Shown: positions 1 through 44,862 of the stretch, in pieces
Numbering within the stretch: position 1 is the stretch's first letter
How the letters are laid out: every line of letters begins with the position of its first letter
Origin: a virus
Virus record (IMG/VR): IMGVR_UViG_3300035681_000038
Span: 1-44,862 of that record
Direction: 5' to 3' (one strand)
DNA: 44,862 nucleotides
Translations under genes and position numbers: made by a program
The notes under the pieces: model-generated
What the model saw: only the letters and a program-made list of their open reading frames with translations
The model's database searches: none
Told to the model about the DNA's origin: nothing

Positions 1-68
1 ATATGGTCAAACAATCCCTTGGGCTTTGTTACGGCGGCACCAGTTTCTGTTGCTTTTTTTCTTGGCAT
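1..68 (-). CDS. Partial hypothetical gene (N-terminus only)
   Basis: An ATG at 66-68 opens a frame that runs off the left edge of the window. Only about 22 residues are visible, with a basic start (MPRKKATETG). It lies 1 bp after the stop of the upstream small gene, which fits the tight minus-strand packing here. There is no clear Shine-Dalgarno sequence. Function cannot be judged from this fragment. Confidence 0.5.
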   Translation of the reverse strand, partial: MPRKKATETGAAVTKPKGLFDH

Positions 69-69
69 T

Positions 70-279
70 TTACGATTTGGTCCAGACACGCTTATCGTAT
101 TGTACAAAGGTTGTCAATCCAAAGCCATTCTTGGCATTGGACCATACACCAGCATCATTTTTTGACGATGTAATCTTTGTGAATACAGCAGAAGTTGATT
201 CTACAGGCTTAGTCAAGTAAAACTTGCTGCCAATAGCCAACTTGCCAAACTCAATCTGCTTTGTTGTTTCGTCGCTCAT
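70..279 (-). CDS. Small hypothetical protein, 69 aa
   Basis: I chose the ATG at 277-279 (MSDETTKQ) over the longer frame starting at 306 because a good Shine-Dalgarno sequence, AAGAGGAAAAC, stands just before it. The protein has no signal peptide or membrane segment and I do not recognise a family. Its 5' end overlaps the end of the membrane protein gene upstream by about 29 bp, so the two are probably translated from one message. Confidence 0.7.
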   Translation of the reverse strand: MSDETTKQIEFGKLAIGSKFYLTKPVESTSAVFTKITSSKNDAGVWSNAKNGFGLTTFVQYDKRVWTKS

Positions 280-595
280 TTTTGTTTTCCTCTTTTGGTA
301 GTTCAACAGATTCTTTGTCTTTGGATAAAAGACGCTGAACGTGCTGTTCTAATCTATGAAATCGTGATTGATATTCTGTATGTTTGCCTGATAGTTTATC
401 CACCTTACTGGTTTGACGCTTTAGATTGTCAAATATTATTCTTAGTGTTTCTGTGATGGCGTTGCCATTTTCAACTATAGTAGTTTTATTTGTCTTATCC
501 ATCTTCTTTATCATAAGATAAAACTTATAACAAGAATACGCCAGACACAACTCAATTATGAATATCGCAGCCAGAAGTATATAAAAAAAGGTCAT
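251..595 (-). CDS. Membrane-anchored coiled-coil protein, 114 aa
   Basis: One hydrophobic segment spans about residues 3-27. A charged region follows with heptad-like spacing (about 45-95), and the tail is strongly hydrophilic (KEENKNERRNNKAD). This is a short N-anchored protein projecting a helix, a shape seen in spanin-like or other phage membrane accessory proteins, but no family motif proves that. It has its own promoter at 612-640 and overlaps the next gene by 29 bp. Confidence 0.7.
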   Translation of the reverse strand: MTFFYILLAAIFIIELCLAYSCYKFYLMIKKMDKTNKTTIVENGNAITETLRIIFDNLKRQTSKVDKLSGKHTEYQSRFHRLEQHVQRLLSKDKESVELPKEENKNERRNNKAD

Positions 596-601
596 AAATA
601 A

Positions 602-628
602 ATACCCCGATAATATAGATCAGGGTAT
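602..628 (-). terminator. Hairpin after the HNH gene
   Basis: On the minus strand ATACCCTGAT pairs with ATCGGGGTAT around a 7-nt loop, 10 bp with one G-T pair, followed by TTTATTTAT. It sits 9 nt past the HNH stop codon. The downstream promoter overlaps it, so one unit may end where the next begins. The T-tract is imperfect. Confidence 0.5.
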
Positions 629-640
629 AGTTGTTGTCAA
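612..640 (-). promoter_or_regulatory. Sigma70-like promoter
   Basis: TTGACA (635-640), 17-bp spacer, TATATT (612-617). The expected start near 605 gives a leader of about 10 nt before the ATG of the 114-aa membrane protein. Confidence 0.6.
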
Positions 641-1296
641 GATGCTATTTCTTGTCTTACTTCGGTGACATTATCCAAGAAATGTATCCAACTTGGATGA
701 TGTGCGATTTGTATGGTTGAACTTACTGGCACAGCCCTTGGTGCCTTTGGCTTGCGAATAAGTTTTAGCCCAGCCTGTTCTGGCGTTTTATCACCTTTCT
801 TGCTGTTGATTTCTTTATGACACCATACCATATTCTCAAACGTATTCTTGCCGCCCTTGGTACGAGGAATAACGTGGTCAATGTTGCCATCTTTCCAAGA
901 AATCTGACGACCTGTATATTGACATACTCCACCATCACGTTTACGAATGCTTTCTTTGGTCGGACGAGGAGTAACTACAGGCATCTTGCTATAGTTTGGC
1001 TGAATAATGACACGCGGAGCCCGAATAGTCATATTAGAGGTATGTATAGCAAGATCATAATCTCTTATAGGCAGATTCTTCCAAGTTTCCCAATCAACTG
1101 GCTGTACATATTCTGGATTATCCCAATCTACGCTGCCATTTTCATCCACACGAAAGTTCATATCTATGGCAAGAGCAGGCGGATTATTACCATCAACTCC
1201 ACCCAGCATAGAAATAAGAGCCTCCTTGACAGTCTTTGTATTCAAAGCCTGCCATAAGTTATTTAGGCACAATACTGGTTGGGAGATAACATTCAT
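637..1296 (-). CDS. HNH endonuclease, 219 aa
   Basis: The C-terminal half has the HNH fold signature: CQYTG at about residue 124, IDHVIPRTKGG with the catalytic DH pair at about 138-148, and WCHKEINSKKGDKTPEQAG. The N-terminal part (about 1-110) is a separate domain seen in stand-alone HNH proteins that start with a LNxxWQ motif (LNNLWQAL). Such proteins are nicking or homing-type nucleases in phages. Its start has an AAAGGA Shine-Dalgarno sequence and a promoter at 1317-1345. Target and role are unknown. Confidence 0.9.
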   Translation of the reverse strand: MNVISQPVLCLNNLWQALNTKTVKEALISMLGGVDGNNPPALAIDMNFRVDENGSVDWDNPEYVQPVDWETWKNLPIRDYDLAIHTSNMTIRAPRVIIQPNYSKMPVVTPRPTKESIRKRDGGVCQYTGRQISWKDGNIDHVIPRTKGGKNTFENMVWCHKEINSKKGDKTPEQAGLKLIRKPKAPRAVPVSSTIQIAHHPSWIHFLDNVTEVRQEIAS

Positions 1297-1316
1297 AATA
1301 TATCCTTTCAGATATA

Positions 1317-1345
1317 ACTATGACTACAATAATATAAAAAGTCAA
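1317..1345 (-). promoter_or_regulatory. Sigma70-like promoter
   Basis: TTGACT (1340-1345), 17-bp spacer, CATAGT (1317-1322). It precedes the HNH gene with a leader of about 13 nt that contains AAAGGA. It overlaps the 3' part of the 67-aa gene at 1349. Confidence 0.45.
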
Positions 1346-1348
1346 GCC

Positions 1349-1552
1349 TTATTTCTTGATAGGTATAACTTTTTCAATCCTGAAGTATGGGTCAAAGTCA
1401 ATCTCCATATCATCATCAAATAATACAACAGTTCTATTAACCTTTTGTATTACGGCGGTTACTTTCATTTTTTTACCTGTTGAAGATATTACAACATCTC
1501 CAACTTCAAGACGCTTGGCGATTTTGTCTGTATGTGCTGTTTTTGTCATCAT
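1349..1552 (-). CDS. Small basic hypothetical protein, 67 aa
   Basis: The core GDVVISSTGKKMKVTAVIQ followed by a second strand set resembles a small SH3/KOW-like beta barrel, as in several phage accessory proteins, but this is a shape impression only. It lies 10 bp downstream of the 63-aa zinc-ribbon gene and is probably co-transcribed. The sequence just before the ATG is ATATTTATTT without a Shine-Dalgarno sequence. Confidence 0.65.
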   Translation of the reverse strand: MMTKTAHTDKIAKRLEVGDVVISSTGKKMKVTAVIQKVNRTVVLFDDDMEIDFDPYFRIEKVIPIKK

Positions 1553-1561
1553 AAATAAATA

Positions 1562-1753
1562 TTAGTATTTTGTAGCAAGATGCCAATATCCGCAATAACT
1601 ACATTTGTATGGTATTCTATCACTACGATACTCTGTCAGTATTCTTTTAGCATCACGAATAGCATCGTTGCGAGATTCATAGTTTGTTTTAGTTTCGCAG
1701 GAAAGTTTGTGATGATCATTTAAGAACTTGGTATAAGATTTTCTTGTAGTCAT
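1562..1753 (-). CDS. Small zinc-ribbon protein, 63 aa
   Basis: The C-terminus PYKCSYCGYWHLATK is the C-x2-C-x2-W-H ending common in short phage proteins with half a zinc ribbon. The N-terminus is basic and helical. The gene overlaps the end of the RNA ligase gene by 38 bp, so it is in the same transcript. A nucleic-acid-binding role is plausible but not shown. Confidence 0.75.
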   Translation of the reverse strand: MTTRKSYTKFLNDHHKLSCETKTNYESRNDAIRDAKRILTEYRSDRIPYKCSYCGYWHLATKY

Positions 1754-2831
1754 CTGCTGTTATTGGCTTACCGTCAAGCACTTTGAATACAATCGCAGAT
1801 CTGCCTGTGCTGCCATGTGCTTGTAATATTTCTGCGGCAGCAAACTTGCGTGGCATTTTAGAACGAGCGGCGGCAAAAGCAAACAGTGCGTTCATTATGG
1901 TATGAACTTCTTTCATCGCATCGCATATGCGTGAAATATGCCCGATTGCCATATTTGCTATTTCGTAGTCAAACTTATGCGTAAGATAATCAAAGAACTC
2001 AGTATAGCCAGTAGGTTCGTGAGATAGTGTATGACGGTCCATAAACCAATCAATATATACATCAATTACCTTTTCTATGCTTGAGATTTCACTCTTGGCG
2101 CGATGCAGATACAAGTATTGAGCACTCTTGATCTTTAGAATATCCTGTTCGTCGTTGTAATACAGGCATATGCCCTCAAAGTCCCGCATATCAACCACTG
2201 CCTTCTGTAATTCGTCGATGGAGTTATAATTATAAAACTTTGGGCGGCGAAAGTTATAGTTTCTGGCAATATGGTTTAGTGAGTGCTGGTCTACAAGCGA
2301 ATAGTCATCGTGTACAATTGCGGCAATAAGAACCATATCGGGCTCTTTGCCATAATCTAATACAATACGATTGGTAGGAGATAGCCACTCAAAGATATAA
2401 GAATGCTGAGTGGTGTCTTGCTTTTCAAGATATGATATAAACTTGGCATACTTATTTAGCAATACATCTATTTCGTGTGCGTTTTCTTGCCTACGAGCAT
2501 CTGTCGTTCCTCTTGTACGAATAACAGTATGCCCCTTATATCTTGAGAATATAAGCGTAGAACCGTCCAACTTCTCAATCATTCTTGAACCAACGAGAGA
2601 AGACGGTGTGGGTGATATGTCAGGCTTTTCACCAAGGTTAAAAAACTTCTTGAAACTCAGTGAAACAGGATTTCCTTCCTTATCCCACAGTGAAGATCTA
2701 AAGATAAGATTCTGCTTGTTCCAAGTCGCTCCGATATGAATAGGTTGAATCAAATAGCACTCGTGCTCACCAACGAGATGCTGGTGAACCATAAAAGAGT
2801 TTCTATCTATAGACTGTATGTCTATTTTCAT
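1716..2831 (-). CDS. rnlA: T4 Rnl1-type RNA ligase, 371 aa
   Basis: ATP-dependent RNA ligase of the T4 gp63/Rnl1 family, which seals RNA 5'-phosphate and 3'-OH ends and in T4 repairs cleaved tRNA. Visible nucleotidyltransferase motifs are EKLDGS with the adenylated Lys87 (motif I), FEWLSPTNRIVLDY (motif IIIa region), EGICLYY (IV) and LKIKSAQYLYLH (V). The length matches T4 Rnl1 (374 aa). The -10 box ends 6 nt before the ATG, so the message should be leaderless. It overlaps the downstream zinc-ribbon gene. Confidence 0.93.
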   Translation of the reverse strand: MKIDIQSIDRNSFMVHQHLVGEHECYLIQPIHIGATWNKQNLIFRSSLWDKEGNPVSLSFKKFFNLGEKPDISPTPSSLVGSRMIEKLDGSTLIFSRYKGHTVIRTRGTTDARRQENAHEIDVLLNKYAKFISYLEKQDTTQHSYIFEWLSPTNRIVLDYGKEPDMVLIAAIVHDDYSLVDQHSLNHIARNYNFRRPKFYNYNSIDELQKAVVDMRDFEGICLYYNDEQDILKIKSAQYLYLHRAKSEISSIEKVIDVYIDWFMDRHTLSHEPTGYTEFFDYLTHKFDYEIANMAIGHISRICDAMKEVHTIMNALFAFAAARSKMPRKFAAAEILQAHGSTGRSAIVFKVLDGKPITADDYKKILYQVLK

Positions 2832-2837
2832 AGAACA

Positions 2838-2865
2838 AGCATACTATGGATATACTAAGTGTCAA
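2838..2865 (-). promoter_or_regulatory. Sigma70-like promoter giving a leaderless rnlA mRNA
   Basis: TTGACA (2860-2865), 16-bp spacer, TATGCT (2838-2843). Only 6 nt separate the -10 box from the ATG at 2831, so transcription should start at or beside the start codon. Confidence 0.7.
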
Positions 2866-2870
2866 TAAAA

Positions 2871-2896
2871 AATCCCCCAAAATAACTTGGGGGATT
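2871..2896 (-). terminator. Intrinsic terminator after the 71-aa gene
   Basis: A perfect 10-bp stem AATCCCCCAA/TTGGGGGATT with a 6-nt loop, followed on the minus strand by TTTTTTATT. It ends the transcript of the 71-aa basic protein just ahead of the rnlA promoter. Confidence 0.9.
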
Positions 2897-2920
2897 TTGA
2901 TATATCAATATTCTACAATA

Positions 2921-3136
2921 TTACTTGGTAAGAATACGGCGCAAAGCAGCAACTGCTCTACCATCAAGGCGAACCTTGTTCATCTTCTTGGTGACGGGAT
3001 TGATACCAGTCACACTAAGATGCATAATCTCATCCTTTACACCCTTTACAGGGCGAGTAAAAGAAAGAGAATACTTTCCGTTCTTGACGAATGTATTGAT
3101 TTTGCGGCCATTCTTTGTCTTGGTTGTCTTAGTCAT
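2921..3136 (-). CDS. Small basic hypothetical protein, 71 aa
   Basis: Lysine/arginine-rich (starts MTKTTKTKNGRK, ends with a short helix RAVAALRRILTK). It could bind nucleic acid, but I recognise no family. It is a single-gene unit between a weak TTGACA promoter inside the end of uvdE (3188-3215) and a strong terminator at 2871-2896, which supports it as a real gene. Confidence 0.75.
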   Translation of the reverse strand: MTKTTKTKNGRKINTFVKNGKYSLSFTRPVKGVKDEIMHLSVTGINPVTKKMNKVRLDGRAVAALRRILTK

Positions 3137-3187
3137 ATGCGTATATTTTTTGTTTTTTATTATTCTTATGTTGAATAAGATAAATAC

Positions 3188-3215
3188 AGTATGTAGATTA
3201 CTCGCAGATTGTCAA
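3188..3215 (-). promoter_or_regulatory. Sigma70-like promoter
   Basis: TTGACA (3210-3215), 16-bp spacer, CATACT (3188-3193), overlapping the last codons of uvdE. It would drive the 71-aa gene with a leader of about 45 nt. Confidence 0.5.
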
Positions 3216-4148
3216 TAAACTTTCGCGTGAAATCTTATTTATAGCAAGTTCTTTCATCTTGAACTCAAAGTCGAGATGTAGATTGCCTTTGTAGTTGGCA
3301 TAAATAGACGGCATCATAGTAGGAAAGTCGGCGTGAGCACGCGGATTTTTGCCGGGCAATGATTCGCTGAAATGAAACAACGGAATAACTCCAGTTGGCC
3401 AAGTTGATAGTGCTGTATCAAACGCAAACTCTTCGCTGGTTGAGTCTGGATTACACATATGGTGCAGATTATCAAATGTAATTGGAATACCCAGTCGCTT
3501 GTATGTGTTTTCATATAATGCCATTACACTCCAACTCTTTAGTTTGTCTTCGTTCTCCAACACTAAACGACTACGCACACCGTCGCTCATATTATGATAT
3601 ACTTTCTGGAATCTATCTGTTGTTTCGGCATAGTTACCATTGTTATAACAGTTCATATGAATATTAATCGGTGCTTCGTATGAACGAGGTAAATTAAGCA
3701 TATCCATAATCATGGCGTGTTGATCCAAGTCTCGTATAGAGTTTTCAACAACTTTTGGATTTGGACTGGCAGGTACAACAAACTGGTCAGGATGCATGCT
3801 ACAACGAATGTTATTGTCCTGTATGATCTTAGCGGCTGCTCTGAATTCCGAGTATATTTCTTCGGCGTTATAAAAATCATCCACAGTAAACTCCAGATCT
3901 GGGTGCGTCATCAATGGAAAAACATTACTACCAATGCGGTAATTCCAGTTATTAACCGCACACTCTCCAAGAACAGCACGAATAGTCTTAATATTATTCA
4001 ATGAACGATCAGCAAGCACTTTCATAGCAACCTTGCTACCCAACTTCTTATATTGGGCATATGTCATTACATTGAACTTGATTTTATGCTCTTGTAGTCC
4101 TGTATGGATACAGCATAGCGATGGAGTAATATTAGATGGTAAAATCAT
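3198..4148 (-). CDS. uvdE: UV-damage endonuclease UvdE/UVDE, 316 aa
   Basis: TIM-barrel endonuclease that nicks DNA 5' of UV photoproducts. Family features visible are an N-terminal ITPSLCCIHTGL strand, RIGSNVFPLMTHPDLEF, the metal-site segment CSMHPDQFVV, NIHMNCYNNGN, RLVLENEDK and FDNLHHMCNP. I prefer the ATG at 4148 to that at 4157 because the -10 box (4156-4161) overlaps the earlier one. The TSS then falls on the later ATG, giving a leaderless message. Length is typical for the family. A repair role in the phage is inferred. Confidence 0.93.
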   Translation of the reverse strand: MILPSNITPSLCCIHTGLQEHKIKFNVMTYAQYKKLGSKVAMKVLADRSLNNIKTIRAVLGECAVNNWNYRIGSNVFPLMTHPDLEFTVDDFYNAEEIYSEFRAAAKIIQDNNIRCSMHPDQFVVPASPNPKVVENSIRDLDQHAMIMDMLNLPRSYEAPINIHMNCYNNGNYAETTDRFQKVYHNMSDGVRSRLVLENEDKLKSWSVMALYENTYKRLGIPITFDNLHHMCNPDSTSEEFAFDTALSTWPTGVIPLFHFSESLPGKNPRAHADFPTMMPSIYANYKGNLHLDFEFKMKELAINKISRESLLTICE

Positions 4149-4155
4149 AGCATAC

Positions 4156-4183
4156 ATATTATACGGTAAAATGCTGTTGTCAA
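4156..4183 (-). promoter_or_regulatory. Sigma70-like promoter giving a leaderless uvdE mRNA
   Basis: TTGACA (4178-4183), 16-bp spacer, TAATAT (4156-4161), 7 nt before the ATG at 4148. Confidence 0.7.
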
Positions 4184-4193
4184 ATCAATAAAA

Positions 4194-4215
4194 AAGAGCC
4201 TCGTGTGAGGCTCTT
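4194..4215 (-). terminator. Intrinsic terminator after the outer-membrane protein gene
   Basis: Perfect 9-bp stem AAGAGCCTC/GAGGCTCTT with a 4-nt loop; on the minus strand it is followed by TTTTTTATT. Confidence 0.9.
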
Positions 4216-4241
4216 GATTATAACCAGTTTATGATATGTTA

Positions 4242-4958
4242 TTAAAACTTGACGGTAACAAATCCACCAAGCCAACTATTGTTGGTTGTGACAGAGTTGT
4301 TGAGGTAGTTATGGCGATAGCCAGCACCAACAACAACATTCTTGGCTTCATACACCAAGTCCAGTTTACCAGTTAGGTAATAATACGAATCCTTGACTGG
4401 GCCACCACGGCGCTCTGGTAGAGCATCCTTGGCACCAACCCATCCAAGAGTAGCAGCAGGAACCAGCTTGAATCCCTTGGCGAGCAGGAAGAGGTTGATT
4501 GGCTGGCTGAGAGAGCCTTCAGCAAACACCTGACGCAGATTCAGGTCATATCCTGCTGCTACGGTTGGGCTCAAAAAAGCATCGTAAGCCAGAGATCCGA
4601 ACACTTCAACACTATAATTTGTTTCGCCCTTTGCTGGTGCAGCCTTGGGGTAAAAATATCCCACGCCACCAACCTTGAGTGTAGTTGCCTTGTCAATAGT
4701 ATATCCTTGAGTCAAGGCCACATCAAGTTCACGAACGGTTGTATTTAGATTATCAAAATCCCATAGACCGACGACACTCAAGCTGGTCTTAGATGGTAGA
4801 TTGACGGTGACTTCGGAAGTACCTACATTGGTTCCTCCAGCTACACCACGAAATACATAGTCACTCTCAAATCCAGCAGTAGCCGATACTGTCTGGGAGA
4901 AAGAAACTGATGTGATCGCAATCAATCCTACGATTAGTTTAGTAATATATTTCTTCAT
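4242..4958 (-). CDS. TorF-like outer-membrane beta-barrel protein, 238 aa
   Basis: A signal peptide (about residues 1-26, cleavage near SATA) is followed by FESDYVFRGVAGG, the hallmark start of the TorF/Gcw_chp family of putative porins. Alternating beta strands follow, and the terminal aromatic (FVTVKF) is what the Bam machinery reads. Family members are bacterial outer-membrane proteins, so this would place a phage-encoded barrel in the host outer membrane. It is a single-gene unit with its own promoter and terminator. Superinfection exclusion or nutrient uptake are possible roles, not shown. Confidence 0.8.
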   Translation of the reverse strand: MKKYITKLIVGLIAITSVSFSQTVSATAGFESDYVFRGVAGGTNVGTSEVTVNLPSKTSLSVVGLWDFDNLNTTVRELDVALTQGYTIDKATTLKVGGVGYFYPKAAPAKGETNYSVEVFGSLAYDAFLSPTVAAGYDLNLRQVFAEGSLSQPINLFLLAKGFKLVPAATLGWVGAKDALPERRGGPVKDSYYYLTGKLDLVYEAKNVVVGAGYRHNYLNNSVTTNNSWLGGFVTVKF

Positions 4959-5010
4959 ATTTATTTTATATTTAGTTATTATTCTTCACGGTTTTCGCAA
5001 AGTACCGATA

Positions 5011-5039
5011 ACTATATGATATAAAATCTTTTATGTCAA
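5011..5039 (-). promoter_or_regulatory. Sigma70-like promoter of the outer-membrane protein gene
   Basis: TTGACA (5034-5039), 17-bp spacer, TATAGT (5011-5016). It starts about 10 bp after the tmRNA 3' CCA and gives a leader of roughly 45 nt. Confidence 0.65.
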
Positions 5040-5048
5040 TATATAAAA

Positions 5049-5429
5049 TGGTGGACGTGAGGGGAGTTGAACCCCTGTGCTGTATAATATAACTACAACC
5101 ATATACATGCTTATCTCTTATAATCCGACTAAGTTTGGTAGAGCACCACTTAGAAGTTGAGGACTCGTGTTTCTCGCTGTTGTTACGACCCTCGTCCTTA
5201 CAACAGCAAGCAGATGGTCGAGCGTTTTATTCTATATATCTGCGTCAATAGATAAAACGGGTAGCAACTTAGGCTACAGCAACTTCGCTCTTACGGCTTA
5301 CGCTTAGGAACGATGTCTTAGCAAGATTTCTCTTAGCATTTATTTTTTCCAACGGGTATTATACAGAGACATTAGACTCTGTGCATGCGGACTGCATCTA
5401 CACTATATAGTAGAATCCAGAACACGCCC
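5049..5429 (-). ncRNA. ssrA: tmRNA (SsrA), 381 nt
   Basis: Rescues stalled ribosomes by acting as tRNA-Ala and then as a short mRNA. The 5' end GGGCGTG, followed by TTCTGGATTC, matches the conserved tmRNA start. It pairs with CACGTCC before the encoded ACCA 3' end. The T arm is AGGGG-TTCAACT-CCCCT. The tag frame lies at 5269-5337 (minus): resume codon GCT, 22 residues beginning AKRNLAKTSF and ending VAVA, then TAA. It follows another structured RNA in one likely transcript from the promoter at 5650-5677. Host or phage origin of the tag is not known. Confidence 0.92.
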
Positions 5430-5440
5430 ATAATAAAAAA

Positions 5441-5643
5441 TAGAAAACGTGTAGGGGCTAGGTGTTTGGGCACCGGCACCGGAAATACATTCGGGTATTT
5501 CATCCTATCCCAACAACTTCGGCTATTTAGACAAGAATAAAACTTGATGCCTACTATGATGTTATGTGAGAATAGTCGCAAGTTTTACAAACAACGACTC
5601 TTTTAACTACCCTACACGCTTCTAAAAGTGATTCAAAGAACGA
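5441..5643 (-). ncRNA. Unassigned structured RNA upstream of tmRNA
   Basis: About 200 nt without a convincing ORF between the promoter and the tmRNA. Its ends are joined by a perfect 9-bp helix (CGTGTAGGG at 5610-5618 with CCCTACACG at 5448-5456), followed by TTTTCTATTTTTTATT, like an intrinsic terminator. A boxA-like site lies at its 5' end. I looked for RNase P, 6S and SRP signatures and found none. It may be a leader, a processed RNA or an attenuator for tmRNA. Confidence 0.5.
5632..5642 (-). promoter_or_regulatory. boxA-like antitermination element
   Basis: CGTTCTTTGAA at the expected transcript start. It matches the bacterial rRNA boxA pattern TG(C/T)TCTTT, which binds NusB-S10. The same element heads other stable-RNA transcripts in this window. 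Confidence 0.55.
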
Positions 5644-5649
5644 CAACTA

Positions 5650-5677
5650 TAATTATCTAGATATATGGTCTTGTCAA
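5650..5677 (-). promoter_or_regulatory. Sigma70-like promoter of the structured RNA/tmRNA unit
   Basis: TTGACA (5672-5677), 16-bp spacer, TAATTA (5650-5655). It is back to back with the plus-strand promoter at 5720-5747. Confidence 0.6.
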
Positions 5678-5719
5678 TACTTTTTATTTCAGGAAATTTT
5701 TATAAAAATTATATTCTGG

Positions 5720-5747
5720 TTGACATATACAATACTTAGAATAATAT
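5720..5747 (+). promoter_or_regulatory. Sigma70-like promoter of the plus-strand RNA-repair-type operon
   Basis: TTGACA (5720-5725), 16-bp spacer, TAATAT (5742-5747). The ATG at 5757 is 9 nt downstream, so the leader would be 0-3 nt and contains only T-rich sequence. Confidence 0.75.
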
Positions 5748-5756
5748 TTTATTTTT

Positions 5757-6110
5757 ATGTATAAACTATTTCTTGATGATGTAAGAGAACCAGAACAAGT
5801 GACTTGGGTAAAACTACCAGATGGTCCTTGGGAAATTGTGCGTAATTATGATCAATTCGTTGAGCATATCTCAAAGAATGGCATTCCATCGTTTGTTGCC
5901 TTTGATCACGACCTTGCAGAAGAGCATTATGGTGCCAATCCAAGAAGTGAATTCAAAGAGAAAACGGGATATCATTGTGCCAAGTGGCTGATTGAAAAGT
6001 GTATGAATGAAGACACAAACTTTCCACACTATGTTGTTCATAGCATGAACCCAGTAGGAAAGATGAATATTACCAGTTTGGTTGAAAACTTCAAGAACAC
6101 CATCAAGTGA
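5757..6110 (+). CDS. Cyclic-phosphate-processing receiver-domain protein (cPPRD), 117 aa
   Basis: The sequence YKLFLDDVREP, then VRNYDQF, FVAFDHDLAEE, GYHCAKWLIEKC and HSMNPVGKMNI, fits the cPPRD family. This is a receiver-like domain found next to RNA-ligase and phosphate-processing enzymes and proposed to act on cyclic phosphates of RNA ends. The gene opens the plus-strand operon and its stop overlaps the GTG start of the next gene (GTGA). Its location with a phosphoesterase and a macro domain supports a role in RNA end or ADP-ribose processing. Catalysis by this family is inferred, not proven. Confidence 0.8.
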   Translation: MYKLFLDDVREPEQVTWVKLPDGPWEIVRNYDQFVEHISKNGIPSFVAFDHDLAEEHYGANPRSEFKEKTGYHCAKWLIEKCMNEDTNFPHYVVHSMNPVGKMNITSLVENFKNTIK

Positions 6111-6757
6111 AAAAGATCAGCCTTAAAAGTGCAGACCAAAAGATGTGGTTTGTTTCCGATCTGCACCTTGGTCATAACAAGCCATTCATTCTTGGCCCAA
6201 GAAACTATTCCAATATAAATGAAGCATACGAACATACGCACAAAATGTTGGACGAACATATCGGACCAAATGACATTGTGTTTAATCTCGGTGATGTTGT
6301 GATTGGTGCATTTGATAATTCTCTAGCGTATGCCAAAAGAATTGTGCATATTCCGTGCAAACATCAGTATTTTATTTGGGGAAATCATAATGCCGGAATT
6401 CAACAGATATACGACGATTATAGAAAAGAACTAGGTTTATTGGCGGATGATATTGAAATGTATCCTCTTACAATTCCAAACACAAACTTTACTTTTCTAG
6501 GACATTATGCAGAAATAAGTATAGACACCAAAAAAGTTGTTCTTACCCATTATCCAATTGCTTCGTGGCACGGCATAAGTAAAGGTGCTTATAATATCCA
6601 CGGTCATTGTCATAGAAATTTAAAGGAAGATCTTTCTCTTGCTAGACTTGATGTTGGTTGGGAATGGAAGAGACGCCCCGTGGAATGGAGCGAAATTGTA
6701 GAAGAATTAAGTCCAAGAAAAACGATTCCTCCAGATCATCATGGTAAAGATGAATAA
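6107..6757 (+). CDS. Calcineurin-like metallophosphoesterase, 216 aa
   Basis: Metallophosphoesterase motifs in order: SDLHLGH (about residue 17), NLGDVVIG, WGNHNAG, THYPI and NIHGHCHRN. Metal ligands D, H, D, N, H, H, H are all present. GNHNAG replaces the usual GNHD, as in many phage members of this group. The start is GTG overlapping the stop of the cPPRD gene, so translation is probably coupled. The family hydrolyses phosphodiesters or phosphomonoesters; the substrate here is unknown, with RNA ends or nucleotides favoured by context. Confidence 0.88.
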   Translation: MKKISLKSADQKMWFVSDLHLGHNKPFILGPRNYSNINEAYEHTHKMLDEHIGPNDIVFNLGDVVIGAFDNSLAYAKRIVHIPCKHQYFIWGNHNAGIQQIYDDYRKELGLLADDIEMYPLTIPNTNFTFLGHYAEISIDTKKVVLTHYPIASWHGISKGAYNIHGHCHRNLKEDLSLARLDVGWEWKRRPVEWSEIVEELSPRKTIPPDHHGKDE

Positions 6758-6762
6758 AATTT

Positions 6763-7245
6763 ATGAAAAAACTAATACACAAGGATGGCAATCTACTTAC
6801 TGCAACAGACGTTGAAGTAATTGCTCATCAAGCCAACTGCCAAAACATATTTGGCGCAGGTATTGCTAAGAGTATAAAAGAAATGTATCCCAAGGCATAT
6901 CACGCAGATAGTATGGCATACAAGGATGGCAAAGCAGTGCTTGGAAGTTATAGTTTTTGTCATATGAATGGCAATCCTTTCAAGAAGATATTCAACCTAT
7001 ATGGGCAAAACTTGTATGGCTCAAAAACCAGAATGACAAACTACAATGCGTTGTATGATTCTCTTGAAGGAATGAAAAACTATCTAGTAGAGAATGATGA
7101 AGATTTACCAGTTCCAAATATTGGATTTCCATATCTTATGGGATGTGGCCTTGGAGGCGGCGATTGGAGAATAGTAGAAAGATTGATTGAAGTTGCCTTT
7201 CACAATTATGAAGGTGATATAATAATCTATAAATTCAAAGGATAA
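6763..7245 (+). CDS. Macro-domain protein (ADP-ribose binding/hydrolysis), 160 aa
   Basis: Macro domain with the ligand loops VEVIAHQANCQNIFGAGIAKSI (split here as strand 3 plus the GAGIA loop) and IGFPYLMGCGLGGGDW. The type resembles Poa1p/ALC1-like enzymes that act on ADP-ribose-1''-phosphate or remove ADP-ribose from nucleic acid or protein. ADP-ribose-1''-phosphate is a by-product of 2'-phosphotransferase tRNA repair, which fits the operon and the RNA ligases elsewhere. It starts 5 bp after the previous stop and ends at a strong terminator. Confidence 0.87.
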   Translation: MKKLIHKDGNLLTATDVEVIAHQANCQNIFGAGIAKSIKEMYPKAYHADSMAYKDGKAVLGSYSFCHMNGNPFKKIFNLYGQNLYGSKTRMTNYNALYDSLEGMKNYLVENDEDLPVPNIGFPYLMGCGLGGGDWRIVERLIEVAFHNYEGDIIIYKFKG

Positions 7246-7250
7246 TAAAA

Positions 7251-7272
7251 AAGCCCCGAGAAATCGGGGCTT
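7251..7272. terminator. Bidirectional intrinsic terminator
   Basis: Perfect 9-bp stem AAGCCCCGA/TCGGGGCTT with runs of A before it and T after it. It lies between the convergent macro-domain gene (plus) and the glycine-rich gene (minus), so it can serve both. Confidence 0.92.
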
Positions 7273-7295
7273 TTGTTTTTAGTAAATTTACTTAT

Positions 7296-7982
7296 TTACC
7301 AAGTAACAGTTACCATTCCTGCACCACCGGTTCCCTCGGTTTTGACAGGAGTACTGCTTTCTCCGGAGTATCCGCCGCCACCACCGCCGCCCGGCAAATC
7401 ACCATCGGTTGCGGTGATGAGTCTTGAACATGGACCTGCATCGTAATATGCAGCATTTCCACCGTTTCCGCCGCCCGCTGCTGCTCCAGATGCACCAAGA
7501 GATCCGGTTGGAGAGTGACCAAATTGGGAGAAAGATGCACCCGTGTCCAATCCATCTCCTGCGGCGATTCCATTTCCTAGCCCGCCAGCCGCTGATCCGC
7601 CGCCAGCAGCGCCATAATTTCCATATGCGCCCAAGAATGTTCCTCCTGTTCCTCCTGTGTATTTTGTACTTCCGGTGTTAAATGCCGTTTGACCGGTAAT
7701 TGTTCCGTCGGATCTTCCTCCAGCAGCCTGAAGACGAATTACGCTGGCAGATATAAAATTGGATACTCCACCATTTCCAAGACCATCGGAGTTTGGTACA
7801 CCGACATTTATTGTGTACGATCCAGATGGAACCGTAAACGCTATTGTTGCATAAGAAGCACCGGATCCCCCAGTACCGTTAGTATTTCCGTTTCCACCGG
7901 CTCCCCAGCACGAAGCAGTAACGTTTCTCAGAGATTCTGTGACGGCTAATGTTCCGGATGTATAGTATGTTGTTGTAGGCAT
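7296..7982 (-). CDS. Glycine-rich tail-fibre/adhesin-like protein, 228 aa
   Basis: The N-terminus is short and beta-rich (TTTYYTSGTLAVTESLRN). After it the protein is largely Gly-rich blocks (GAGGNGNTNGTGGSG, then GGGGGGGYSGES), ending GTGGAGMVTVTW. This is the glycine-rich domain seen in phage fibre tips such as T4 gp38-type adhesins, where packed polyglycine helices present receptor-binding loops. There is no signal peptide. It precedes a bidirectional terminator. Assignment as a receptor-binding or fibre protein is by composition and fold type. Confidence 0.65.
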   Translation of the reverse strand: MPTTTYYTSGTLAVTESLRNVTASCWGAGGNGNTNGTGGSGASYATIAFTVPSGSYTINVGVPNSDGLGNGGVSNFISASVIRLQAAGGRSDGTITGQTAFNTGSTKYTGGTGGTFLGAYGNYGAAGGGSAAGGLGNGIAAGDGLDTGASFSQFGHSPTGSLGASGAAAGGGNGGNAAYYDAGPCSRLITATDGDLPGGGGGGGYSGESSTPVKTEGTGGAGMVTVTW

Positions 7983-8069
7983 AATTTATGATATGATTAT
8001 TGTTCAGTTATAATTATAATATAGTTTCAATAAAACTTAACTTTTGTCGTATATACGAAATATTCTACT

Positions 8070-8477
8070 TTATGGTAAGTTTTTGTCTGAAATATCTAAC
8101 GGAGTTGGCGTGACTTCTGGGGATGGAGGTGGGTTTGCCCACGGAGGAGGTAAATACGCAATTGGAGGATTTATCATGTTTTCTATTTGCTGATTAATAT
8201 CCGCTTGCATCTGACTTAACTTATCTGGCCCTATAGATTCTTCGACCCACTCTTGAACCATAGCTTCTGTGAGTTGTTCGTATGGTATAAATGGACGACT
8301 GCCGGAAACGAATGGAGCAATTGTTTGTGCACCGAATGTTTGGTGGCTATAGCTACTAGATACAACCTCTCGTGTTCCAGTATAGTACCAATGTACTACA
8401 TATACAACGTTTTCTAATCCATTTTGTTGTGTATATGTTTGCAGTGTAGGAAATGTCCAAGCGTATGTGGTTGCCAT
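8070..8477 (-). CDS. Phage structural-region protein, 135 aa (DUF7936-like)
   Basis: Starts ATTYAWTFPTLQTYTQQNGLENVVYVVHW (two strands joined here), then YYTGTREV. The pattern xAYxWxF...LxxVVxxVHWxYxG is common in small proteins near phage tail and neck genes. The C-terminus is proline-rich (PPPWANPPPSPEVTPTPLD). The function is unknown, but a virion-associated role is likely from the neighbours. There is no Shine-Dalgarno sequence. Confidence 0.65.
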   Translation of the reverse strand: MATTYAWTFPTLQTYTQQNGLENVVYVVHWYYTGTREVVSSSYSHQTFGAQTIAPFVSGSRPFIPYEQLTEAMVQEWVEESIGPDKLSQMQADINQQIENMINPPIAYLPPPWANPPPSPEVTPTPLDISDKNLP

Positions 8478-8507
8478 AAGTTTAATTTTTTAAGTTTTAT
8501 ATAATAA

Positions 8508-9362
8508 CTAAAACTTCTTATTTCTAAAGCGTTTTGCTGCTTGTCCCTGAAACTTTCTTATGTCTGTTCCTGCGTTCGTTTTTAGGAACTCTATGATCTT
8601 TTTCAATACTTGCATAAGCATTTTGACATCTTCTTTGGCATCGTGCCATCCATCAATCTTTACTCCAAGTGCTTGACCTAACTTACCAAGGCTTGAGCTA
8701 TAGCTTTTGTATTTTGTTTTAGCGAGCAGTCCATCAAGCACTTGTTTGGCTTCTGGATTTGTTTCTAATGCTTGTAATGCTGGGATGAAGAAGAATCTGG
8801 ATATATTCACTGTATCCAACACAGGATATCTCTTCATTGGCGGCAAGCCGTGTAGTTTTCTTCTCGCCGCAATAACTTTCATATCAAATGTAGCGTTGTG
8901 TGCTAGTATCACAACATTCTGATATCTATCTAAAAACTTCTCAAACTCAATTAGTGCTTCTTTTTCATCAAGCTTTTCTGCGTTTGGTACATCATAGCCA
9001 GTCATCTTTAGTGCGTCTCGTGGATGTAGATCTGGCTTACCATACTTCTTTTCTCTGCGTGCCATTTCTTTACCAAGATGTTTTGCTTCAGCACTATTTG
9101 GATCATTCAATGCGTTGTTCAATGCAGGTCCAATGTTTATCTTTTTGCTAAACTCGCCGATTTCATTAAATGTTGAACCATCATATACCATAGCAGCAAT
9201 ATGTGTTACTTGAATATATGATGTGTTTGGTTCTAAGCCAACGGTTTCTGTGTCAAACAATACTATTGTTTTACCGTCAAACTGCAAAAACTTTTCTAAT
9301 ACTTCACGTATATTGAAGGAATATAGCTTGGCTTCTTTTAGTATGTCTTTGAGTTTGATCAT
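8508..9362 (-). CDS. DnaQ-like 3'-5' exonuclease, 284 aa, with candidate capsid-targeting N-terminus
   Basis: Exo motifs: IVLFDTETVGLEP (Exo I, DxE), LAHNATFDMKVI (Exo II) and HDAKEDVKML (Exo III, HxAxxD), the DEDDh type. The ATG at 9362 (MIKLKDILKEAKLYSF) is preferred to the longer hydrophobic frame. Its first 11 residues end in LKE-A, which resembles the T4 capsid-targeting sequence cut by the prohead protease (L/I-x-E). The enzyme may be carried in the virion. Length is normal for phage DnaQ-type proteins. Confidence 0.85.
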   Translation of the reverse strand: MIKLKDILKEAKLYSFNIREVLEKFLQFDGKTIVLFDTETVGLEPNTSYIQVTHIAAMVYDGSTFNEIGEFSKKINIGPALNNALNDPNSAEAKHLGKEMARREKKYGKPDLHPRDALKMTGYDVPNAEKLDEKEALIEFEKFLDRYQNVVILAHNATFDMKVIAARRKLHGLPPMKRYPVLDTVNISRFFFIPALQALETNPEAKQVLDGLLAKTKYKSYSSSLGKLGQALGVKIDGWHDAKEDVKMLMQVLKKIIEFLKTNAGTDIRKFQGQAAKRFRNKKF

Positions 9363-9388
9363 ATCTATAAATATAAAGATATAAAAAA

Positions 9389-9412
9389 AGAGGGTGGAGA
9401 AATCCACCCTCT
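9389..9412 (-). terminator. Intrinsic terminator
   Basis: Perfect 10-bp stem AGAGGGTGGA/TCCACCCTCT with a 4-nt loop and a T-run on the minus strand. It closes the unit that includes the 23-aa membrane peptide. Confidence 0.92.
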
Positions 9413-9434
9413 ACTGGTTTTCTTTTTTATTGGC

Positions 9435-9506
9435 TTATTTTGAGTAATCTTGGTCGAAAATAATGACCAAGCCCAAAACTGCCCAACATACAACGGCTGC
9501 TACCAT
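9435..9506 (-). CDS. Tiny membrane peptide, 23 aa
   Basis: A strong Shine-Dalgarno sequence, TAGGAGAA, lies 8 nt before the ATG at 9504-9506. The product starts MVAAVVCWAVLGLVIIFD and is a single hydrophobic segment ending in a short charged tail (QDYSK). It lies alone between a structured leader (9528-9554) and a strong terminator (9389-9412), which argues for real expression. Function unknown; such peptides often modulate a membrane complex. Confidence 0.6.
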   Translation of the reverse strand: MVAAVVCWAVLGLVIIFDQDYSK

Positions 9507-9527
9507 GATATGTTTCTCCTATCTTAG

Positions 9528-9554
9528 AGCCACAGACCCATAGGTTTGGTGGCT
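9528..9554 (-). promoter_or_regulatory. Hairpin leader ahead of the 23-aa membrane peptide
   Basis: On the minus strand AGCCAC-CA-AACC-TAT-GGGT-CT-GTGGCT forms a stem with a symmetric 2x2 internal loop. It ends about 13 nt before the Shine-Dalgarno sequence. No known riboswitch class fits; it could be a regulatory or stabilising hairpin. Confidence 0.4.
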
Positions 9555-9633
9555 GTTATAACTGAGCATATAACTATATACCCGATATTATAATAAATCG
9601 CTAAAATAGCAAGTATATTTTACTTTTTATAAA

Positions 9634-11133
9634 CTAACCTATGACTGAAAGCTTGAGGTTTCGTATCAACACATCATTCTTGAAGTTTACAAGTTTGAGT
9701 TGAAGTTCGAACTTATCGCCGTTTGGTATAACTTCTTTCATCTTTCCAAGATGTCCAACAGTCATAGTAAATGAGTGTGTAATGGTTTTGTTTGTTGTAC
9801 TCGGATCTCCATCCATTATCTTTACTCGACCAATATACTTTCCATTTACATATGCTTTGATGGCACATTTTCCAACGTGAAATACTGGTCCTGTTTCTAT
9901 TTCCAATAATGATGTTCCGCCGTCTATTGCCTTACTAATCAAATCTTTTAACGTATTTTGCGGGCGAACATACAAAGATAACCCTTCACGTACTGTAGCA
10001 TATTGATTTATTGGAGCAGATACACTGGCGTAGTTTGTTGATACGCTTGTGGGAACAGTCAAATTATTATCGGATGGTACAGCATATGATACTGTGTTCA
10101 TCTTTGTCATAATATCTTTGATTGTTACAGTAACAGGAGAACCATCAATGTCTGGGAATGTATATACTTGTTGACCCCACGGACCATCAAGATCTGGCAT
10201 TGGATTTCTGTATAGTGAGAATATGCGATCTATATTTCCGTGATGCATAAAGAATATAGGATCATTTGCCGCATATCTTAGAGTTCCCATATTACGATTC
10301 TTACCATAACGAGTACCTACCCAATCGTGGCCATCATTGTGTGGTCCAGATTCCACCAACCCTTGGCCAGTTGCTCTATCTGTAACAGGCTTCCCGCCAA
10401 ATTGTTCCCAAGGGGTTGTAAGAACAAGATTGATATATTCTGGACTCATATAGTTTTTGCACTCTTGAACGTGAGCTTTTGAATCTTGTGAAACTTCGTT
10501 GTTTGGATCCATTTTGCTCTTTTGTATTGTTGGTCCACGATTTCCGTCAAACAATGCAATGTTGTCAAATCCAAGATTATCGGCGTTTACCATATTCTCT
10601 TGAGTAAGATCATATCCAAACAGCGGACTCGCCAAACCTCTTGCTTCACGTTCTTTTGTGTTTGGTATTTCTTGATGTGCACACCAATCCCAGAATGGAT
10701 ATGCAAAGGGTACACCGTTGTATCCCAACTTATCCAAACAGTTTGCGAGTATTCTTTCTAAGAAGAAAATATAGCCACGATGCCAAGGTAGAAAATGCCA
10801 ACCCCAATGTACTTGAGGGTTTGCTGCATCCGAAGCTGTGCAGTGTTTCATATGAATATTTGCATATGATTCCCATTGGGTAGGTGTTCCCATAGGAAGA
10901 GTATTTCGCATATAGTCAACTGCTTTACACAGCGTTCTTACTTCTTCGTCGGTAAGATCATAAAAGCTTTTGCGAACTCTGTTTGGTTCTTTTCCAAATA
11001 CAAAAGGTTTTGCGTTTGGATCACACAGTTCAACGGGCTTATTTATTCCACCCGGTTGAGCCGAATTCAATGTAGCTACACTGGTCAACCCGATGGCACC
11101 AGTACCAATAAATTTTCTTCTTGATATTTTCAT
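9634..11133 (-). CDS. Tat-exported tyrosinase/polyphenol oxidase, 499 aa
   Basis: Type-3 copper oxidase that hydroxylates phenols and/or oxidises catechols. A twin-arginine signal opens the protein (SRRKFIGTGAIGL, about residues 4-16). The CuA site is H94-x3-C98 (the Cys that forms the thioether in plant enzymes), QVH109 and WH118R. The CuB site is GPHNDGHDWVG plus NDPIFFMHHGNIDRI. The C-terminal region (about 370-499) is a beta domain like the capping domain of plant-type polyphenol oxidases. Tat export would send it folded to the periplasm or surface. Phage-encoded tyrosinase is very unusual; the substrate is unknown. Confidence 0.92.
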   Translation of the reverse strand: MKISRRKFIGTGAIGLTSVATLNSAQPGGINKPVELCDPNAKPFVFGKEPNRVRKSFYDLTDEEVRTLCKAVDYMRNTLPMGTPTQWESYANIHMKHCTASDAANPQVHWGWHFLPWHRGYIFFLERILANCLDKLGYNGVPFAYPFWDWCAHQEIPNTKEREARGLASPLFGYDLTQENMVNADNLGFDNIALFDGNRGPTIQKSKMDPNNEVSQDSKAHVQECKNYMSPEYINLVLTTPWEQFGGKPVTDRATGQGLVESGPHNDGHDWVGTRYGKNRNMGTLRYAANDPIFFMHHGNIDRIFSLYRNPMPDLDGPWGQQVYTFPDIDGSPVTVTIKDIMTKMNTVSYAVPSDNNLTVPTSVSTNYASVSAPINQYATVREGLSLYVRPQNTLKDLISKAIDGGTSLLEIETGPVFHVGKCAIKAYVNGKYIGRVKIMDGDPSTTNKTITHSFTMTVGHLGKMKEVIPNGDKFELQLKLVNFKNDVLIRNLKLSVIG

Positions 11134-11170
11134 AACCTATATAACTATAACTATAAAAAATAACAAAATA

Positions 11171-11779
11171 TCATCTAACTACTAAACTTGTAGTTTCACT
11201 TTTTACAAGTCCAGCAGTATTGCGTGCTTCTACTTTATAGTTTCCTGAATCAGCAGTTGTAATATTGGCTAGTTTTAGGCTTGCATTTGTTTTTCCCGCT
11301 AAAACTACATTATTTTTATACCAAGTAAATCTCAACGGTCCAGTTGCAGCAGCATCAACATTTGCTTTTATAGTAATATCATCGCCAACATATGCATCTG
11401 CTTGCAAACTATATAAATCACCTTCAAGCAACCAAAAGTTTCTGCTTATTCTGGTTAGTTTCCATTGCGAACCCATTTTTCGCGTTCTAAAAGCATCATC
11501 CGATTGTAGTATAATAACACCGTTTTCTCCAACAATATTTATTGTACCATCCGATAATGCTGTGCCATATATTTCTGTGCCTGTGCCAAATACATTAGTT
11601 CTTTCAAATGGCACAACAAATCTAACCGTTGAGTTATTTGGCGTCTGCATCGCAATCAAATAACCAGAATCTCTGTTTGTTATTTTATATTCGGTGCTTG
11701 TGCTTATGGTTTTTACATCCAAAGCATATGATGTAAGAGCAACTGTCAAGAATGTCAGTAATAGAAATATCTTTTTCAT
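11171..11779 (-). CDS. Secreted Ig-like domain protein, 202 aa
   Basis: The signal peptide spans about residues 1-19 (KKIFLLLTFLTVALTSYA). A beta-rich N-terminal domain of unknown type follows. The C-terminal Ig-like domain (about 122-202) shows FTWYKNNVVLAG, then LKLANITTADSGNYKVEARN, the usual W and DxGxYxxxAxN core. Proteins of this style are common in Verrucomicrobia-like surface proteins and in phage decoration proteins. It lies 37 bp from the tyrosinase gene and is possibly co-transcribed. Adhesion is the likely role, inferred. Confidence 0.75.
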   Translation of the reverse strand: MKKIFLLLTFLTVALTSYALDVKTISTSTEYKITNRDSGYLIAMQTPNNSTVRFVVPFERTNVFGTGTEIYGTALSDGTINIVGENGVIILQSDDAFRTRKMGSQWKLTRISRNFWLLEGDLYSLQADAYVGDDITIKANVDAAATGPLRFTWYKNNVVLAGKTNASLKLANITTADSGNYKVEARNTAGLVKSETTSLVVR

Positions 11780-11896
11780 ATACCGTATAAATATAATATA
11801 TACGGTATGAAAATATTATAAACCGTTGATTAGTTTCTAATCATACTGATTTTCACGCCACTAATATATGGCGTGAATAATCAAACTTCAAGAATT

Positions 11897-12232
11897 TTAT
11901 CCGCGAATAATTTGGATTCTAACCTGATTAGGAGCAACTGGCGTAACAACAACAATAGCAAGAGGATCGCTATCAGCAGTGCCCCAGTTATTTGTTGCAC
12001 GAAGCTTGTATGTGCCAGCATCTGTTAGAGCAATGGCATTGAATACAAGATTAGCACCAGTAGCAACTTGTACATCATTCTTGAACCACGCAAATGTGAT
12101 TGGAGTTGTGCCCTGTGCTTCACCAGCAAGTGTGATTTTTGTGCCAGTATATTCTGTTGATTGTGTTTGAGCAAACAAACTCGTAGCTGAAACTAACAAC
12201 GCTAAAATGCCTGAGACTAGTAGTTTTTTCAT
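11897..12232 (-). CDS. Secreted single Ig-like domain protein, 111 aa
   Basis: The signal peptide is residues 1-21 (ending LFAQ). One Ig-like domain follows with ITFAWFKNDVQVATG and LTDAGTYKLRATNNWG. It is clearly related to the Ig domain of the next gene downstream (11171-11779). The mature protein is only about 90 residues, so it is a bare Ig module, as in phage capsid decoration or exported adhesive proteins. Its signal peptide suggests export rather than virion assembly. Confidence 0.75.
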   Translation of the reverse strand: MKKLLVSGILALLVSATSLFAQTQSTEYTGTKITLAGEAQGTTPITFAWFKNDVQVATGANLVFNAIALTDAGTYKLRATNNWGTADSDPLAIVVVTPVAPNQVRIQIIRG

Positions 12233-12311
12233 AATTTATGGATTTTATCTTTCAACCATAAATATCTTCGTATATATGAAAAACGTATATATAAAAACTC
12301 ATTGGAAAAAT

Positions 12312-12473
12312 TCACCAGCGATGTATTACACCAGCAATAATAAACATATTGGTGACGATGTAAAAAAGTACAATGAGCGTGCGAACAAATGCAACTTTAT
12401 CTGCTTCACAATTATCTTCACTTGCTTTTTCACCAAGTGATTTTGCCCATATTCTCCAAAATGATTTTAGCAT
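12312..12473 (-). CDS. Small membrane protein typical of T4-like phages, 53 aa
   Basis: Starts MLKSFWRIWAKSLGEKAS, followed by an acidic stretch (EDNCEADK) and one hydrophobic segment (VAFVRTLIVLFYIVTN...), ending IHRW. I recognise this layout (FW-x-W-A-x-x-LG-x-KAS...EAD) from short conserved proteins of T4-like marine phages; function unknown. The ATG lies 8 nt after the encoded CCA of tRNA-Leu(UAA), so the mature message would have almost no leader after tRNA processing. Confidence 0.82.
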   Translation of the reverse strand: MLKSFWRIWAKSLGEKASEDNCEADKVAFVRTLIVLFYIVTNMFIIAGVIHRW

Positions 12474-12480
12474 AAATTAT

Positions 12481-12567
12481 TGGTGGGCATACTCGGACTT
12501 GAACCGAGACTCGCGTTACGCGAAACTCATTTTAAGTGAGTTGTGGCTACCATTACACCATATGCCC
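12481..12567 (-). tRNA. tRNA-Leu (UAA)
   Basis: Class II tRNA with acceptor GGGCATA/TATGCCC, anticodon loop CTTAAAA, a long variable arm (TCGCG...CGCGA), canonical T-loop TTCAAGT and encoded CCA. It directly precedes the 53-aa protein gene. Confidence 0.93.
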
Positions 12568-12577
12568 GTATATTAAA

Positions 12578-13153
12578 TTAAACTCTTCCCTTAGTAAAAC
12601 CTTTTGGTATTGGGTCGCTTTTGGGAACTAACTTACTTATTTTTCCATCAGTAATCCAATGCTTTCCATAAGATGGATTATTTTTTCCATCCACTTTTCC
12701 TTTTCTCGACTCGCTAATTTTTTTCTTGGTTTCTTCTTTGTGCTTTCTTCCTTTCCAACCGTTACCACCGATACTCATTTTATATAAGTGAAGTCTTGCT
12801 CTGTTTTTTTCTGCAAACTCTTCTCTCCACACAGGATCATTTTCTCTTAACCATTTTATTTTTTTTCTCGCGAAATCTATATCTCCGACTCCCCCCAAAC
12901 TAACATTATACGTATCGTCTCTTGCTATAAATTCTTGATCTACAATGTCCGCTTCTTTTTGCCACATTTCTTTTTCGGAAGAACATTCTGTTATTATTTC
13001 TTTCTTAAAGAAATCTCTTCCATATTTTTTAATGGCACGCATAATTAGCACTCCGGAACCAAGATAAGAATCTTCTTTGTTTAGAGTTTTGTGTGCTCCT
13101 ATATAAATTTTATTATTAATCGTGTTGGTAATTTTGTATATGATGTAATGCAT
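12578..13153 (-). CDS. GIY-YIG homing-type endonuclease, 191 aa
   Basis: The N-terminal GIY-YIG module is YIIYKITNTINNKIYIGAHKT with YLGSG and NVSLGG later. NUMOD3-type DNA-binding repeats follow (GRKHKEETKKKISESRKGK, then NPSYGKHWITDGK). The ATG at 13153 is used rather than the upstream TTG. The gene sits between tRNA-Leu genes, a favoured insertion site for free-standing homing nucleases. A boxA-like element (13211-13222) precedes it. Confidence 0.9.
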   Translation of the reverse strand: MHYIIYKITNTINNKIYIGAHKTLNKEDSYLGSGVLIMRAIKKYGRDFFKKEIITECSSEKEMWQKEADIVDQEFIARDDTYNVSLGGVGDIDFARKKIKWLRENDPVWREEFAEKNRARLHLYKMSIGGNGWKGRKHKEETKKKISESRKGKVDGKNNPSYGKHWITDGKISKLVPKSDPIPKGFTKGRV

Positions 13154-13210
13154 ATACAAATAAATATAGTCCAAGTCGGAAAAAACAATGAACTCGGACT
13201 TATTATATGA

Positions 13211-13222
13211 TGTTAAAGAACA
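13211..13222 (-). promoter_or_regulatory. boxA-like antitermination element
   Basis: TGTTCTTTAACA differs at one base from E. coli rRNA boxA (TGCTCTTTAACA). It lies between tRNA-Leu(CAA) and the GIY-YIG gene. Confidence 0.5.
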
Positions 13223-13229
13223 AAGTTAT

Positions 13230-13313
13230 TGGTAGCCAGAGCGGGGATCGAACCCGCAACCCTTTCGGGAGCAGTTTTTGAGACTGCCGTGTATACCATT
13301 CCACCATCTGGCC
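13230..13313 (-). tRNA. tRNA-Leu (CAA)
   Basis: Acceptor GGCCAGA/TCTGGCT, anticodon arm GCAGT-CTCAAAA-ACTGC, long variable arm, T-loop TTCGATC, CCA encoded. Second or third gene of the transcript that begins at about 13503. Confidence 0.93.
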
Positions 13314-13319
13314 AAAAAA

Positions 13320-13396
13320 TGGTAGTCGCGAAGGGACTCGAACCCCTGACCCTCTCGGTGTAAACGAGATGCTCTAACCAACTGAGCTACACGACC
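13320..13396 (-). tRNA. tRNA-Val (UAC)
   Basis: Acceptor GGTCGTG/CGCGACT, D arm GCTC-AGTTGGTTA-GAGC, anticodon loop TTTACAC, T-loop TTCGAGT, CCA encoded. Confidence 0.94.
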
Positions 13397-13402
13397 ATAA
13401 TT

Positions 13403-13491
13403 TGGTGGGCGAGACAGGACTCGAACCTGCACAGAATTTAATCTAATGGCTTCTAAGACCATCGCGTATTAGCCAATTCCGCCACTCGCCC
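13403..13491 (-). tRNA. tRNA-Leu (UAG)
   Basis: Acceptor GGGCGAG/CTCGCCC, anticodon arm ATGGT-CTTAGAA-GCCAT, long variable arm, T-loop TTCGAGT, CCA encoded. First gene after the promoter at 13510-13537. Confidence 0.93.
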
Positions 13492-13493
13492 AA

Positions 13494-13504
13494 TTCAAAG
13501 AACA
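13494..13504 (-). promoter_or_regulatory. boxA-like antitermination element
   Basis: TGTTCTTTGAA at the predicted 5' end of the Leu-Val-Leu tRNA transcript, just before tRNA-Leu(UAG). Confidence 0.6.
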
Positions 13505-13509
13505 CCTAT

Positions 13510-13537
13510 ACTCTACACACTTTATTTATTTCGTCAA
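13510..13537 (-). promoter_or_regulatory. Sigma70-like promoter of the tRNA cluster
   Basis: TTGACG (13532-13537), 16-bp spacer, TAGAGT (13510-13515). The spacer end AAAGTGTG and the -10 box match the promoter at 26928-26955 closely. It overlaps the 3' end of the PEP-CTERM gene. Confidence 0.7.
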
Positions 13538-13870
13538 GAACTTTCTGCGATAAACTGCATATCCCAATCCAATCATTCCTGCAAACAATGCATATGTAGA
13601 CGGTTCAGGTACAGCAGGACCGCAATAATCTTTATCATAACCACCTCCACCGCCATAATATGGACGCTTGTATTTATCGTCATCATCGTCATCATCTTCA
13701 TCGTCATCATCCCAATCATAACTGCTGCTCATACTAATCATCTGCACAGGGTCTGTATATGACGGCTGAAATGTGCTCATAATATCATAATTACCAAAAT
13801 CTACAACAGAGTCATTGGCAAAAATGCCGCTAACAAACATAGTAAAGATAAACAATAGTTTCTTATTCAT
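13526..13870 (-). CDS. PEP-CTERM surface protein, 114 aa
   Basis: The signal peptide is residues 1-18 (ending GIFA). A very acidic run (DWDDDDEDDDDDDDKYK, about 52-68) and a Gly patch follow. The C-terminal sorting signal is VPEPSTYALFAGMIGLGYAV followed by YRRK: the PEP box, a membrane span and a basic tail. In bacteria this tripartite signal is cut by exosortase and the protein is delivered to the surface or extracellular matrix. A phage gene with it implies a host that has exosortase. The aspartate run might bind calcium; that is a guess. Confidence 0.88.
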   Translation of the reverse strand: MNKKLLFIFTMFVSGIFANDSVVDFGNYDIMSTFQPSYTDPVQMISMSSSYDWDDDDEDDDDDDDKYKRPYYGGGGGYDKDYCGPAVPEPSTYALFAGMIGLGYAVYRRKFLTK

Positions 13871-13936
13871 ATGCTATAACTATACAGGTTTTTATGCTAT
13901 ACTCAAGCATAAAATCTATAATAAGTAATAATACGG

Positions 13937-14383
13937 TTATATCTTATAATCTTCGTGCTGTATGCTTTTTAGATTATTGTATATGTAATGTACCCAATAA
14001 TCAAGTTCGTGTGATTCATCTACTTTCAGATGATAATCAGTTGGTTGTGTAAATAACTTTGTTGTATCAGTAAAATCTCTAACTGGTTTTCTTGCCATTA
14101 ATATTACATAAGCATCTTTGGCGCCAAATGCCTCTCGTGCTGCTGCCGTAGGGCATACAAAATCTGCTATGGCATATACACCTGTTCTATTTACTATATC
14201 ACATAATACTCCCATTCTTCTGGCGTGTTCTATTCTATCAGCTACATCAAACGTAAGGTCTTTATTTATTTTAGTTCTTATTTCGTCGGCGTTGAAATGA
14301 ACAGCGTTCAATATTTTTGATAACGCAGTAGATAATGTTGTTTTACCCGAACCAGGCAAACCCATAACAAGTATCTTTTTCAT
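13937..14383 (-). CDS. P-loop kinase, adenylylsulfate-kinase-like, 148 aa
   Basis: Walker A is GLPGSGKTTL at residues 8-17. VHFNADEIRTKIN follows, then ARRMGVLCDIVNRTGVYAIADF and CPTAAAREAFGA, the layout of CysC-like small kinases with a lid region ending the protein. In phages, members of this group are annotated as adenylylsulfate or zeta/PNK-like kinases and the true substrate is seldom known. It lacks the phosphatase domain of T4 Pnkp. RNA 5'-kinase activity would complete the RNA-repair set here but is only a possibility. Confidence 0.75.
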   Translation of the reverse strand: MKKILVMGLPGSGKTTLSTALSKILNAVHFNADEIRTKINKDLTFDVADRIEHARRMGVLCDIVNRTGVYAIADFVCPTAAAREAFGAKDAYVILMARKPVRDFTDTTKLFTQPTDYHLKVDESHELDYWVHYIYNNLKSIQHEDYKI

Positions 14384-14439
14384 AACTACGGTTAGTGTTA
14401 ATATTTATGTAAATTTTTACAGATTAAAAAACCAGTTCA

Positions 14440-14952
14440 TCAAACTTTACAATTTGTAAACAATTTTTTTTCTTTTACGTGCTCAACTGGGCATTCGTAA
14501 AAATATCTTATTCTGTTTTTAAATCTATCTCTTTTTGAAACTTTTTTCCAATATTCGGAAGAGCTTGTAGTTACTATAAGAGCCGTAGTCATAGTGTCAT
14601 TTAATATAACATATGCATACGGTTTTGGATCAGCATTATCGAATGTATGACATACGTCAACTATGATTGTTTTATAAGGAAAATCTTTTAGACCAGAAAA
14701 TTTTAAAGATTTTCTATGTTTTACTTCTATTCTTTTACTTCCATTCAATTCATCAACAATTTCGAGATCTCCGTCGTCTGCATATTCTGCCATTTTCTCT
14801 ACGCTTGGCCTTTCCTTGACTTCGAATATATTTACTTTTTTTCCTAATGAACGAAGCCAATCGGCGACGACTTCTACGGATTTTTTGCTTTCTCTCAAAT
14901 CGGAGATAAAATTGGGATCTTCCTTTTCATACTTGGAAAAACTATATTTCAT
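14440..14952 (-). CDS. PD-(D/E)XK-like nuclease protein, 170 aa
   Basis: The segment DGDLEIVDELNGSKRIEVKHR carries the D...(E/V)xK pattern of the PD-(D/E)XK superfamily (D around 78, IEVK about 15-18 residues later), with a later Lys-rich C-terminus. I moved the start to the ATG at 14952 because the longer frame runs through tRNA-Met. The ATG is 5 nt after the tRNA CCA, so there is no room for a Shine-Dalgarno sequence in the processed message. The nuclease call is tentative. Confidence 0.7.
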   Translation of the reverse strand: MKYSFSKYEKEDPNFISDLRESKKSVEVVADWLRSLGKKVNIFEVKERPSVEKMAEYADDGDLEIVDELNGSKRIEVKHRKSLKFSGLKDFPYKTIIVDVCHTFDNADPKPYAYVILNDTMTTALIVTTSSSEYWKKVSKRDRFKNRIRYFYECPVEHVKEKKLFTNCKV

Positions 14953-14956
14953 ATAA

Positions 14957-15031
14957 TGGTAGTGGGTGCGGCGTTTGAATCCGCTATCTTGGCTTATGAG
15001 ACCAGCATTATACCACATTAATTAACCCACC
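14957..15031 (-). tRNA. tRNA-Met (CAU), elongator type
   Basis: Acceptor GGTGGGT/ACCCACT, D arm ATTA-ATGTGGTA-TAAT, anticodon loop CTCATAA, T-loop TTCAAAC (53:61 mismatch), CCA encoded. The initiator GGG/CCC anticodon-stem pairs are absent, so it is elongator Met or, if lysidine-modified, Ile. Confidence 0.85.
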
Positions 15032-15040
15032 CTAACAATT

Positions 15041-15134
15041 TGGTAGTCCCAGAGGGAATCGAACCCCCGCTCGGCACTAATCAGGTGCGCACAGTTTATA
15101 AGGCTGTCGGTGCTTCCAGTTACACTATGGGACC
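15041..15134 (-). tRNA. Class II tRNA with UAU anticodon (Ile?)
   Basis: 94 nt. Acceptor GGTCCCA/TGGGACT, D arm GTGT-AACTGGAA-GCAC, anticodon arm ACAGC-CTTATAA-ACTGT (31:39 mismatch), T-loop TTCGATT, CCA encoded. A long variable arm (GCAC-CTGATTA-GTGC) normally marks Leu, Ser or Tyr, yet the anticodon reads Ile AUA. Identity is therefore uncertain. Confidence 0.75.
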
Positions 15135-15153
15135 AAATCAACTAACAATGGCT

Positions 15154-15181
15154 AGTATGGATATTTTCTATCAGAAGTCAA
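15154..15181 (-). promoter_or_regulatory. Sigma70-like promoter of the tRNA pair
   Basis: TTGACT (15176-15181), 16-bp spacer, CATACT (15154-15159), ahead of the class II tRNA and tRNA-Met. Confidence 0.5.
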
Positions 15182-15184
15182 TAA

Positions 15185-16177
15185 CTATTTTTCAATTAAG
15201 TTTTGTTTGAATATTTTCCAGCAATTTTCCCAAGTCCAATATGAACCATTCATCGCGACTATATCACGGTTTAGTTTTAGCGATTTGTTGATACAATCTT
15301 CAAGATTATCTCCCATATATCCAGTCAACCCATCTTGAACAATATCTATTGGACCAGAAACGGGATATGCGGCTATTGGCGTGCCTAAACTCATTGCTTC
15401 TATCAAAACTATACCAAATGTGTCTGTTTTGCTGGGAAAACAAAATACATCTGCGTTTATATATTCATTTGCTAAATCTTTTCCGGTTTTGTATCCAAGG
15501 AACTTTACATTTTTATATTTTTTCTCTAAATGTTTTCTATATGGACCATCACCAACCAAGCGAACTTCATATTTGTCTTGTAGAACACACAAGTCATCCA
15601 GATTTTTTTCAAGGGATATTCTGCCAACATATAACACAACAGGAACTTCATTATTTTTTCTTTGAGTTGTTGGCGTCAGCAGATTCTTATCAACTCCTCT
15701 TGTCCATATAACCATCTCAACGTCAAAATTGTTTTTACTCAGTTCATTCATCATTGACTTGGTAGTAACCAATACTCTACCAGAATGTTTATGAAACCAT
15801 CTTACATAAGAATATGTGATACACTTTGGTATTTTATACATTTCATTCACATACTCTGGAAACTTTGTATGATATGAAGTGTTGTATTTGTATTTCTTAC
15901 TATCACAATATAGTTTGGCAAAAAGTCCAAGCGGGCCTTCTGTAGAAATATGAATATAATCTGGATTGTATTCTTCTATCTTTTTTCCTAATCCAAATGG
16001 CAGGCTCATTTTTACTTCCGGATATCTTGGCATACTAAAATGCTTATACATTTCCGGTGAAATAAAGCATACCGTATGTCCATCATTTTCCGCCTGTATC
16101 TTTATATTCTTGTATGTAGTTACAACGCCATTTATTTGCGTGAAAAGATTATCCGTTACTATTAGTATCTTTTTCAT
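15185..16177 (-). CDS. GT4 glycosyltransferase, Agt-like (diacylglycerol glycosyltransferase type), 330 aa
   Basis: GT-B fold glycosyltransferase. The N-terminus shows ILIVTDNLFTQINGVVTTY, then IHISTEGPLGLFAK and YNTSYHTKFPEY. The C-terminal nucleotide-sugar half shows LYVGRISLEKNL, LVGDGPY and the E-x7-E-like FGIVLIEAMSLGTPIAAYP. These blocks match the bacterial family that includes Agt, which glycosylates diacylglycerol to make phosphorus-free glycolipids. It overlaps the PlcP-like phosphoesterase gene by 29 bp, the same pairing as in bacteria that remodel lipids under phosphate limitation. The lipid acceptor is inferred. Confidence 0.82.
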   Translation of the reverse strand: MKKILIVTDNLFTQINGVVTTYKNIKIQAENDGHTVCFISPEMYKHFSMPRYPEVKMSLPFGLGKKIEEYNPDYIHISTEGPLGLFAKLYCDSKKYKYNTSYHTKFPEYVNEMYKIPKCITYSYVRWFHKHSGRVLVTTKSMMNELSKNNFDVEMVIWTRGVDKNLLTPTTQRKNNEVPVVLYVGRISLEKNLDDLCVLQDKYEVRLVGDGPYRKHLEKKYKNVKFLGYKTGKDLANEYINADVFCFPSKTDTFGIVLIEAMSLGTPIAAYPVSGPIDIVQDGLTGYMGDNLEDCINKSLKLNRDIVAMNGSYWTWENCWKIFKQNLIEK

Positions 16178-16916
16178 TGTAGTGTATCAACTCAAATGTT
16201 CCATTGTGATGCTCTACTATGGCGGTCAATGATTCTACCCAATCGCCGCAGTTCATATAATGAACATCATTTATATGTTTCATTTCTGGATGATGTATAT
16301 GACCGCATATTACGCCAACATATCCTTTTCTTTTACAATGATTAGATATATTAGTCTCAAACTTGAATATAAAATCAACGGCCTTTTTGACGCGATGCTT
16401 CAAAAACTTGCTGAAACTCCAATAACCAAATCCAAGTTTATGTCTTATCCAGTTATATTTTGTATTTAGGGCAAGAATAAAATCATAACTTTTGTCTCCA
16501 AGAAAACTAAGCCACGGAGCCAATCTTGTTATACCATCAAATAAATCTCCGTGAACAACAAGATATTTTTCACCATATACACTAATATGTTCTATTTCAT
16601 TACATAACTTGATGTTTCCTACTTCAAGTTCATATGGCAGCATCAATCTGAAAAACTCATCGTGATTGCCAATAACATATACTATTTTGGTATCATTACG
16701 ATGTAGTTTCAACAATCTTCTGATTACTTCAGAATGGCTGTTTTTCCATTTTGACCTGTTTTGTTGAAACTTCCAACCATCTATGACATCACCGACGAGA
16801 TAAAGAGTCTCGCAACTGTTACATTTTAGAAAATTTTCTACCTCTTTCGCCTTGCTATTTTTAGAACCGAGATGTAGGTCGGATATAAAAATAGAGCGAT
16901 ATTTAGGTAGTTTCAT
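16149..16916 (-). CDS. PlcP-like metallophosphoesterase (LpxH-related), 255 aa
   Basis: Calcineurin-like motifs: FISDLHLGS, LVGDVIDGWKF, VIGNHDEFFR, VVHGDLFD and GVICGHIHHPE. Blocks YDFILALNTKYN, YWSFSKFLKHRVKKAVDFI and YMNCGDWVESLTA are those of the group first called UDP-2,3-diacylglucosamine diphosphatase and later shown, as PlcP, to release head groups from phospholipids. Length fits. Stop-start contact with the 83-aa gene upstream and a 29-bp overlap with the Agt-like gene downstream indicate one operon. Lipid A phosphatase activity is the alternative. Confidence 0.85.
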   Translation of the reverse strand: MKLPKYRSIFISDLHLGSKNSKAKEVENFLKCNSCETLYLVGDVIDGWKFQQNRSKWKNSHSEVIRRLLKLHRNDTKIVYVIGNHDEFFRLMLPYELEVGNIKLCNEIEHISVYGEKYLVVHGDLFDGITRLAPWLSFLGDKSYDFILALNTKYNWIRHKLGFGYWSFSKFLKHRVKKAVDFIFKFETNISNHCKRKGYVGVICGHIHHPEMKHINDVHYMNCGDWVESLTAIVEHHNGTFELIHYNEKDTNSNG

Positions 16917-17168
16917 TTAGTCCGCTTTATCTCCAAACATGAACTTGTTGGCAATAACATCTATGTTATGAAATGCTATGCTAACCTTATCTATAATCCA
17001 AGGATCTAACTTTACAGTTTCACTTGCCATAATCTCTTTTATACGCTTACACTTTTCTTCTATGGCAGTTAGTTGATATTCAATCATATCCTGCTGGCGT
17101 TCTGGATTTAATGTTACCATTTCATCCATTACTTCTTTGATAAGGTCTTTGAGTTCTGATTTTTTCAT
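16917..17168 (-). CDS. Small helical phage protein, 83 aa
   Basis: Starts MKKSELKDLIKEVMDEM, a pattern common at the N-termini of short phage proteins. The rest is predicted helical with no membrane span. The ATG at 17168 is preferred to the longer frame with a hydrophobic leader. Its TAA abuts the ATG of the PlcP-like gene, so it is the first gene of that operon. Function unknown. Confidence 0.75.
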   Translation of the reverse strand: MKKSELKDLIKEVMDEMVTLNPERQQDMIEYQLTAIEEKCKRIKEIMASETVKLDPWIIDKVSIAFHNIDVIANKFMFGDKAD

Positions 17169-17196
17169 ATAATAATAAATATATACACATAAACAA

Positions 17197-17220
17197 AAAC
17201 CCAGCATTTACGCTGGGTTT
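17197..17220 (-). terminator. Intrinsic terminator after the TPS-domain gene
   Basis: AAACCCAGC/GCTGGGTTT 9-bp stem with a 6-nt loop and T-rich tail on the minus strand. Confidence 0.9.
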
Positions 17221-17246
17221 TCGTGAGTTGATATATATTAACTATA

Positions 17247-19211
17247 TCAAGGCTTTGGAGGCAGGAATGTGCCTGTACCAGCATTGACTGGATATACTCC
17301 ACTCAAGTTGGTAGCAAAACTCAATGCACTCAAATCTGTTACTCCCTTGGCATTGAACGTAAGTGCCGAGGTCTTTAGCAGATTGGATAGTGTAATATTT
17401 CCGCCAGCAGTTAGTGTTAGAGCACCAACCAACGAGTTTGTAGAAGCGGCAGAAGTATTGAAAATATCTCCACCACTTACAACGCTGGTAGTTCCACCGT
17501 TCAATGAACCAATGTTTGTACTATTGAGTTCATTTAGGTTGATTGCTCCAGTGCCAGCAGCGACTGACACCAATCCAAAGTTGTTGTTTGGTTGAGTCAG
17601 GCTAACTTCAGCATTATTGGTATTGACGACCAAGTTTCCACGAACATCCATAGAAGTTGTAGGAACTTGAGTAACTGCTGCTCCAGCAATACCTGTGGTA
17701 GAAACGGTAAGGTTTCCGCCAACATTAGTCGTACCAAGCGAAGTAGCACGAGCCTGTGTCAGTACCGCATCAGTTGTAGCAGTTAGTGTAACATTTCCGA
17801 GGTTGTTTAGACCGGCGGGATCGTTAAGATTTACATTTGTCGCAGTAAGATTGCTTGCGCCAGCAGTAACGCGGCTAGTAGCGAGCAATTGCACAATGTC
17901 ATTCTTACTTGTGGCAACCAGATTGCCAGTTACAGCAACACGGTTTAGGTTGAGTGTAGCGTCCTCAACGATAGTAGCATTACCACGAACATCAAGGCTT
18001 ACTGGACCAAAACTATGCTTTGCACGAGCAATATTGACATCACCAGTTGTAACAAATGATGTCGGACCGTACACGAACTGCTTTTCTGCTGTATCAACTA
18101 CAGTAGGAGCGGTAAATGTAGTATTACCAGAACTTCCCAAGGCAACGCCAGTCAAGGCGATGCGGGACAGTGCCGTTACAGTTGTATCACCAGTTCCGCT
18201 GTTAGTAACATTGGCAAGAGTAACCGCACCACCACCAAGAGTGATGTTGCCAGCCGCCATTACATTATAGTTTGTAGAAGCGGCGGTACTTGCAGCAACA
18301 ATGTTATTGCCACTAACCGTAACATTTGTGCTGGTCAAGCGTGGAAGCGAAACATCCTTACCAGAGACAGTCAGGTTTGTTACGTTGAGCGTACCAGTAC
18401 CTTGTGTGACAGCACCAGCGGTCAAAGCGCCAGTAGCATTGATGGTGATATTTCCAGTAGAAGTAATAAAGCCGTTAGGAGCAATGATTACATTTCCGCC
18501 GGAAGTATTGATGTCGGTCTTGCCATTTAGCACAGCAGGAGCAGCAAAACTGGAACCCAGAACGGCATTACCGCCGTATGTATTGACTACAAGATTTCCA
18601 GTAACAATGGCACCTCCAATGTTTGTGTTACGAGAAGCAATGGTAATGTTCTCCGAAACTGCCTGCAACACCGCGCCATCAGTAACGGTTACTCCATTTG
18701 TGAGAACGCTCGTGGGCAGGTTGTCTTGGCTGGGCAACTTTGCGTTGGTATTCCAGTATCCAAGAGAAACAGTAGGATCGTCAACGGTGCTGACGTATAA
18801 TCCAGCAACATTGATGGTGCTAGTACCACCGATAAGTACGCCGTTTGGATTTAGAATGAACACTCGTCCATTCGACTCGATGGCACCGTTGATGGTGCTG
18901 GCTGCTCCACCGGAGACGATATTCAGCACAGACGAGTTGGTTGCAGGCAATGTGTATTCAATGCGCTGACCGGCGTCAATCGTGTTCGTTCCACTGCCAA
19001 AAGCCTGCCAGTTAAGCACAGCCTTGTTTGGTGCAGAAATGCTCAGTGTGTTTGCAGTTCCATTTACTAAAACACCCGCTGTCGTTTGTAGATTGGTGGC
19101 GTCGATGCTCGGAAGAGCAAAGACATGCGCCACGGCGAATACAAACACCATCAACGAAGACAATGTCTTCGTCCACAGCGAGTTATTATGTGTATTTTTA
19201 TTGTATTTCAT
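17247..19211 (-). CDS. Haemagglutinin-type (TPS domain) secreted beta-helix protein, 654 aa
   Basis: A long signal peptide (to about residue 33, ending VFA) is followed by the two-partner-secretion/filamentous haemagglutinin N-terminal domain: NWQAFGSGTNTIDAGQRIEY, GRVFILNPNGVLIGG and INVAGLYVST. The rest is repeats of the form (N)(I/L)TV(S/T)xxG, typical of a right-handed beta-helix. Bacterial homologues are surface adhesins exported by a TpsB barrel. No partner gene is in the window. The gene is visibly richer in G and C than its neighbours, which suggests recent acquisition. It has its own promoter and terminator. Confidence 0.85.
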   Translation of the reverse strand: MKYNKNTHNNSLWTKTLSSLMVFVFAVAHVFALPSIDATNLQTTAGVLVNGTANTLSISAPNKAVLNWQAFGSGTNTIDAGQRIEYTLPATNSSVLNIVSGGAASTINGAIESNGRVFILNPNGVLIGGTSTINVAGLYVSTVDDPTVSLGYWNTNAKLPSQDNLPTSVLTNGVTVTDGAVLQAVSENITIASRNTNIGGAIVTGNLVVNTYGGNAVLGSSFAAPAVLNGKTDINTSGGNVIIAPNGFITSTGNITINATGALTAGAVTQGTGTLNVTNLTVSGKDVSLPRLTSTNVTVSGNNIVAASTAASTNYNVMAAGNITLGGGAVTLANVTNSGTGDTTVTALSRIALTGVALGSSGNTTFTAPTVVDTAEKQFVYGPTSFVTTGDVNIARAKHSFGPVSLDVRGNATIVEDATLNLNRVAVTGNLVATSKNDIVQLLATSRVTAGASNLTATNVNLNDPAGLNNLGNVTLTATTDAVLTQARATSLGTTNVGGNLTVSTTGIAGAAVTQVPTTSMDVRGNLVVNTNNAEVSLTQPNNNFGLVSVAAGTGAINLNELNSTNIGSLNGGTTSVVSGGDIFNTSAASTNSLVGALTLTAGGNITLSNLLKTSALTFNAKGVTDLSALSFATNLSGVYPVNAGTGTFLPPKP

Positions 19212-19263
19212 ATGTATTTTGTTTTTTATTATGCAGTTGTTTAACTGATAGTAAGAGCCAATA

Positions 19264-19291
19264 AATATACACGTATATACGACCGCGTCAA
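19264..19291 (-). promoter_or_regulatory. Sigma70-like promoter of the TPS-domain gene
   Basis: TTGACG (19286-19291), 16-bp spacer, TATATT (19264-19269); leader about 45 nt. Confidence 0.6.
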
Positions 19292-19346
19292 GTAAAAACT
19301 TCTTATATATATTTTTATATATACGATTTGATATATATTATCACTT

Positions 19347-19772
19347 ATGTACACATATAAATGCCGCATCAACAAAGTTTTAGACGGTGACACCGTTGAA
19401 ATAGATTTGGACTTGGGTTTCAATACAACCCTAGCTAACCAAAAAGTAAGATTGCTTGGTATAGACGCACCAGAATCTCGTACAACAAACAAAGAAGAAA
19501 AAGTGCGTGGTGCTCTTTCTAAAAAGAAACTACAAGAAAAACTACCTGTAGGTTGTTCTGTAAAGATTATTACTCACAAGAATGATAATAACGACGACAA
19601 GTTTGGCCGCATACTTGGCGAGTTTATTCTTGATGATGGCACCAATCTAAACAAGTGGATGATAGAGAATAACTATGCTGTACCTTATCTTGGCGAAAAT
19701 AAGGAACTGGTGCAAGAAGCACATCAAATCAATAAGAAGAAACTTATTGAGCGTGGCGAGTTGACTGCTTAA
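19347..19772 (+). CDS. Staphylococcal nuclease-like (SNase/thermonuclease) protein, 141 aa
   Basis: SNase fold: CRINKVLDGDTVEIDLDLGF (catalytic D in DGDT), VRLLGIDAPESR (Arg and D of the active site), later DDKFGRILGEFIL and NNYAVPYLGENKELVQEA. Calcium-dependent cleavage of DNA or RNA is typical of the family. There is no signal peptide, so it acts in the cytoplasm, perhaps in host DNA breakdown. It is one of few plus-strand genes, and its last 4 bp overlap the convergent beta-helix gene. Confidence 0.88.
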   Translation: MYTYKCRINKVLDGDTVEIDLDLGFNTTLANQKVRLLGIDAPESRTTNKEEKVRGALSKKKLQEKLPVGCSVKIITHKNDNNDDKFGRILGEFILDDGTNLNKWMIENNYAVPYLGENKELVQEAHQINKKKLIERGELTA

Positions 19773-20449
19773 TTGTCCAACTCTCTTGGGTCAAATACAT
19801 TCCAGCCATCTGGCTTTCTTGTATCGCCAAACTTACGATTATACATCCAATATAGTTTGGTGATTATTTCTGGCCATACAAACACTTTTGCGTTTGTGCC
19901 AATCAAATTTAGTGTATTCTTATCAAAATATCTGCCACGAATAATGATTGGACCGCCATCTTTGTTTTTACAGTTGATAAAAGTAAATCTGCGTGTCTTT
20001 GGACGATCTTGCTGGTCATAGATGCTATAATCACCAAGTAGTATGTCATTGAATACACAACTACTAAAAGTAACATCGTGTACGCCGCCTTTTATACCAA
20101 TATCACACACTTCATTTAGAGCATATGGCGATTTGATTGTTTGACGCACGCCATCATTTATAAATGTGCAATCTGTAAAAGCAACATTGCCGCCACGAAC
20201 CATATCAAATGCTCGTGCAGTTCCATTTTTGAATATACAGTACTTATATTCAAGACCAAAAGTTAGTGATGCTTTACCACCCCATCTAGTGTCTTGACCA
20301 TCTATAGTACAGTTATTTACAGCACTATCATCATTTTGACTAAAGCAGAAAACAGATAGTCCATCGGTTCTGTTGTCTGGTGTGTTTGGGTTGAACGTGT
20401 TTGATTTATCAAACGTTTGATTTTCTATTACGATATTTGTTGTAGCCAT
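19769..20449 (-). CDS. Right-handed beta-helix (pectin-lyase-like fold) protein, 226 aa
   Basis: The repeating pattern of short strands with N, C and F ladders (VNNCTIDGQ, YKYCIFKNG, FTDCTFINDG, FSSCVFND, FTFINCKN) is that of a parallel beta-helix. There is no signal peptide. In phages such proteins are fibres or tailspikes that bind or cut polysaccharide; no catalytic residues can be assigned here. It precedes the unrelated convergent SNase gene. Confidence 0.7.
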   Translation of the reverse strand: MATTNIVIENQTFDKSNTFNPNTPDNRTDGLSVFCFSQNDDSAVNNCTIDGQDTRWGGKASLTFGLEYKYCIFKNGTARAFDMVRGGNVAFTDCTFINDGVRQTIKSPYALNEVCDIGIKGGVHDVTFSSCVFNDILLGDYSIYDQQDRPKTRRFTFINCKNKDGGPIIIRGRYFDKNTLNLIGTNAKVFVWPEIITKLYWMYNRKFGDTRKPDGWNVFDPRELDN

Positions 20450-20490
20450 AATGGCTATAAATATCGTTTTTGAGGAAAAATTTACACGGC

Positions 20491-20742
20491 TTAGTTTGTA
20501 GGCGTGCTACTCGGTGTTACGGTAGGGGTAACCGTTGGAATTAATGTGTCACGCTCTGCTTTTCTTACGTTTACTATAAATAAATCTCTGACTTGAGTCA
20601 TTATTAATCCAGCCGCAGTTGCTAATGGATATACATAAGTTGATCTATTTTCTTGGGTATTTTCATAACCTCCAAGCTTATCCAACAAGTGACTCATATT
20701 CCATGAAGATGATACTGCTGATATAAATTCTTGTGGTGTCAT
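20491..20742 (-). CDS. Small virion-like protein with Thr/Pro tail, 83 aa
   Basis: A folded N-terminal part (about 1-65) is followed by the tail TLIPTVTPTVTPSSTPTN. The same kind of TPT repeat, much longer, ends the protein at 41689-42474. Such tails may be linkers or O-glycosylation sites. It lies 42 bp upstream of the beta-helix gene. Function unknown. Confidence 0.6.
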   Translation of the reverse strand: MTPQEFISAVSSSWNMSHLLDKLGGYENTQENRSTYVYPLATAAGLIMTQVRDLFIVNVRKAERDTLIPTVTPTVTPSSTPTN

Positions 20743-20795
20743 AATGTATATAAATATAATGAATATTATATAAATACGTTTTTATTATATAAAAT

Positions 20796-20885
20796 TGGCG
20801 GAAGAGGTGAGATTCGAACTCACGGTGACATTACTGCCACGACGGTTTTCAAGACCGTTGCCTTAAACCACTCAGCCACTCTTCC
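20796..20885 (-). tRNA. tRNA-Ser (UGA)
   Basis: Acceptor GGAAGAG/CTCTTCC, anticodon arm ACGGT-CTTGAAA-ACCGT, long variable arm, T-loop TTCGAAT, discriminator G and CCA encoded. Confidence 0.95.
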
Positions 20886-20896
20886 ATAAAATATTT

Positions 20897-20988
20897 TGGC
20901 GGTGAGTATAGGATTTGAACCTATGGTAGAATTTTACTCCTACAACGCTTTAGCAAAGCGCCGCTATAGACCACTCAGCCAACTCACC
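20897..20988 (-). tRNA. tRNA-Ser (GCU)
   Basis: Acceptor GGTGAGT/ACTCACC, anticodon arm GCGCT-TTGCTAA-AGCGT, long variable arm, T-loop TTCAAAT, discriminator G and CCA encoded. Confidence 0.95.
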
Positions 20989-20998
20989 ATATAACAAA

Positions 20999-21025
20999 AG
21001 AACCCTACGATATAAGTAGGGTTCT
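20999..21025 (-). terminator. Intrinsic terminator after the 128-aa membrane protein gene
   Basis: Perfect 10-bp stem AGAACCCTAC/GTAGGGTTCT, 7-nt loop, TTTTGTT downstream on the minus strand. A TTGACA box just upstream may start the Ser tRNA transcript. Confidence 0.85.
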
Positions 21026-21050
21026 GTCAAGATTATAAATTTATTATATC

Positions 21051-21437
21051 TTATTTAGAAATGCTTACTTCTGGAGCATCTAATGGTGTAGGTGCGGTTG
21101 TATAGCCAGGCTTTTTTGTTTCTCTTGCTCTACAACAATCGGCACATTTACAGGTAGTTGAACTGCCGCCGCCAACAAAAAATCCATATTCATGTTTTTC
21201 TGTGTTGGCAAATATACCAAACTCTTTTCTGCCACCAAGCAACAACAATCCGCATAGCAAAATAACAAGCAGTAGTATTACCACAGGAGTAATCTTTGTT
21301 TTGCATTTGCCTGTGCAGCAATCTGGTTCGGATACAAACAATGATACAATAAATGCCCATATTGCCAAAATAGCATTACGAACTGCACGAACAACACTAC
21401 CAATCAATCCTAGTATATAGTTTATTATAGTTTTCAT
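21051..21437 (-). CDS. Membrane protein with cysteine clusters, 128 aa
   Basis: Two or three hydrophobic stretches are visible: about 7-35, and PVVILLLVILLCGLLLLGG at about 51-69. Two Cys clusters flank the second span (CCTGKC and CKCADCC), which could bind a metal. The Pro/Thr-rich C-terminus ends EVSISK. No family recognised. It is followed by a strong terminator. Confidence 0.7.
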   Translation of the reverse strand: MKTIINYILGLIGSVVRAVRNAILAIWAFIVSLFVSEPDCCTGKCKTKITPVVILLLVILLCGLLLLGGRKEFGIFANTEKHEYGFFVGGGSSTTCKCADCCRARETKKPGYTTAPTPLDAPEVSISK

Positions 21438-21479
21438 ATGTGTAAAAAGTTATATAATATATAAATATGGATATAAAAA

Positions 21480-21647
21480 CTATTTATCTAGCCTTGTGTA
21501 TCTAGAATATACAGACTCTAGTACAGAGTTCTGTTTCAAGAACTTATCTGCCATCTTGGAAATTTTTTTATGACATACTCCGTCATAAAATGCGTCAGAT
21601 ATTTCTTTCGCAGTTATTGGCTTTATAGACTTTTTCTTTTTTGGCAT
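21480..21647 (-). CDS. Small basic protein, 55 aa
   Basis: Opens MPKKKKSIKPITAKEISDA and continues as a lysine-rich, mostly helical protein ending YTRLDK. It fills an otherwise empty gap between tRNA-Pro and the 128-aa gene and begins in the same way as other small phage proteins. No Shine-Dalgarno sequence is visible; AT-rich leader. Confidence 0.6.
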   Translation of the reverse strand: MPKKKKSIKPITAKEISDAFYDGVCHKKISKMADKFLKQNSVLESVYSRYTRLDK

Positions 21648-21698
21648 ATGTTTATTTGTATATATTACATATTGCAGATATTATGCCAATTATAAAAA

Positions 21699-21776
21699 TG
21701 GTACAGGTGGTGAGATTTGAACTCACAATCTTTCCGCCCCAAACGGAACGCGATAACCAGATTACGCTACACCTGT
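21699..21776 (-). tRNA. tRNA-Pro (UGG)
   Basis: Acceptor ACAGGTG/CACCTGT, anticodon arm TTCCG-TTTGGGG-CGGAA, T-loop TTCAAAT, CCA encoded. Confidence 0.94.
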
Positions 21777-21780
21777 ATAA

Positions 21781-21820
21781 GTGGTGTAATCAAATACACT
21801 AGTTATATCTATTACACCAC
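21781..21820 (-). terminator. Hairpin between the 76-aa gene and tRNA-Pro
   Basis: Perfect 10-bp stem GTGGTGTAAT/ATTACACCAC with a 20-nt loop. No T-run follows and tRNA-Pro starts 4 nt later, so it may protect or separate the mRNA 3' end from the tRNA rather than stop transcription. Confidence 0.5.
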
Positions 21821-21830
21821 GATATAACTA

Positions 21831-22061
21831 TTACTTACTCTCTACAAATCGATAGAGTTTTTCAGCAATTTGCATTGCTTCCTCTACGCGATTGTCTGGT
21901 GCAATCGGTAATGCTCCCTTGTTGGTTTTTTCAGCCTCGTATCGCAGCGCTTCTTGAGAGAAGTGATAACGACCATCAGCCATTTCAAGTGCCTTGTTAA
22001 GCACTTCCCAACGGATTTCATAACCGCTTTTACCTGTCTTTTGTGTATTCGACTTATTCAT
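21831..22061 (-). CDS. Small conserved T4-like phage protein, 76 aa
   Basis: Contains SGYEIRWEVLNKALEMADGRYHFSQEALRYEAEK (seen as two parts: SGYEIRWEVLNKALEMADG and the following helix). The GYEIR start and helical layout recall short conserved proteins of marine T4-like phages near tail or regulatory genes. No membrane span. Its promoter lies about 50 bp upstream. Confidence 0.75.
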   Translation of the reverse strand: MNKSNTQKTGKSGYEIRWEVLNKALEMADGRYHFSQEALRYEAEKTNKGALPIAPDNRVEEAMQIAEKLYRFVESK

Positions 22062-22109
22062 TGTGTGTGTATGAAATGATTTGCGTTATTGCATCTCATT
22101 TCACCGCAC

Positions 22110-22137
22110 ATATTGAAGTAAAAATCTATTTTGTCAA
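22110..22137 (-). promoter_or_regulatory. Weak sigma70-like promoter
   Basis: TTGACA (22132-22137), 16-bp spacer, CAATAT (22110-22115), ahead of the 76-aa protein gene; leader about 40 nt. Confidence 0.4.
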
Positions 22138-22144
22138 GTATATA

Positions 22145-22462
22145 AAAAAGACTTGTCGTTAGTATCGTATGCGACGCCACGAAGGGACTGCCCTAGTTAT
22201 GTGTGAAAATATTGGGAGGAATAATGATTACCTCCATTCCAACTCCGATATTTCAGTTATTCAGTCAGATGATACCGTCGCATCATAATGGTTCGCAATG
22301 TCATATGTTATTCTACATACAAACCATACCTCTGGTAGCTTCGGTTGGCCAACCTAGGCTTCAGCATAGTACCTTACTTACTACTCGGAGCAGAAACTTA
22401 CCTATACTCTTCGTATAGATAATGCGTTAGTCCCATTTGATAAGACTTTTTCCGCCACAAAA
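22145..22462 (-). ncRNA. Unassigned structured RNA downstream of tRNA-Ala
   Basis: About 300 nt with no plausible gene. Long-range pairs on the minus strand include GGGACT (22429-22434) with AGTCCC (22184-22189) and ATGCGACG (22277-22284) with CGTCGCAT (22169-22176). Local hairpins include CTATAC/GTATAG (22402-22418) and GGAGG/CCTCC (22214-22234). The 3' end runs into TTTTTTATAT. It shares the transcript of tRNA-Ala and its boxA. No known class recognised. Confidence 0.5.
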
Positions 22463-22463
22463 A

Positions 22464-22539
22464 TGGTGGACCCAACAGGGTTCGAACCTGCGACCTTCTG
22501 CTTGCAAAGCAGCTTCTCTACCAACTGAGATATGAGCCC
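22464..22539 (-). tRNA. tRNA-Ala (UGC)
   Basis: Acceptor GGGCTCA/TGGGTCC with two wobbles (3:70 and 5:68), D arm with AGTTGGTA, anticodon loop TTTGCAA, T-loop TTCGAAC, CCA encoded. First gene of a transcript that continues into the structured RNA. Confidence 0.94.
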
Positions 22540-22544
22540 ATTAT

Positions 22545-22555
22545 TTGAAAGAACG
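22545..22555 (-). promoter_or_regulatory. boxA-like antitermination element
   Basis: CGTTCTTTCAA at the predicted start of the tRNA-Ala/structured RNA transcript. Confidence 0.5.
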
Positions 22556-22561
22556 AGAATA

Positions 22562-22589
22562 ACTATGTACTAGTTTAATAGAAAGTCAA
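22562..22589 (-). promoter_or_regulatory. Sigma70-like promoter of tRNA-Ala unit
   Basis: TTGACT (22584-22589), 16-bp spacer, CATAGT (22562-22567); predicted start about 22555, at the boxA-like element. Confidence 0.55.
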
Positions 22590-22622
22590 CAACATTCTAT
22601 CATTTTATATATATTTATAATT

Positions 22623-23054
22623 GTGAAACTATATCTACTAGCTAAAAAAATATTAGAAAATGATTATAAAGGAACGCATAAAGCTCCAAGTAAATCAAAC
22701 GGCTCTCCTTTACACGACCTTACGCAGATATATCCAGATGACATATACTCAAATAAAGCAGTAGCATATTATGGCGATAGAGCAACAGATTATAGTGACC
22801 AGTTGTCTATTAGCATAATGCATAATACCAAAGATAAACCAGACGCTAAAGTAAAGATATATCGTGCAGTTCCTTCAAATATACAAGGAGATATAAATGC
22901 GAGTGATTGGGTGACTATCAATAAGCAATATGCAGTTACTCACGGCGAAAGAACACTTGGTGGAGATTATAAAATAATAACCAAAGTTGTGCCAGCAAAG
23001 CATCTATATACAGACGCTAATAGTATTCACGAGTTTGGATATGACCCAAGTTAA
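22623..23054 (+). CDS. Putative ADP-ribosyltransferase (ART fold), 143 aa
   Basis: GTG start. The second half follows the ART pattern seen in phage polyvalent and head proteins: VKIYRAVPSNI (first Arg), INASDWVTINKQYAVTHGE, GDYKIITKVVPAKHLYTDANS and IHEFGYDP (catalytic Glu candidate). T4 encodes ARTs (Alt, ModA, ModB) that modify host RNA polymerase and ribosomal proteins. The N-terminus MKLYLLAKKILEN ends in I-L-E, which could be a prohead-protease site, as in T4 Alt packaging. It is an isolated plus-strand gene among minus tRNAs. The target is unknown. Confidence 0.72.
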   Translation: MKLYLLAKKILENDYKGTHKAPSKSNGSPLHDLTQIYPDDIYSNKAVAYYGDRATDYSDQLSISIMHNTKDKPDAKVKIYRAVPSNIQGDINASDWVTINKQYAVTHGERTLGGDYKIITKVVPAKHLYTDANSIHEFGYDPS

Positions 23055-23055
23055 A

Positions 23056-23130
23056 TGGTGGTAGAGGTGGATCCTGACACCACAACCTGTCCGTTATCAA
23101 CAGACTGCTCTTCCTTTGAGCTACTCTACC
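23056..23130 (-). tRNA. tRNA-Ile (GAU) with non-canonical T-loop
   Basis: Acceptor GGTAGAG/CTCTACC, D arm GCTC-AAAGGAA-GAGC, anticodon arm GTCTG-TTGATAA-CGGAC, CCA encoded. T arm GTGG...CCAC has loop bases G54 T55 C56 A57 G58, where nearly all tRNAs have T54 and A58. Confidence 0.8.
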
Positions 23131-23163
23131 ATAAAAACTATTTATAATTCATATATATGAAAT

Positions 23164-23922
23164 ATGAATAAAGAAAATGTTATAGTACACACGGTGTGGG
23201 TTGGTGACAGTTTAAGCTTAATGGAACAACTCACAATAAAATTATTGCAGCTACACGGTCACGAAGTACATCTTTGGTGTTATGACAAAATAAAAAATGT
23301 ACCAGACAAAACAATCTTACGAGACGCGGCGGATATAATGCCCAAAAGTTCAATTTTCTCATTTCAAGGAGAATATTTACCATATATTCCAAACGGGGGT
23401 ATAGGTTCATTAAGTCATTGGTCTGATCAGTTTCAATGTAAGCTTCTTGCTATGGAAGGTGGAATATATTCCCAATTGGATGTAGCTTATTTGGCACCAA
23501 TTAATTATAACCCAGAATATCTATTTGTTGATATTTTGGATGCAAGAAAAACATTAAGCACTTTCTTGATGAAATGTCCAAAAGGTTCTTCATTTGCGAT
23601 TGAAGCATACAAAGAATTATCCATGAAAATAAATTATTTAACAATGCCATATCTACATTGGGATTGTTCTATGAATTTGTGTATGGACATACTGGTAAAC
23701 AGAACAAATATAACCACAAAGAAATGTCGAGAATGTTTTTTGCATCAAAAACATTATTTGGACCTTGGATGTAAAAAAACTGGCCCATTTTTTGGACCTT
23801 TCGAATTTCCGAAGGATTTATTGGCAATACACTGGTCGAATGCGACATTGAATGTATATAAAAATCATCCTATACCAAATTCATTTTACGAATCACTATT
23901 GAGATTCGTTGGACTAGTTTAG
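23164..23922 (+). CDS. GT32-like glycosyltransferase, 252 aa
   Basis: Opens VIVHTVWVGDSLSLMEQLTI, as in the DXD sugar-binding GT32 type (I-x-W-x-G start). Then HGHEVHLWCYD and MEGGIYSQLDVAYLAPI, where GGIY-xx-D-x-D is expected; here it reads QLDV, so one Asp of the DxD is replaced. Later FGPFEFPKDLLAIHW (His-Trp near the end) fits. It probably adds a sugar to a surface glycan or virion protein. Activity is uncertain given the altered motif. Confidence 0.7.
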   Translation: MNKENVIVHTVWVGDSLSLMEQLTIKLLQLHGHEVHLWCYDKIKNVPDKTILRDAADIMPKSSIFSFQGEYLPYIPNGGIGSLSHWSDQFQCKLLAMEGGIYSQLDVAYLAPINYNPEYLFVDILDARKTLSTFLMKCPKGSSFAIEAYKELSMKINYLTMPYLHWDCSMNLCMDILVNRTNITTKKCRECFLHQKHYLDLGCKKTGPFFGPFEFPKDLLAIHWSNATLNVYKNHPIPNSFYESLLRFVGLV

Positions 23923-24096
23923 ATCAAGATCAGTAAAATCATTGAGTATACCTTCATATCGCTTATCTTGCTTGTATATTTCAAGTATACGTTGATGCTC
24001 ATAATCACTGGTTGGTATCCATTTAGGCGGTTCACCTTTTAGGAATATAACCGTGTATGCTCTATGTTTATCTACTGCTCTGCGTATTATTATCAT
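23914..24096 (-). CDS. Small hypothetical protein, 60 aa
   Basis: Charged short protein (MIIIRRAVDKHRAYTVIFLKG, then a helical acidic tail ending FTDLDLN). Its 3' end overlaps the convergent glycosyltransferase gene by 9 bp. It lies directly downstream of tRNA-Gln (15 bp) on the same strand. No family recognised; moderate confidence because it is short. Confidence 0.55.
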   Translation of the reverse strand: MIIIRRAVDKHRAYTVIFLKGEPPKWIPTSDYEHQRILEIYKQDKRYEGILNDFTDLDLN

Positions 24097-24110
24097 ATGA
24101 ATATATATAG

Positions 24111-24184
24111 TGGCTGTTCCTCATGGATTCGAACCATGACAAAGCGAGTCAAAGTCGCTTGTGCTACCATTACACCAAGGAACA
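24111..24184 (-). tRNA. tRNA-Gln (UUG)
   Basis: Acceptor TGTTCCT/AGGAACA, D-loop with TGG, anticodon loop CTTTGAC, T-loop TTCGAAT, discriminator G, CCA encoded. Confidence 0.94.
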
Positions 24185-24193
24185 ATAATAAAC

Positions 24194-24269
24194 TGGTAGC
24201 CCCAGTGGGTCACGATCCCACCTCTCCGCTTTGAAAGAGCGGCGAACTCAACCATTATTCTATGGGGCC
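24194..24269 (-). tRNA. tRNA-Glu (UUC) with non-canonical T-loop
   Basis: Acceptor GGCCCCA/TGGGGCT, D arm AATA-ATGGTTG-AGTT, anticodon arm CCGCT-CTTTCAA-AGCGG, CCA encoded. T arm GTGGG-ATCGTGA-CCCAC has A54 and T58 instead of T54 and A58, a reversed pair. Confidence 0.83.
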
Positions 24270-24273
24270 AAAT

Positions 24274-24348
24274 TGGTAGGAGTACTAGGAATTTAACCTA
24301 GATTACAACGTCCGTAGCGTTGCGTGTTATACATTACACTATACTCCC
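24274..24348 (-). tRNA. tRNA-Arg (ACG) with altered 19:56 contact
   Basis: Acceptor GGGAGTA/TACTCCT, anticodon arm CAACG-CTACGGA-CGTTG, CCA encoded. The D-loop AATGTATA has T where G19 is expected, and the T-loop TTAAATT has A56 instead of C56. The 19:56 pair would thus be U-A. Confidence 0.83.
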
Positions 24349-24351
24349 ATA

Positions 24352-24431
24352 AATTGGTCCCTTCACTACCATAGGAGATCGCCACGGTTGGTAGGACAGC
24401 GGATCAGGCTGGTGGCTTCTTCATATGAAGT
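24352..24431 (-). other. Unassigned ~80-nt segment between tRNA-Arg and tRNA-Tyr
   Basis: tRNA-sized gap. Its minus-strand 3' end reads TGAAGGGACCA like a tRNA end, its 5' end has CTTCA, and inside lie GCCAC/GTGGC and CTACC/GGTAG complementary pairs that cross. I could not fold it as a standard tRNA; it may be a degenerate or very unusual one. Confidence 0.35.
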
Positions 24432-24518
24432 TGGTGGTGCCGATTGGACTCGAACCAATGTAGACCGTTAGGTCGGGAAATTTACAGTCTCCTGCAATTG
24501 CCACTATGCGACGACACC
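24432..24518 (-). tRNA. tRNA-Tyr (GUA)
   Basis: Acceptor GGTGTCG/CGGCACC, anticodon arm GGAGA-CTGTAAA-TTTCC, variable arm present as expected for bacterial Tyr, D-loop GG, T-loop TTCGAGT, CCA encoded. Confidence 0.93.
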
Positions 24519-24528
24519 ATTAAAATTT

Positions 24529-24605
24529 TGGCGGGGTGCATCGGATTTGCACCGACTATCTATAGATTGACAATCTATCGCTTGTGCTTCATAAGCTCCC
24601 ACCCC
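24529..24605 (-). tRNA. tRNA-Asp (GUC) with A18/G55
   Basis: Acceptor GGGGTGG/GCACCCC (7:66 mismatch), anticodon arm ATAGA-TTGTCAA-TCTAT, discriminator G, CCA encoded. D-loop ATGAAGCAC has AG where GG is expected; T-loop TGCAAAT has G55. Confidence 0.85.
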
Positions 24606-24614
24606 ATAAATGAA

Positions 24615-24844
24615 TTACCAGTGTGGGGCTCTCACCCACCATACACTATTTTTCTCCGTTATGGCCCGAACATATCGTGCACTCTGTTCTTGGAACATTA
24701 CCCGCTTCTTTTGCCTTGGCTCACGTTTAGCGAATAATGTCCGGCTTATCGGGCGTCGTACCTGTCACTCGGTCTTGCAGAAACGACCCACAAGATTGCT
24801 GATGTGTATGCTACGACCGCTAAGACTCTGCGTCTTACTGGTAA
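24615..24844 (-). ncRNA. 230-nt tRNA-like structured RNA
   Basis: Closed by TTACCAGT (24837-24844) and ACTGGTAA (24615-24622). Next to the 3' acceptor strand is a perfect T-arm-like hairpin GTGGG-TGAGAGC-CCCAC (24623-24639). Stacked beside it is a 7-bp helix CATACAC/GTGTATG (24804-24810 with 24640-24646). A D-arm-like AAGAC-GCAGA-GTCTT follows the 5' acceptor. This acceptor/D/long helix/T order is that of tmRNA or an intron-bearing tRNA. The ends are 8-9 nt from the flanking tRNAs. No tag frame or intron core was recognised. Confidence 0.55.
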
Positions 24845-24852
24845 AATAAATA

Positions 24853-24926
24853 TGGCACGGACGGAGAGAATCGCACTCTCGTCATCGGTTTTGGAGACCG
24901 AGGCACTACTAATATACCACGTCCGT
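24853..24926 (-). tRNA. tRNA-Trp (CCA) with A18/G55
   Basis: Acceptor ACGGACG/CGTCCGT, anticodon arm TCGGT-CTCCAAA-ACCGA, discriminator G, CCA encoded. D-loop ATTAGTA has AG for GG; T-loop TGCGATT has G55. Confidence 0.88.
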
Positions 24927-24932
24927 ATTAAA

Positions 24933-25007
24933 TGGTGGATCATCACGGTACTGCCCCGTGTTCTCAAGGTTAAGAGCCTAGAGCATCACTTCTTATGCTT
25001 ATGATCC
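24933..25007 (-). tRNA. tRNA-Lys (CUU) with A18/G55 and G54/G58
   Basis: Acceptor GGATCAT/ATGATCC, D arm GCAT-AAGAAGTG-ATGC, anticodon loop CTCTTAA, T arm CACGG-GGCAGTA-CCGTG, CCA encoded. D-loop AG replaces GG, and the T-loop carries G54, G55 and G58. Confidence 0.83.
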
Positions 25008-25013
25008 ATAAAA

Positions 25014-25091
25014 TGGTGGGAATGGACGGTTATGCTCCGTCTCACACAGATTCACAATCTGTTATGCTAATCTAATTACATCACAATCCCC
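25014..25091 (-). tRNA. tRNA-His (GUG) with A18/G55 and A54/T58
   Basis: 5' GGGGATTG allows the extra G-1 of tRNA-His. Anticodon arm ACAGA-TTGTGAA-TCTGT, D-loop AATTAGATTA with AG, T arm GACGG-AGCATAA-CCGTC, CCA encoded. Confidence 0.85.
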
Positions 25092-25098
25092 ATAAAAA

Positions 25099-25174
25099 TG
25101 GCTGTCCCAGCACGGTTCGAACGTGCGACCTTGAAATTAACAATTTCTTGCTCTGCCAACTGAGCTATGGGACA
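25099..25174 (-). tRNA. tRNA-Asn (GUU)
   Basis: Acceptor TGTCCCA/TGGGACA, D-loop AGTTGGCA, anticodon loop TTGTTAA, T-loop TTCGAAC, discriminator G, CCA encoded. Confidence 0.94.
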
Positions 25175-25182
25175 ATAAATTG

Positions 25183-25262
25183 TAGAGAGTGTTTGGTCAA
25201 GAGTGCTTATTACGCTACATGAACCCATTGCGATATTCCAATGGCTGTACCCTTTACTCTCT
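25183..25262 (-). other. Unassigned tRNA-sized element closed by AGAGAGT/ACTCTCT
   Basis: A 7-bp closing stem (25256-25262 with 25184-25190) encloses 65 nt with one clear hairpin CCATTG-GAATATCG-CAATGG. The 3' end is ACA rather than CCA. Size and place suggest a tRNA-like RNA, but I cannot find a normal T arm or anticodon arm. Confidence 0.35.
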
Positions 25263-25269
25263 GTAAATT

Positions 25270-25404
25270 TTATTTAAGATACTTTTTGGCCAATGGGGTC
25301 AATTCCATTCCAGCATCTTGAAGTTGTTTGACTGCTTCTTTTCTGGTTCTTATCTTGTTTTTTAATCTACCTTCTAGCGTTGGCAATTTGATTTTATTTT
25401 TCAT
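25270..25404 (-). CDS. Small basic protein, 44 aa
   Basis: MKNKIKLPTLEGRLKNKIR, then a Lys-rich helix ending LAKKYLK. The longer frame upstream crosses tRNA-Cys and tRNA-Gly and is rejected. The ATG at 25404 is only 2 nt from the tRNA-Cys CCA, so processed mRNA would be leaderless. No family recognised. Confidence 0.6.
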   Translation of the reverse strand: MKNKIKLPTLEGRLKNKIRTRKEAVKQLQDAGMELTPLAKKYLK

Positions 25405-25406
25405 AT

Positions 25407-25484
25407 TGGAGTATGTGACTGGAATTGCACCAGCATAAATGTCTTTTGCAGAGACCGCCCTATCTATTTCGGGCACACACATAC
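25407..25484 (-). tRNA. tRNA-Cys (GCA) with A18/G55
   Basis: Acceptor GTATGTG/CACATAC, D arm GCCC-GAAATAGATA-GGGC with AG for GG, anticodon arm GGTCT-CTGCAAA-AGACA, T arm GCTGG-TGCAATT-CCAGT with G55, CCA encoded. Confidence 0.85.
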
Positions 25485-25491
25485 ATAAATT

Positions 25492-25567
25492 TGGTGCGGT
25501 AGACAGGGCTCGAACCTGCGACATCAAGCTTGGAAGGATTGCGCTCTACCAACTGAGCTACTACCGC
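25492..25567 (-). tRNA. tRNA-Gly (UCC)
   Basis: Acceptor GCGGTAG/CTACCGC, D-loop AGTTGGTA, anticodon loop CTTCCAA, T-loop TTCGAGC, CCA encoded. It lies 7 bp after the stop of the 220-aa membrane protein gene. Confidence 0.94.
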
Positions 25568-25574
25568 AAAAATT

Positions 25575-26237
25575 TTAGTATCTGTTTTTTATACGTTTGG
25601 TTGATCTACGCGGCTTTTTCTTTGCCACACAGTCCCCCTTACACCTAAATAATGCCACACCCAGTATAATTGTCAAGGCCGCAGTGAAATATACTACTTT
25701 TTCATATGCTACTAATTCATCCAACGCAATTTTTCTTGAATTTTCCGCAGCATCAAACTTGTTATCCAGTATCTTGTTTATGATTTCCGTTACGGGATCT
25801 ATTAGACGATATAACTCTCCATTATACAGTTGAGCGTGTATTTCTTTTACATCTCCACGCACACTCAATACTTGTATCTTTTTGATATATTCTGTTACTC
25901 GCTGTGTGCGTATAAACAACTCTTTGTCGTCTATTGTTTCTTTTCCTTCTACATTTTTCTTGTATGACGTAAGTAAAGTTTGTTGCTGTTGTAGCGTTTT
26001 TGTTAGCGTGTTTCTAAACTGATCTAGTGTTATAAGATCGTGCGATACTTTGACTTGACTATCTACAAGCGTAAGACCATATGAGTCAAACAACGGACTA
26101 AGTGTATTTGTTACAACCTCAAATTCTTTATACGAATGATCAATCTTTGAACGCAGCATTGAACTTGTGTATAGCCCCTTTGATACAAAAATGGACACAA
26201 TAAAAAGCATTACAATAATGGCGTGTTTTGATTTCAT
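25575..26237 (-). CDS. Membrane protein with large helical extracytoplasmic domain, 220 aa
   Basis: An N-terminal span (about 6-24) and a C-terminal span (about 181-197) enclose about 150 helical residues. The layout is like a four-helix-bundle sensor, but no signalling domain follows. The tail is short and very basic (KKKPRRSTKRIKNRY). It overlaps the holin-like gene by 4 bp (ATGA), so the two are coupled. A lysis-timing partner such as an antiholin or a spanin-like role is possible. No family recognised. Confidence 0.65.
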   Translation of the reverse strand: MKSKHAIIVMLFIVSIFVSKGLYTSSMLRSKIDHSYKEFEVVTNTLSPLFDSYGLTLVDSQVKVSHDLITLDQFRNTLTKTLQQQQTLLTSYKKNVEGKETIDDKELFIRTQRVTEYIKKIQVLSVRGDVKEIHAQLYNGELYRLIDPVTEIINKILDNKFDAAENSRKIALDELVAYEKVVYFTAALTIILGVALFRCKGDCVAKKKPRRSTKRIKNRY

Positions 26238-26554
26238 TTTTTATTGATAAACTTTGCTGGGTTTTTGGATACTTGCTTTGCTAATCTTGCCAATCCTTGT
26301 AATAACTCAGGTGATATTACACCAACAACACCATATATTATTGCTTTGGTTAGGCTGGATATGTCAGTTTGTTCCAACATAAACCACGCTATTATAGAGC
26401 ATATAGATGCAGCAAATATCTTTTTGAGTTGTTCTACCCACGGCATTTTACTGTCGTCTGTAAGTAATCTTGCGACCATTCCTGCCGCACCTACCAGTGC
26501 TACAAGCCATCCGCCAGTCAAAAACTCTCTTATCAGGTCTTTATCATCTGCCAT
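26234..26554 (-). CDS. Holin-like membrane protein, 106 aa
   Basis: Three hydrophobic helices: GGWLVALVGAAGMVARLL (about 14-31), IFAASICSIIAWFML (about 46-60) and AIIYGVVGVISPELLQGLA (about 71-89). A basic C-terminus follows (KQVSKNPAKFINKK). Size, three helices and charge match phage holins of the LydA/holin_3 type, which open the inner membrane at lysis. No endolysin is in the window. It is coupled to the 220-aa membrane protein. Confidence 0.72.
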   Translation of the reverse strand: MADDKDLIREFLTGGWLVALVGAAGMVARLLTDDSKMPWVEQLKKIFAASICSIIAWFMLEQTDISSLTKAIIYGVVGVISPELLQGLARLAKQVSKNPAKFINKK

Positions 26555-26619
26555 ATATTTGTATATCTATAGATATAATATATATGTCAAAAAACTATAT
26601 AAAATTATTTACAATTAGC

Positions 26620-26921
26620 AAATACGTAATACTACGTATTTCCCATTCCGAACCGCGTGGAGGTTTGTAAAAACTCGGAACACTAAAAGAATATATCTCA
26701 ACGGGGTTGATTACCCATCTTATTGATATATTCTTTCATTTATAAGAACAATATATTCACTTCGTGCTCACAACAAGTTATCTCTGTCACTATCCTATCC
26801 TAAACTTGTTGATTTGCTTCCCACAAAACGGTCCTCTCTATTATGAGTCCGGTGGCTATTTTAACGCTTAAAGGTGCGCTTTTACCTCTATCCCTAACAA
26901 AATTGATTTTTCTAAAGAACG
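26620..26921 (-). ncRNA. Unassigned structured RNA with its own promoter
   Basis: About 300 nt with no plausible gene. Clear helices are CAACAAGTT/AACTTGTTG enclosing GGATAGGATAGTGACAGAGA, GTTCCGAG/CGGTTCGGAA, and a terminal perfect hairpin AAATACGTA/TACGTATTT (26620-26641) that may end it. A boxA-like element lies at the 5' end. I compared it by eye with RNase P, 6S, tmRNA and 5S rRNA and found no convincing match. Confidence 0.5.
26911..26921 (-). promoter_or_regulatory. boxA-like antitermination element
   Basis: CGTTCTTTAGA at the predicted 5' end of the structured RNA. Confidence 0.5.
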
Positions 26922-26927
26922 ACTAAC

Positions 26928-26955
26928 ACTCTACACACTTTTTATACTTTGTCAA
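26928..26955 (-). promoter_or_regulatory. Sigma70-like promoter of the structured RNA
   Basis: TTGACA (26950-26955), 16-bp spacer, TAGAGT (26928-26933). Its spacer end AAAAGTGTG and -10 box match the tRNA promoter at 13510-13537. Confidence 0.7.
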
Positions 26956-26984
26956 ACACTATTTTCATTTTTCTCCAAATAAAA

Positions 26985-27008
26985 ACCCCACCTTTTTACT
27001 GGTGGGGC
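26985..27008 (-). terminator. Intrinsic terminator
   Basis: CCCCACC/GGTGGGG stem with an 8-nt loop and TTTTTATTT on the minus strand. It ends the unit with the 23-aa peptide. Confidence 0.85.
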
Positions 27009-27036
27009 TGTTTAAGTTGAAAGTTATTTTCTCCTT

Positions 27037-27108
27037 TTAAGCCACACCAACACCATAGTCACCCCATTGGGCGATCTGGTAGTTTGAACTGTTTGGTCGG
27101 CTATTCAT
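27037..27108 (-). CDS. Tiny hydrophilic peptide, 23 aa
   Basis: Starts MNSRPNSSNYQIAQWGDY and ends GVA. It is the only frame between a weak promoter (TTGACT at 27147-27152) and a terminator (26985-27008), which is why I list it. No Shine-Dalgarno sequence; AT-rich leader TATTTATTAACAA. It could instead be a non-coding leader. Confidence 0.35.
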   Translation of the reverse strand: MNSRPNSSNYQIAQWGDYGVGVA

Positions 27109-27161
27109 TTGTTAATAAATAGTAATATGGTATGGAAATACTCAAAAGTCAATAACTATTT

Positions 27162-27756
27162 TTAGCGTCTACGGTCGTGATCTCGGCGGTCGTCGCGGCG
27201 ATTATCACGGGGGTGATTGTTCACGGGAGGACGATAGTTATTTGCCGGTGGACGATTGTTGAAGTTATGACTGGGAGGACGATGGTAGTTGTTTTGTACA
27301 ACGCAGGGAGGAGAACTGCGAATCTCTGTATATCTGTGATTAGGATATGTATAAACCGGAGTTGGGCGGTGAATTACAATGACTCGGGGAGGGGGGCGGG
27401 GGAGGACTCATCACGATAATGCGGGAAGGAGGCTGGCGCACAACTACCTGTCCATACGAAGGATAAAAATCACGATCATAATAATCGTCATATGAAGAAT
27501 ATGTTTCCTGATAAACTGGTTGATGGTTTCCAGAAGTATGATATGTATGGTTGTCCGCAATAGCTCCAGCCACTAATCCCACACCAGCGCCAATTGCTGC
27601 GCCCTTCCACGCATTCCCATTATGATGACCAACTACGGCACCAACAATTCCTCCAACAATCGCACCGGTATCAGCATTTCGCCCAAATAAATCAGACTGG
27701 GCAAACGTTTGTGTAGCAGACAATAACAGAACCACGGACATTAGTGTATTTTTCAT
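27162..27756 (-). pseudogene. Glycine-zipper secreted protein, frameshifted in a G/C homopolymer tract
   Basis: The signal peptide (to QTFAQ) is followed by a glycine-zipper segment GAIVGGIVGAVVGHHNGNAW and GAAIGAGVGLVAGAIADNH, typical of membrane-inserting surface proteins. The frame ends at 27340. From about 27383-27402, a tract with runs of 4, 6 and 5 G on the plus strand, another frame continues as a Pro/Arg/Asn-rich tail (RVIVIHRPTPVYTYPNHRY, then RDNRRDDRRDH) to a stop at 27162. One extra base in the tract explains it: phase variation, slippage or assembly error. Confidence 0.75.
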
Positions 27757-27775
27757 ATGTGTAGTTTACTAATAA

Positions 27776-27804
27776 TATATACAGTTATATAAAGTAAAAG
27801 TCAA
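27776..27804 (-). promoter_or_regulatory. Sigma70-like promoter of the glycine-zipper gene
   Basis: TTGACT (27799-27804), 17-bp spacer, TATATA (27776-27781). Leader about 13 nt. Confidence 0.55.
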
Positions 27805-28016
27805 GTACTTTTTTCATTATTGTATAACCGCCTAAACCTTTCAGTTATCTCATACGGATAATAAAAGAAAGTTTGGCCGTCATCAAACTTGATAAAATCA
27901 AACTGTGTGTCTTTTACTTGTTTCCTTGTACCTGTATATGTTGCCATTTTTCCCGTAGGAATATGAACAAGTCGTTCATTTTCAGCGAAATGATGTTCTG
28001 CGTATGCGTTTTTCAT
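27801..28016 (-). CDS. Small hypothetical protein, 71 aa
   Basis: Contains HIPTGKMATYTGTRKQVKDT followed by FDFIKFDDGQTFFYYPYE, two strand pairs like a small beta barrel. Its ATG overlaps the stop of the RNA ligase gene (ATGA), so translation is coupled and it may assist the ligase. No family recognised. Confidence 0.7.
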   Translation of the reverse strand: MKNAYAEHHFAENERLVHIPTGKMATYTGTRKQVKDTQFDFIKFDDGQTFFYYPYEITERFRRLYNNEKST

Positions 28017-29035
28017 TCTTTGTATTTCTCCAAGAAGCGGTTTGATATTGTCTTGAAACTCAAGCGGCCTTTTAGCACATCGCTGTGTGTCTCAACTGCT
28101 GGACGCCAAACAATACCTTCAGCGGGAGTACCGTTGTTATAGTTCAGTTCATTGGCAATGCTCAAAAAATAATCAACACTCTTGGGCACAATGTCATTAC
28201 CAAGTTGAATAATATGCACAGTATCTACAATCTTGATGTTATGTTTCTTGCCAAAACTAATCAAATCTTCTCTGTTCAGGTATTTGCCACTATCAATGTC
28301 GTATAGATTGAAAAGATATAATTCAATCTCTTTGAGCCCAAGACGATTTGCTTGAATACCCGGTCCAACCATTTCACCTTGAATACATAGATTACGATCT
28401 TCGCCACGAAGAATCTCTTCAAGTTTGAGCTTGCGAGCCATCTTCCAATGAGCATTGTCTTCTGTTTCTTTTAGGTTGAGATTACGAGAGCATACACCAA
28501 ACTCATCATCACGCCGATATGCTGTAAAACTTGTGCCGTCCATCTTTAGTGTGCCAATAAGCACCAATCCTTTATTGCTTGCTTCAACAAGCACATTTGG
28601 CTCAGATTGCAGACGAACTTCATCTGTCTTATGTAAGAAAGATGGAAAGTTCCCTTTGACCATTCCGCTCAAATGAGCAGGCACAACAGGTTCGTATTTT
28701 TCAACACCAACAAGTGATGTAACATCCTGACCAACTTCATATTCACCTTGGGGCAGAATAGAAAGCGGCAATGCCAATCCTTGCGAAAGTTGGCCACGAA
28801 GACGAATAGTTTTTACACGCAGTTTCTTATCTACTTCCTTACGAAGATGATCATTCCAACTTGCGATAGGAAGTACACTATCAATCTCAAAATATACACA
28901 CTTGTCATTGGGCTGAAACTCATTCTTTTTTACAACACATTCCCAGCCAAGAACTTTGGCACAAAGAATGGCATCTGCACCATTTATAGGGTTCAGTTCC
29001 TTGATAAGTTGAATAGATGCCAGTTTTCGGTCCAT
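28013..29035 (-). CDS. DRB0094/Rnl5-type RNA ligase, 340 aa
   Basis: ATP-dependent RNA ligase of the Deinococcus DraRnl family. An N-terminal OB-like region (about 1-110) shows GWECVVKKNEF and LRGQLSQGLALPL. The nucleotidyltransferase domain has LKMDGTS with the adenylated Lys164, FGVCSRNLNL, LCIQGEMVGPGIQ, YLFNLYDI and a final EGIVWRP...LSFKTISNRFL (motifs IV and V). DraRnl seals 3'-OH RNA in nicked duplexes. The ATG at 29035 fits the promoter, giving an almost leaderless mRNA. It is a second ligase beside Rnl1 at 1716. Confidence 0.9.
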   Translation of the reverse strand: MDRKLASIQLIKELNPINGADAILCAKVLGWECVVKKNEFQPNDKCVYFEIDSVLPIASWNDHLRKEVDKKLRVKTIRLRGQLSQGLALPLSILPQGEYEVGQDVTSLVGVEKYEPVVPAHLSGMVKGNFPSFLHKTDEVRLQSEPNVLVEASNKGLVLIGTLKMDGTSFTAYRRDDEFGVCSRNLNLKETEDNAHWKMARKLKLEEILRGEDRNLCIQGEMVGPGIQANRLGLKEIELYLFNLYDIDSGKYLNREDLISFGKKHNIKIVDTVHIIQLGNDIVPKSVDYFLSIANELNYNNGTPAEGIVWRPAVETHSDVLKGRLSFKTISNRFLEKYKE

Positions 29036-29044
29036 AATGCTATT

Positions 29045-29072
29045 ACCATACACTATAATAACCTTTTGTCAA
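29045..29072 (-). promoter_or_regulatory. Sigma70-like promoter of the second RNA ligase
   Basis: TTGACA (29067-29072), 16-bp spacer, TATGGT (29045-29050), 9 nt before the ATG at 29035. Confidence 0.65.
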
Positions 29073-29116
29073 TATGTTTTTAGCCCTTGATATATATTTA
29101 TTATAATCAAGCATAT

Positions 29117-30694
29117 ATGATTTCACTACTTTCTCTATTACAAGAAGCACTTAGCGGCAAAGGATTTTATGACCAGCTTGTAAGTCCTTCGTTCAGAACA
29201 CAGGATACATTCCCAGTAAAGATAGACTTTATTGTTGATAATAAGAAAGTAGAAGTAAGTATTCCTATAAAGATTACCATGAATAATCTAAAGCGTGAAG
29301 TTGACCAATACTTGCAGGCTCCTGGTGAAATGAAAACCAAGCTTGATACATATGCCTACTGGTATGATAACTTCAATAAGCTTGTGTTTGAAAGTATGGG
29401 AGAAAGTGATGGTTGTTTGTTCTTGGCGGCGTGCGGCTATTGTTCTGCCAACACCGCACTTGACCAAAACATTCTTGAGGCCGCTAAACTATACACCGCA
29501 GTAAAAAAAGATTTTGGTAGTGAAGAAGGTAAGCAGGCACTTTCAGATATTGCCGCCAATGTAAAGAGTAACCTAAAAGACAAGGATCTGGCATTTCTGG
29601 CAAAATATCCAAACAGTGCATATGCCAATCTACTTCTTCCAAAGAAAGACTATACTGGCAAGAAGATTGAAAAGGGGCCAAAGAAAGGTCAAGATGACAT
29701 CTTTAGTGAAGTTACCGTGTCAAACGCCAAGATTCCAAACTTCAATACATATGTAAAGTATTATCTACAGCATAATGGAAATGTATCAAAAGAAGAACTA
29801 TACAACGACCTTGAATCGGGCACATTTACCATTAGCGGAACAAAAATCAATTCATTTCTTATCAATCTTATATTTCCTGGCAAAAAATGGGCAGGCAAGA
29901 TTGACCCTGCGACCATTGACCGCTGGATGATACGTGTATTCTTTGATGAACCATTGAAGAACATGGTTGAAAATGACATCACAGATTGGATTGCTCATAT
30001 CCCAGACGATGAAGATGAAGAAGAAAAGGTCGATGAAGCAAAGCCAAAGAAACCAAAAAAGCCAAAGCTTTCGCCGGAAGAAGAAATGCTTGCCAAGAAA
30101 AAGAAATCATTGGAAAAAAAGAAAAATGCCATCGTAAACAAAATAGTAATGAAGCTGTTTGGCGATGATTATATACGTCAGAACCTGGTAAAGATACTAC
30201 ACGAAGAAGCACAAAAGATTGGTCTTACATCATATCAACTACAGGCACTTGCTTGGGTAAATATACGTGAAAGATATGATGAACCTGCTGCCAAGTTCGC
30301 TAAGTTTGAAGATGTTATGGAATATGCCAGAGATGCTGCCAGCACAGTTATGGCAATAGATCCAAACATCAACTCGGTGATGAACACGATCAAGATACTT
30401 TCATCTGGACCAAGATTCAAGTTCACCAATCCACAACAGGTTGTTGATACAATAGAAAACGCAGAAAGATATGAAAAGGTATATTTTCTGCCACCAAAAA
30501 TCGCCAAAGCAAAGAAAGACAAGGGCTCTACGATTGATTATACCAAAATCAAAGTTGGTATGGTAAGCGACAATAAGGCGGATATATACAATCTGAAAAT
30601 ATCCAAAAAGAAGCCGATACAATCAATCGATGGAGCAAACAGAGCAGAAACACTCAAGAAAGTTCTTGATTGGATTTTAAACTATAAAACATAA
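29117..30694 (+). CDS. Large hypothetical phage protein, 525 aa, possible internal head protein
   Basis: The start is taken at the ATG at 29117 (MISLLSLLQEALSGK). The LLQE-A end of the first 11 residues resembles T4 capsid-targeting peptides cut by prohead protease. A mostly helical N-terminal domain has GYCSANTALDQNILEAAKLY. A charged linker (DEDEEEKVDEAKPKKPKKPK) separates it from a C-terminal domain with LQALAWVNIRERYDEP and GSTIDYTKIKVGM. I do not recognise a function. It is the first gene of a plus-strand operon with the fibre-like gene at 30701. Confidence 0.75.
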   Translation: MISLLSLLQEALSGKGFYDQLVSPSFRTQDTFPVKIDFIVDNKKVEVSIPIKITMNNLKREVDQYLQAPGEMKTKLDTYAYWYDNFNKLVFESMGESDGCLFLAACGYCSANTALDQNILEAAKLYTAVKKDFGSEEGKQALSDIAANVKSNLKDKDLAFLAKYPNSAYANLLLPKKDYTGKKIEKGPKKGQDDIFSEVTVSNAKIPNFNTYVKYYLQHNGNVSKEELYNDLESGTFTISGTKINSFLINLIFPGKKWAGKIDPATIDRWMIRVFFDEPLKNMVENDITDWIAHIPDDEDEEEKVDEAKPKKPKKPKLSPEEEMLAKKKKSLEKKKNAIVNKIVMKLFGDDYIRQNLVKILHEEAQKIGLTSYQLQALAWVNIRERYDEPAAKFAKFEDVMEYARDAASTVMAIDPNINSVMNTIKILSSGPRFKFTNPQQVVDTIENAERYEKVYFLPPKIAKAKKDKGSTIDYTKIKVGMVSDNKADIYNLKISKKKPIQSIDGANRAETLKKVLDWILNYKT

Positions 30695-30700
30695 CATCAT

Positions 30701-31147
30701 ATGAGCCTACCAATCGTACCAGGACCAAACAATCAACTGATTACAGGATCTTTACCTACTCGGTATGGATTTACTTCAAACTATGTACAATCAGATACAG
30801 GAAGTGTAACAATAGCAAGTAGTTCAACTACTCCTGCGTCCGTTGTTAATGTTTCAATAACTACCACGGGAAATCCTGTTTTTGTATCGTGTACTGGAGA
30901 CGCAAACCCAGCAACAGGCGGAGGATGGTGTGTATTTCAACTATACAGAGGCAGCACCGCAATTGGAAAGAAAGTTCAAGCAGAAAGTTCTGATAGCAAC
31001 GAAAACGTGCCATATGGAATTACGTGCATTGACAATCCGCCTGCCGGTACATATACATATTCTCTAAAAGTTACATCAATTGCTGGCAGCAACTTTACTT
31101 TTGGTGAACCGGATGGACCAAATTTGACAGTGTTTGAAATAAGATGA
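30701..31147 (+). CDS. Virion/fibre-type beta protein, 148 aa
   Basis: Threonine/serine-rich beta protein (SVTIASSSTTPASVVNVSI, then GGGWCVFQLYRGSTAIGKKV and NPPAGTYTYSLKVTS). It ends GPNLTVFEIR, the closing strand seen in many phage fibre and baseplate head domains. It lies 6 bp after the 525-aa gene and before a terminator. A tail-fibre or decoration role is inferred from composition. Confidence 0.65.
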   Translation: MSLPIVPGPNNQLITGSLPTRYGFTSNYVQSDTGSVTIASSSTTPASVVNVSITTTGNPVFVSCTGDANPATGGGWCVFQLYRGSTAIGKKVQAESSDSNENVPYGITCIDNPPAGTYTYSLKVTSIAGSNFTFGEPDGPNLTVFEIR

Positions 31148-31154
31148 TACAAAA

Positions 31155-31177
31155 AAGCCCGCCAAATAGGCGGGCTT
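31155..31177. terminator. Bidirectional intrinsic terminator
   Basis: Perfect 9-bp stem AAGCCCGCC/GGCGGGCTT, 5-nt loop, A-run on one side and T-rich on the other, between convergent genes at 30701 (plus) and 31205 (minus). Confidence 0.9.
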
Positions 31178-31204
31178 CTTGTTTATGTTTTAATATAAAA
31201 GAAG

Positions 31205-32197
31205 TTATTTGGTATACAAGTTTTTGAACTTATTGAAAGTAGATTCAAACAGAGAGGTTTCTGTTACCTTATCTGGAGAAAAATTTACTATTCCCGTTTC
31301 TAAAGATTTTTGAGTAGAACGTGCTTGATCGACCTGTGGCATATTTATTCTTGGAGTATCCGTTGCCGGATTTCGCTCTATAATTGTTGCCTTTGCATTT
31401 CTCGCTAAATATTGCGCGACATTGTCGTTCTGCAATTTATCAACTCCCCTGTAAATTTGATCTTTATATCGATTATATACTTCAAGAAATTCTGGCTTTA
31501 AATTGCTATTTACATATTCACGAACAGCTTCTTCGGAACTTTTCATCAAATTTTGTCCCACCGGCTTCTCCGTTGGCATTCCTTTCAATTCGGCTGCGAT
31601 TGCTAGATGAAACGCCTTCAATGCCATTTCTGGATTGTCTCCGATTGCTTTATTATTAAAATCCAAACATACCACAGTTGCGTTTGGATTTGCGCAGCAA
31701 ATTTTACTCCATCTATGGTGGCCGTCTATTATATATTTTCCCGCATAAGTTATTAGTGGTACTTCTCCATTCTTTGTAGAAAGCAGTACATTTTGGCCAG
31801 TAAGTATTTGATTAAGATCGGCGGTAGTTCCAAATTTACCGGTTCCAATAATATCATCTAAACTATTTCCAAATCCTATTTCAGTTTGGGACGGTATTAA
31901 TTTACCAACCACACCCGATGCTCTCTTCACCGTAAAATTTTCTACATCGTCATTGTCTTTTTCTTTTGTTCCAGAAGTAATAAACGCATGTACCTTTGGG
32001 TCAGCGACCAAGGTATTGTATTTTTGAACAAACTGAGATACCGATATTTCTTTAAAGTCATTCCAAAATTCCGCTTTAAATTTTTGATCCAAATTTTTAG
32101 AATCTTGTTGAGTATCACTTTTTGAGTCGGACTGCTGTTCGGTCGCTTCCAATACCAACTTTTTATGCTTTTCGAAAGTAGATTCAAATATATTCAT
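31205..32197 (-). CDS. ParB/sulfiredoxin-like domain protein with repeated ends, 330 aa
   Basis: A central segment, VPLITYAGKYIIDGHHRWSK followed by VVCLDF, is the ParB/Srx core (DGHHR). This fold includes nucleases, CTPases and ATP-using kinases. The N-terminus NIFESTFEKHKKLVLEA and the C-terminus SLFESTFNKFKNLYTK repeat the same motif. The LVLE-A after the first copy resembles a capsid-targeting/prohead-protease site. The middle is polar and disordered-looking. Function is unknown; a packaged protein is possible. Confidence 0.72.
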   Translation of the reverse strand: MNIFESTFEKHKKLVLEATEQQSDSKSDTQQDSKNLDQKFKAEFWNDFKEISVSQFVQKYNTLVADPKVHAFITSGTKEKDNDDVENFTVKRASGVVGKLIPSQTEIGFGNSLDDIIGTGKFGTTADLNQILTGQNVLLSTKNGEVPLITYAGKYIIDGHHRWSKICCANPNATVVCLDFNNKAIGDNPEMALKAFHLAIAAELKGMPTEKPVGQNLMKSSEEAVREYVNSNLKPEFLEVYNRYKDQIYRGVDKLQNDNVAQYLARNAKATIIERNPATDTPRINMPQVDQARSTQKSLETGIVNFSPDKVTETSLFESTFNKFKNLYTK

Positions 32198-32244
32198 ACT
32201 GGTTTATAATAAGGTTATGTGTATAAATATATATAAAAAAACAA

Positions 32245-32268
32245 AAACCCACCGTTTTTGGTGGGTTT
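32245..32268 (-). terminator. Intrinsic terminator of the replication operon
   Basis: AAACCCACC/GGTGGGTTT 9-bp stem, 6-nt loop, with TTTTTGTTTTTTT on the minus strand. It closes the genes running from 34750 to 32274. Confidence 0.92.
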
Positions 32269-32273
32269 TTATA

Positions 32274-32492
32274 TTACAGCCACTTCTTTACTTCAGTATC
32301 GTTTTTATATCCACCCTGCTTGGCAAGTGCTTTGATTTTCTTCATTTCATCGCCTTTGATTTCTTCTGCCATCACATTTACAGGATGCATGTCATATATC
32401 TTACCATTGTCAGTGAGATAATACTTTTTTTCGCCTGCTTCTAATCTAACAACCTTATTGTCTGTAAAAAATACAGCGTCTGTTATTTTCAT
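32274..32492 (-). CDS. Small hypothetical protein, 72 aa
   Basis: A beta hairpin part (MKITDAVFFTDNKVVRLEAG, then YYLTDNGKIYDM) is followed by a basic helix (EMKKIKALAKQGGYKND). Its ATG overlaps the stop of the 2H phosphoesterase gene by 4 bp. It is the last gene of the clamp/clamp-loader operon. No family recognised. Confidence 0.7.
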   Translation of the reverse strand: MKITDAVFFTDNKVVRLEAGEKKYYLTDNGKIYDMHPVNVMAEEIKGDEMKKIKALAKQGGYKNDTEVKKWL

Positions 32493-32890
32493 GATACTTC
32501 TTTTACTTCGCCACTTAGTGTAATCAATCCATCAACTGGTATCCAGTTTGTTATTTTGTTGCTATCTACAGGCTTGCCACCAATTCGTCTATTTACTGCC
32601 ACCGTGATATGCGGTATAGTATTCTTGCTATAAAAACCAACTACTCTTACCGCAATAGCCTTGTCGCTGATACCATAATGAGTAATATCAAGTTTTTGCT
32701 TGGTGCCAAGATATTGTTTTATAAACTCAGGAGCATTACCCATACCTATGGTCATATGATGGCAAATCATTTCCCAGCCATTATCACGCGCAAGAATAGG
32801 CAATCTAACGCCATTTACTTTGATATTGTCATCTGCCCATTTGACTAACTTTAGATGCGACTTTTCGTCTAATACAACAGCGGTATACAT
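32489..32890 (-). CDS. 2H phosphoesterase-like protein, 133 aa
   Basis: Two H-x-T motifs stand at the expected distance: HMT at H45 (CHHMTIGMG) and HIT at H94 (IPHITVAVN). These are the catalytic pair of the 2H superfamily (LigT/ThpR, CPDase, tRNA-ligase CPD domains), which open 2',3'-cyclic phosphates on RNA ends. The length is slightly short. With two RNA ligases in the genome, RNA end healing is the natural reading. It sits in the replication operon between two small genes. Confidence 0.8.
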   Translation of the reverse strand: MYTAVVLDEKSHLKLVKWADDNIKVNGVRLPILARDNGWEMICHHMTIGMGNAPEFIKQYLGTKQKLDITHYGISDKAIAVRVVGFYSKNTIPHITVAVNRRIGGKPVDSNKITNWIPVDGLITLSGEVKEVS

Positions 32891-32891
32891 A

Positions 32892-33065
32892 TTATTCTGG
32901 TAGTTGATAGTTGTCTGGCACTTCGTTCTTTATAACGAACAAAGCATATTCTTCAAGCGACAATCCCAAAGATTCATGCAAGTCTTCGCCCTGTGGTGTA
33001 TTTTTCCACACTTTGATGCGTGACTGGATCCTTGCTTCAAGTTTAGGATTGTCGGCTAACTTCAT
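32892..33065 (-). CDS. Small hypothetical protein, 57 aa
   Basis: Begins MKLADNPKLEARIQSRIKVW and continues as an acidic helix (LHESLGLSLEEYALFVI) to PDNYQLPE. It exactly fills the gap between the clamp loader stop (33067) and the 2H gene start (32890), so it is very likely translated. The short helical layout with LSLEEYALF resembles small phage proteins that carry a DNA-binding or toxin-antitoxin-like helix. Function unknown. Confidence 0.72.
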   Translation of the reverse strand: MKLADNPKLEARIQSRIKVWKNTPQGEDLHESLGLSLEEYALFVIKNEVPDNYQLPE

Positions 33066-33066
33066 A

Positions 33067-34020
33067 TTATTTGGTGATTGTTAGTACCTTATAAATAGTT
33101 GCCATAAAGCATATTTCTCTATCTGCCACAGATGCTTCTTGATATTGACCTTCTGCGAGAGCAAGAATAACTTCGCCTTGAGCATTACCGGCATATACAT
33201 CAATCTTTTCATACATCTCTGTATAAAGGTCGCTGAAGTTCTTTAGACTGTTATCTGCCACAAGTTGGCGAATGTCTGTGAATGCCTGTTTCTTGTTTGT
33301 ATTCTTGAGCATATCAATCAGTTTGGACTTGATATCACCCTGTAATACATCTTCTTTGGCAAGTTTGAGTTCAGCATTGATTACTCCACGCTGTGCGGTA
33401 TTGATGATGGCACGAATGTCTGGATAATGACTATTGACGAGCAATACAACACTCTCCTTATCAAACTTGATATTTTCCTTTTGTAGAATCTTCACAAGGT
33501 TGGCAGCAACATCCTTCTTGGTCGGAGGATGAATAGCATAAGATTGACAACGAGATTGAATAGGTTCGGTGATGCGTTCGTGATAGTTACAAGTAAGTAT
33601 GAAGCGAGTGTTCATACTATATGTCTCCATCGTATTACGCAGACCTGCCTGACCAGCGGCGGTCAAATAGTCGGCCTCGTCAAGAATAATGACCTTCAAG
33701 CCATTGAAGCCAATGGTAGAAGCAAAGTTCTTGATCTTTACACGAATCGTATCAATACCGTTATCATCCGAAGCATTGATGTAGAGTACATCACACTTGA
33801 TGCTCTTCGTGATAAGTTTCGCAAGAGTAGTTTTGCCAGTTCCAGCGCCACCATATAAGAGTAGATGTGGTATGTCATTTTCGTTGATATATTGCTTTAC
33901 CTTTTCCTTCAGAACGTCGTTGCCAACATAATCAGCCAAACTTATTGGGCGATACTTTTCGCACCAAAGTGAATGCTCGATGTTGGTGTTTGTATTTTCG
34001 GTCTCTTCAAGAAAGTTCAT
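33067..34020 (-). CDS. 44: Clamp loader large subunit, T4 gp44-like AAA+ ATPase, 317 aa
   Basis: RFC/DnaX-type clamp loader that opens and places the sliding clamp. WCEKYRPISLADYVGN is the RFC box I start. Walker A is LLYGGAGTGKTTLAK, Walker B is VIILDEADYLT, and sensor 1/SRC are FILTCNYHERITEPIQSRCQ. The start is the ATG at 34020 (MNFLEETE); the longer frame runs into the clamp gene. The small subunit (gp62) is not seen in the window. It lies 1 bp after the clamp gene stop. Confidence 0.93.
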   Translation of the reverse strand: MNFLEETENTNTNIEHSLWCEKYRPISLADYVGNDVLKEKVKQYINENDIPHLLLYGGAGTGKTTLAKLITKSIKCDVLYINASDDNGIDTIRVKIKNFASTIGFNGLKVIILDEADYLTAAGQAGLRNTMETYSMNTRFILTCNYHERITEPIQSRCQSYAIHPPTKKDVAANLVKILQKENIKFDKESVVLLVNSHYPDIRAIINTAQRGVINAELKLAKEDVLQGDIKSKLIDMLKNTNKKQAFTDIRQLVADNSLKNFSDLYTEMYEKIDVYAGNAQGEVILALAEGQYQEASVADREICFMATIYKVLTITK

Positions 34021-34021
34021 T

Positions 34022-34750
34022 TTAGTTGTCAATCTCCTTCTTGATGAGGAAATAGGACGCTTCAAAGTCCTTGTTCTTGAATGATATGTTGGAAATGCCA
34101 GCAGCAGCGACCTTGAAGATGACTCCGCCAAGACCACGACTCTTGCTGATGATCTCCTTGAAATAGTTGGCATTAAAACTGATGGGCTTGTCCAACTTGT
34201 CCTTGCCAGCAATCGGCGACACATCCAACTTGATGCGGCTGGTATTGATGTTGCTATATCCGATCACCAGTTCCATCTTGTCCTTCTTGTTCATAAGAAG
34301 AGTAAATGTCTCAACTTCCGGCAGAGCATTCTTGGCCTTGATATACTTCTCAATGAAAATATCATCCATAGGAATCTCAACATCATATGACTTGATTTCC
34401 TTGACCTTGGGGGCGGATGGAATAATAGACAGGTCCGCCAGCAATACCGTGGAGTCAGTGGAGCCATCAGACACAGACCAACTGATGGGTCGGTCATCAA
34501 TCTTATTCACGGCGATTTCAATAGTTTCGTCCAGCACGCCAATCATCTTCTTGACTTGAGCAGTATCGTGAATGCCATACTCGCCGTTATCAATCTTGAT
34601 GTTGGAAAAGGAAACAATACCGGCAAGAGTACGATCCTCGGATACGAAGTTCGTCTTGATGGCACTTCCGTCAGATACAATCTTCACGGACTCAATCGTC
34701 CCGTTTAGATTGTAAAGGTCAATGAACTTGTTTAGTTCTGATTTATTCAT
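34022..34750 (-). CDS. 45: Sliding clamp, T4 gp45-like, 242 aa
   Basis: Homotrimeric processivity clamp for the polymerase. Length and layout (NKSELNKFIDLYNLNGTIESV at the start, IHDTAQVKKMIGVLD, ISFNANYFKEIISKSRG near the C-terminus) match gp45. Position between polymerase and clamp loader is the conserved order of T4-like genomes. A TTGACA-containing region with two overlapping -35 boxes (34788-34799) lies upstream, but its -10 is unclear. Confidence 0.92.
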   Translation of the reverse strand: MNKSELNKFIDLYNLNGTIESVKIVSDGSAIKTNFVSEDRTLAGIVSFSNIKIDNGEYGIHDTAQVKKMIGVLDETIEIAVNKIDDRPISWSVSDGSTDSTVLLADLSIIPSAPKVKEIKSYDVEIPMDDIFIEKYIKAKNALPEVETFTLLMNKKDKMELVIGYSNINTSRIKLDVSPIAGKDKLDKPISFNANYFKEIISKSRGLGGVIFKVAAAGISNISFKNKDFEASYFLIKKEIDN

Positions 34751-34795
34751 AGTAGTAGTGTTTATATGATGTATAAAATGTATGGTTTGTCAATG

Positions 34796-37312
34796 TCAAA
34801 AAGCAAAGAACTCACTGATTGCTTCTTCATCTTCGCTGTATAATGTCCAGTTTAGTGCTTCATAAAAGTGCTTGAGTTTCTTTTCTAACTCAGCATCCCA
34901 GATACGGTTACGGTCAATATACTGATTGATAAAGTCCATAACAATCTTGGGGTCTTTACCATCATCCTTGAACGCAAGTCCATCCAAGCCAAATGGATTA
35001 CTTTTTACATATGCCCATTTGATTTTTCCGCCGCTCATAATGGGTTCTGTTTCTGTAAGATTATATCTCTTTAGCATATCGTTATATGCGAGAGCAGCCT
35101 TACACTGAGCAGTAGAACCATCAACGAAATGAAATAGTTCTCTATCCTTGGGATTGAAATCTGTCTTGGCGTCGGTATTGGCGATGAACCGAACAGAAGT
35201 ATTCTTGGCAATGTCTTCAAGGTTGAACGACTTCATAGACGACTTGAAGTCCAGAATCTTCTTATCCAGTTGCTTCTTGTCTGTACCACGCAATATGTCT
35301 TCCAGCACCGAACTCATAAAATCTCTGAACTTCTTGGGGTAACTTGAACGCACAACGTCCAGACCCTTGATTTCAATGTCGTTGGTGTCCTTACCCAGTT
35401 CCATATTATACACCTTGAGCATTGCATAACGCTTCTTGACTATCCAGAATGCGGCTTGAGCAACAACGTCGGGAGCAATCTTGATGCGATTGTCTGTGCT
35501 ATTGAACATCTTTACCATCATCACCTTGTAAAAGTCATTCAAGCCGTCAGCAACCTCATTGATAGTATTGATGGCATATGGCTTGATGTCTATTATCTTC
35601 TCGTGCTTGGCAAGAGAGTTGATGTCAAGATACAGCGAGTCAGTATCAATATAGATTACATAGTCCTTGTCTTTTGTATCGCAGCGTTTGTTGAAGCGGG
35701 CATTTACAAACTTGGCACTGGTCTTGATGATTTCCTGTCCAGTAAGTGTAACAGCGGCGGCATTATCAAGATCATAGAATCTGAAAATGGGAAGACCAAG
35801 AACACCATACAACGAGTTAAGCAAAATCTTCTGCACTTGCTGACGACGCTTCCAGAATGCAGTAGCCGCCTTGTCTCCACTATCAGACGCTTCTTTCATC
35901 TTGTTCTTGTATTCTACACGTTCAGCAAACCACTTCTTTAGAATATCTGGAATACAACCAATCTTTTTCTGATCATATACCACCCCGTTGGCACTTACAG
36001 ACAGGTTGTTTTCCGCAAAGAACGTGTTGAGTTGCTTGTATGTATATTTGTCGTCGGCAAAATCAACAACATCTTCTGTCTGCTTGGCAAACTTCTCCGC
36101 ACTCCAGTTATTGATTACTGCCATCTTGGTCTCTGGAGAGATGTTGATGCTCATGATCACGCTGGGATACAGCGAGTTGATGTCGGCAGAACATACCCAA
36201 TCATATCGACCAGGTACAGGATCTTTTACATACGCACCAACAAATCCTTCTTCACTATCATCCTCGTCGTCTCCAACAGAGTCTTCGTCATCTTTTTGTT
36301 GTGGCTTGTTTGGAGCAACAAGTTTCTTGCGGCGAAGATATGTAAGCAACGCACCTTCAAGAATCTTGCTGGAAATGCTGAATTCTTCATAACCCGTGTG
36401 ACAAACGTGGCAGATGCTCTGAGCAAGGTCAATGAACTGCAACTTGTCATTCATCTTGCGAACAAGCACAATGTCGTGCAAGTTATACTCAATAAACTTG
36501 TTGATGTCGGTCTTCTTCAAGTTGTCCAGAGAACCATCATAATCAACCTTACCAACACCCAGTTCTTCCTTGGCGACAGTATCAAGACGATAGTTGGGCA
36601 AGTTCTTCTGGCTATATTTCTTATACAGCAAGATATAGTCCAGCGTATTCACGCCAGCGATGGTCATCTTGTTCTTGAACTTGTTGAAATAGCAAACTCC
36701 GATGGGAGACAACTGCCCAGCAGTTTCTTCATCAAACACTTTGAGCAGTCGAGCGTGAAGATAAGGAAAGTCAAAGCCGTCAATGTTCCATCCAGTAGCA
36801 ATAGTAGGATTGACTTCTCTCCACTTGGTCAAGAACGCCTTGAGCAAATCTTGTTCGTGCAGATACGCAGTTACTTCTGCACCGTGCATTACGCCATCTT
36901 TTACAACACCATCTTCATCAAGAACAAAGCAATAGTATTTGTTATTTGCTACATCGCACAACGCAATAGCAGTAATCTTCTGCACAGGATTTTCCACGTT
37001 GGGATATCCGCCAGTAGAATCCACTTCAATGTCAAGCACCGCAAGACGATGGTTGGATGATACATCATCGCTGCTTCCATAAACATCTATCAGAAAACGA
37101 GTTTCAACAGGAACATCCGACTCAAGCAACGAAGAATCTCGCGGATTGAACTTCTCAACTCGCTCAAGTTCTTGACCATAAATGGACTTATATTTTCCGC
37201 CCTTCTTCTTTTTATACGCATATGGCACATACTTCACTCTGGCATAACCATTTTGGTCATCCCAAACGTGCACAAAGTTGGCCTTGCGATCATAGAATAT
37301 GGCTTGATACAT
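34796..37312 (-). CDS. 43: Family B DNA polymerase, T4 gp43-like, 838 aa
   Basis: Replicative polymerase with proofreading. The exonuclease domain shows LAVLDIEVDSTGGYP (Exo I), GWNIDGFDFPYLHARL (Exo II) and YNLHDIVLVRKM (Exo III). The polymerase shows SADINSLYPSVIMSINIS (motif A), QKILLNSLYGVLGL (motif B) and YVIYIDTDSLYLDI (motif C). The C-terminus ends EAISEFFAF, a clamp-binding-type tail. Length is slightly below T4 gp43 (898). The -10 box is 7 nt upstream, so the mRNA is predicted leaderless. No intron or frameshift is visible. Confidence 0.96.
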   Translation of the reverse strand: MYQAIFYDRKANFVHVWDDQNGYARVKYVPYAYKKKKGGKYKSIYGQELERVEKFNPRDSSLLESDVPVETRFLIDVYGSSDDVSSNHRLAVLDIEVDSTGGYPNVENPVQKITAIALCDVANNKYYCFVLDEDGVVKDGVMHGAEVTAYLHEQDLLKAFLTKWREVNPTIATGWNIDGFDFPYLHARLLKVFDEETAGQLSPIGVCYFNKFKNKMTIAGVNTLDYILLYKKYSQKNLPNYRLDTVAKEELGVGKVDYDGSLDNLKKTDINKFIEYNLHDIVLVRKMNDKLQFIDLAQSICHVCHTGYEEFSISSKILEGALLTYLRRKKLVAPNKPQQKDDEDSVGDDEDDSEEGFVGAYVKDPVPGRYDWVCSADINSLYPSVIMSINISPETKMAVINNWSAEKFAKQTEDVVDFADDKYTYKQLNTFFAENNLSVSANGVVYDQKKIGCIPDILKKWFAERVEYKNKMKEASDSGDKAATAFWKRRQQVQKILLNSLYGVLGLPIFRFYDLDNAAAVTLTGQEIIKTSAKFVNARFNKRCDTKDKDYVIYIDTDSLYLDINSLAKHEKIIDIKPYAINTINEVADGLNDFYKVMMVKMFNSTDNRIKIAPDVVAQAAFWIVKKRYAMLKVYNMELGKDTNDIEIKGLDVVRSSYPKKFRDFMSSVLEDILRGTDKKQLDKKILDFKSSMKSFNLEDIAKNTSVRFIANTDAKTDFNPKDRELFHFVDGSTAQCKAALAYNDMLKRYNLTETEPIMSGGKIKWAYVKSNPFGLDGLAFKDDGKDPKIVMDFINQYIDRNRIWDAELEKKLKHFYEALNWTLYSEDEEAISEFFAF

Positions 37313-37319
37313 ACCAAAA

Positions 37320-37347
37320 ACTCTAACAGAATAGATACAATTGTCAA
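37320..37347 (-). promoter_or_regulatory. Sigma70-like promoter giving a leaderless DNA polymerase mRNA
   Basis: TTGACA (37342-37347), 16-bp spacer, TAGAGT (37320-37325), 7 nt before the ATG at 37312. Confidence 0.72.
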
Positions 37348-37397
37348 GGTTTAATACGAATAGTACGATCTACAGTATACCACAAATTTTCACGCAA

Positions 37398-38642
37398 TTA
37401 TTGTACTCCGATACGTCGTGGTTCTATGTCGTGTTTTTTGTATATTATACACAGCTTATCATTAGAATAAAACTCTATTTTGTCAACCATAGATATCACA
37501 TCAGGATTAATTTTATTGTTAAACTCCATAGATCGTGCTTGTATAGCCTTAAATACTTTTATAGTATTTAATGCAACGTGCAGATCTTCTATGGCATATA
37601 CTCCTCCAGCATTCAGCGTACAAAATAATTCATTGAAAGAAATTATATGATGTTCGTGAACATGACTACCGTCATCTAATATAAAATCGTACTTTTTATC
37701 TCGTAAACTTCTTAGAAAAGAAGGATCTGATTGATCACCAATTTTTATTTTTATCGTGTCACTTTCCAACTCACTCTTTTTAAATCTATTCTCATTAATA
37801 TCTATTCCGGTAATATTACACTTTTTGTCAAAATAATCGTCCCACATCTTCAAAGAACTTCCAAAACTAACACCAATCTCAAGCATATCTTGTATGTTTC
37901 TATTTTTTAATATTTTTTGATAATGTTCTACATATCCATGTCCCTTGATACCATTTTTTGGCAAAATACTATTTGGAACTTTTTTATCTGTATTGTATTT
38001 TTCTGCCAATACCATCAAATTTCTTCCAATCTTGGTGTTATTTTTTTGTATCGTAGTTGCTGCATTGTATCCGTGAACAATAAGTTTTACCAAATTTTTT
38101 GGAAGCTCGAATGATTTTTTAACAATAGAATAAAATTTATCGTGCTGTTCAGTCATTAACCATATTTCTGGAGTTTCTTGGCACAACGATAAAAACATGG
38201 AAGGAGACCTGTCGGTATATATTCTGCCCATATATTCTTCACCCGTATGCATATCTACTTTTGTAGGTTGCGCGAATAATAAAAATTTTTTGTACTTTTC
38301 AATATGTTTTAAATAACTTTCGTGTATCGATTGAACATAATTATTTTCCATATAATCGTCACAGTCGTGTCTAGTTTGTATGTTATATCCTTCTGCGAGT
38401 ATAATTTGTTTATAGCTACTTTGGTTGCAAACGACATTAACTTTAGAATTGTTTTTAATAAATTCTTTTTTAATCATTTCCGCGTGCTTTGGTATTTGTT
38501 GATTCGTCGTAATATATAATGTAAAATCTTTATTAGACTGAGCGCATATTGACGGTATAAAAAATTTTCTCATGGGTATAAAATACCGCATAAACAGCTT
38601 GTCATCTGCGAAGTTACATCTAGTTACAATTGCGTGTTTCAT
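37398..38642 (-). CDS. Fusion of glycosyltransferase and SAM methyltransferase, 414 aa
   Basis: The N-terminal part (about 1-190) is the putative rhamnosyltransferase type: KHAIVTRCNFADD, IQTRHDCDDYM (DxDD-like site) and FLLFAQPTKVDMHTGEEY. It is paralogous to the next gene upstream. The C-terminal part (about 215-395) is a class I methyltransferase of the MycE/CmcI group: DMLEIGVSFGSSLKMWDDYF, GIDINENRF, DQSDPSFLRSL, FILDDGSHVHEH and GGVYAIEDLH. It probably adds and then O-methylates a sugar. Its ATG overlaps the previous stop by 4 bp. No clear terminator or promoter separates it from the polymerase gene. Confidence 0.82.
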   Translation of the reverse strand: MKHAIVTRCNFADDKLFMRYFIPMRKFFIPSICAQSNKDFTLYITTNQQIPKHAEMIKKEFIKNNSKVNVVCNQSSYKQIILAEGYNIQTRHDCDDYMENNYVQSIHESYLKHIEKYKKFLLFAQPTKVDMHTGEEYMGRIYTDRSPSMFLSLCQETPEIWLMTEQHDKFYSIVKKSFELPKNLVKLIVHGYNAATTIQKNNTKIGRNLMVLAEKYNTDKKVPNSILPKNGIKGHGYVEHYQKILKNRNIQDMLEIGVSFGSSLKMWDDYFDKKCNITGIDINENRFKKSELESDTIKIKIGDQSDPSFLRSLRDKKYDFILDDGSHVHEHHIISFNELFCTLNAGGVYAIEDLHVALNTIKVFKAIQARSMEFNNKINPDVISMVDKIEFYSNDKLCIIYKKHDIEPRRIGVQ

Positions 38643-39253
38643 ATTTTTTTATCTATACCGGATATTTTTGATGATTTATTGTTGTCGTGTATTACTAGTT
38701 TTACGTATCCAGTCTCTATTGAAATCACTTTTGACACAAATTTAGGAAACTGACCGTGATATGTGTGTAATATATGTTTGTTTGGTGTTCTCTGGCATAA
38801 CGTGAGAAACATAGATGTACAGTTATCTGGATACGTTTTTGTAGTATATTCCTCTCCAGTATTAAAATCGAGTTTTGTTGGCTGGGCGTGAATCAGAAAC
38901 TCATCATATTTTTCTATATTCTCATTATAAATTTCTTGTATTTTTTGAATATATTTGGGATCCATATAATCGTCGCAATCGTGACGGGTCTGAATGTTAT
39001 AGCCGTTGCCGATTACATAGTTTCCAAAATCGCTTAACGTTGTATCTACATCTATTCCACTTTCTTTAAACTCTTGATGTATTAGTTCTTGATGATGTGG
39101 ATACTTTTCATTGTTGGTATTAAAAAACAATTTAAAGTTTTTGCAAATTTGTTTTTTTACCGAAGGTATGAACGTATTTTTCATTACTTCAAAATATTTC
39201 CTGAATAATCCATCGTCTACAAAGTTACATCGACTGAGGATTATATGTTTCAT
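38639..39253 (-). CDS. Putative rhamnosyltransferase-like glycosyltransferase, 204 aa
   Basis: KHIILSRCNFVDDGLFRKYF, IQTRHDCDDYMDPKYIQKIQ and FLIHAQPTKLDFNTGEEY align with the N-terminal half of the downstream fusion gene, so the pair is a tandem duplication. The putative nucleotide-sugar site is HDCDD. It is shorter than usual family members (about 250-300 aa). It overlaps both neighbours by 4 bp. The sugar and acceptor are unknown. Confidence 0.75.
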   Translation of the reverse strand: MKHIILSRCNFVDDGLFRKYFEVMKNTFIPSVKKQICKNFKLFFNTNNEKYPHHQELIHQEFKESGIDVDTTLSDFGNYVIGNGYNIQTRHDCDDYMDPKYIQKIQEIYNENIEKYDEFLIHAQPTKLDFNTGEEYTTKTYPDNCTSMFLTLCQRTPNKHILHTYHGQFPKFVSKVISIETGYVKLVIHDNNKSSKISGIDKKI

Positions 39254-39942
39254 AGTTTATTGTTCTGCTTGACTATGAACTTGGCAATATCCGTTTTCAG
39301 CAAATCGCAATTTGGTATAACACAATGACCACCAATCTTTCCATCCTCGTGCTTCAGATTATATCGTGCATATTGCGGAAATCCTAACTTTTCATATCCT
39401 ATATTGTATGTCCGATTTGATTTTATATACACCATGTCAAAATCAAGATTATGCTTCTTACAGAAGTTGTATATCTCCTTTTCCGCGATTATATTAAGCC
39501 CGTATAAAGTCGTACAATACAACTTCATGACTTCAAGTGATTCTTGGCTGTCGTGTTCTTCAACGGCGACACCGACTTCGTTGAAGTACTTTACCAAATA
39601 TTCGCATCTTGGAGCCAAATATTTGACAAACGTTTTTAAACTCTGTTCCAAGTGTGGATGTATGCCACGTACCGGAGAATAGTATGCTTTACATTTCTTA
39701 GCGGTTTTCATCGGAACCGTGCTATGAATAACAGTATACGTTGGCTTATACAACTTCTTATATTTTTTAACTTCACGCACAAACTCTTTGCTGTATGGGA
39801 AGCAGATATGCATTACATTCACATCTTTTACATCTATGGATTGGTTATAATCGACGGAATATACTTCATACTTTTCTTTAAGTATATTATACATAGACTT
39901 TCCTATTTCTCCAAACCCTACTATTAGTTCAATGTTTTTCAT
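39250..39942 (-). CDS. NAD-binding, nucleotide-sugar-dehydrogenase-like protein, 230 aa
   Basis: The N-terminal Rossmann motif is ELIVGFGEIGKSMYNIL (GxGxxG). VNVMHICFPYS, YTVIHSTVPMKTAK and SPVRGIHPHL then match the UDP-glucose/UDP-ManNAc dehydrogenase order, and GKIGGHCVIPNCDLLK is the GGHC(I/V)P block. It is only half the length of a full dehydrogenase and lacks the C-terminal domain and the catalytic FGGxCxPKD cysteine context. It may be a reductase or a regulatory remnant. It is in the glycosylation operon with 4-bp overlaps. Confidence 0.72.
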   Translation of the reverse strand: MKNIELIVGFGEIGKSMYNILKEKYEVYSVDYNQSIDVKDVNVMHICFPYSKEFVREVKKYKKLYKPTYTVIHSTVPMKTAKKCKAYYSPVRGIHPHLEQSLKTFVKYLAPRCEYLVKYFNEVGVAVEEHDSQESLEVMKLYCTTLYGLNIIAEKEIYNFCKKHNLDFDMVYIKSNRTYNIGYEKLGFPQYARYNLKHEDGKIGGHCVIPNCDLLKTDIAKFIVKQNNKL

Positions 39943-41687
39943 AAAATTCCATCTTCATTTCTATTTAAGAAATATTCGAATATATCCTTGTATACCGATT
40001 CTTCTACATTGTCAATCTGCAATAAACCAATACTATTTAATTTTATGCAATTTGCAATATCTAATTTTTTTAATATTTTATGTCTAAACTTATAATTTCT
40101 TCCTTCTTTCTCTCCGTGCCATTCGTGAATGAATCCACCCTTTATACAGGTTACCGATTCGTTCACATAAGCATATATCTTTTCTTTCCAGGCTGTATAT
40201 TCTGTGTGGGACTTACCACTTAAGTTTTTAAACACGGGCCTATCATTTATACAGTTTTCAAACAACGAATATAAAAATAATGTGTCTCCTCCTCCAACGG
40301 CACAATACGGATATAATCCCCCGTGTTTCCAAAATTCTCTATTTGCTGCCCATGCACCACCGGGATGACCCTCGTTTGTCTTAGTCGGACCACCCGCGTG
40401 GATGTTTCCCAATGTATTTTTTATAATACCACCATATCTGTTTGTCAGGTTTCCAGTTTGATACATTTGTACCAACTTATACTTTGTTAGTGCGTTGGAA
40501 GTATCTATATACCATTTTTTATTTGTAAAAATAAGGTCGGTGTCTATCCACGCAATCTTTGTAAAATGTTCTGGTATATATTTTTCCAATAAATTTAATG
40601 CAGCTTCTTTTTGAAAACAAATATTATTTCTATTTACCTTGATCTGTATAAATCCATCCATATCCGTAGTTTCAAATTTATCCGTAAGTGACAGTTCTAT
40701 TCCATATAAAGGAACGCCGTCATATTTCATTCTTCCCAGAAATCTGTAAAAATTATTTTTTGGATGCTCAAACCCGCACCAATTATAATAGCAGCACATT
40801 ACTGCCATATCATTGTGTACGTGCGATTCGTTCATTTTTAATTTTCCATCATTTCCTAACCCATATATCGTGAAAGTATCGATGGGTTTTTCATTTTTTT
40901 TCGAGATTACATAATTCAATTCGCCGAACAATTGAATAGTGCTATAATTTTCAGTGAATAAATATTCTGGATTTGGCCATACGTCGTGTGCACGTAAGTC
41001 ATATATCATATTAGAATATTTATCTTTTGTGGAAGATATTGAATTTGGTCGCAACTGTTTAGACAAATTGTTTTCGTGATATCTTCTATAAAATAATGGA
41101 TCTTCTATTTTATGGACCGGAATAGATTGAGCCGCACATCGTTCCGAGAATTCTGCATCTGCCGCGCATGTCCACGGACGAAATCCATTCATATCAATCA
41201 ATAGTTGTTTTTTTATACCAAAACATCCGTGGGAATATATTGACGATTTACTCAAATTTTTATCACCAGAAAAATTTTTTCCGTGGTCAAAATTATAAAA
41301 TTTATATTTTACAATATCATTCTGCAACAATGCTTCGTTTATTTTTTTTATCGAATCTGGCATCATTACGTCGTCCGAATCAAAAAATAAAATATTTTTA
41401 TATTTTGCCTTTTTAAGTAAAGTATTTCTTATTATATATGGACCAACATTTTTTGAAAAATAAAATATTTTAATACAACTATTTTTAAAAATTTTATGGC
41501 TGTTCAAAAACACTAACGTCTCATTGCAATTGTCTATACCTAGTAATATTTCGAAAGAATCGCACCTCTTCGCCGAAATAATTATGGAATCAATACATTC
41601 CTCCAAAAATTTTGTATTTTTGTAGGTAGGAATTACGATTGATACCTCGTATCTTTTTTTTATAACATTATGTAACCATTTAAACAT
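39939..41687 (-). CDS. Two-domain glycosyltransferase (GT2 plus second GT-A-like domain), 582 aa
   Basis: The N-terminal GT2 domain (about 1-210) shows VSIVIPTYKNTKFLEECI, ILFFDSDDVMMPDSI (DxD-type) and GFRPWTCAADAEFSERC. The C-terminal domain (about 260-520) shows GVPLYGIELSLTD, KIAWIDTDLIFTN (second DxD), HPGGAWAANREFW and GGGDTLFLYSLF, as in GT-A enzymes that act on surface sugars. It opens the four-gene glycan block next to the Thr/Pro-repeat protein (41689). It is probably cytoplasmic with no membrane span. Acceptor unknown. Confidence 0.82.
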   Translation of the reverse strand: MFKWLHNVIKKRYEVSIVIPTYKNTKFLEECIDSIIISAKRCDSFEILLGIDNCNETLVFLNSHKIFKNSCIKIFYFSKNVGPYIIRNTLLKKAKYKNILFFDSDDVMMPDSIKKINEALLQNDIVKYKFYNFDHGKNFSGDKNLSKSSIYSHGCFGIKKQLLIDMNGFRPWTCAADAEFSERCAAQSIPVHKIEDPLFYRRYHENNLSKQLRPNSISSTKDKYSNMIYDLRAHDVWPNPEYLFTENYSTIQLFGELNYVISKKNEKPIDTFTIYGLGNDGKLKMNESHVHNDMAVMCCYYNWCGFEHPKNNFYRFLGRMKYDGVPLYGIELSLTDKFETTDMDGFIQIKVNRNNICFQKEAALNLLEKYIPEHFTKIAWIDTDLIFTNKKWYIDTSNALTKYKLVQMYQTGNLTNRYGGIIKNTLGNIHAGGPTKTNEGHPGGAWAANREFWKHGGLYPYCAVGGGDTLFLYSLFENCINDRPVFKNLSGKSHTEYTAWKEKIYAYVNESVTCIKGGFIHEWHGEKEGRNYKFRHKILKKLDIANCIKLNSIGLLQIDNVEESVYKDIFEYFLNRNEDGIL

Positions 41688-41688
41688 A

Positions 41689-42474
41689 TTAAATACTATA
41701 TGGGGGACTTTCCGTTGGAGTCGTTGTTGGCGTGTTTGTTGGTGTCGCCGTAGATGTTGCCGTGGGCGTTTTTGTTGGAGTTGTTGTTGCAGTAACAGTA
41801 ATCGTTGGTGTCGTAGTATTTGTTGGCGTTGTAGTAGGTGTGCCGGTAATTGTCGGAGTGACCGTTAGTGTTGGCGTTAGAGAAGATCCTGGTGTGGGTG
41901 TGACACTCTTTGTGGGAGTATTTGACGGAGTTCCTGTTGGAAATGGAGTAGGCGTTGGCGTCGGGTTTGACGTTGAAGTTGGAGTTAACGTTGGAGTTAT
42001 AGTCGGCGTAGGAGTTCTTGTTGGTGTATGAGTTGGAGTATGTGTCGGACTTGTTGTTACACTAACAGTTACAGTAGCAGTTACGGTGGGAGTTGGTGTA
42101 TTTGTTCTGGTCTGAGTAGGCGTTGGTGTCACTGTGCGAGTGACACTTGGTGTGGGAGTAGGTTGCAGAAATAGTATTGATTTTTTACTGACCAACTTCC
42201 AACCAGTATTTGCGACGTTGGATGTAGTTTTAACATATACATAAGAACCTGTATCTGCCTGTCTCAACAAACCTATATCGGCTAATACTCTAAGATAAAA
42301 AGGATATTCCGTTTTTGTAAAAAATACATTTTCCCATGCACCATTGTGATTTGACCCAGAATAATTTATTCTATAAAAAGAACCAGTTTTAAAAAACAAT
42401 GCATCTTTAGGGGCATATATAATTCCCTCTGGGTTTCCATCTGATGGTGGATTTCTTTTTATAAAAAGGCTCAT
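41689..42474 (-). CDS. Fibre-like protein with long Thr/Pro repeat tail, 261 aa
   Basis: Residues 1-105 form a folded domain ([20 protein letters not shown], then [19 protein letters not shown]). From about 106 it is repeats of the type TPTPT, TxTPT and TVTxT with almost only T, P, V, S and N, like a mucin. The stop is 1 bp from the start of the glycosyltransferase operon, so it is transcribed with it. Its many threonines make it a candidate O-glycosylation target of those enzymes; this is an inference. The antisense frame is open only because of the repeat. Confidence 0.78.
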
Positions 42475-42492
42475 TCTGTATTATTATAACTA

Positions 42493-42741
42493 TCAAGAGG
42501 TGGTCAAAAAACGCCGTTCTTTTACCCCCATAGTATATAAATTTAGCCTATTCCATTTACCGCAGTGCGGACAATTTGATATATACCTGTTTTTATCTGG
42601 TATATAGTCGCTTGTAGCAAATGTTAAATTACAGTTTCCACATACCACGTTTATCTTTGTGCGTGGATATAATGATACTATTGGCTTGTCTATATGCTTT
42701 GCCAAACAGGTATCGTTGGAATTAATAATGATTTTAATCAT
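42493..42741 (-). CDS. Zinc-ribbon protein, 82 aa
   Basis: Two Cys pairs, VVCGNCNLTFAT and NCPHCGKWNRL, 20 residues apart, form a zinc ribbon. The N-terminal part is a short beta segment. It overlaps the upstream membrane protein gene by 8 bp. Nucleic-acid or protein binding is likely; no family recognised. Confidence 0.72.
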   Translation of the reverse strand: MIKIIINSNDTCLAKHIDKPIVSLYPRTKINVVCGNCNLTFATSDYIPDKNRYISNCPHCGKWNRLNLYTMGVKERRFLTTS

Positions 42742-42946
42742 CGTCTTTCTCTGATTCTTTTTCTTCAGATAAATGTGCCGGTGGATATCCTCTTAATAAT
42801 ATTGGCAGCGTATTGTTGAAAAAAGAAGATACGAGATCTATCAGTGATACATTCACTACCATAAACAAGAACGCTGTTCCAAATAAAAACACAAACTGCC
42901 AAGCACCATGCCAAGATTTAATTATTTCTGTTATTGCGTCGATCAT
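42734..42946 (-). CDS. Small membrane protein, 70 aa
   Basis: One hydrophobic segment (WQFVFLFGTAFLFMVVNVSL, about 16-35) and a strongly acidic tail (SEEKESEKDDD). It is compatible with a small inner-membrane phage protein; not enough to call a holin. It overlaps the zinc-ribbon gene. Confidence 0.65.
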   Translation of the reverse strand: MIDAITEIIKSWHGAWQFVFLFGTAFLFMVVNVSLIDLVSSFFNNTLPILLRGYPPAHLSEEKESEKDDD

Positions 42947-43006
42947 ATATAACCTATATTAGAGATCAAAATTACTTTTGACCAGTCTTTTATGCATATA
43001 AATAGA

Positions 43007-43037
43007 AAGCCGCTATGGTTTTTCACCATAGCGGCTT
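43007..43037 (-). terminator. Intrinsic terminator after the 120-aa gene
   Basis: Perfect 12-bp stem AAGCCGCTATGG/CCATAGCGGCTT with a 7-nt loop, followed on the minus strand by TCTATTTATAT. Confidence 0.85.
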
Positions 43038-43059
43038 CGCGCATAACCTTTGTTATTTA

Positions 43060-43422
43060 TTAACTAGCGGCAACATTGACCGCAGGAACAGAGGCTGGTG
43101 TAGCCTTGGTCTTCTTTTCAGACTTGACCTCGGCAACAGTAATAGCAGCCTTGGGCTCGTCGTTGAAGATAACACCAGCAGCCTTGGCAGCATCGAGGAC
43201 TTCCTTAGAAGGATTTGCCGAAGCAAACACCATCTTGGGACGACCAATAGCAGGCTTGATTTTGCCGATAGCAACGATCTGCTTGCTTTCAACTGCCTTG
43301 TTCACTCTGAAACGAAGAGTGATGTTCACGGCATCCGGATACAAGTTCTGGATGTCGTCGATAGTAAAGTGGCGGTTTGTGGGCCACTCGATGTTTATTG
43401 TATTCTTCTTTTTATTAGACAT
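43060..43422 (-). CDS. Hypothetical protein with Lys/Ala-rich tail, 120 aa
   Basis: The N-terminal domain (NTINIEWPTNRHFTIDDIQN, then ITLRFRVNKAVESKQIVAIG) looks like a small winged or RHH-like regulator, and the first half is basic. The tail is low complexity (VKSEKKTKATPASVPAVNVA). It lies 62 bp after the rIIB stop and before a strong terminator. A DNA-binding or histone-like role is possible but not shown. Confidence 0.68.
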   Translation of the reverse strand: MSNKKKNTINIEWPTNRHFTIDDIQNLYPDAVNITLRFRVNKAVESKQIVAIGKIKPAIGRPKMVFASANPSKEVLDAAKAAGVIFNDEPKAAITVAEVKSEKKTKATPASVPAVNVAAS

Positions 43423-43484
43423 AAGTTTAATATGTTAATTGTTAATTATGTTATTTGTTTTTAGTTAGTTTACCTTACCAAATT

Positions 43485-44531
43485 TTAGCTCATATAATAG
43501 CCATCAAAATATCCGTTGTGATAATCCATACTGGATTCAGAACGCATATTTGTGCCATAGTCAAGACCAGAAGAACGATCATTCTTTCCGTCCTTTGTTC
43601 CAGCAATATACTCTTGCTCAACAACGTCGCAATCATTCTGCTCAGAAGAGCAACTGCACGCACTATTGTCGCACAAATCGTCGTTGGAATCGCTGTAATC
43701 TTCCTCCGAGTCATAATCATCATTGTCGGGCTGGATTTCTTCTGCCTTGCTGGTATAAACAACCTTATCCAGTTCCTTGATTACGTCGTTGATTTCGGAC
43801 GCGACGGTGTATTCACACACACGCATCTTGGTATGACCCTCGTACTTGGGCACGCTGACCACATCCTTGGGGTTGACCTTGACGATGAGCAGGCGATTTC
43901 CGCCAGCAGCAGGAGCCTCGCCCTTCTTGAAATGACCATACTGAACAACATAGTCAAGAGCACCAACGTGCAGACCATTGCTACAATCAATACCATAGTT
44001 GTCGTCCACCATATTACGAGGCATCGAAACTACACCACCAATGCCATTGAAAAACTTGCCACTATAAATATCGGTATAGTTGCTACGAACCGCCTTATAG
44101 GCAAGGAAGCAACCATCATCGGTGATAGGCAGACCATAGTTCTCAAGGAACCAGTATGTTTCATCCACCGCACGCTTACTGGGATTCTGCATCAGGTTGT
44201 CAAGGAACTTGACCATATGGTCAAACTTGAAACCATCTGTCATCATCTTGAGAATGCGAGTGGTAAGTGTATTATGAATAGCAAAGCCATTATAGAAAAT
44301 CTCGCCATTCACCACCGAGACGGATTGGCCATAAGTAAAAGAAACTATAGCCTTGGCAATATTGACAAGATTATCAATATTAGAGAAATCACCAGCCTTG
44401 ATACTCTCAATGATCTTATTATAGTTGGGATGGTCAGTAGCCACAGTCAAACACTCGCCATTGAGATAGAGTGTGACGGAGCCATTTGTCTTGATGACAT
44501 ATGGAATAGTAGTATTGGTAGTAGTACTCAT
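43485..44531 (-). CDS. rIIB: rIIB-like protein, 348 aa
   Basis: Shares the T4 rIIB core: ENYGLPITDDGCFLAYKAVR, YTDIYSGKFFNGIGGVVSMP, RNMVDDNYGIDCSNGLHVGA (conserved CSxGLHVG) and LLIVKVNPKDVVSVP. T4 rIIA/rIIB form membrane-associated complexes that block lambda Rex exclusion. The C-terminus (about 270-348) is acidic and Ser/Cys-rich and probably disordered. It has its own promoter; the partial gene upstream (44591) may be rIIA. Confidence 0.88.
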   Translation of the reverse strand: MSTTTNTTIPYVIKTNGSVTLYLNGECLTVATDHPNYNKIIESIKAGDFSNIDNLVNIAKAIVSFTYGQSVSVVNGEIFYNGFAIHNTLTTRILKMMTDGFKFDHMVKFLDNLMQNPSKRAVDETYWFLENYGLPITDDGCFLAYKAVRSNYTDIYSGKFFNGIGGVVSMPRNMVDDNYGIDCSNGLHVGALDYVVQYGHFKKGEAPAAGGNRLLIVKVNPKDVVSVPKYEGHTKMRVCEYTVASEINDVIKELDKVVYTSKAEEIQPDNDDYDSEEDYSDSNDDLCDNSACSCSSEQNDCDVVEQEYIAGTKDGKNDRSSGLDYGTNMRSESSMDYHNGYFDGYYMS

Positions 44532-44555
44532 GATAGTTTTTATTTAACGGATATT

Positions 44556-44584
44556 ATATTATGTGGATTTTATTATTTTGTCAA
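44556..44584 (-). promoter_or_regulatory. Sigma70-like promoter of rIIB
   Basis: TTGACA (44579-44584), 17-bp spacer, TAATAT (44556-44561); leader about 17 nt without a Shine-Dalgarno sequence. Confidence 0.65.
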
Positions 44585-44590
44585 TAGATA

Positions 44591-44862
44591 TTATGACTTC
44601 TCATCAATAAAGTTGATGATGTTATATAAAGTCGCGATTTGATTAGAATAAGCAGGAATAGCATCAAGGATATTGAAGTACTTGTCATTGATGACAGTCT
44701 TGAACTCTTCAAGATTCATTGGCATAGCAGCGTGCTGCTTTTTCTTGACGCCAAGGAAATGAAGAAATGATGCAGTCGGAGATGTATTATACACCTTATG
44801 AAGATTGGTGTATGTACGAACAAACGTCATAAGCATATCACGAGTATTTTCATTCTTAATAT
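44591..44862 (-). CDS. Partial gene, C-terminus of a possible rIIA-like protein
   Basis: The frame is open to the right window edge, so the internal methionine at 44836 is probably not the start. The visible C-terminal 90 residues are helical (KNENTRDMLMTFVRTYTNLH, ending YNIINFIDEKS). Position directly upstream of rIIB is where T4-like phages place rIIA; the fragment itself shows no diagnostic motif. The call rests mainly on gene order. Confidence 0.5.
   Translation of the reverse strand, partial: IKNENTRDMLMTFVRTYTNLHKVYNTSPTASFLHFLGVKKKQHAAMPMNLEEFKTVINDKYFNILDAIPAYSNQIATLYNIINFIDEKS

What the first reader, a model, noticed from the sequence alone, without database searches (positions are those of the whole stretch)
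23056..25484. Phage tRNA array with coordinated rewiring of D-loop/T-loop tertiary contacts
Seen directly: five tRNAs (Asp, Trp, Lys, His, Cys) have G55 in the T-loop and, in each, AG where the D-loop normally has G18G19. The 18:55 contact would become A:G while 19:56 stays G:C. In tRNA-Arg(ACG) position 56 is A and the D-loop has T at 19, a U:A swap of the 19:56 pair. At 54:58, Glu and His have A:T, Ile(GAU) and Lys have G:G, and all others T:A. The other tRNAs in the window are canonical. Ordinary decay would not change partners together. Known: 54, 55 and 58 are modified by TrmA, TruB and TrmI, and these contacts hold the elbow. Inference: these tRNAs may be built to escape host elbow-recognising nucleases or modification, or to use a different elbow geometry.
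Basis: partly seen in the sequence, partly recalled or inferred. Interest (0 to 1): 0.86.

Follow-up and report, generated by a model that had tools for sequence, protein, structure and literature searches.

The report
Phage tRNAs with rebuilt elbow contacts
Some uncultured phages carry transfer RNAs in which the near-universal contact that holds the molecule's bend together has been swapped for a different matching pair, in a few phages in almost every tRNA found, which suggests that these viruses have rebuilt a core part of the translation machinery, perhaps to escape host enzymes that read it.

Summary
In the window, tRNA-Asp, Trp, Lys, His and Cys have G55 with A18G19; tRNA-Arg has U19/A56; 54:58 is A:U in Glu and His and G:G in Ile(GAU) and Lys.

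A loop-blind tRNA finder on relatives gave 281 distinct tRNAs: all 29 with G55 have AG in the D-loop, all 7 with U55U56 have G18A19, all 8 with U55A56 can be read as G18U19. In 933 pooled phage tRNAs, partly collected for G55, 340 have G55, in 20 isotypes; 908 fit a matched 18:55/19:56 set, against at most 504 with permuted T-loops. Some contigs are almost wholly rewired (38/38, 24/24, 19/19); nine named phages gave 126 of 126 canonical.

Stems, U8/A14, discriminators and Ala G3:U70 are kept, so these look like working tRNAs. FMN riboswitch T-loops (UGAAA with an intercalated A; PMC3764141 passages) are a precedent for G55 with A18. Such tRNAs cannot receive Psi55 or Gm18. Escape from elbow-reading host enzymes is the leading, untested reason.

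The parts
23056..23130 (-). tRNA-Ile(GAU), canonical G18G19/U55C56 but G54:G58 and U53:U61
24194..24269 (-). tRNA-Glu(UUC), A54:U58, canonical 18/19/55/56; some relatives have A18G19/G55C56
   Evidence: relatives
24274..24348 (-). tRNA-Arg(ACG), G18U19 / U55A56 (19:56 swapped to U:A)
24529..24605 (-). tRNA-Asp(GUC), A18G19 / G55C56
24853..24926 (-). tRNA-Trp(CCA), A18G19 / G55C56; the canonical Trp of L014 has the same two loops except G18 and T55
24933..25007 (-). tRNA-Lys(CUU), A18G19 / G55C56, G54:G58
25014..25090 (-). tRNA-His(GUG), A18G19 / G55C56, A54:U58
25407..25482 (-). tRNA-Cys(GCA), A18G19 / G55C56, discriminator U73
24111..24184 (-). tRNA-Gln(UUG), canonical elbow (internal control)
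25099..25174 (-). tRNA-Asn(GUU), canonical elbow, lies inside the rewired block (internal control)
12481..22539 (-). dispersed tRNA genes (Leu x3, Val, Met, Ile(UAU), Ser x2, Pro, Ala), canonical at 18/19/55/56; tRNA-Tyr 24432-24518 and tRNA-Gly 25492-25567 are canonical too

Best explanation
These are working phage tRNAs whose D-loop/T-loop contact has been rebuilt by matched changes. A18 replaces G18 as the base that slips between 57 and 58 and meets G55 instead of U/Psi55; less often C18:G55 is used, and the exposed 19:56 pair is swapped among G:C, U:A and A:U. The stems, U8/A14, discriminator bases and the Ala G3:U70 pair are kept, so the tRNAs should still be charged and used by the ribosome. 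Such a tRNA has no U55 for TruB and no G18 for TrmH, and a subset has no U54 for TrmA. Most likely it was selected because host enzymes that act through the canonical elbow, such as a T-loop-cutting or elbow-reading nuclease active during infection, cannot use it. Shown: the matched changes, retained identity elements, near-complete rewiring of the tRNAs found in some phage contigs, and many more cases in the virus contigs scanned than in the cellular genomes scanned. Inferred: the A18/G55 geometry, aminoacylation, loss of the modifications, and the selective reason.
For: Relatives: 29 of 29 G55 tRNAs have AG; 7 of 7 U55U56 have GA; 233 of 234 U55C56 have GG. 7-nt D-loops, where register is not a choice, pooled: A:G 84, G:U 127, other combinations 12 of 223; without the 24 pattern-selected ones 60, 127 and 12 of 199. 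All 933 pooled: 908 fit, against a permuted mean of 466 and maximum of 504. Sister pair: Trp of L014 ATTGGTA/TTCGATT and of L228 ATTAGTA/TGCGATT, 7 differences in 75 nt, two of them 18 and 55. Positions 8, 14, 21, 10:25, 53:61 and 73 are similar in 253 G55C56 and 522 U55C56 tRNAs, while 54, 57, 58 and 60 shift. The discriminator matches a recalled E. coli table in 296/340 G55 and 464/535 U55C56; Ala G3:U70 in 18/18 G55 and 16/16 U55C56 Ala tRNAs, and in 5/322 other G55 tRNAs. Near-complete rewiring in several contigs. Precedents: PMC3764141 (passages), PMC4810234 (passages), a T-loop-cutting tRNase in PMC9086364 (passage), phage tRNAs thought to evade anticodon nucleases in PMC10264068 (passages).
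Against: No elbow-reading nuclease was found, few proteins were examined for one, and hosts are unknown. Loss of Psi55 and Gm18 could itself be the point. RNA ligases, a usual sign of tRNA repair, do not track rewiring: G039-G042 have none. Nine named phages with tRNAs are canonical, so rewiring is not needed for a phage tRNA array. The uneven spread between contigs (chi2 379 on 24 df) is inflated because the rewired contigs were found and chosen through G55, and some records are near-duplicates. In the 7-nt subset of relatives, within-isotype shuffles reach the observed value 113 and 538 times of 2000 for 18:55 and 19:56. 25 of 933 tRNAs fit no solution, and C18:G55 was added after seeing exceptions. 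Some other positions differ as well: variable-loop length, 1:72, 15:48 and C33 (8% versus 2%). Nothing here shows transcription or charging.
Confidence: 0.45

Rival explanations
1. Modification-independent elbow: phage tRNAs are made in a burst that outruns host TruB, TrmA and TrmH, so selection favoured an elbow that is stable without Psi55, T54 or Gm18. A T-loop with G at its second position and an intercalated A, as in unmodified riboswitches, provides it.
For: FMN riboswitch T-loops are UGAAA with A intercalated (PMC3764141 passages). Elbow modifications mainly stabilise the T/D contact (PMC7912444 passages). No TruB match in 26 phage records searched, many of them fragments.
Against: It predicts a general trend, but nine named phages are canonical in 126 of 126 tRNAs and rewiring is very uneven between contigs (chosen partly for G55). 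It does not explain the 19:56 swaps.
Confidence: 0.25
2. Compensatory drift: phage tRNAs are under weak constraint, so slightly harmful loop changes are fixed and then compensated, with no adaptive cause.
For: The exchanges look like structural compensation, with many combinations at 54:58 and 19:56. Covariation alone needs no adaptive reason.
Against: Half-changed states are rare in 7-nt D-loops (A18:U55 1, G18:G55 5, of 223). All 19, 24 and 38 tRNAs found are changed in three contigs and none in nine named phages. Most other conserved positions did not drift.
Confidence: 0.18
3. Phage-made orthogonality: the phage, not the host, destroys or disables canonical tRNAs during infection and protects its own set by the rewired elbow.
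For: tRNA sets covering 16 to 19 amino acids, two of the sets with an amber suppressor besides, in G039-G043 and G046.
Against: No phage nuclease was identified; only 10 proteins near three rewired arrays were scanned.
Confidence: 0.08
4. Non-proteinogenic or decoy tRNAs that avoid EF-Tu, as in staphylococcal peptidoglycan tRNA-Gly.
For: Those tRNAs changed sequence elements to escape EF-Tu (PMC9976931 passage); an altered elbow in them is recalled only.
Against: 20 isotypes are rewired; stem pairing and identity elements are kept.
Confidence: 0.03
5. Artefact of pseudogenes or of the search.
For: A standard tool scores these poorly: ARAGORN misses 94 of 252 G55 tRNA calls versus 12 of 379 canonical ones (fetched pieces overlap, so some genes count twice). 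A few finder calls are doubtful, such as Arg(ACG) with T-loop GCTGATC in G039.
Against: The finder uses no D- or T-loop letters, gives 0 hits in 690 kb of shuffled sequence, and stems score as well as in canonical tRNAs (38.1 versus 38.4).
Confidence: 0.01

Closest known systems
Canonical elongator tRNA elbow (G18-Psi55, G19-C56, T54-A58)
   Same: Cloverleaf, stems, U8/A14, anticodon loop, encoded CCA and discriminators
   Different: 18:55 is A:G (or C:G), 19:56 sometimes U:A or A:U, 54:58 sometimes A:U, G:G or C:A
T-loop motif of the FMN riboswitch (UGAAA with an intercalated A; PMC3764141 passages)
   Same: Second T-loop base G together with an intercalating A
   Different: Here inside a tRNA, next to the 19:56 Watson-Crick pair; docking not shown
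Phage tRNAs thought to evade anticodon nucleases (PMC10264068 passages; AriB-resistant T5 tRNAs, PMC12409363 passages)
   Same: Phage tRNAs with changes that could block a tRNA-directed host defence
   Different: Changes are in the elbow, matched between two loops and spread over all isotypes, not at an anticodon-loop cut site
[quoted passage not shown]
   Same: Large phage tRNA sets that differ from host tRNAs
   Different: The passages seen name no elbow change; the 735-kb phage stretch read here is canonical at 55/56 in 5 of 5
Staphylococcal non-proteinogenic tRNA-Gly (PMC9976931 passage; altered D- and T-loop in them is recalled)
   Same: Natural tRNAs with unusual T-arm sequences
   Different: One isotype, T-stem pairs changed to escape EF-Tu; here 20 isotypes with well-paired stems

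Membership tests
tRNA (Rfam RF00005) | Cloverleaf scoring above the curated cut-off | tested here: met
   21 of 22 window tRNAs over 29 bits; Cys was not listed
tRNA (Rfam RF00005) | Conserved identity elements (discriminator, Ala G3:U70) | tested here: met
   296/340 (recalled E. coli table) and 18/18 in G55 tRNAs
Canonical elbow | G18 and U55 in the gene | tested here: not met
   Five window tRNAs and 340 of 933 pooled tRNAs, partly collected for it, have G55
T-loop with G at position 2 and an intercalated A (FMN riboswitch type) | G at the second T-loop position with A in the intercalating strand | tested here: met
   Sequence only: A18 in 84 of 91 G55 tRNAs with 7-nt D-loops
T-loop with G at position 2 and an intercalated A (FMN riboswitch type) | A intercalated between T-loop positions 4 and 5 in three dimensions | not testable with these tools
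   No RNA 3D prediction available
Anticodon-nuclease-evading phage tRNA | Changes at the cut site in the anticodon loop | tested here: inconclusive
   32, 33, 37 and 38 are broadly similar in G55 and U55 tRNAs (C33 8% versus 2%), but host tRNAs were not compared
Non-proteinogenic tRNA-Gly | Restricted to glycine | tested here: not met
   20 isotypes with G55
Non-proteinogenic tRNA-Gly | T-stem pairs 49:65 and 51:63 changed to escape EF-Tu | not tested
   Only 53:61 was tabulated (G:C 95%)

The most novel reading that the evidence does not exclude
Some phages carry a near-complete tRNA set built on a second elbow solution, A18/G55 (plus C18:G55 and swapped 19:56 pairs), that is orthogonal to host enzymes reading the canonical elbow. 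This lets phage translation continue while canonical host tRNAs are cut or disabled: a counter-defence at the level of tertiary structure rather than of the anticodon.
Probability: 0.35. Interest if true: 0.93.

Novelty: new variant of a known kind. Interest (0 to 1): 0.85.

Why it matters
[quoted passage not shown] Whole tRNA sets without G18 and U55 would show that the elbow has a second workable solution in nature, give a natural experiment on what the elbow and its modifications are for, point to unknown elbow-directed host defences, and offer scaffolds for orthogonal tRNAs. They also suggest that phage tRNA counts are too low: ARAGORN at default misses 94 of 252 G55 tRNA calls against 12 of 379 canonical ones. 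None of the paper searches made on this point listed a title or abstract describing it; that covers only open-licence PMC papers and those terms, and most of the listed papers were not opened.

Tried and rejected
Nearest named phage by DNA polymerase, Microcystis phage Mel-JY01 (41%): the finder called no tRNA in its first 50 kb, the only part read. The near-identity nucleotide search in phages gave only short tRNA matches in 10 records.

Phage TruB: no match in 26 records; of the four cellular bins with G55 tRNAs, 3 have TruB, so 'host lacks TruB' was not supported. RNA ligases do not track rewiring.

Ten proteins next to three rewired arrays against Pfam and ten window proteins against PADLOC: no tRNA nuclease recognised; one TROVE protein and one homing endonuclease.

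The first Ala 3:70 count used the wrong index and was redone. One antisense false call overlapping tRNA-Pro was dropped before the counts; it is still in the listings. G039 and G048 share tRNAs and include one doubtful call (Arg ACG, T-loop GCTGATC); without it they are 32 of 33 and 12 of 12.

The parsimony tree rests on 53 stem positions and is weakly resolved (197 changes at 55 against 285 with shuffled labels); 144 coincident changes against about 22 expected is supporting only.

Whether the cellular contigs with G55 tRNAs are viral was tested only for L383 and L400, with mixed results; L397 and L410 were not tested.

Only 10 of the 19 virus records given handles were read whole or nearly so. 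The finder needs an encoded CCA, so tRNAs without it were not counted anywhere.
Full report
What was checked. The window is a 44,862-base virus record. Its T4-like DNA polymerase and clamp loader and the polymerase's similarity to Microcystis phage Mel-JY01 (41%) place it near the T4-like phages. It carries 22 tRNA genes and a tmRNA on the minus strand.

Method. Ordinary tRNA finders use loop letters. I wrote a finder that scores only the four stems, spacing, T33 and an encoded NCCA, and ignores all D- and T-loop letters. It recovers 21 of 22 window tRNAs and gives no hit in 690 kb of letter-shuffled sequence.

Relatives. RNA ligase and DNA polymerase relatives were fetched from virus contigs, with further stretches of 19 of their records. 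In 159 loci plus the window (about 2.8 Mb, overlapping) there were 282 distinct tRNAs, 281 after removing one antisense false call. G55C56 goes with AG in 29 of 29; U55A56 with G18U19 in 7, plus one D-loop AGTGGTTC that allows both the GG and the GU reading; U55U56 with G18A19 in 7 of 7; C55C56 with GG in 3 of 3; U55C56 with GG in 233 of 234, one Asn tRNA being an exception. The 18/19 label was assigned with priority GG, AG, GT, GA; the 59 tRNAs with a 7-nt D-loop need no such choice and give GG/TC 50, AG/GC 5, GA/TT 3, TG/TC 1. Mutual information for 18:55 (0.479), 19:56 (0.320) and 54:58 (0.385) is above every one of 2000 global and 2000 within-isotype shuffles. In the 7-nt subset it is above all global shuffles, but within-isotype shuffles reach it 113 and 538 times of 2000.

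Wider set. Two virus-contig scans picked loci holding a Trp or Asp/His anticodon loop followed by a G55C56 T-loop, leaving the D-loop free. They gave 581 new distinct calls in 78 of 176 loci, 580 after dropping the same false call; 861 pooled. With 7-nt D-loops, 18:55 is A:G in 84 and G:U in 127 of 223; excluding the pattern-selected tRNAs, 60 and 127 of 199. Of 330 tRNAs without U55C56, 307 fit a matched set in some register. With random D-loops of equal length the mean is 97 (maximum 119), and with T-loops permuted among these tRNAs 211 (maximum 225). By eye, 9 of the 23 misfits have C18 with G55 (6 with G19:C56, 3 with U19:A56), a Watson-Crick solution noticed only afterwards. Counting it and one more register, 908 of 933 pooled tRNAs fit (329 of 340 with G55, 529 of 538 with U55C56, 50 of 55 others), against a permuted mean of 466 and maximum of 504. 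Double-swapped tRNAs exist, such as Arg(UCU) AAAATACA/TGAGAAT in L315 (A18/G55 with U19:A56).

Near-complete rewiring. Tallies of tRNAs without U55C56: G040 38 of 38, G046 24 of 24, G043 19 of 19, G048 13 of 13, G049 10 of 10, G039 33 of 34, G041 31 of 35, G042 23 of 27, G050 18 of 26, G044 15 of 22. G039 and G048 share tRNAs and one doubtful call. In the 15 records of the polymerase and ligase relatives tallied, the range is 0 of 10 to 4 of 13, for example G003 5 of 20 and G015 7 of 36; the window has 6 of 21. The first group was chosen because its loci were rich in G55, so the heterogeneity test (chi2 379, 24 df) overstates the contrast. The one U55C56 tRNA of G039, and one of the four of G041, is an amber suppressor. 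Nine named phages (CcrSC, CcrMagneto, CcrBL9, RcXuper, MD18, Stratton, PhinkBoden, XacN1, P59) gave 126 of 126 U55C56; they were picked through sequence hits to phage tRNAs and only stretches with encoded CCA count. A metagenomic 735-kb phage stretch had 5 of 5 and a faecal phage stretch 1 of 1. Gp23 scores hint that rewired records belong to more than one T4-like branch: G039, G040, G041, G042 and G048 score 96-112 bits, partly rewired G050, G052 and G047 score 280, 147 and 458; no capsid tree was made.

Virus versus cell. The Trp-G55 pattern has 120 matches in the virus loci, with 50 tRNA calls by the finder. The same pattern in the cellular genome collection gave 117 stretches, 2 with such a tRNA call (L397, L410); two more contigs (L383 and L400, both binned as Verrucomicrobia) carry 7 and 5 other G55 tRNA calls. 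If the remaining matches (70 and 115) are mostly chance, they are a rough yardstick of bases scanned, so more cellular than viral sequence was covered; this is inference. L383 carries an integrase and an HNH endonuclease, and two L400 proteins match phage families of unknown function.

Are they functional? In 253 G55C56 and 522 U55C56 tRNAs (finder score 33 or more), positions 8, 14, 21, 10:25, 37, 53:61 and 73 have similar make-up, while 54, 57, 58 and 60 differ. Variable-loop length, 1:72, 15:48 and C33 (8% versus 2%) differ too. Stem scores are equal (38.1 and 38.4), and the discriminator matches a recalled E. coli table in 296 of 340 and 464 of 535; Ala tRNAs keep G3:U70 in 18 of 18. Two tRNA-Trp genes (L014, L228) differ at 7 of 75 bases, the only loop differences being G18 to A and U55 to G. 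A weak stem-only tree puts 144 changes at 55 on the same branch as a D-loop change, about 22 expected.

Mechanism. In the elbow, residue 18 intercalates between 57 and 58 and contacts 55, and 19:56 is an exposed Watson-Crick pair used by ribosome, RNase P and others (PMC4810234, passages). The FMN riboswitch has UGAAA T-loops into which an A intercalates (PMC3764141, passages). So G55 with A18 is a known workable combination in another RNA; that the geometry is the same here is inference. From established chemistry, G55 cannot become Psi55, A18 cannot become Gm18, and G, A or C at 54 cannot become T54. The exposed 19:56 pair is mostly kept, as expected if ribosome and RNase P still use it. A tRNase that cuts in the T-loop is described (PMC9086364, passage), and phage tRNAs are proposed to escape anticodon nucleases through anticodon-loop changes (PMC10264068, passages). 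AriB of PARIS appears to touch the D-loop too (model and one mutant; PMC12409363, passages). By analogy the best reason for elbow rewiring is escape from an elbow-reading host enzyme, with freedom from modification enzymes as the main rival. Neither was tested.

Verdict. The coordinated rewiring is real, far wider than the window, and I found no report of it in the searches made. The reason for it is open.

Noticed in passing
window 24606-24852 (-): About 247-nt stretch between tRNA-Asp and tRNA-Trp folds better than shuffles (z -2.6) and matches L186, L330, L046 and L339 at 84-95%; no Rfam match there. Possible unknown phage RNA.
   Followed up: partly
window 22205-22477 (-): manA-RNA-like element beside tRNA-Ala, 33.9 bits, below the cut-off of 55.2; 76-97% matches in L330, L186, L107, L256 and L203.
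   Followed up: partly
window 15041-15134 (-): tRNA-Ile(UAU) is 94 nt with a long variable arm, unusual for isoleucine; 98% match in L148; Ile(UAU) tRNAs with long variable arms also in L168 and L285 and L400.
   Followed up: no
window 5049-5429 (-): Phage-encoded tmRNA with a long tag; its T-loop reads TTCAACT.
   Followed up: no
L489:12766-14328 (-): TROVE (Ro60-like) RNA-binding protein gene directly beside the rewired tRNA array of G041.
   Followed up: no
window 9634-11133, 17247-19211, 3198-4157, 11171-11779 (-): Tyrosinase, two-partner-secretion domain, UvdE endonuclease and Ig-domain matches in a phage.
   Followed up: no
window 12578-13174 (-): GIY-YIG/NUMOD3 homing-endonuclease-like gene between two tRNA-Leu genes.
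   Followed up: no
L383 and L400: Contigs with G55 tRNAs binned into two Verrucomicrobia genomes: a hint at hosts of rewired phages.
   Followed up: partly
L257 and L339; L463 and L464: tRNA-Lys(UUU) called with a long variable arm in some rewired phages and in Caulobacter and Rhodobacter phages.
   Followed up: no
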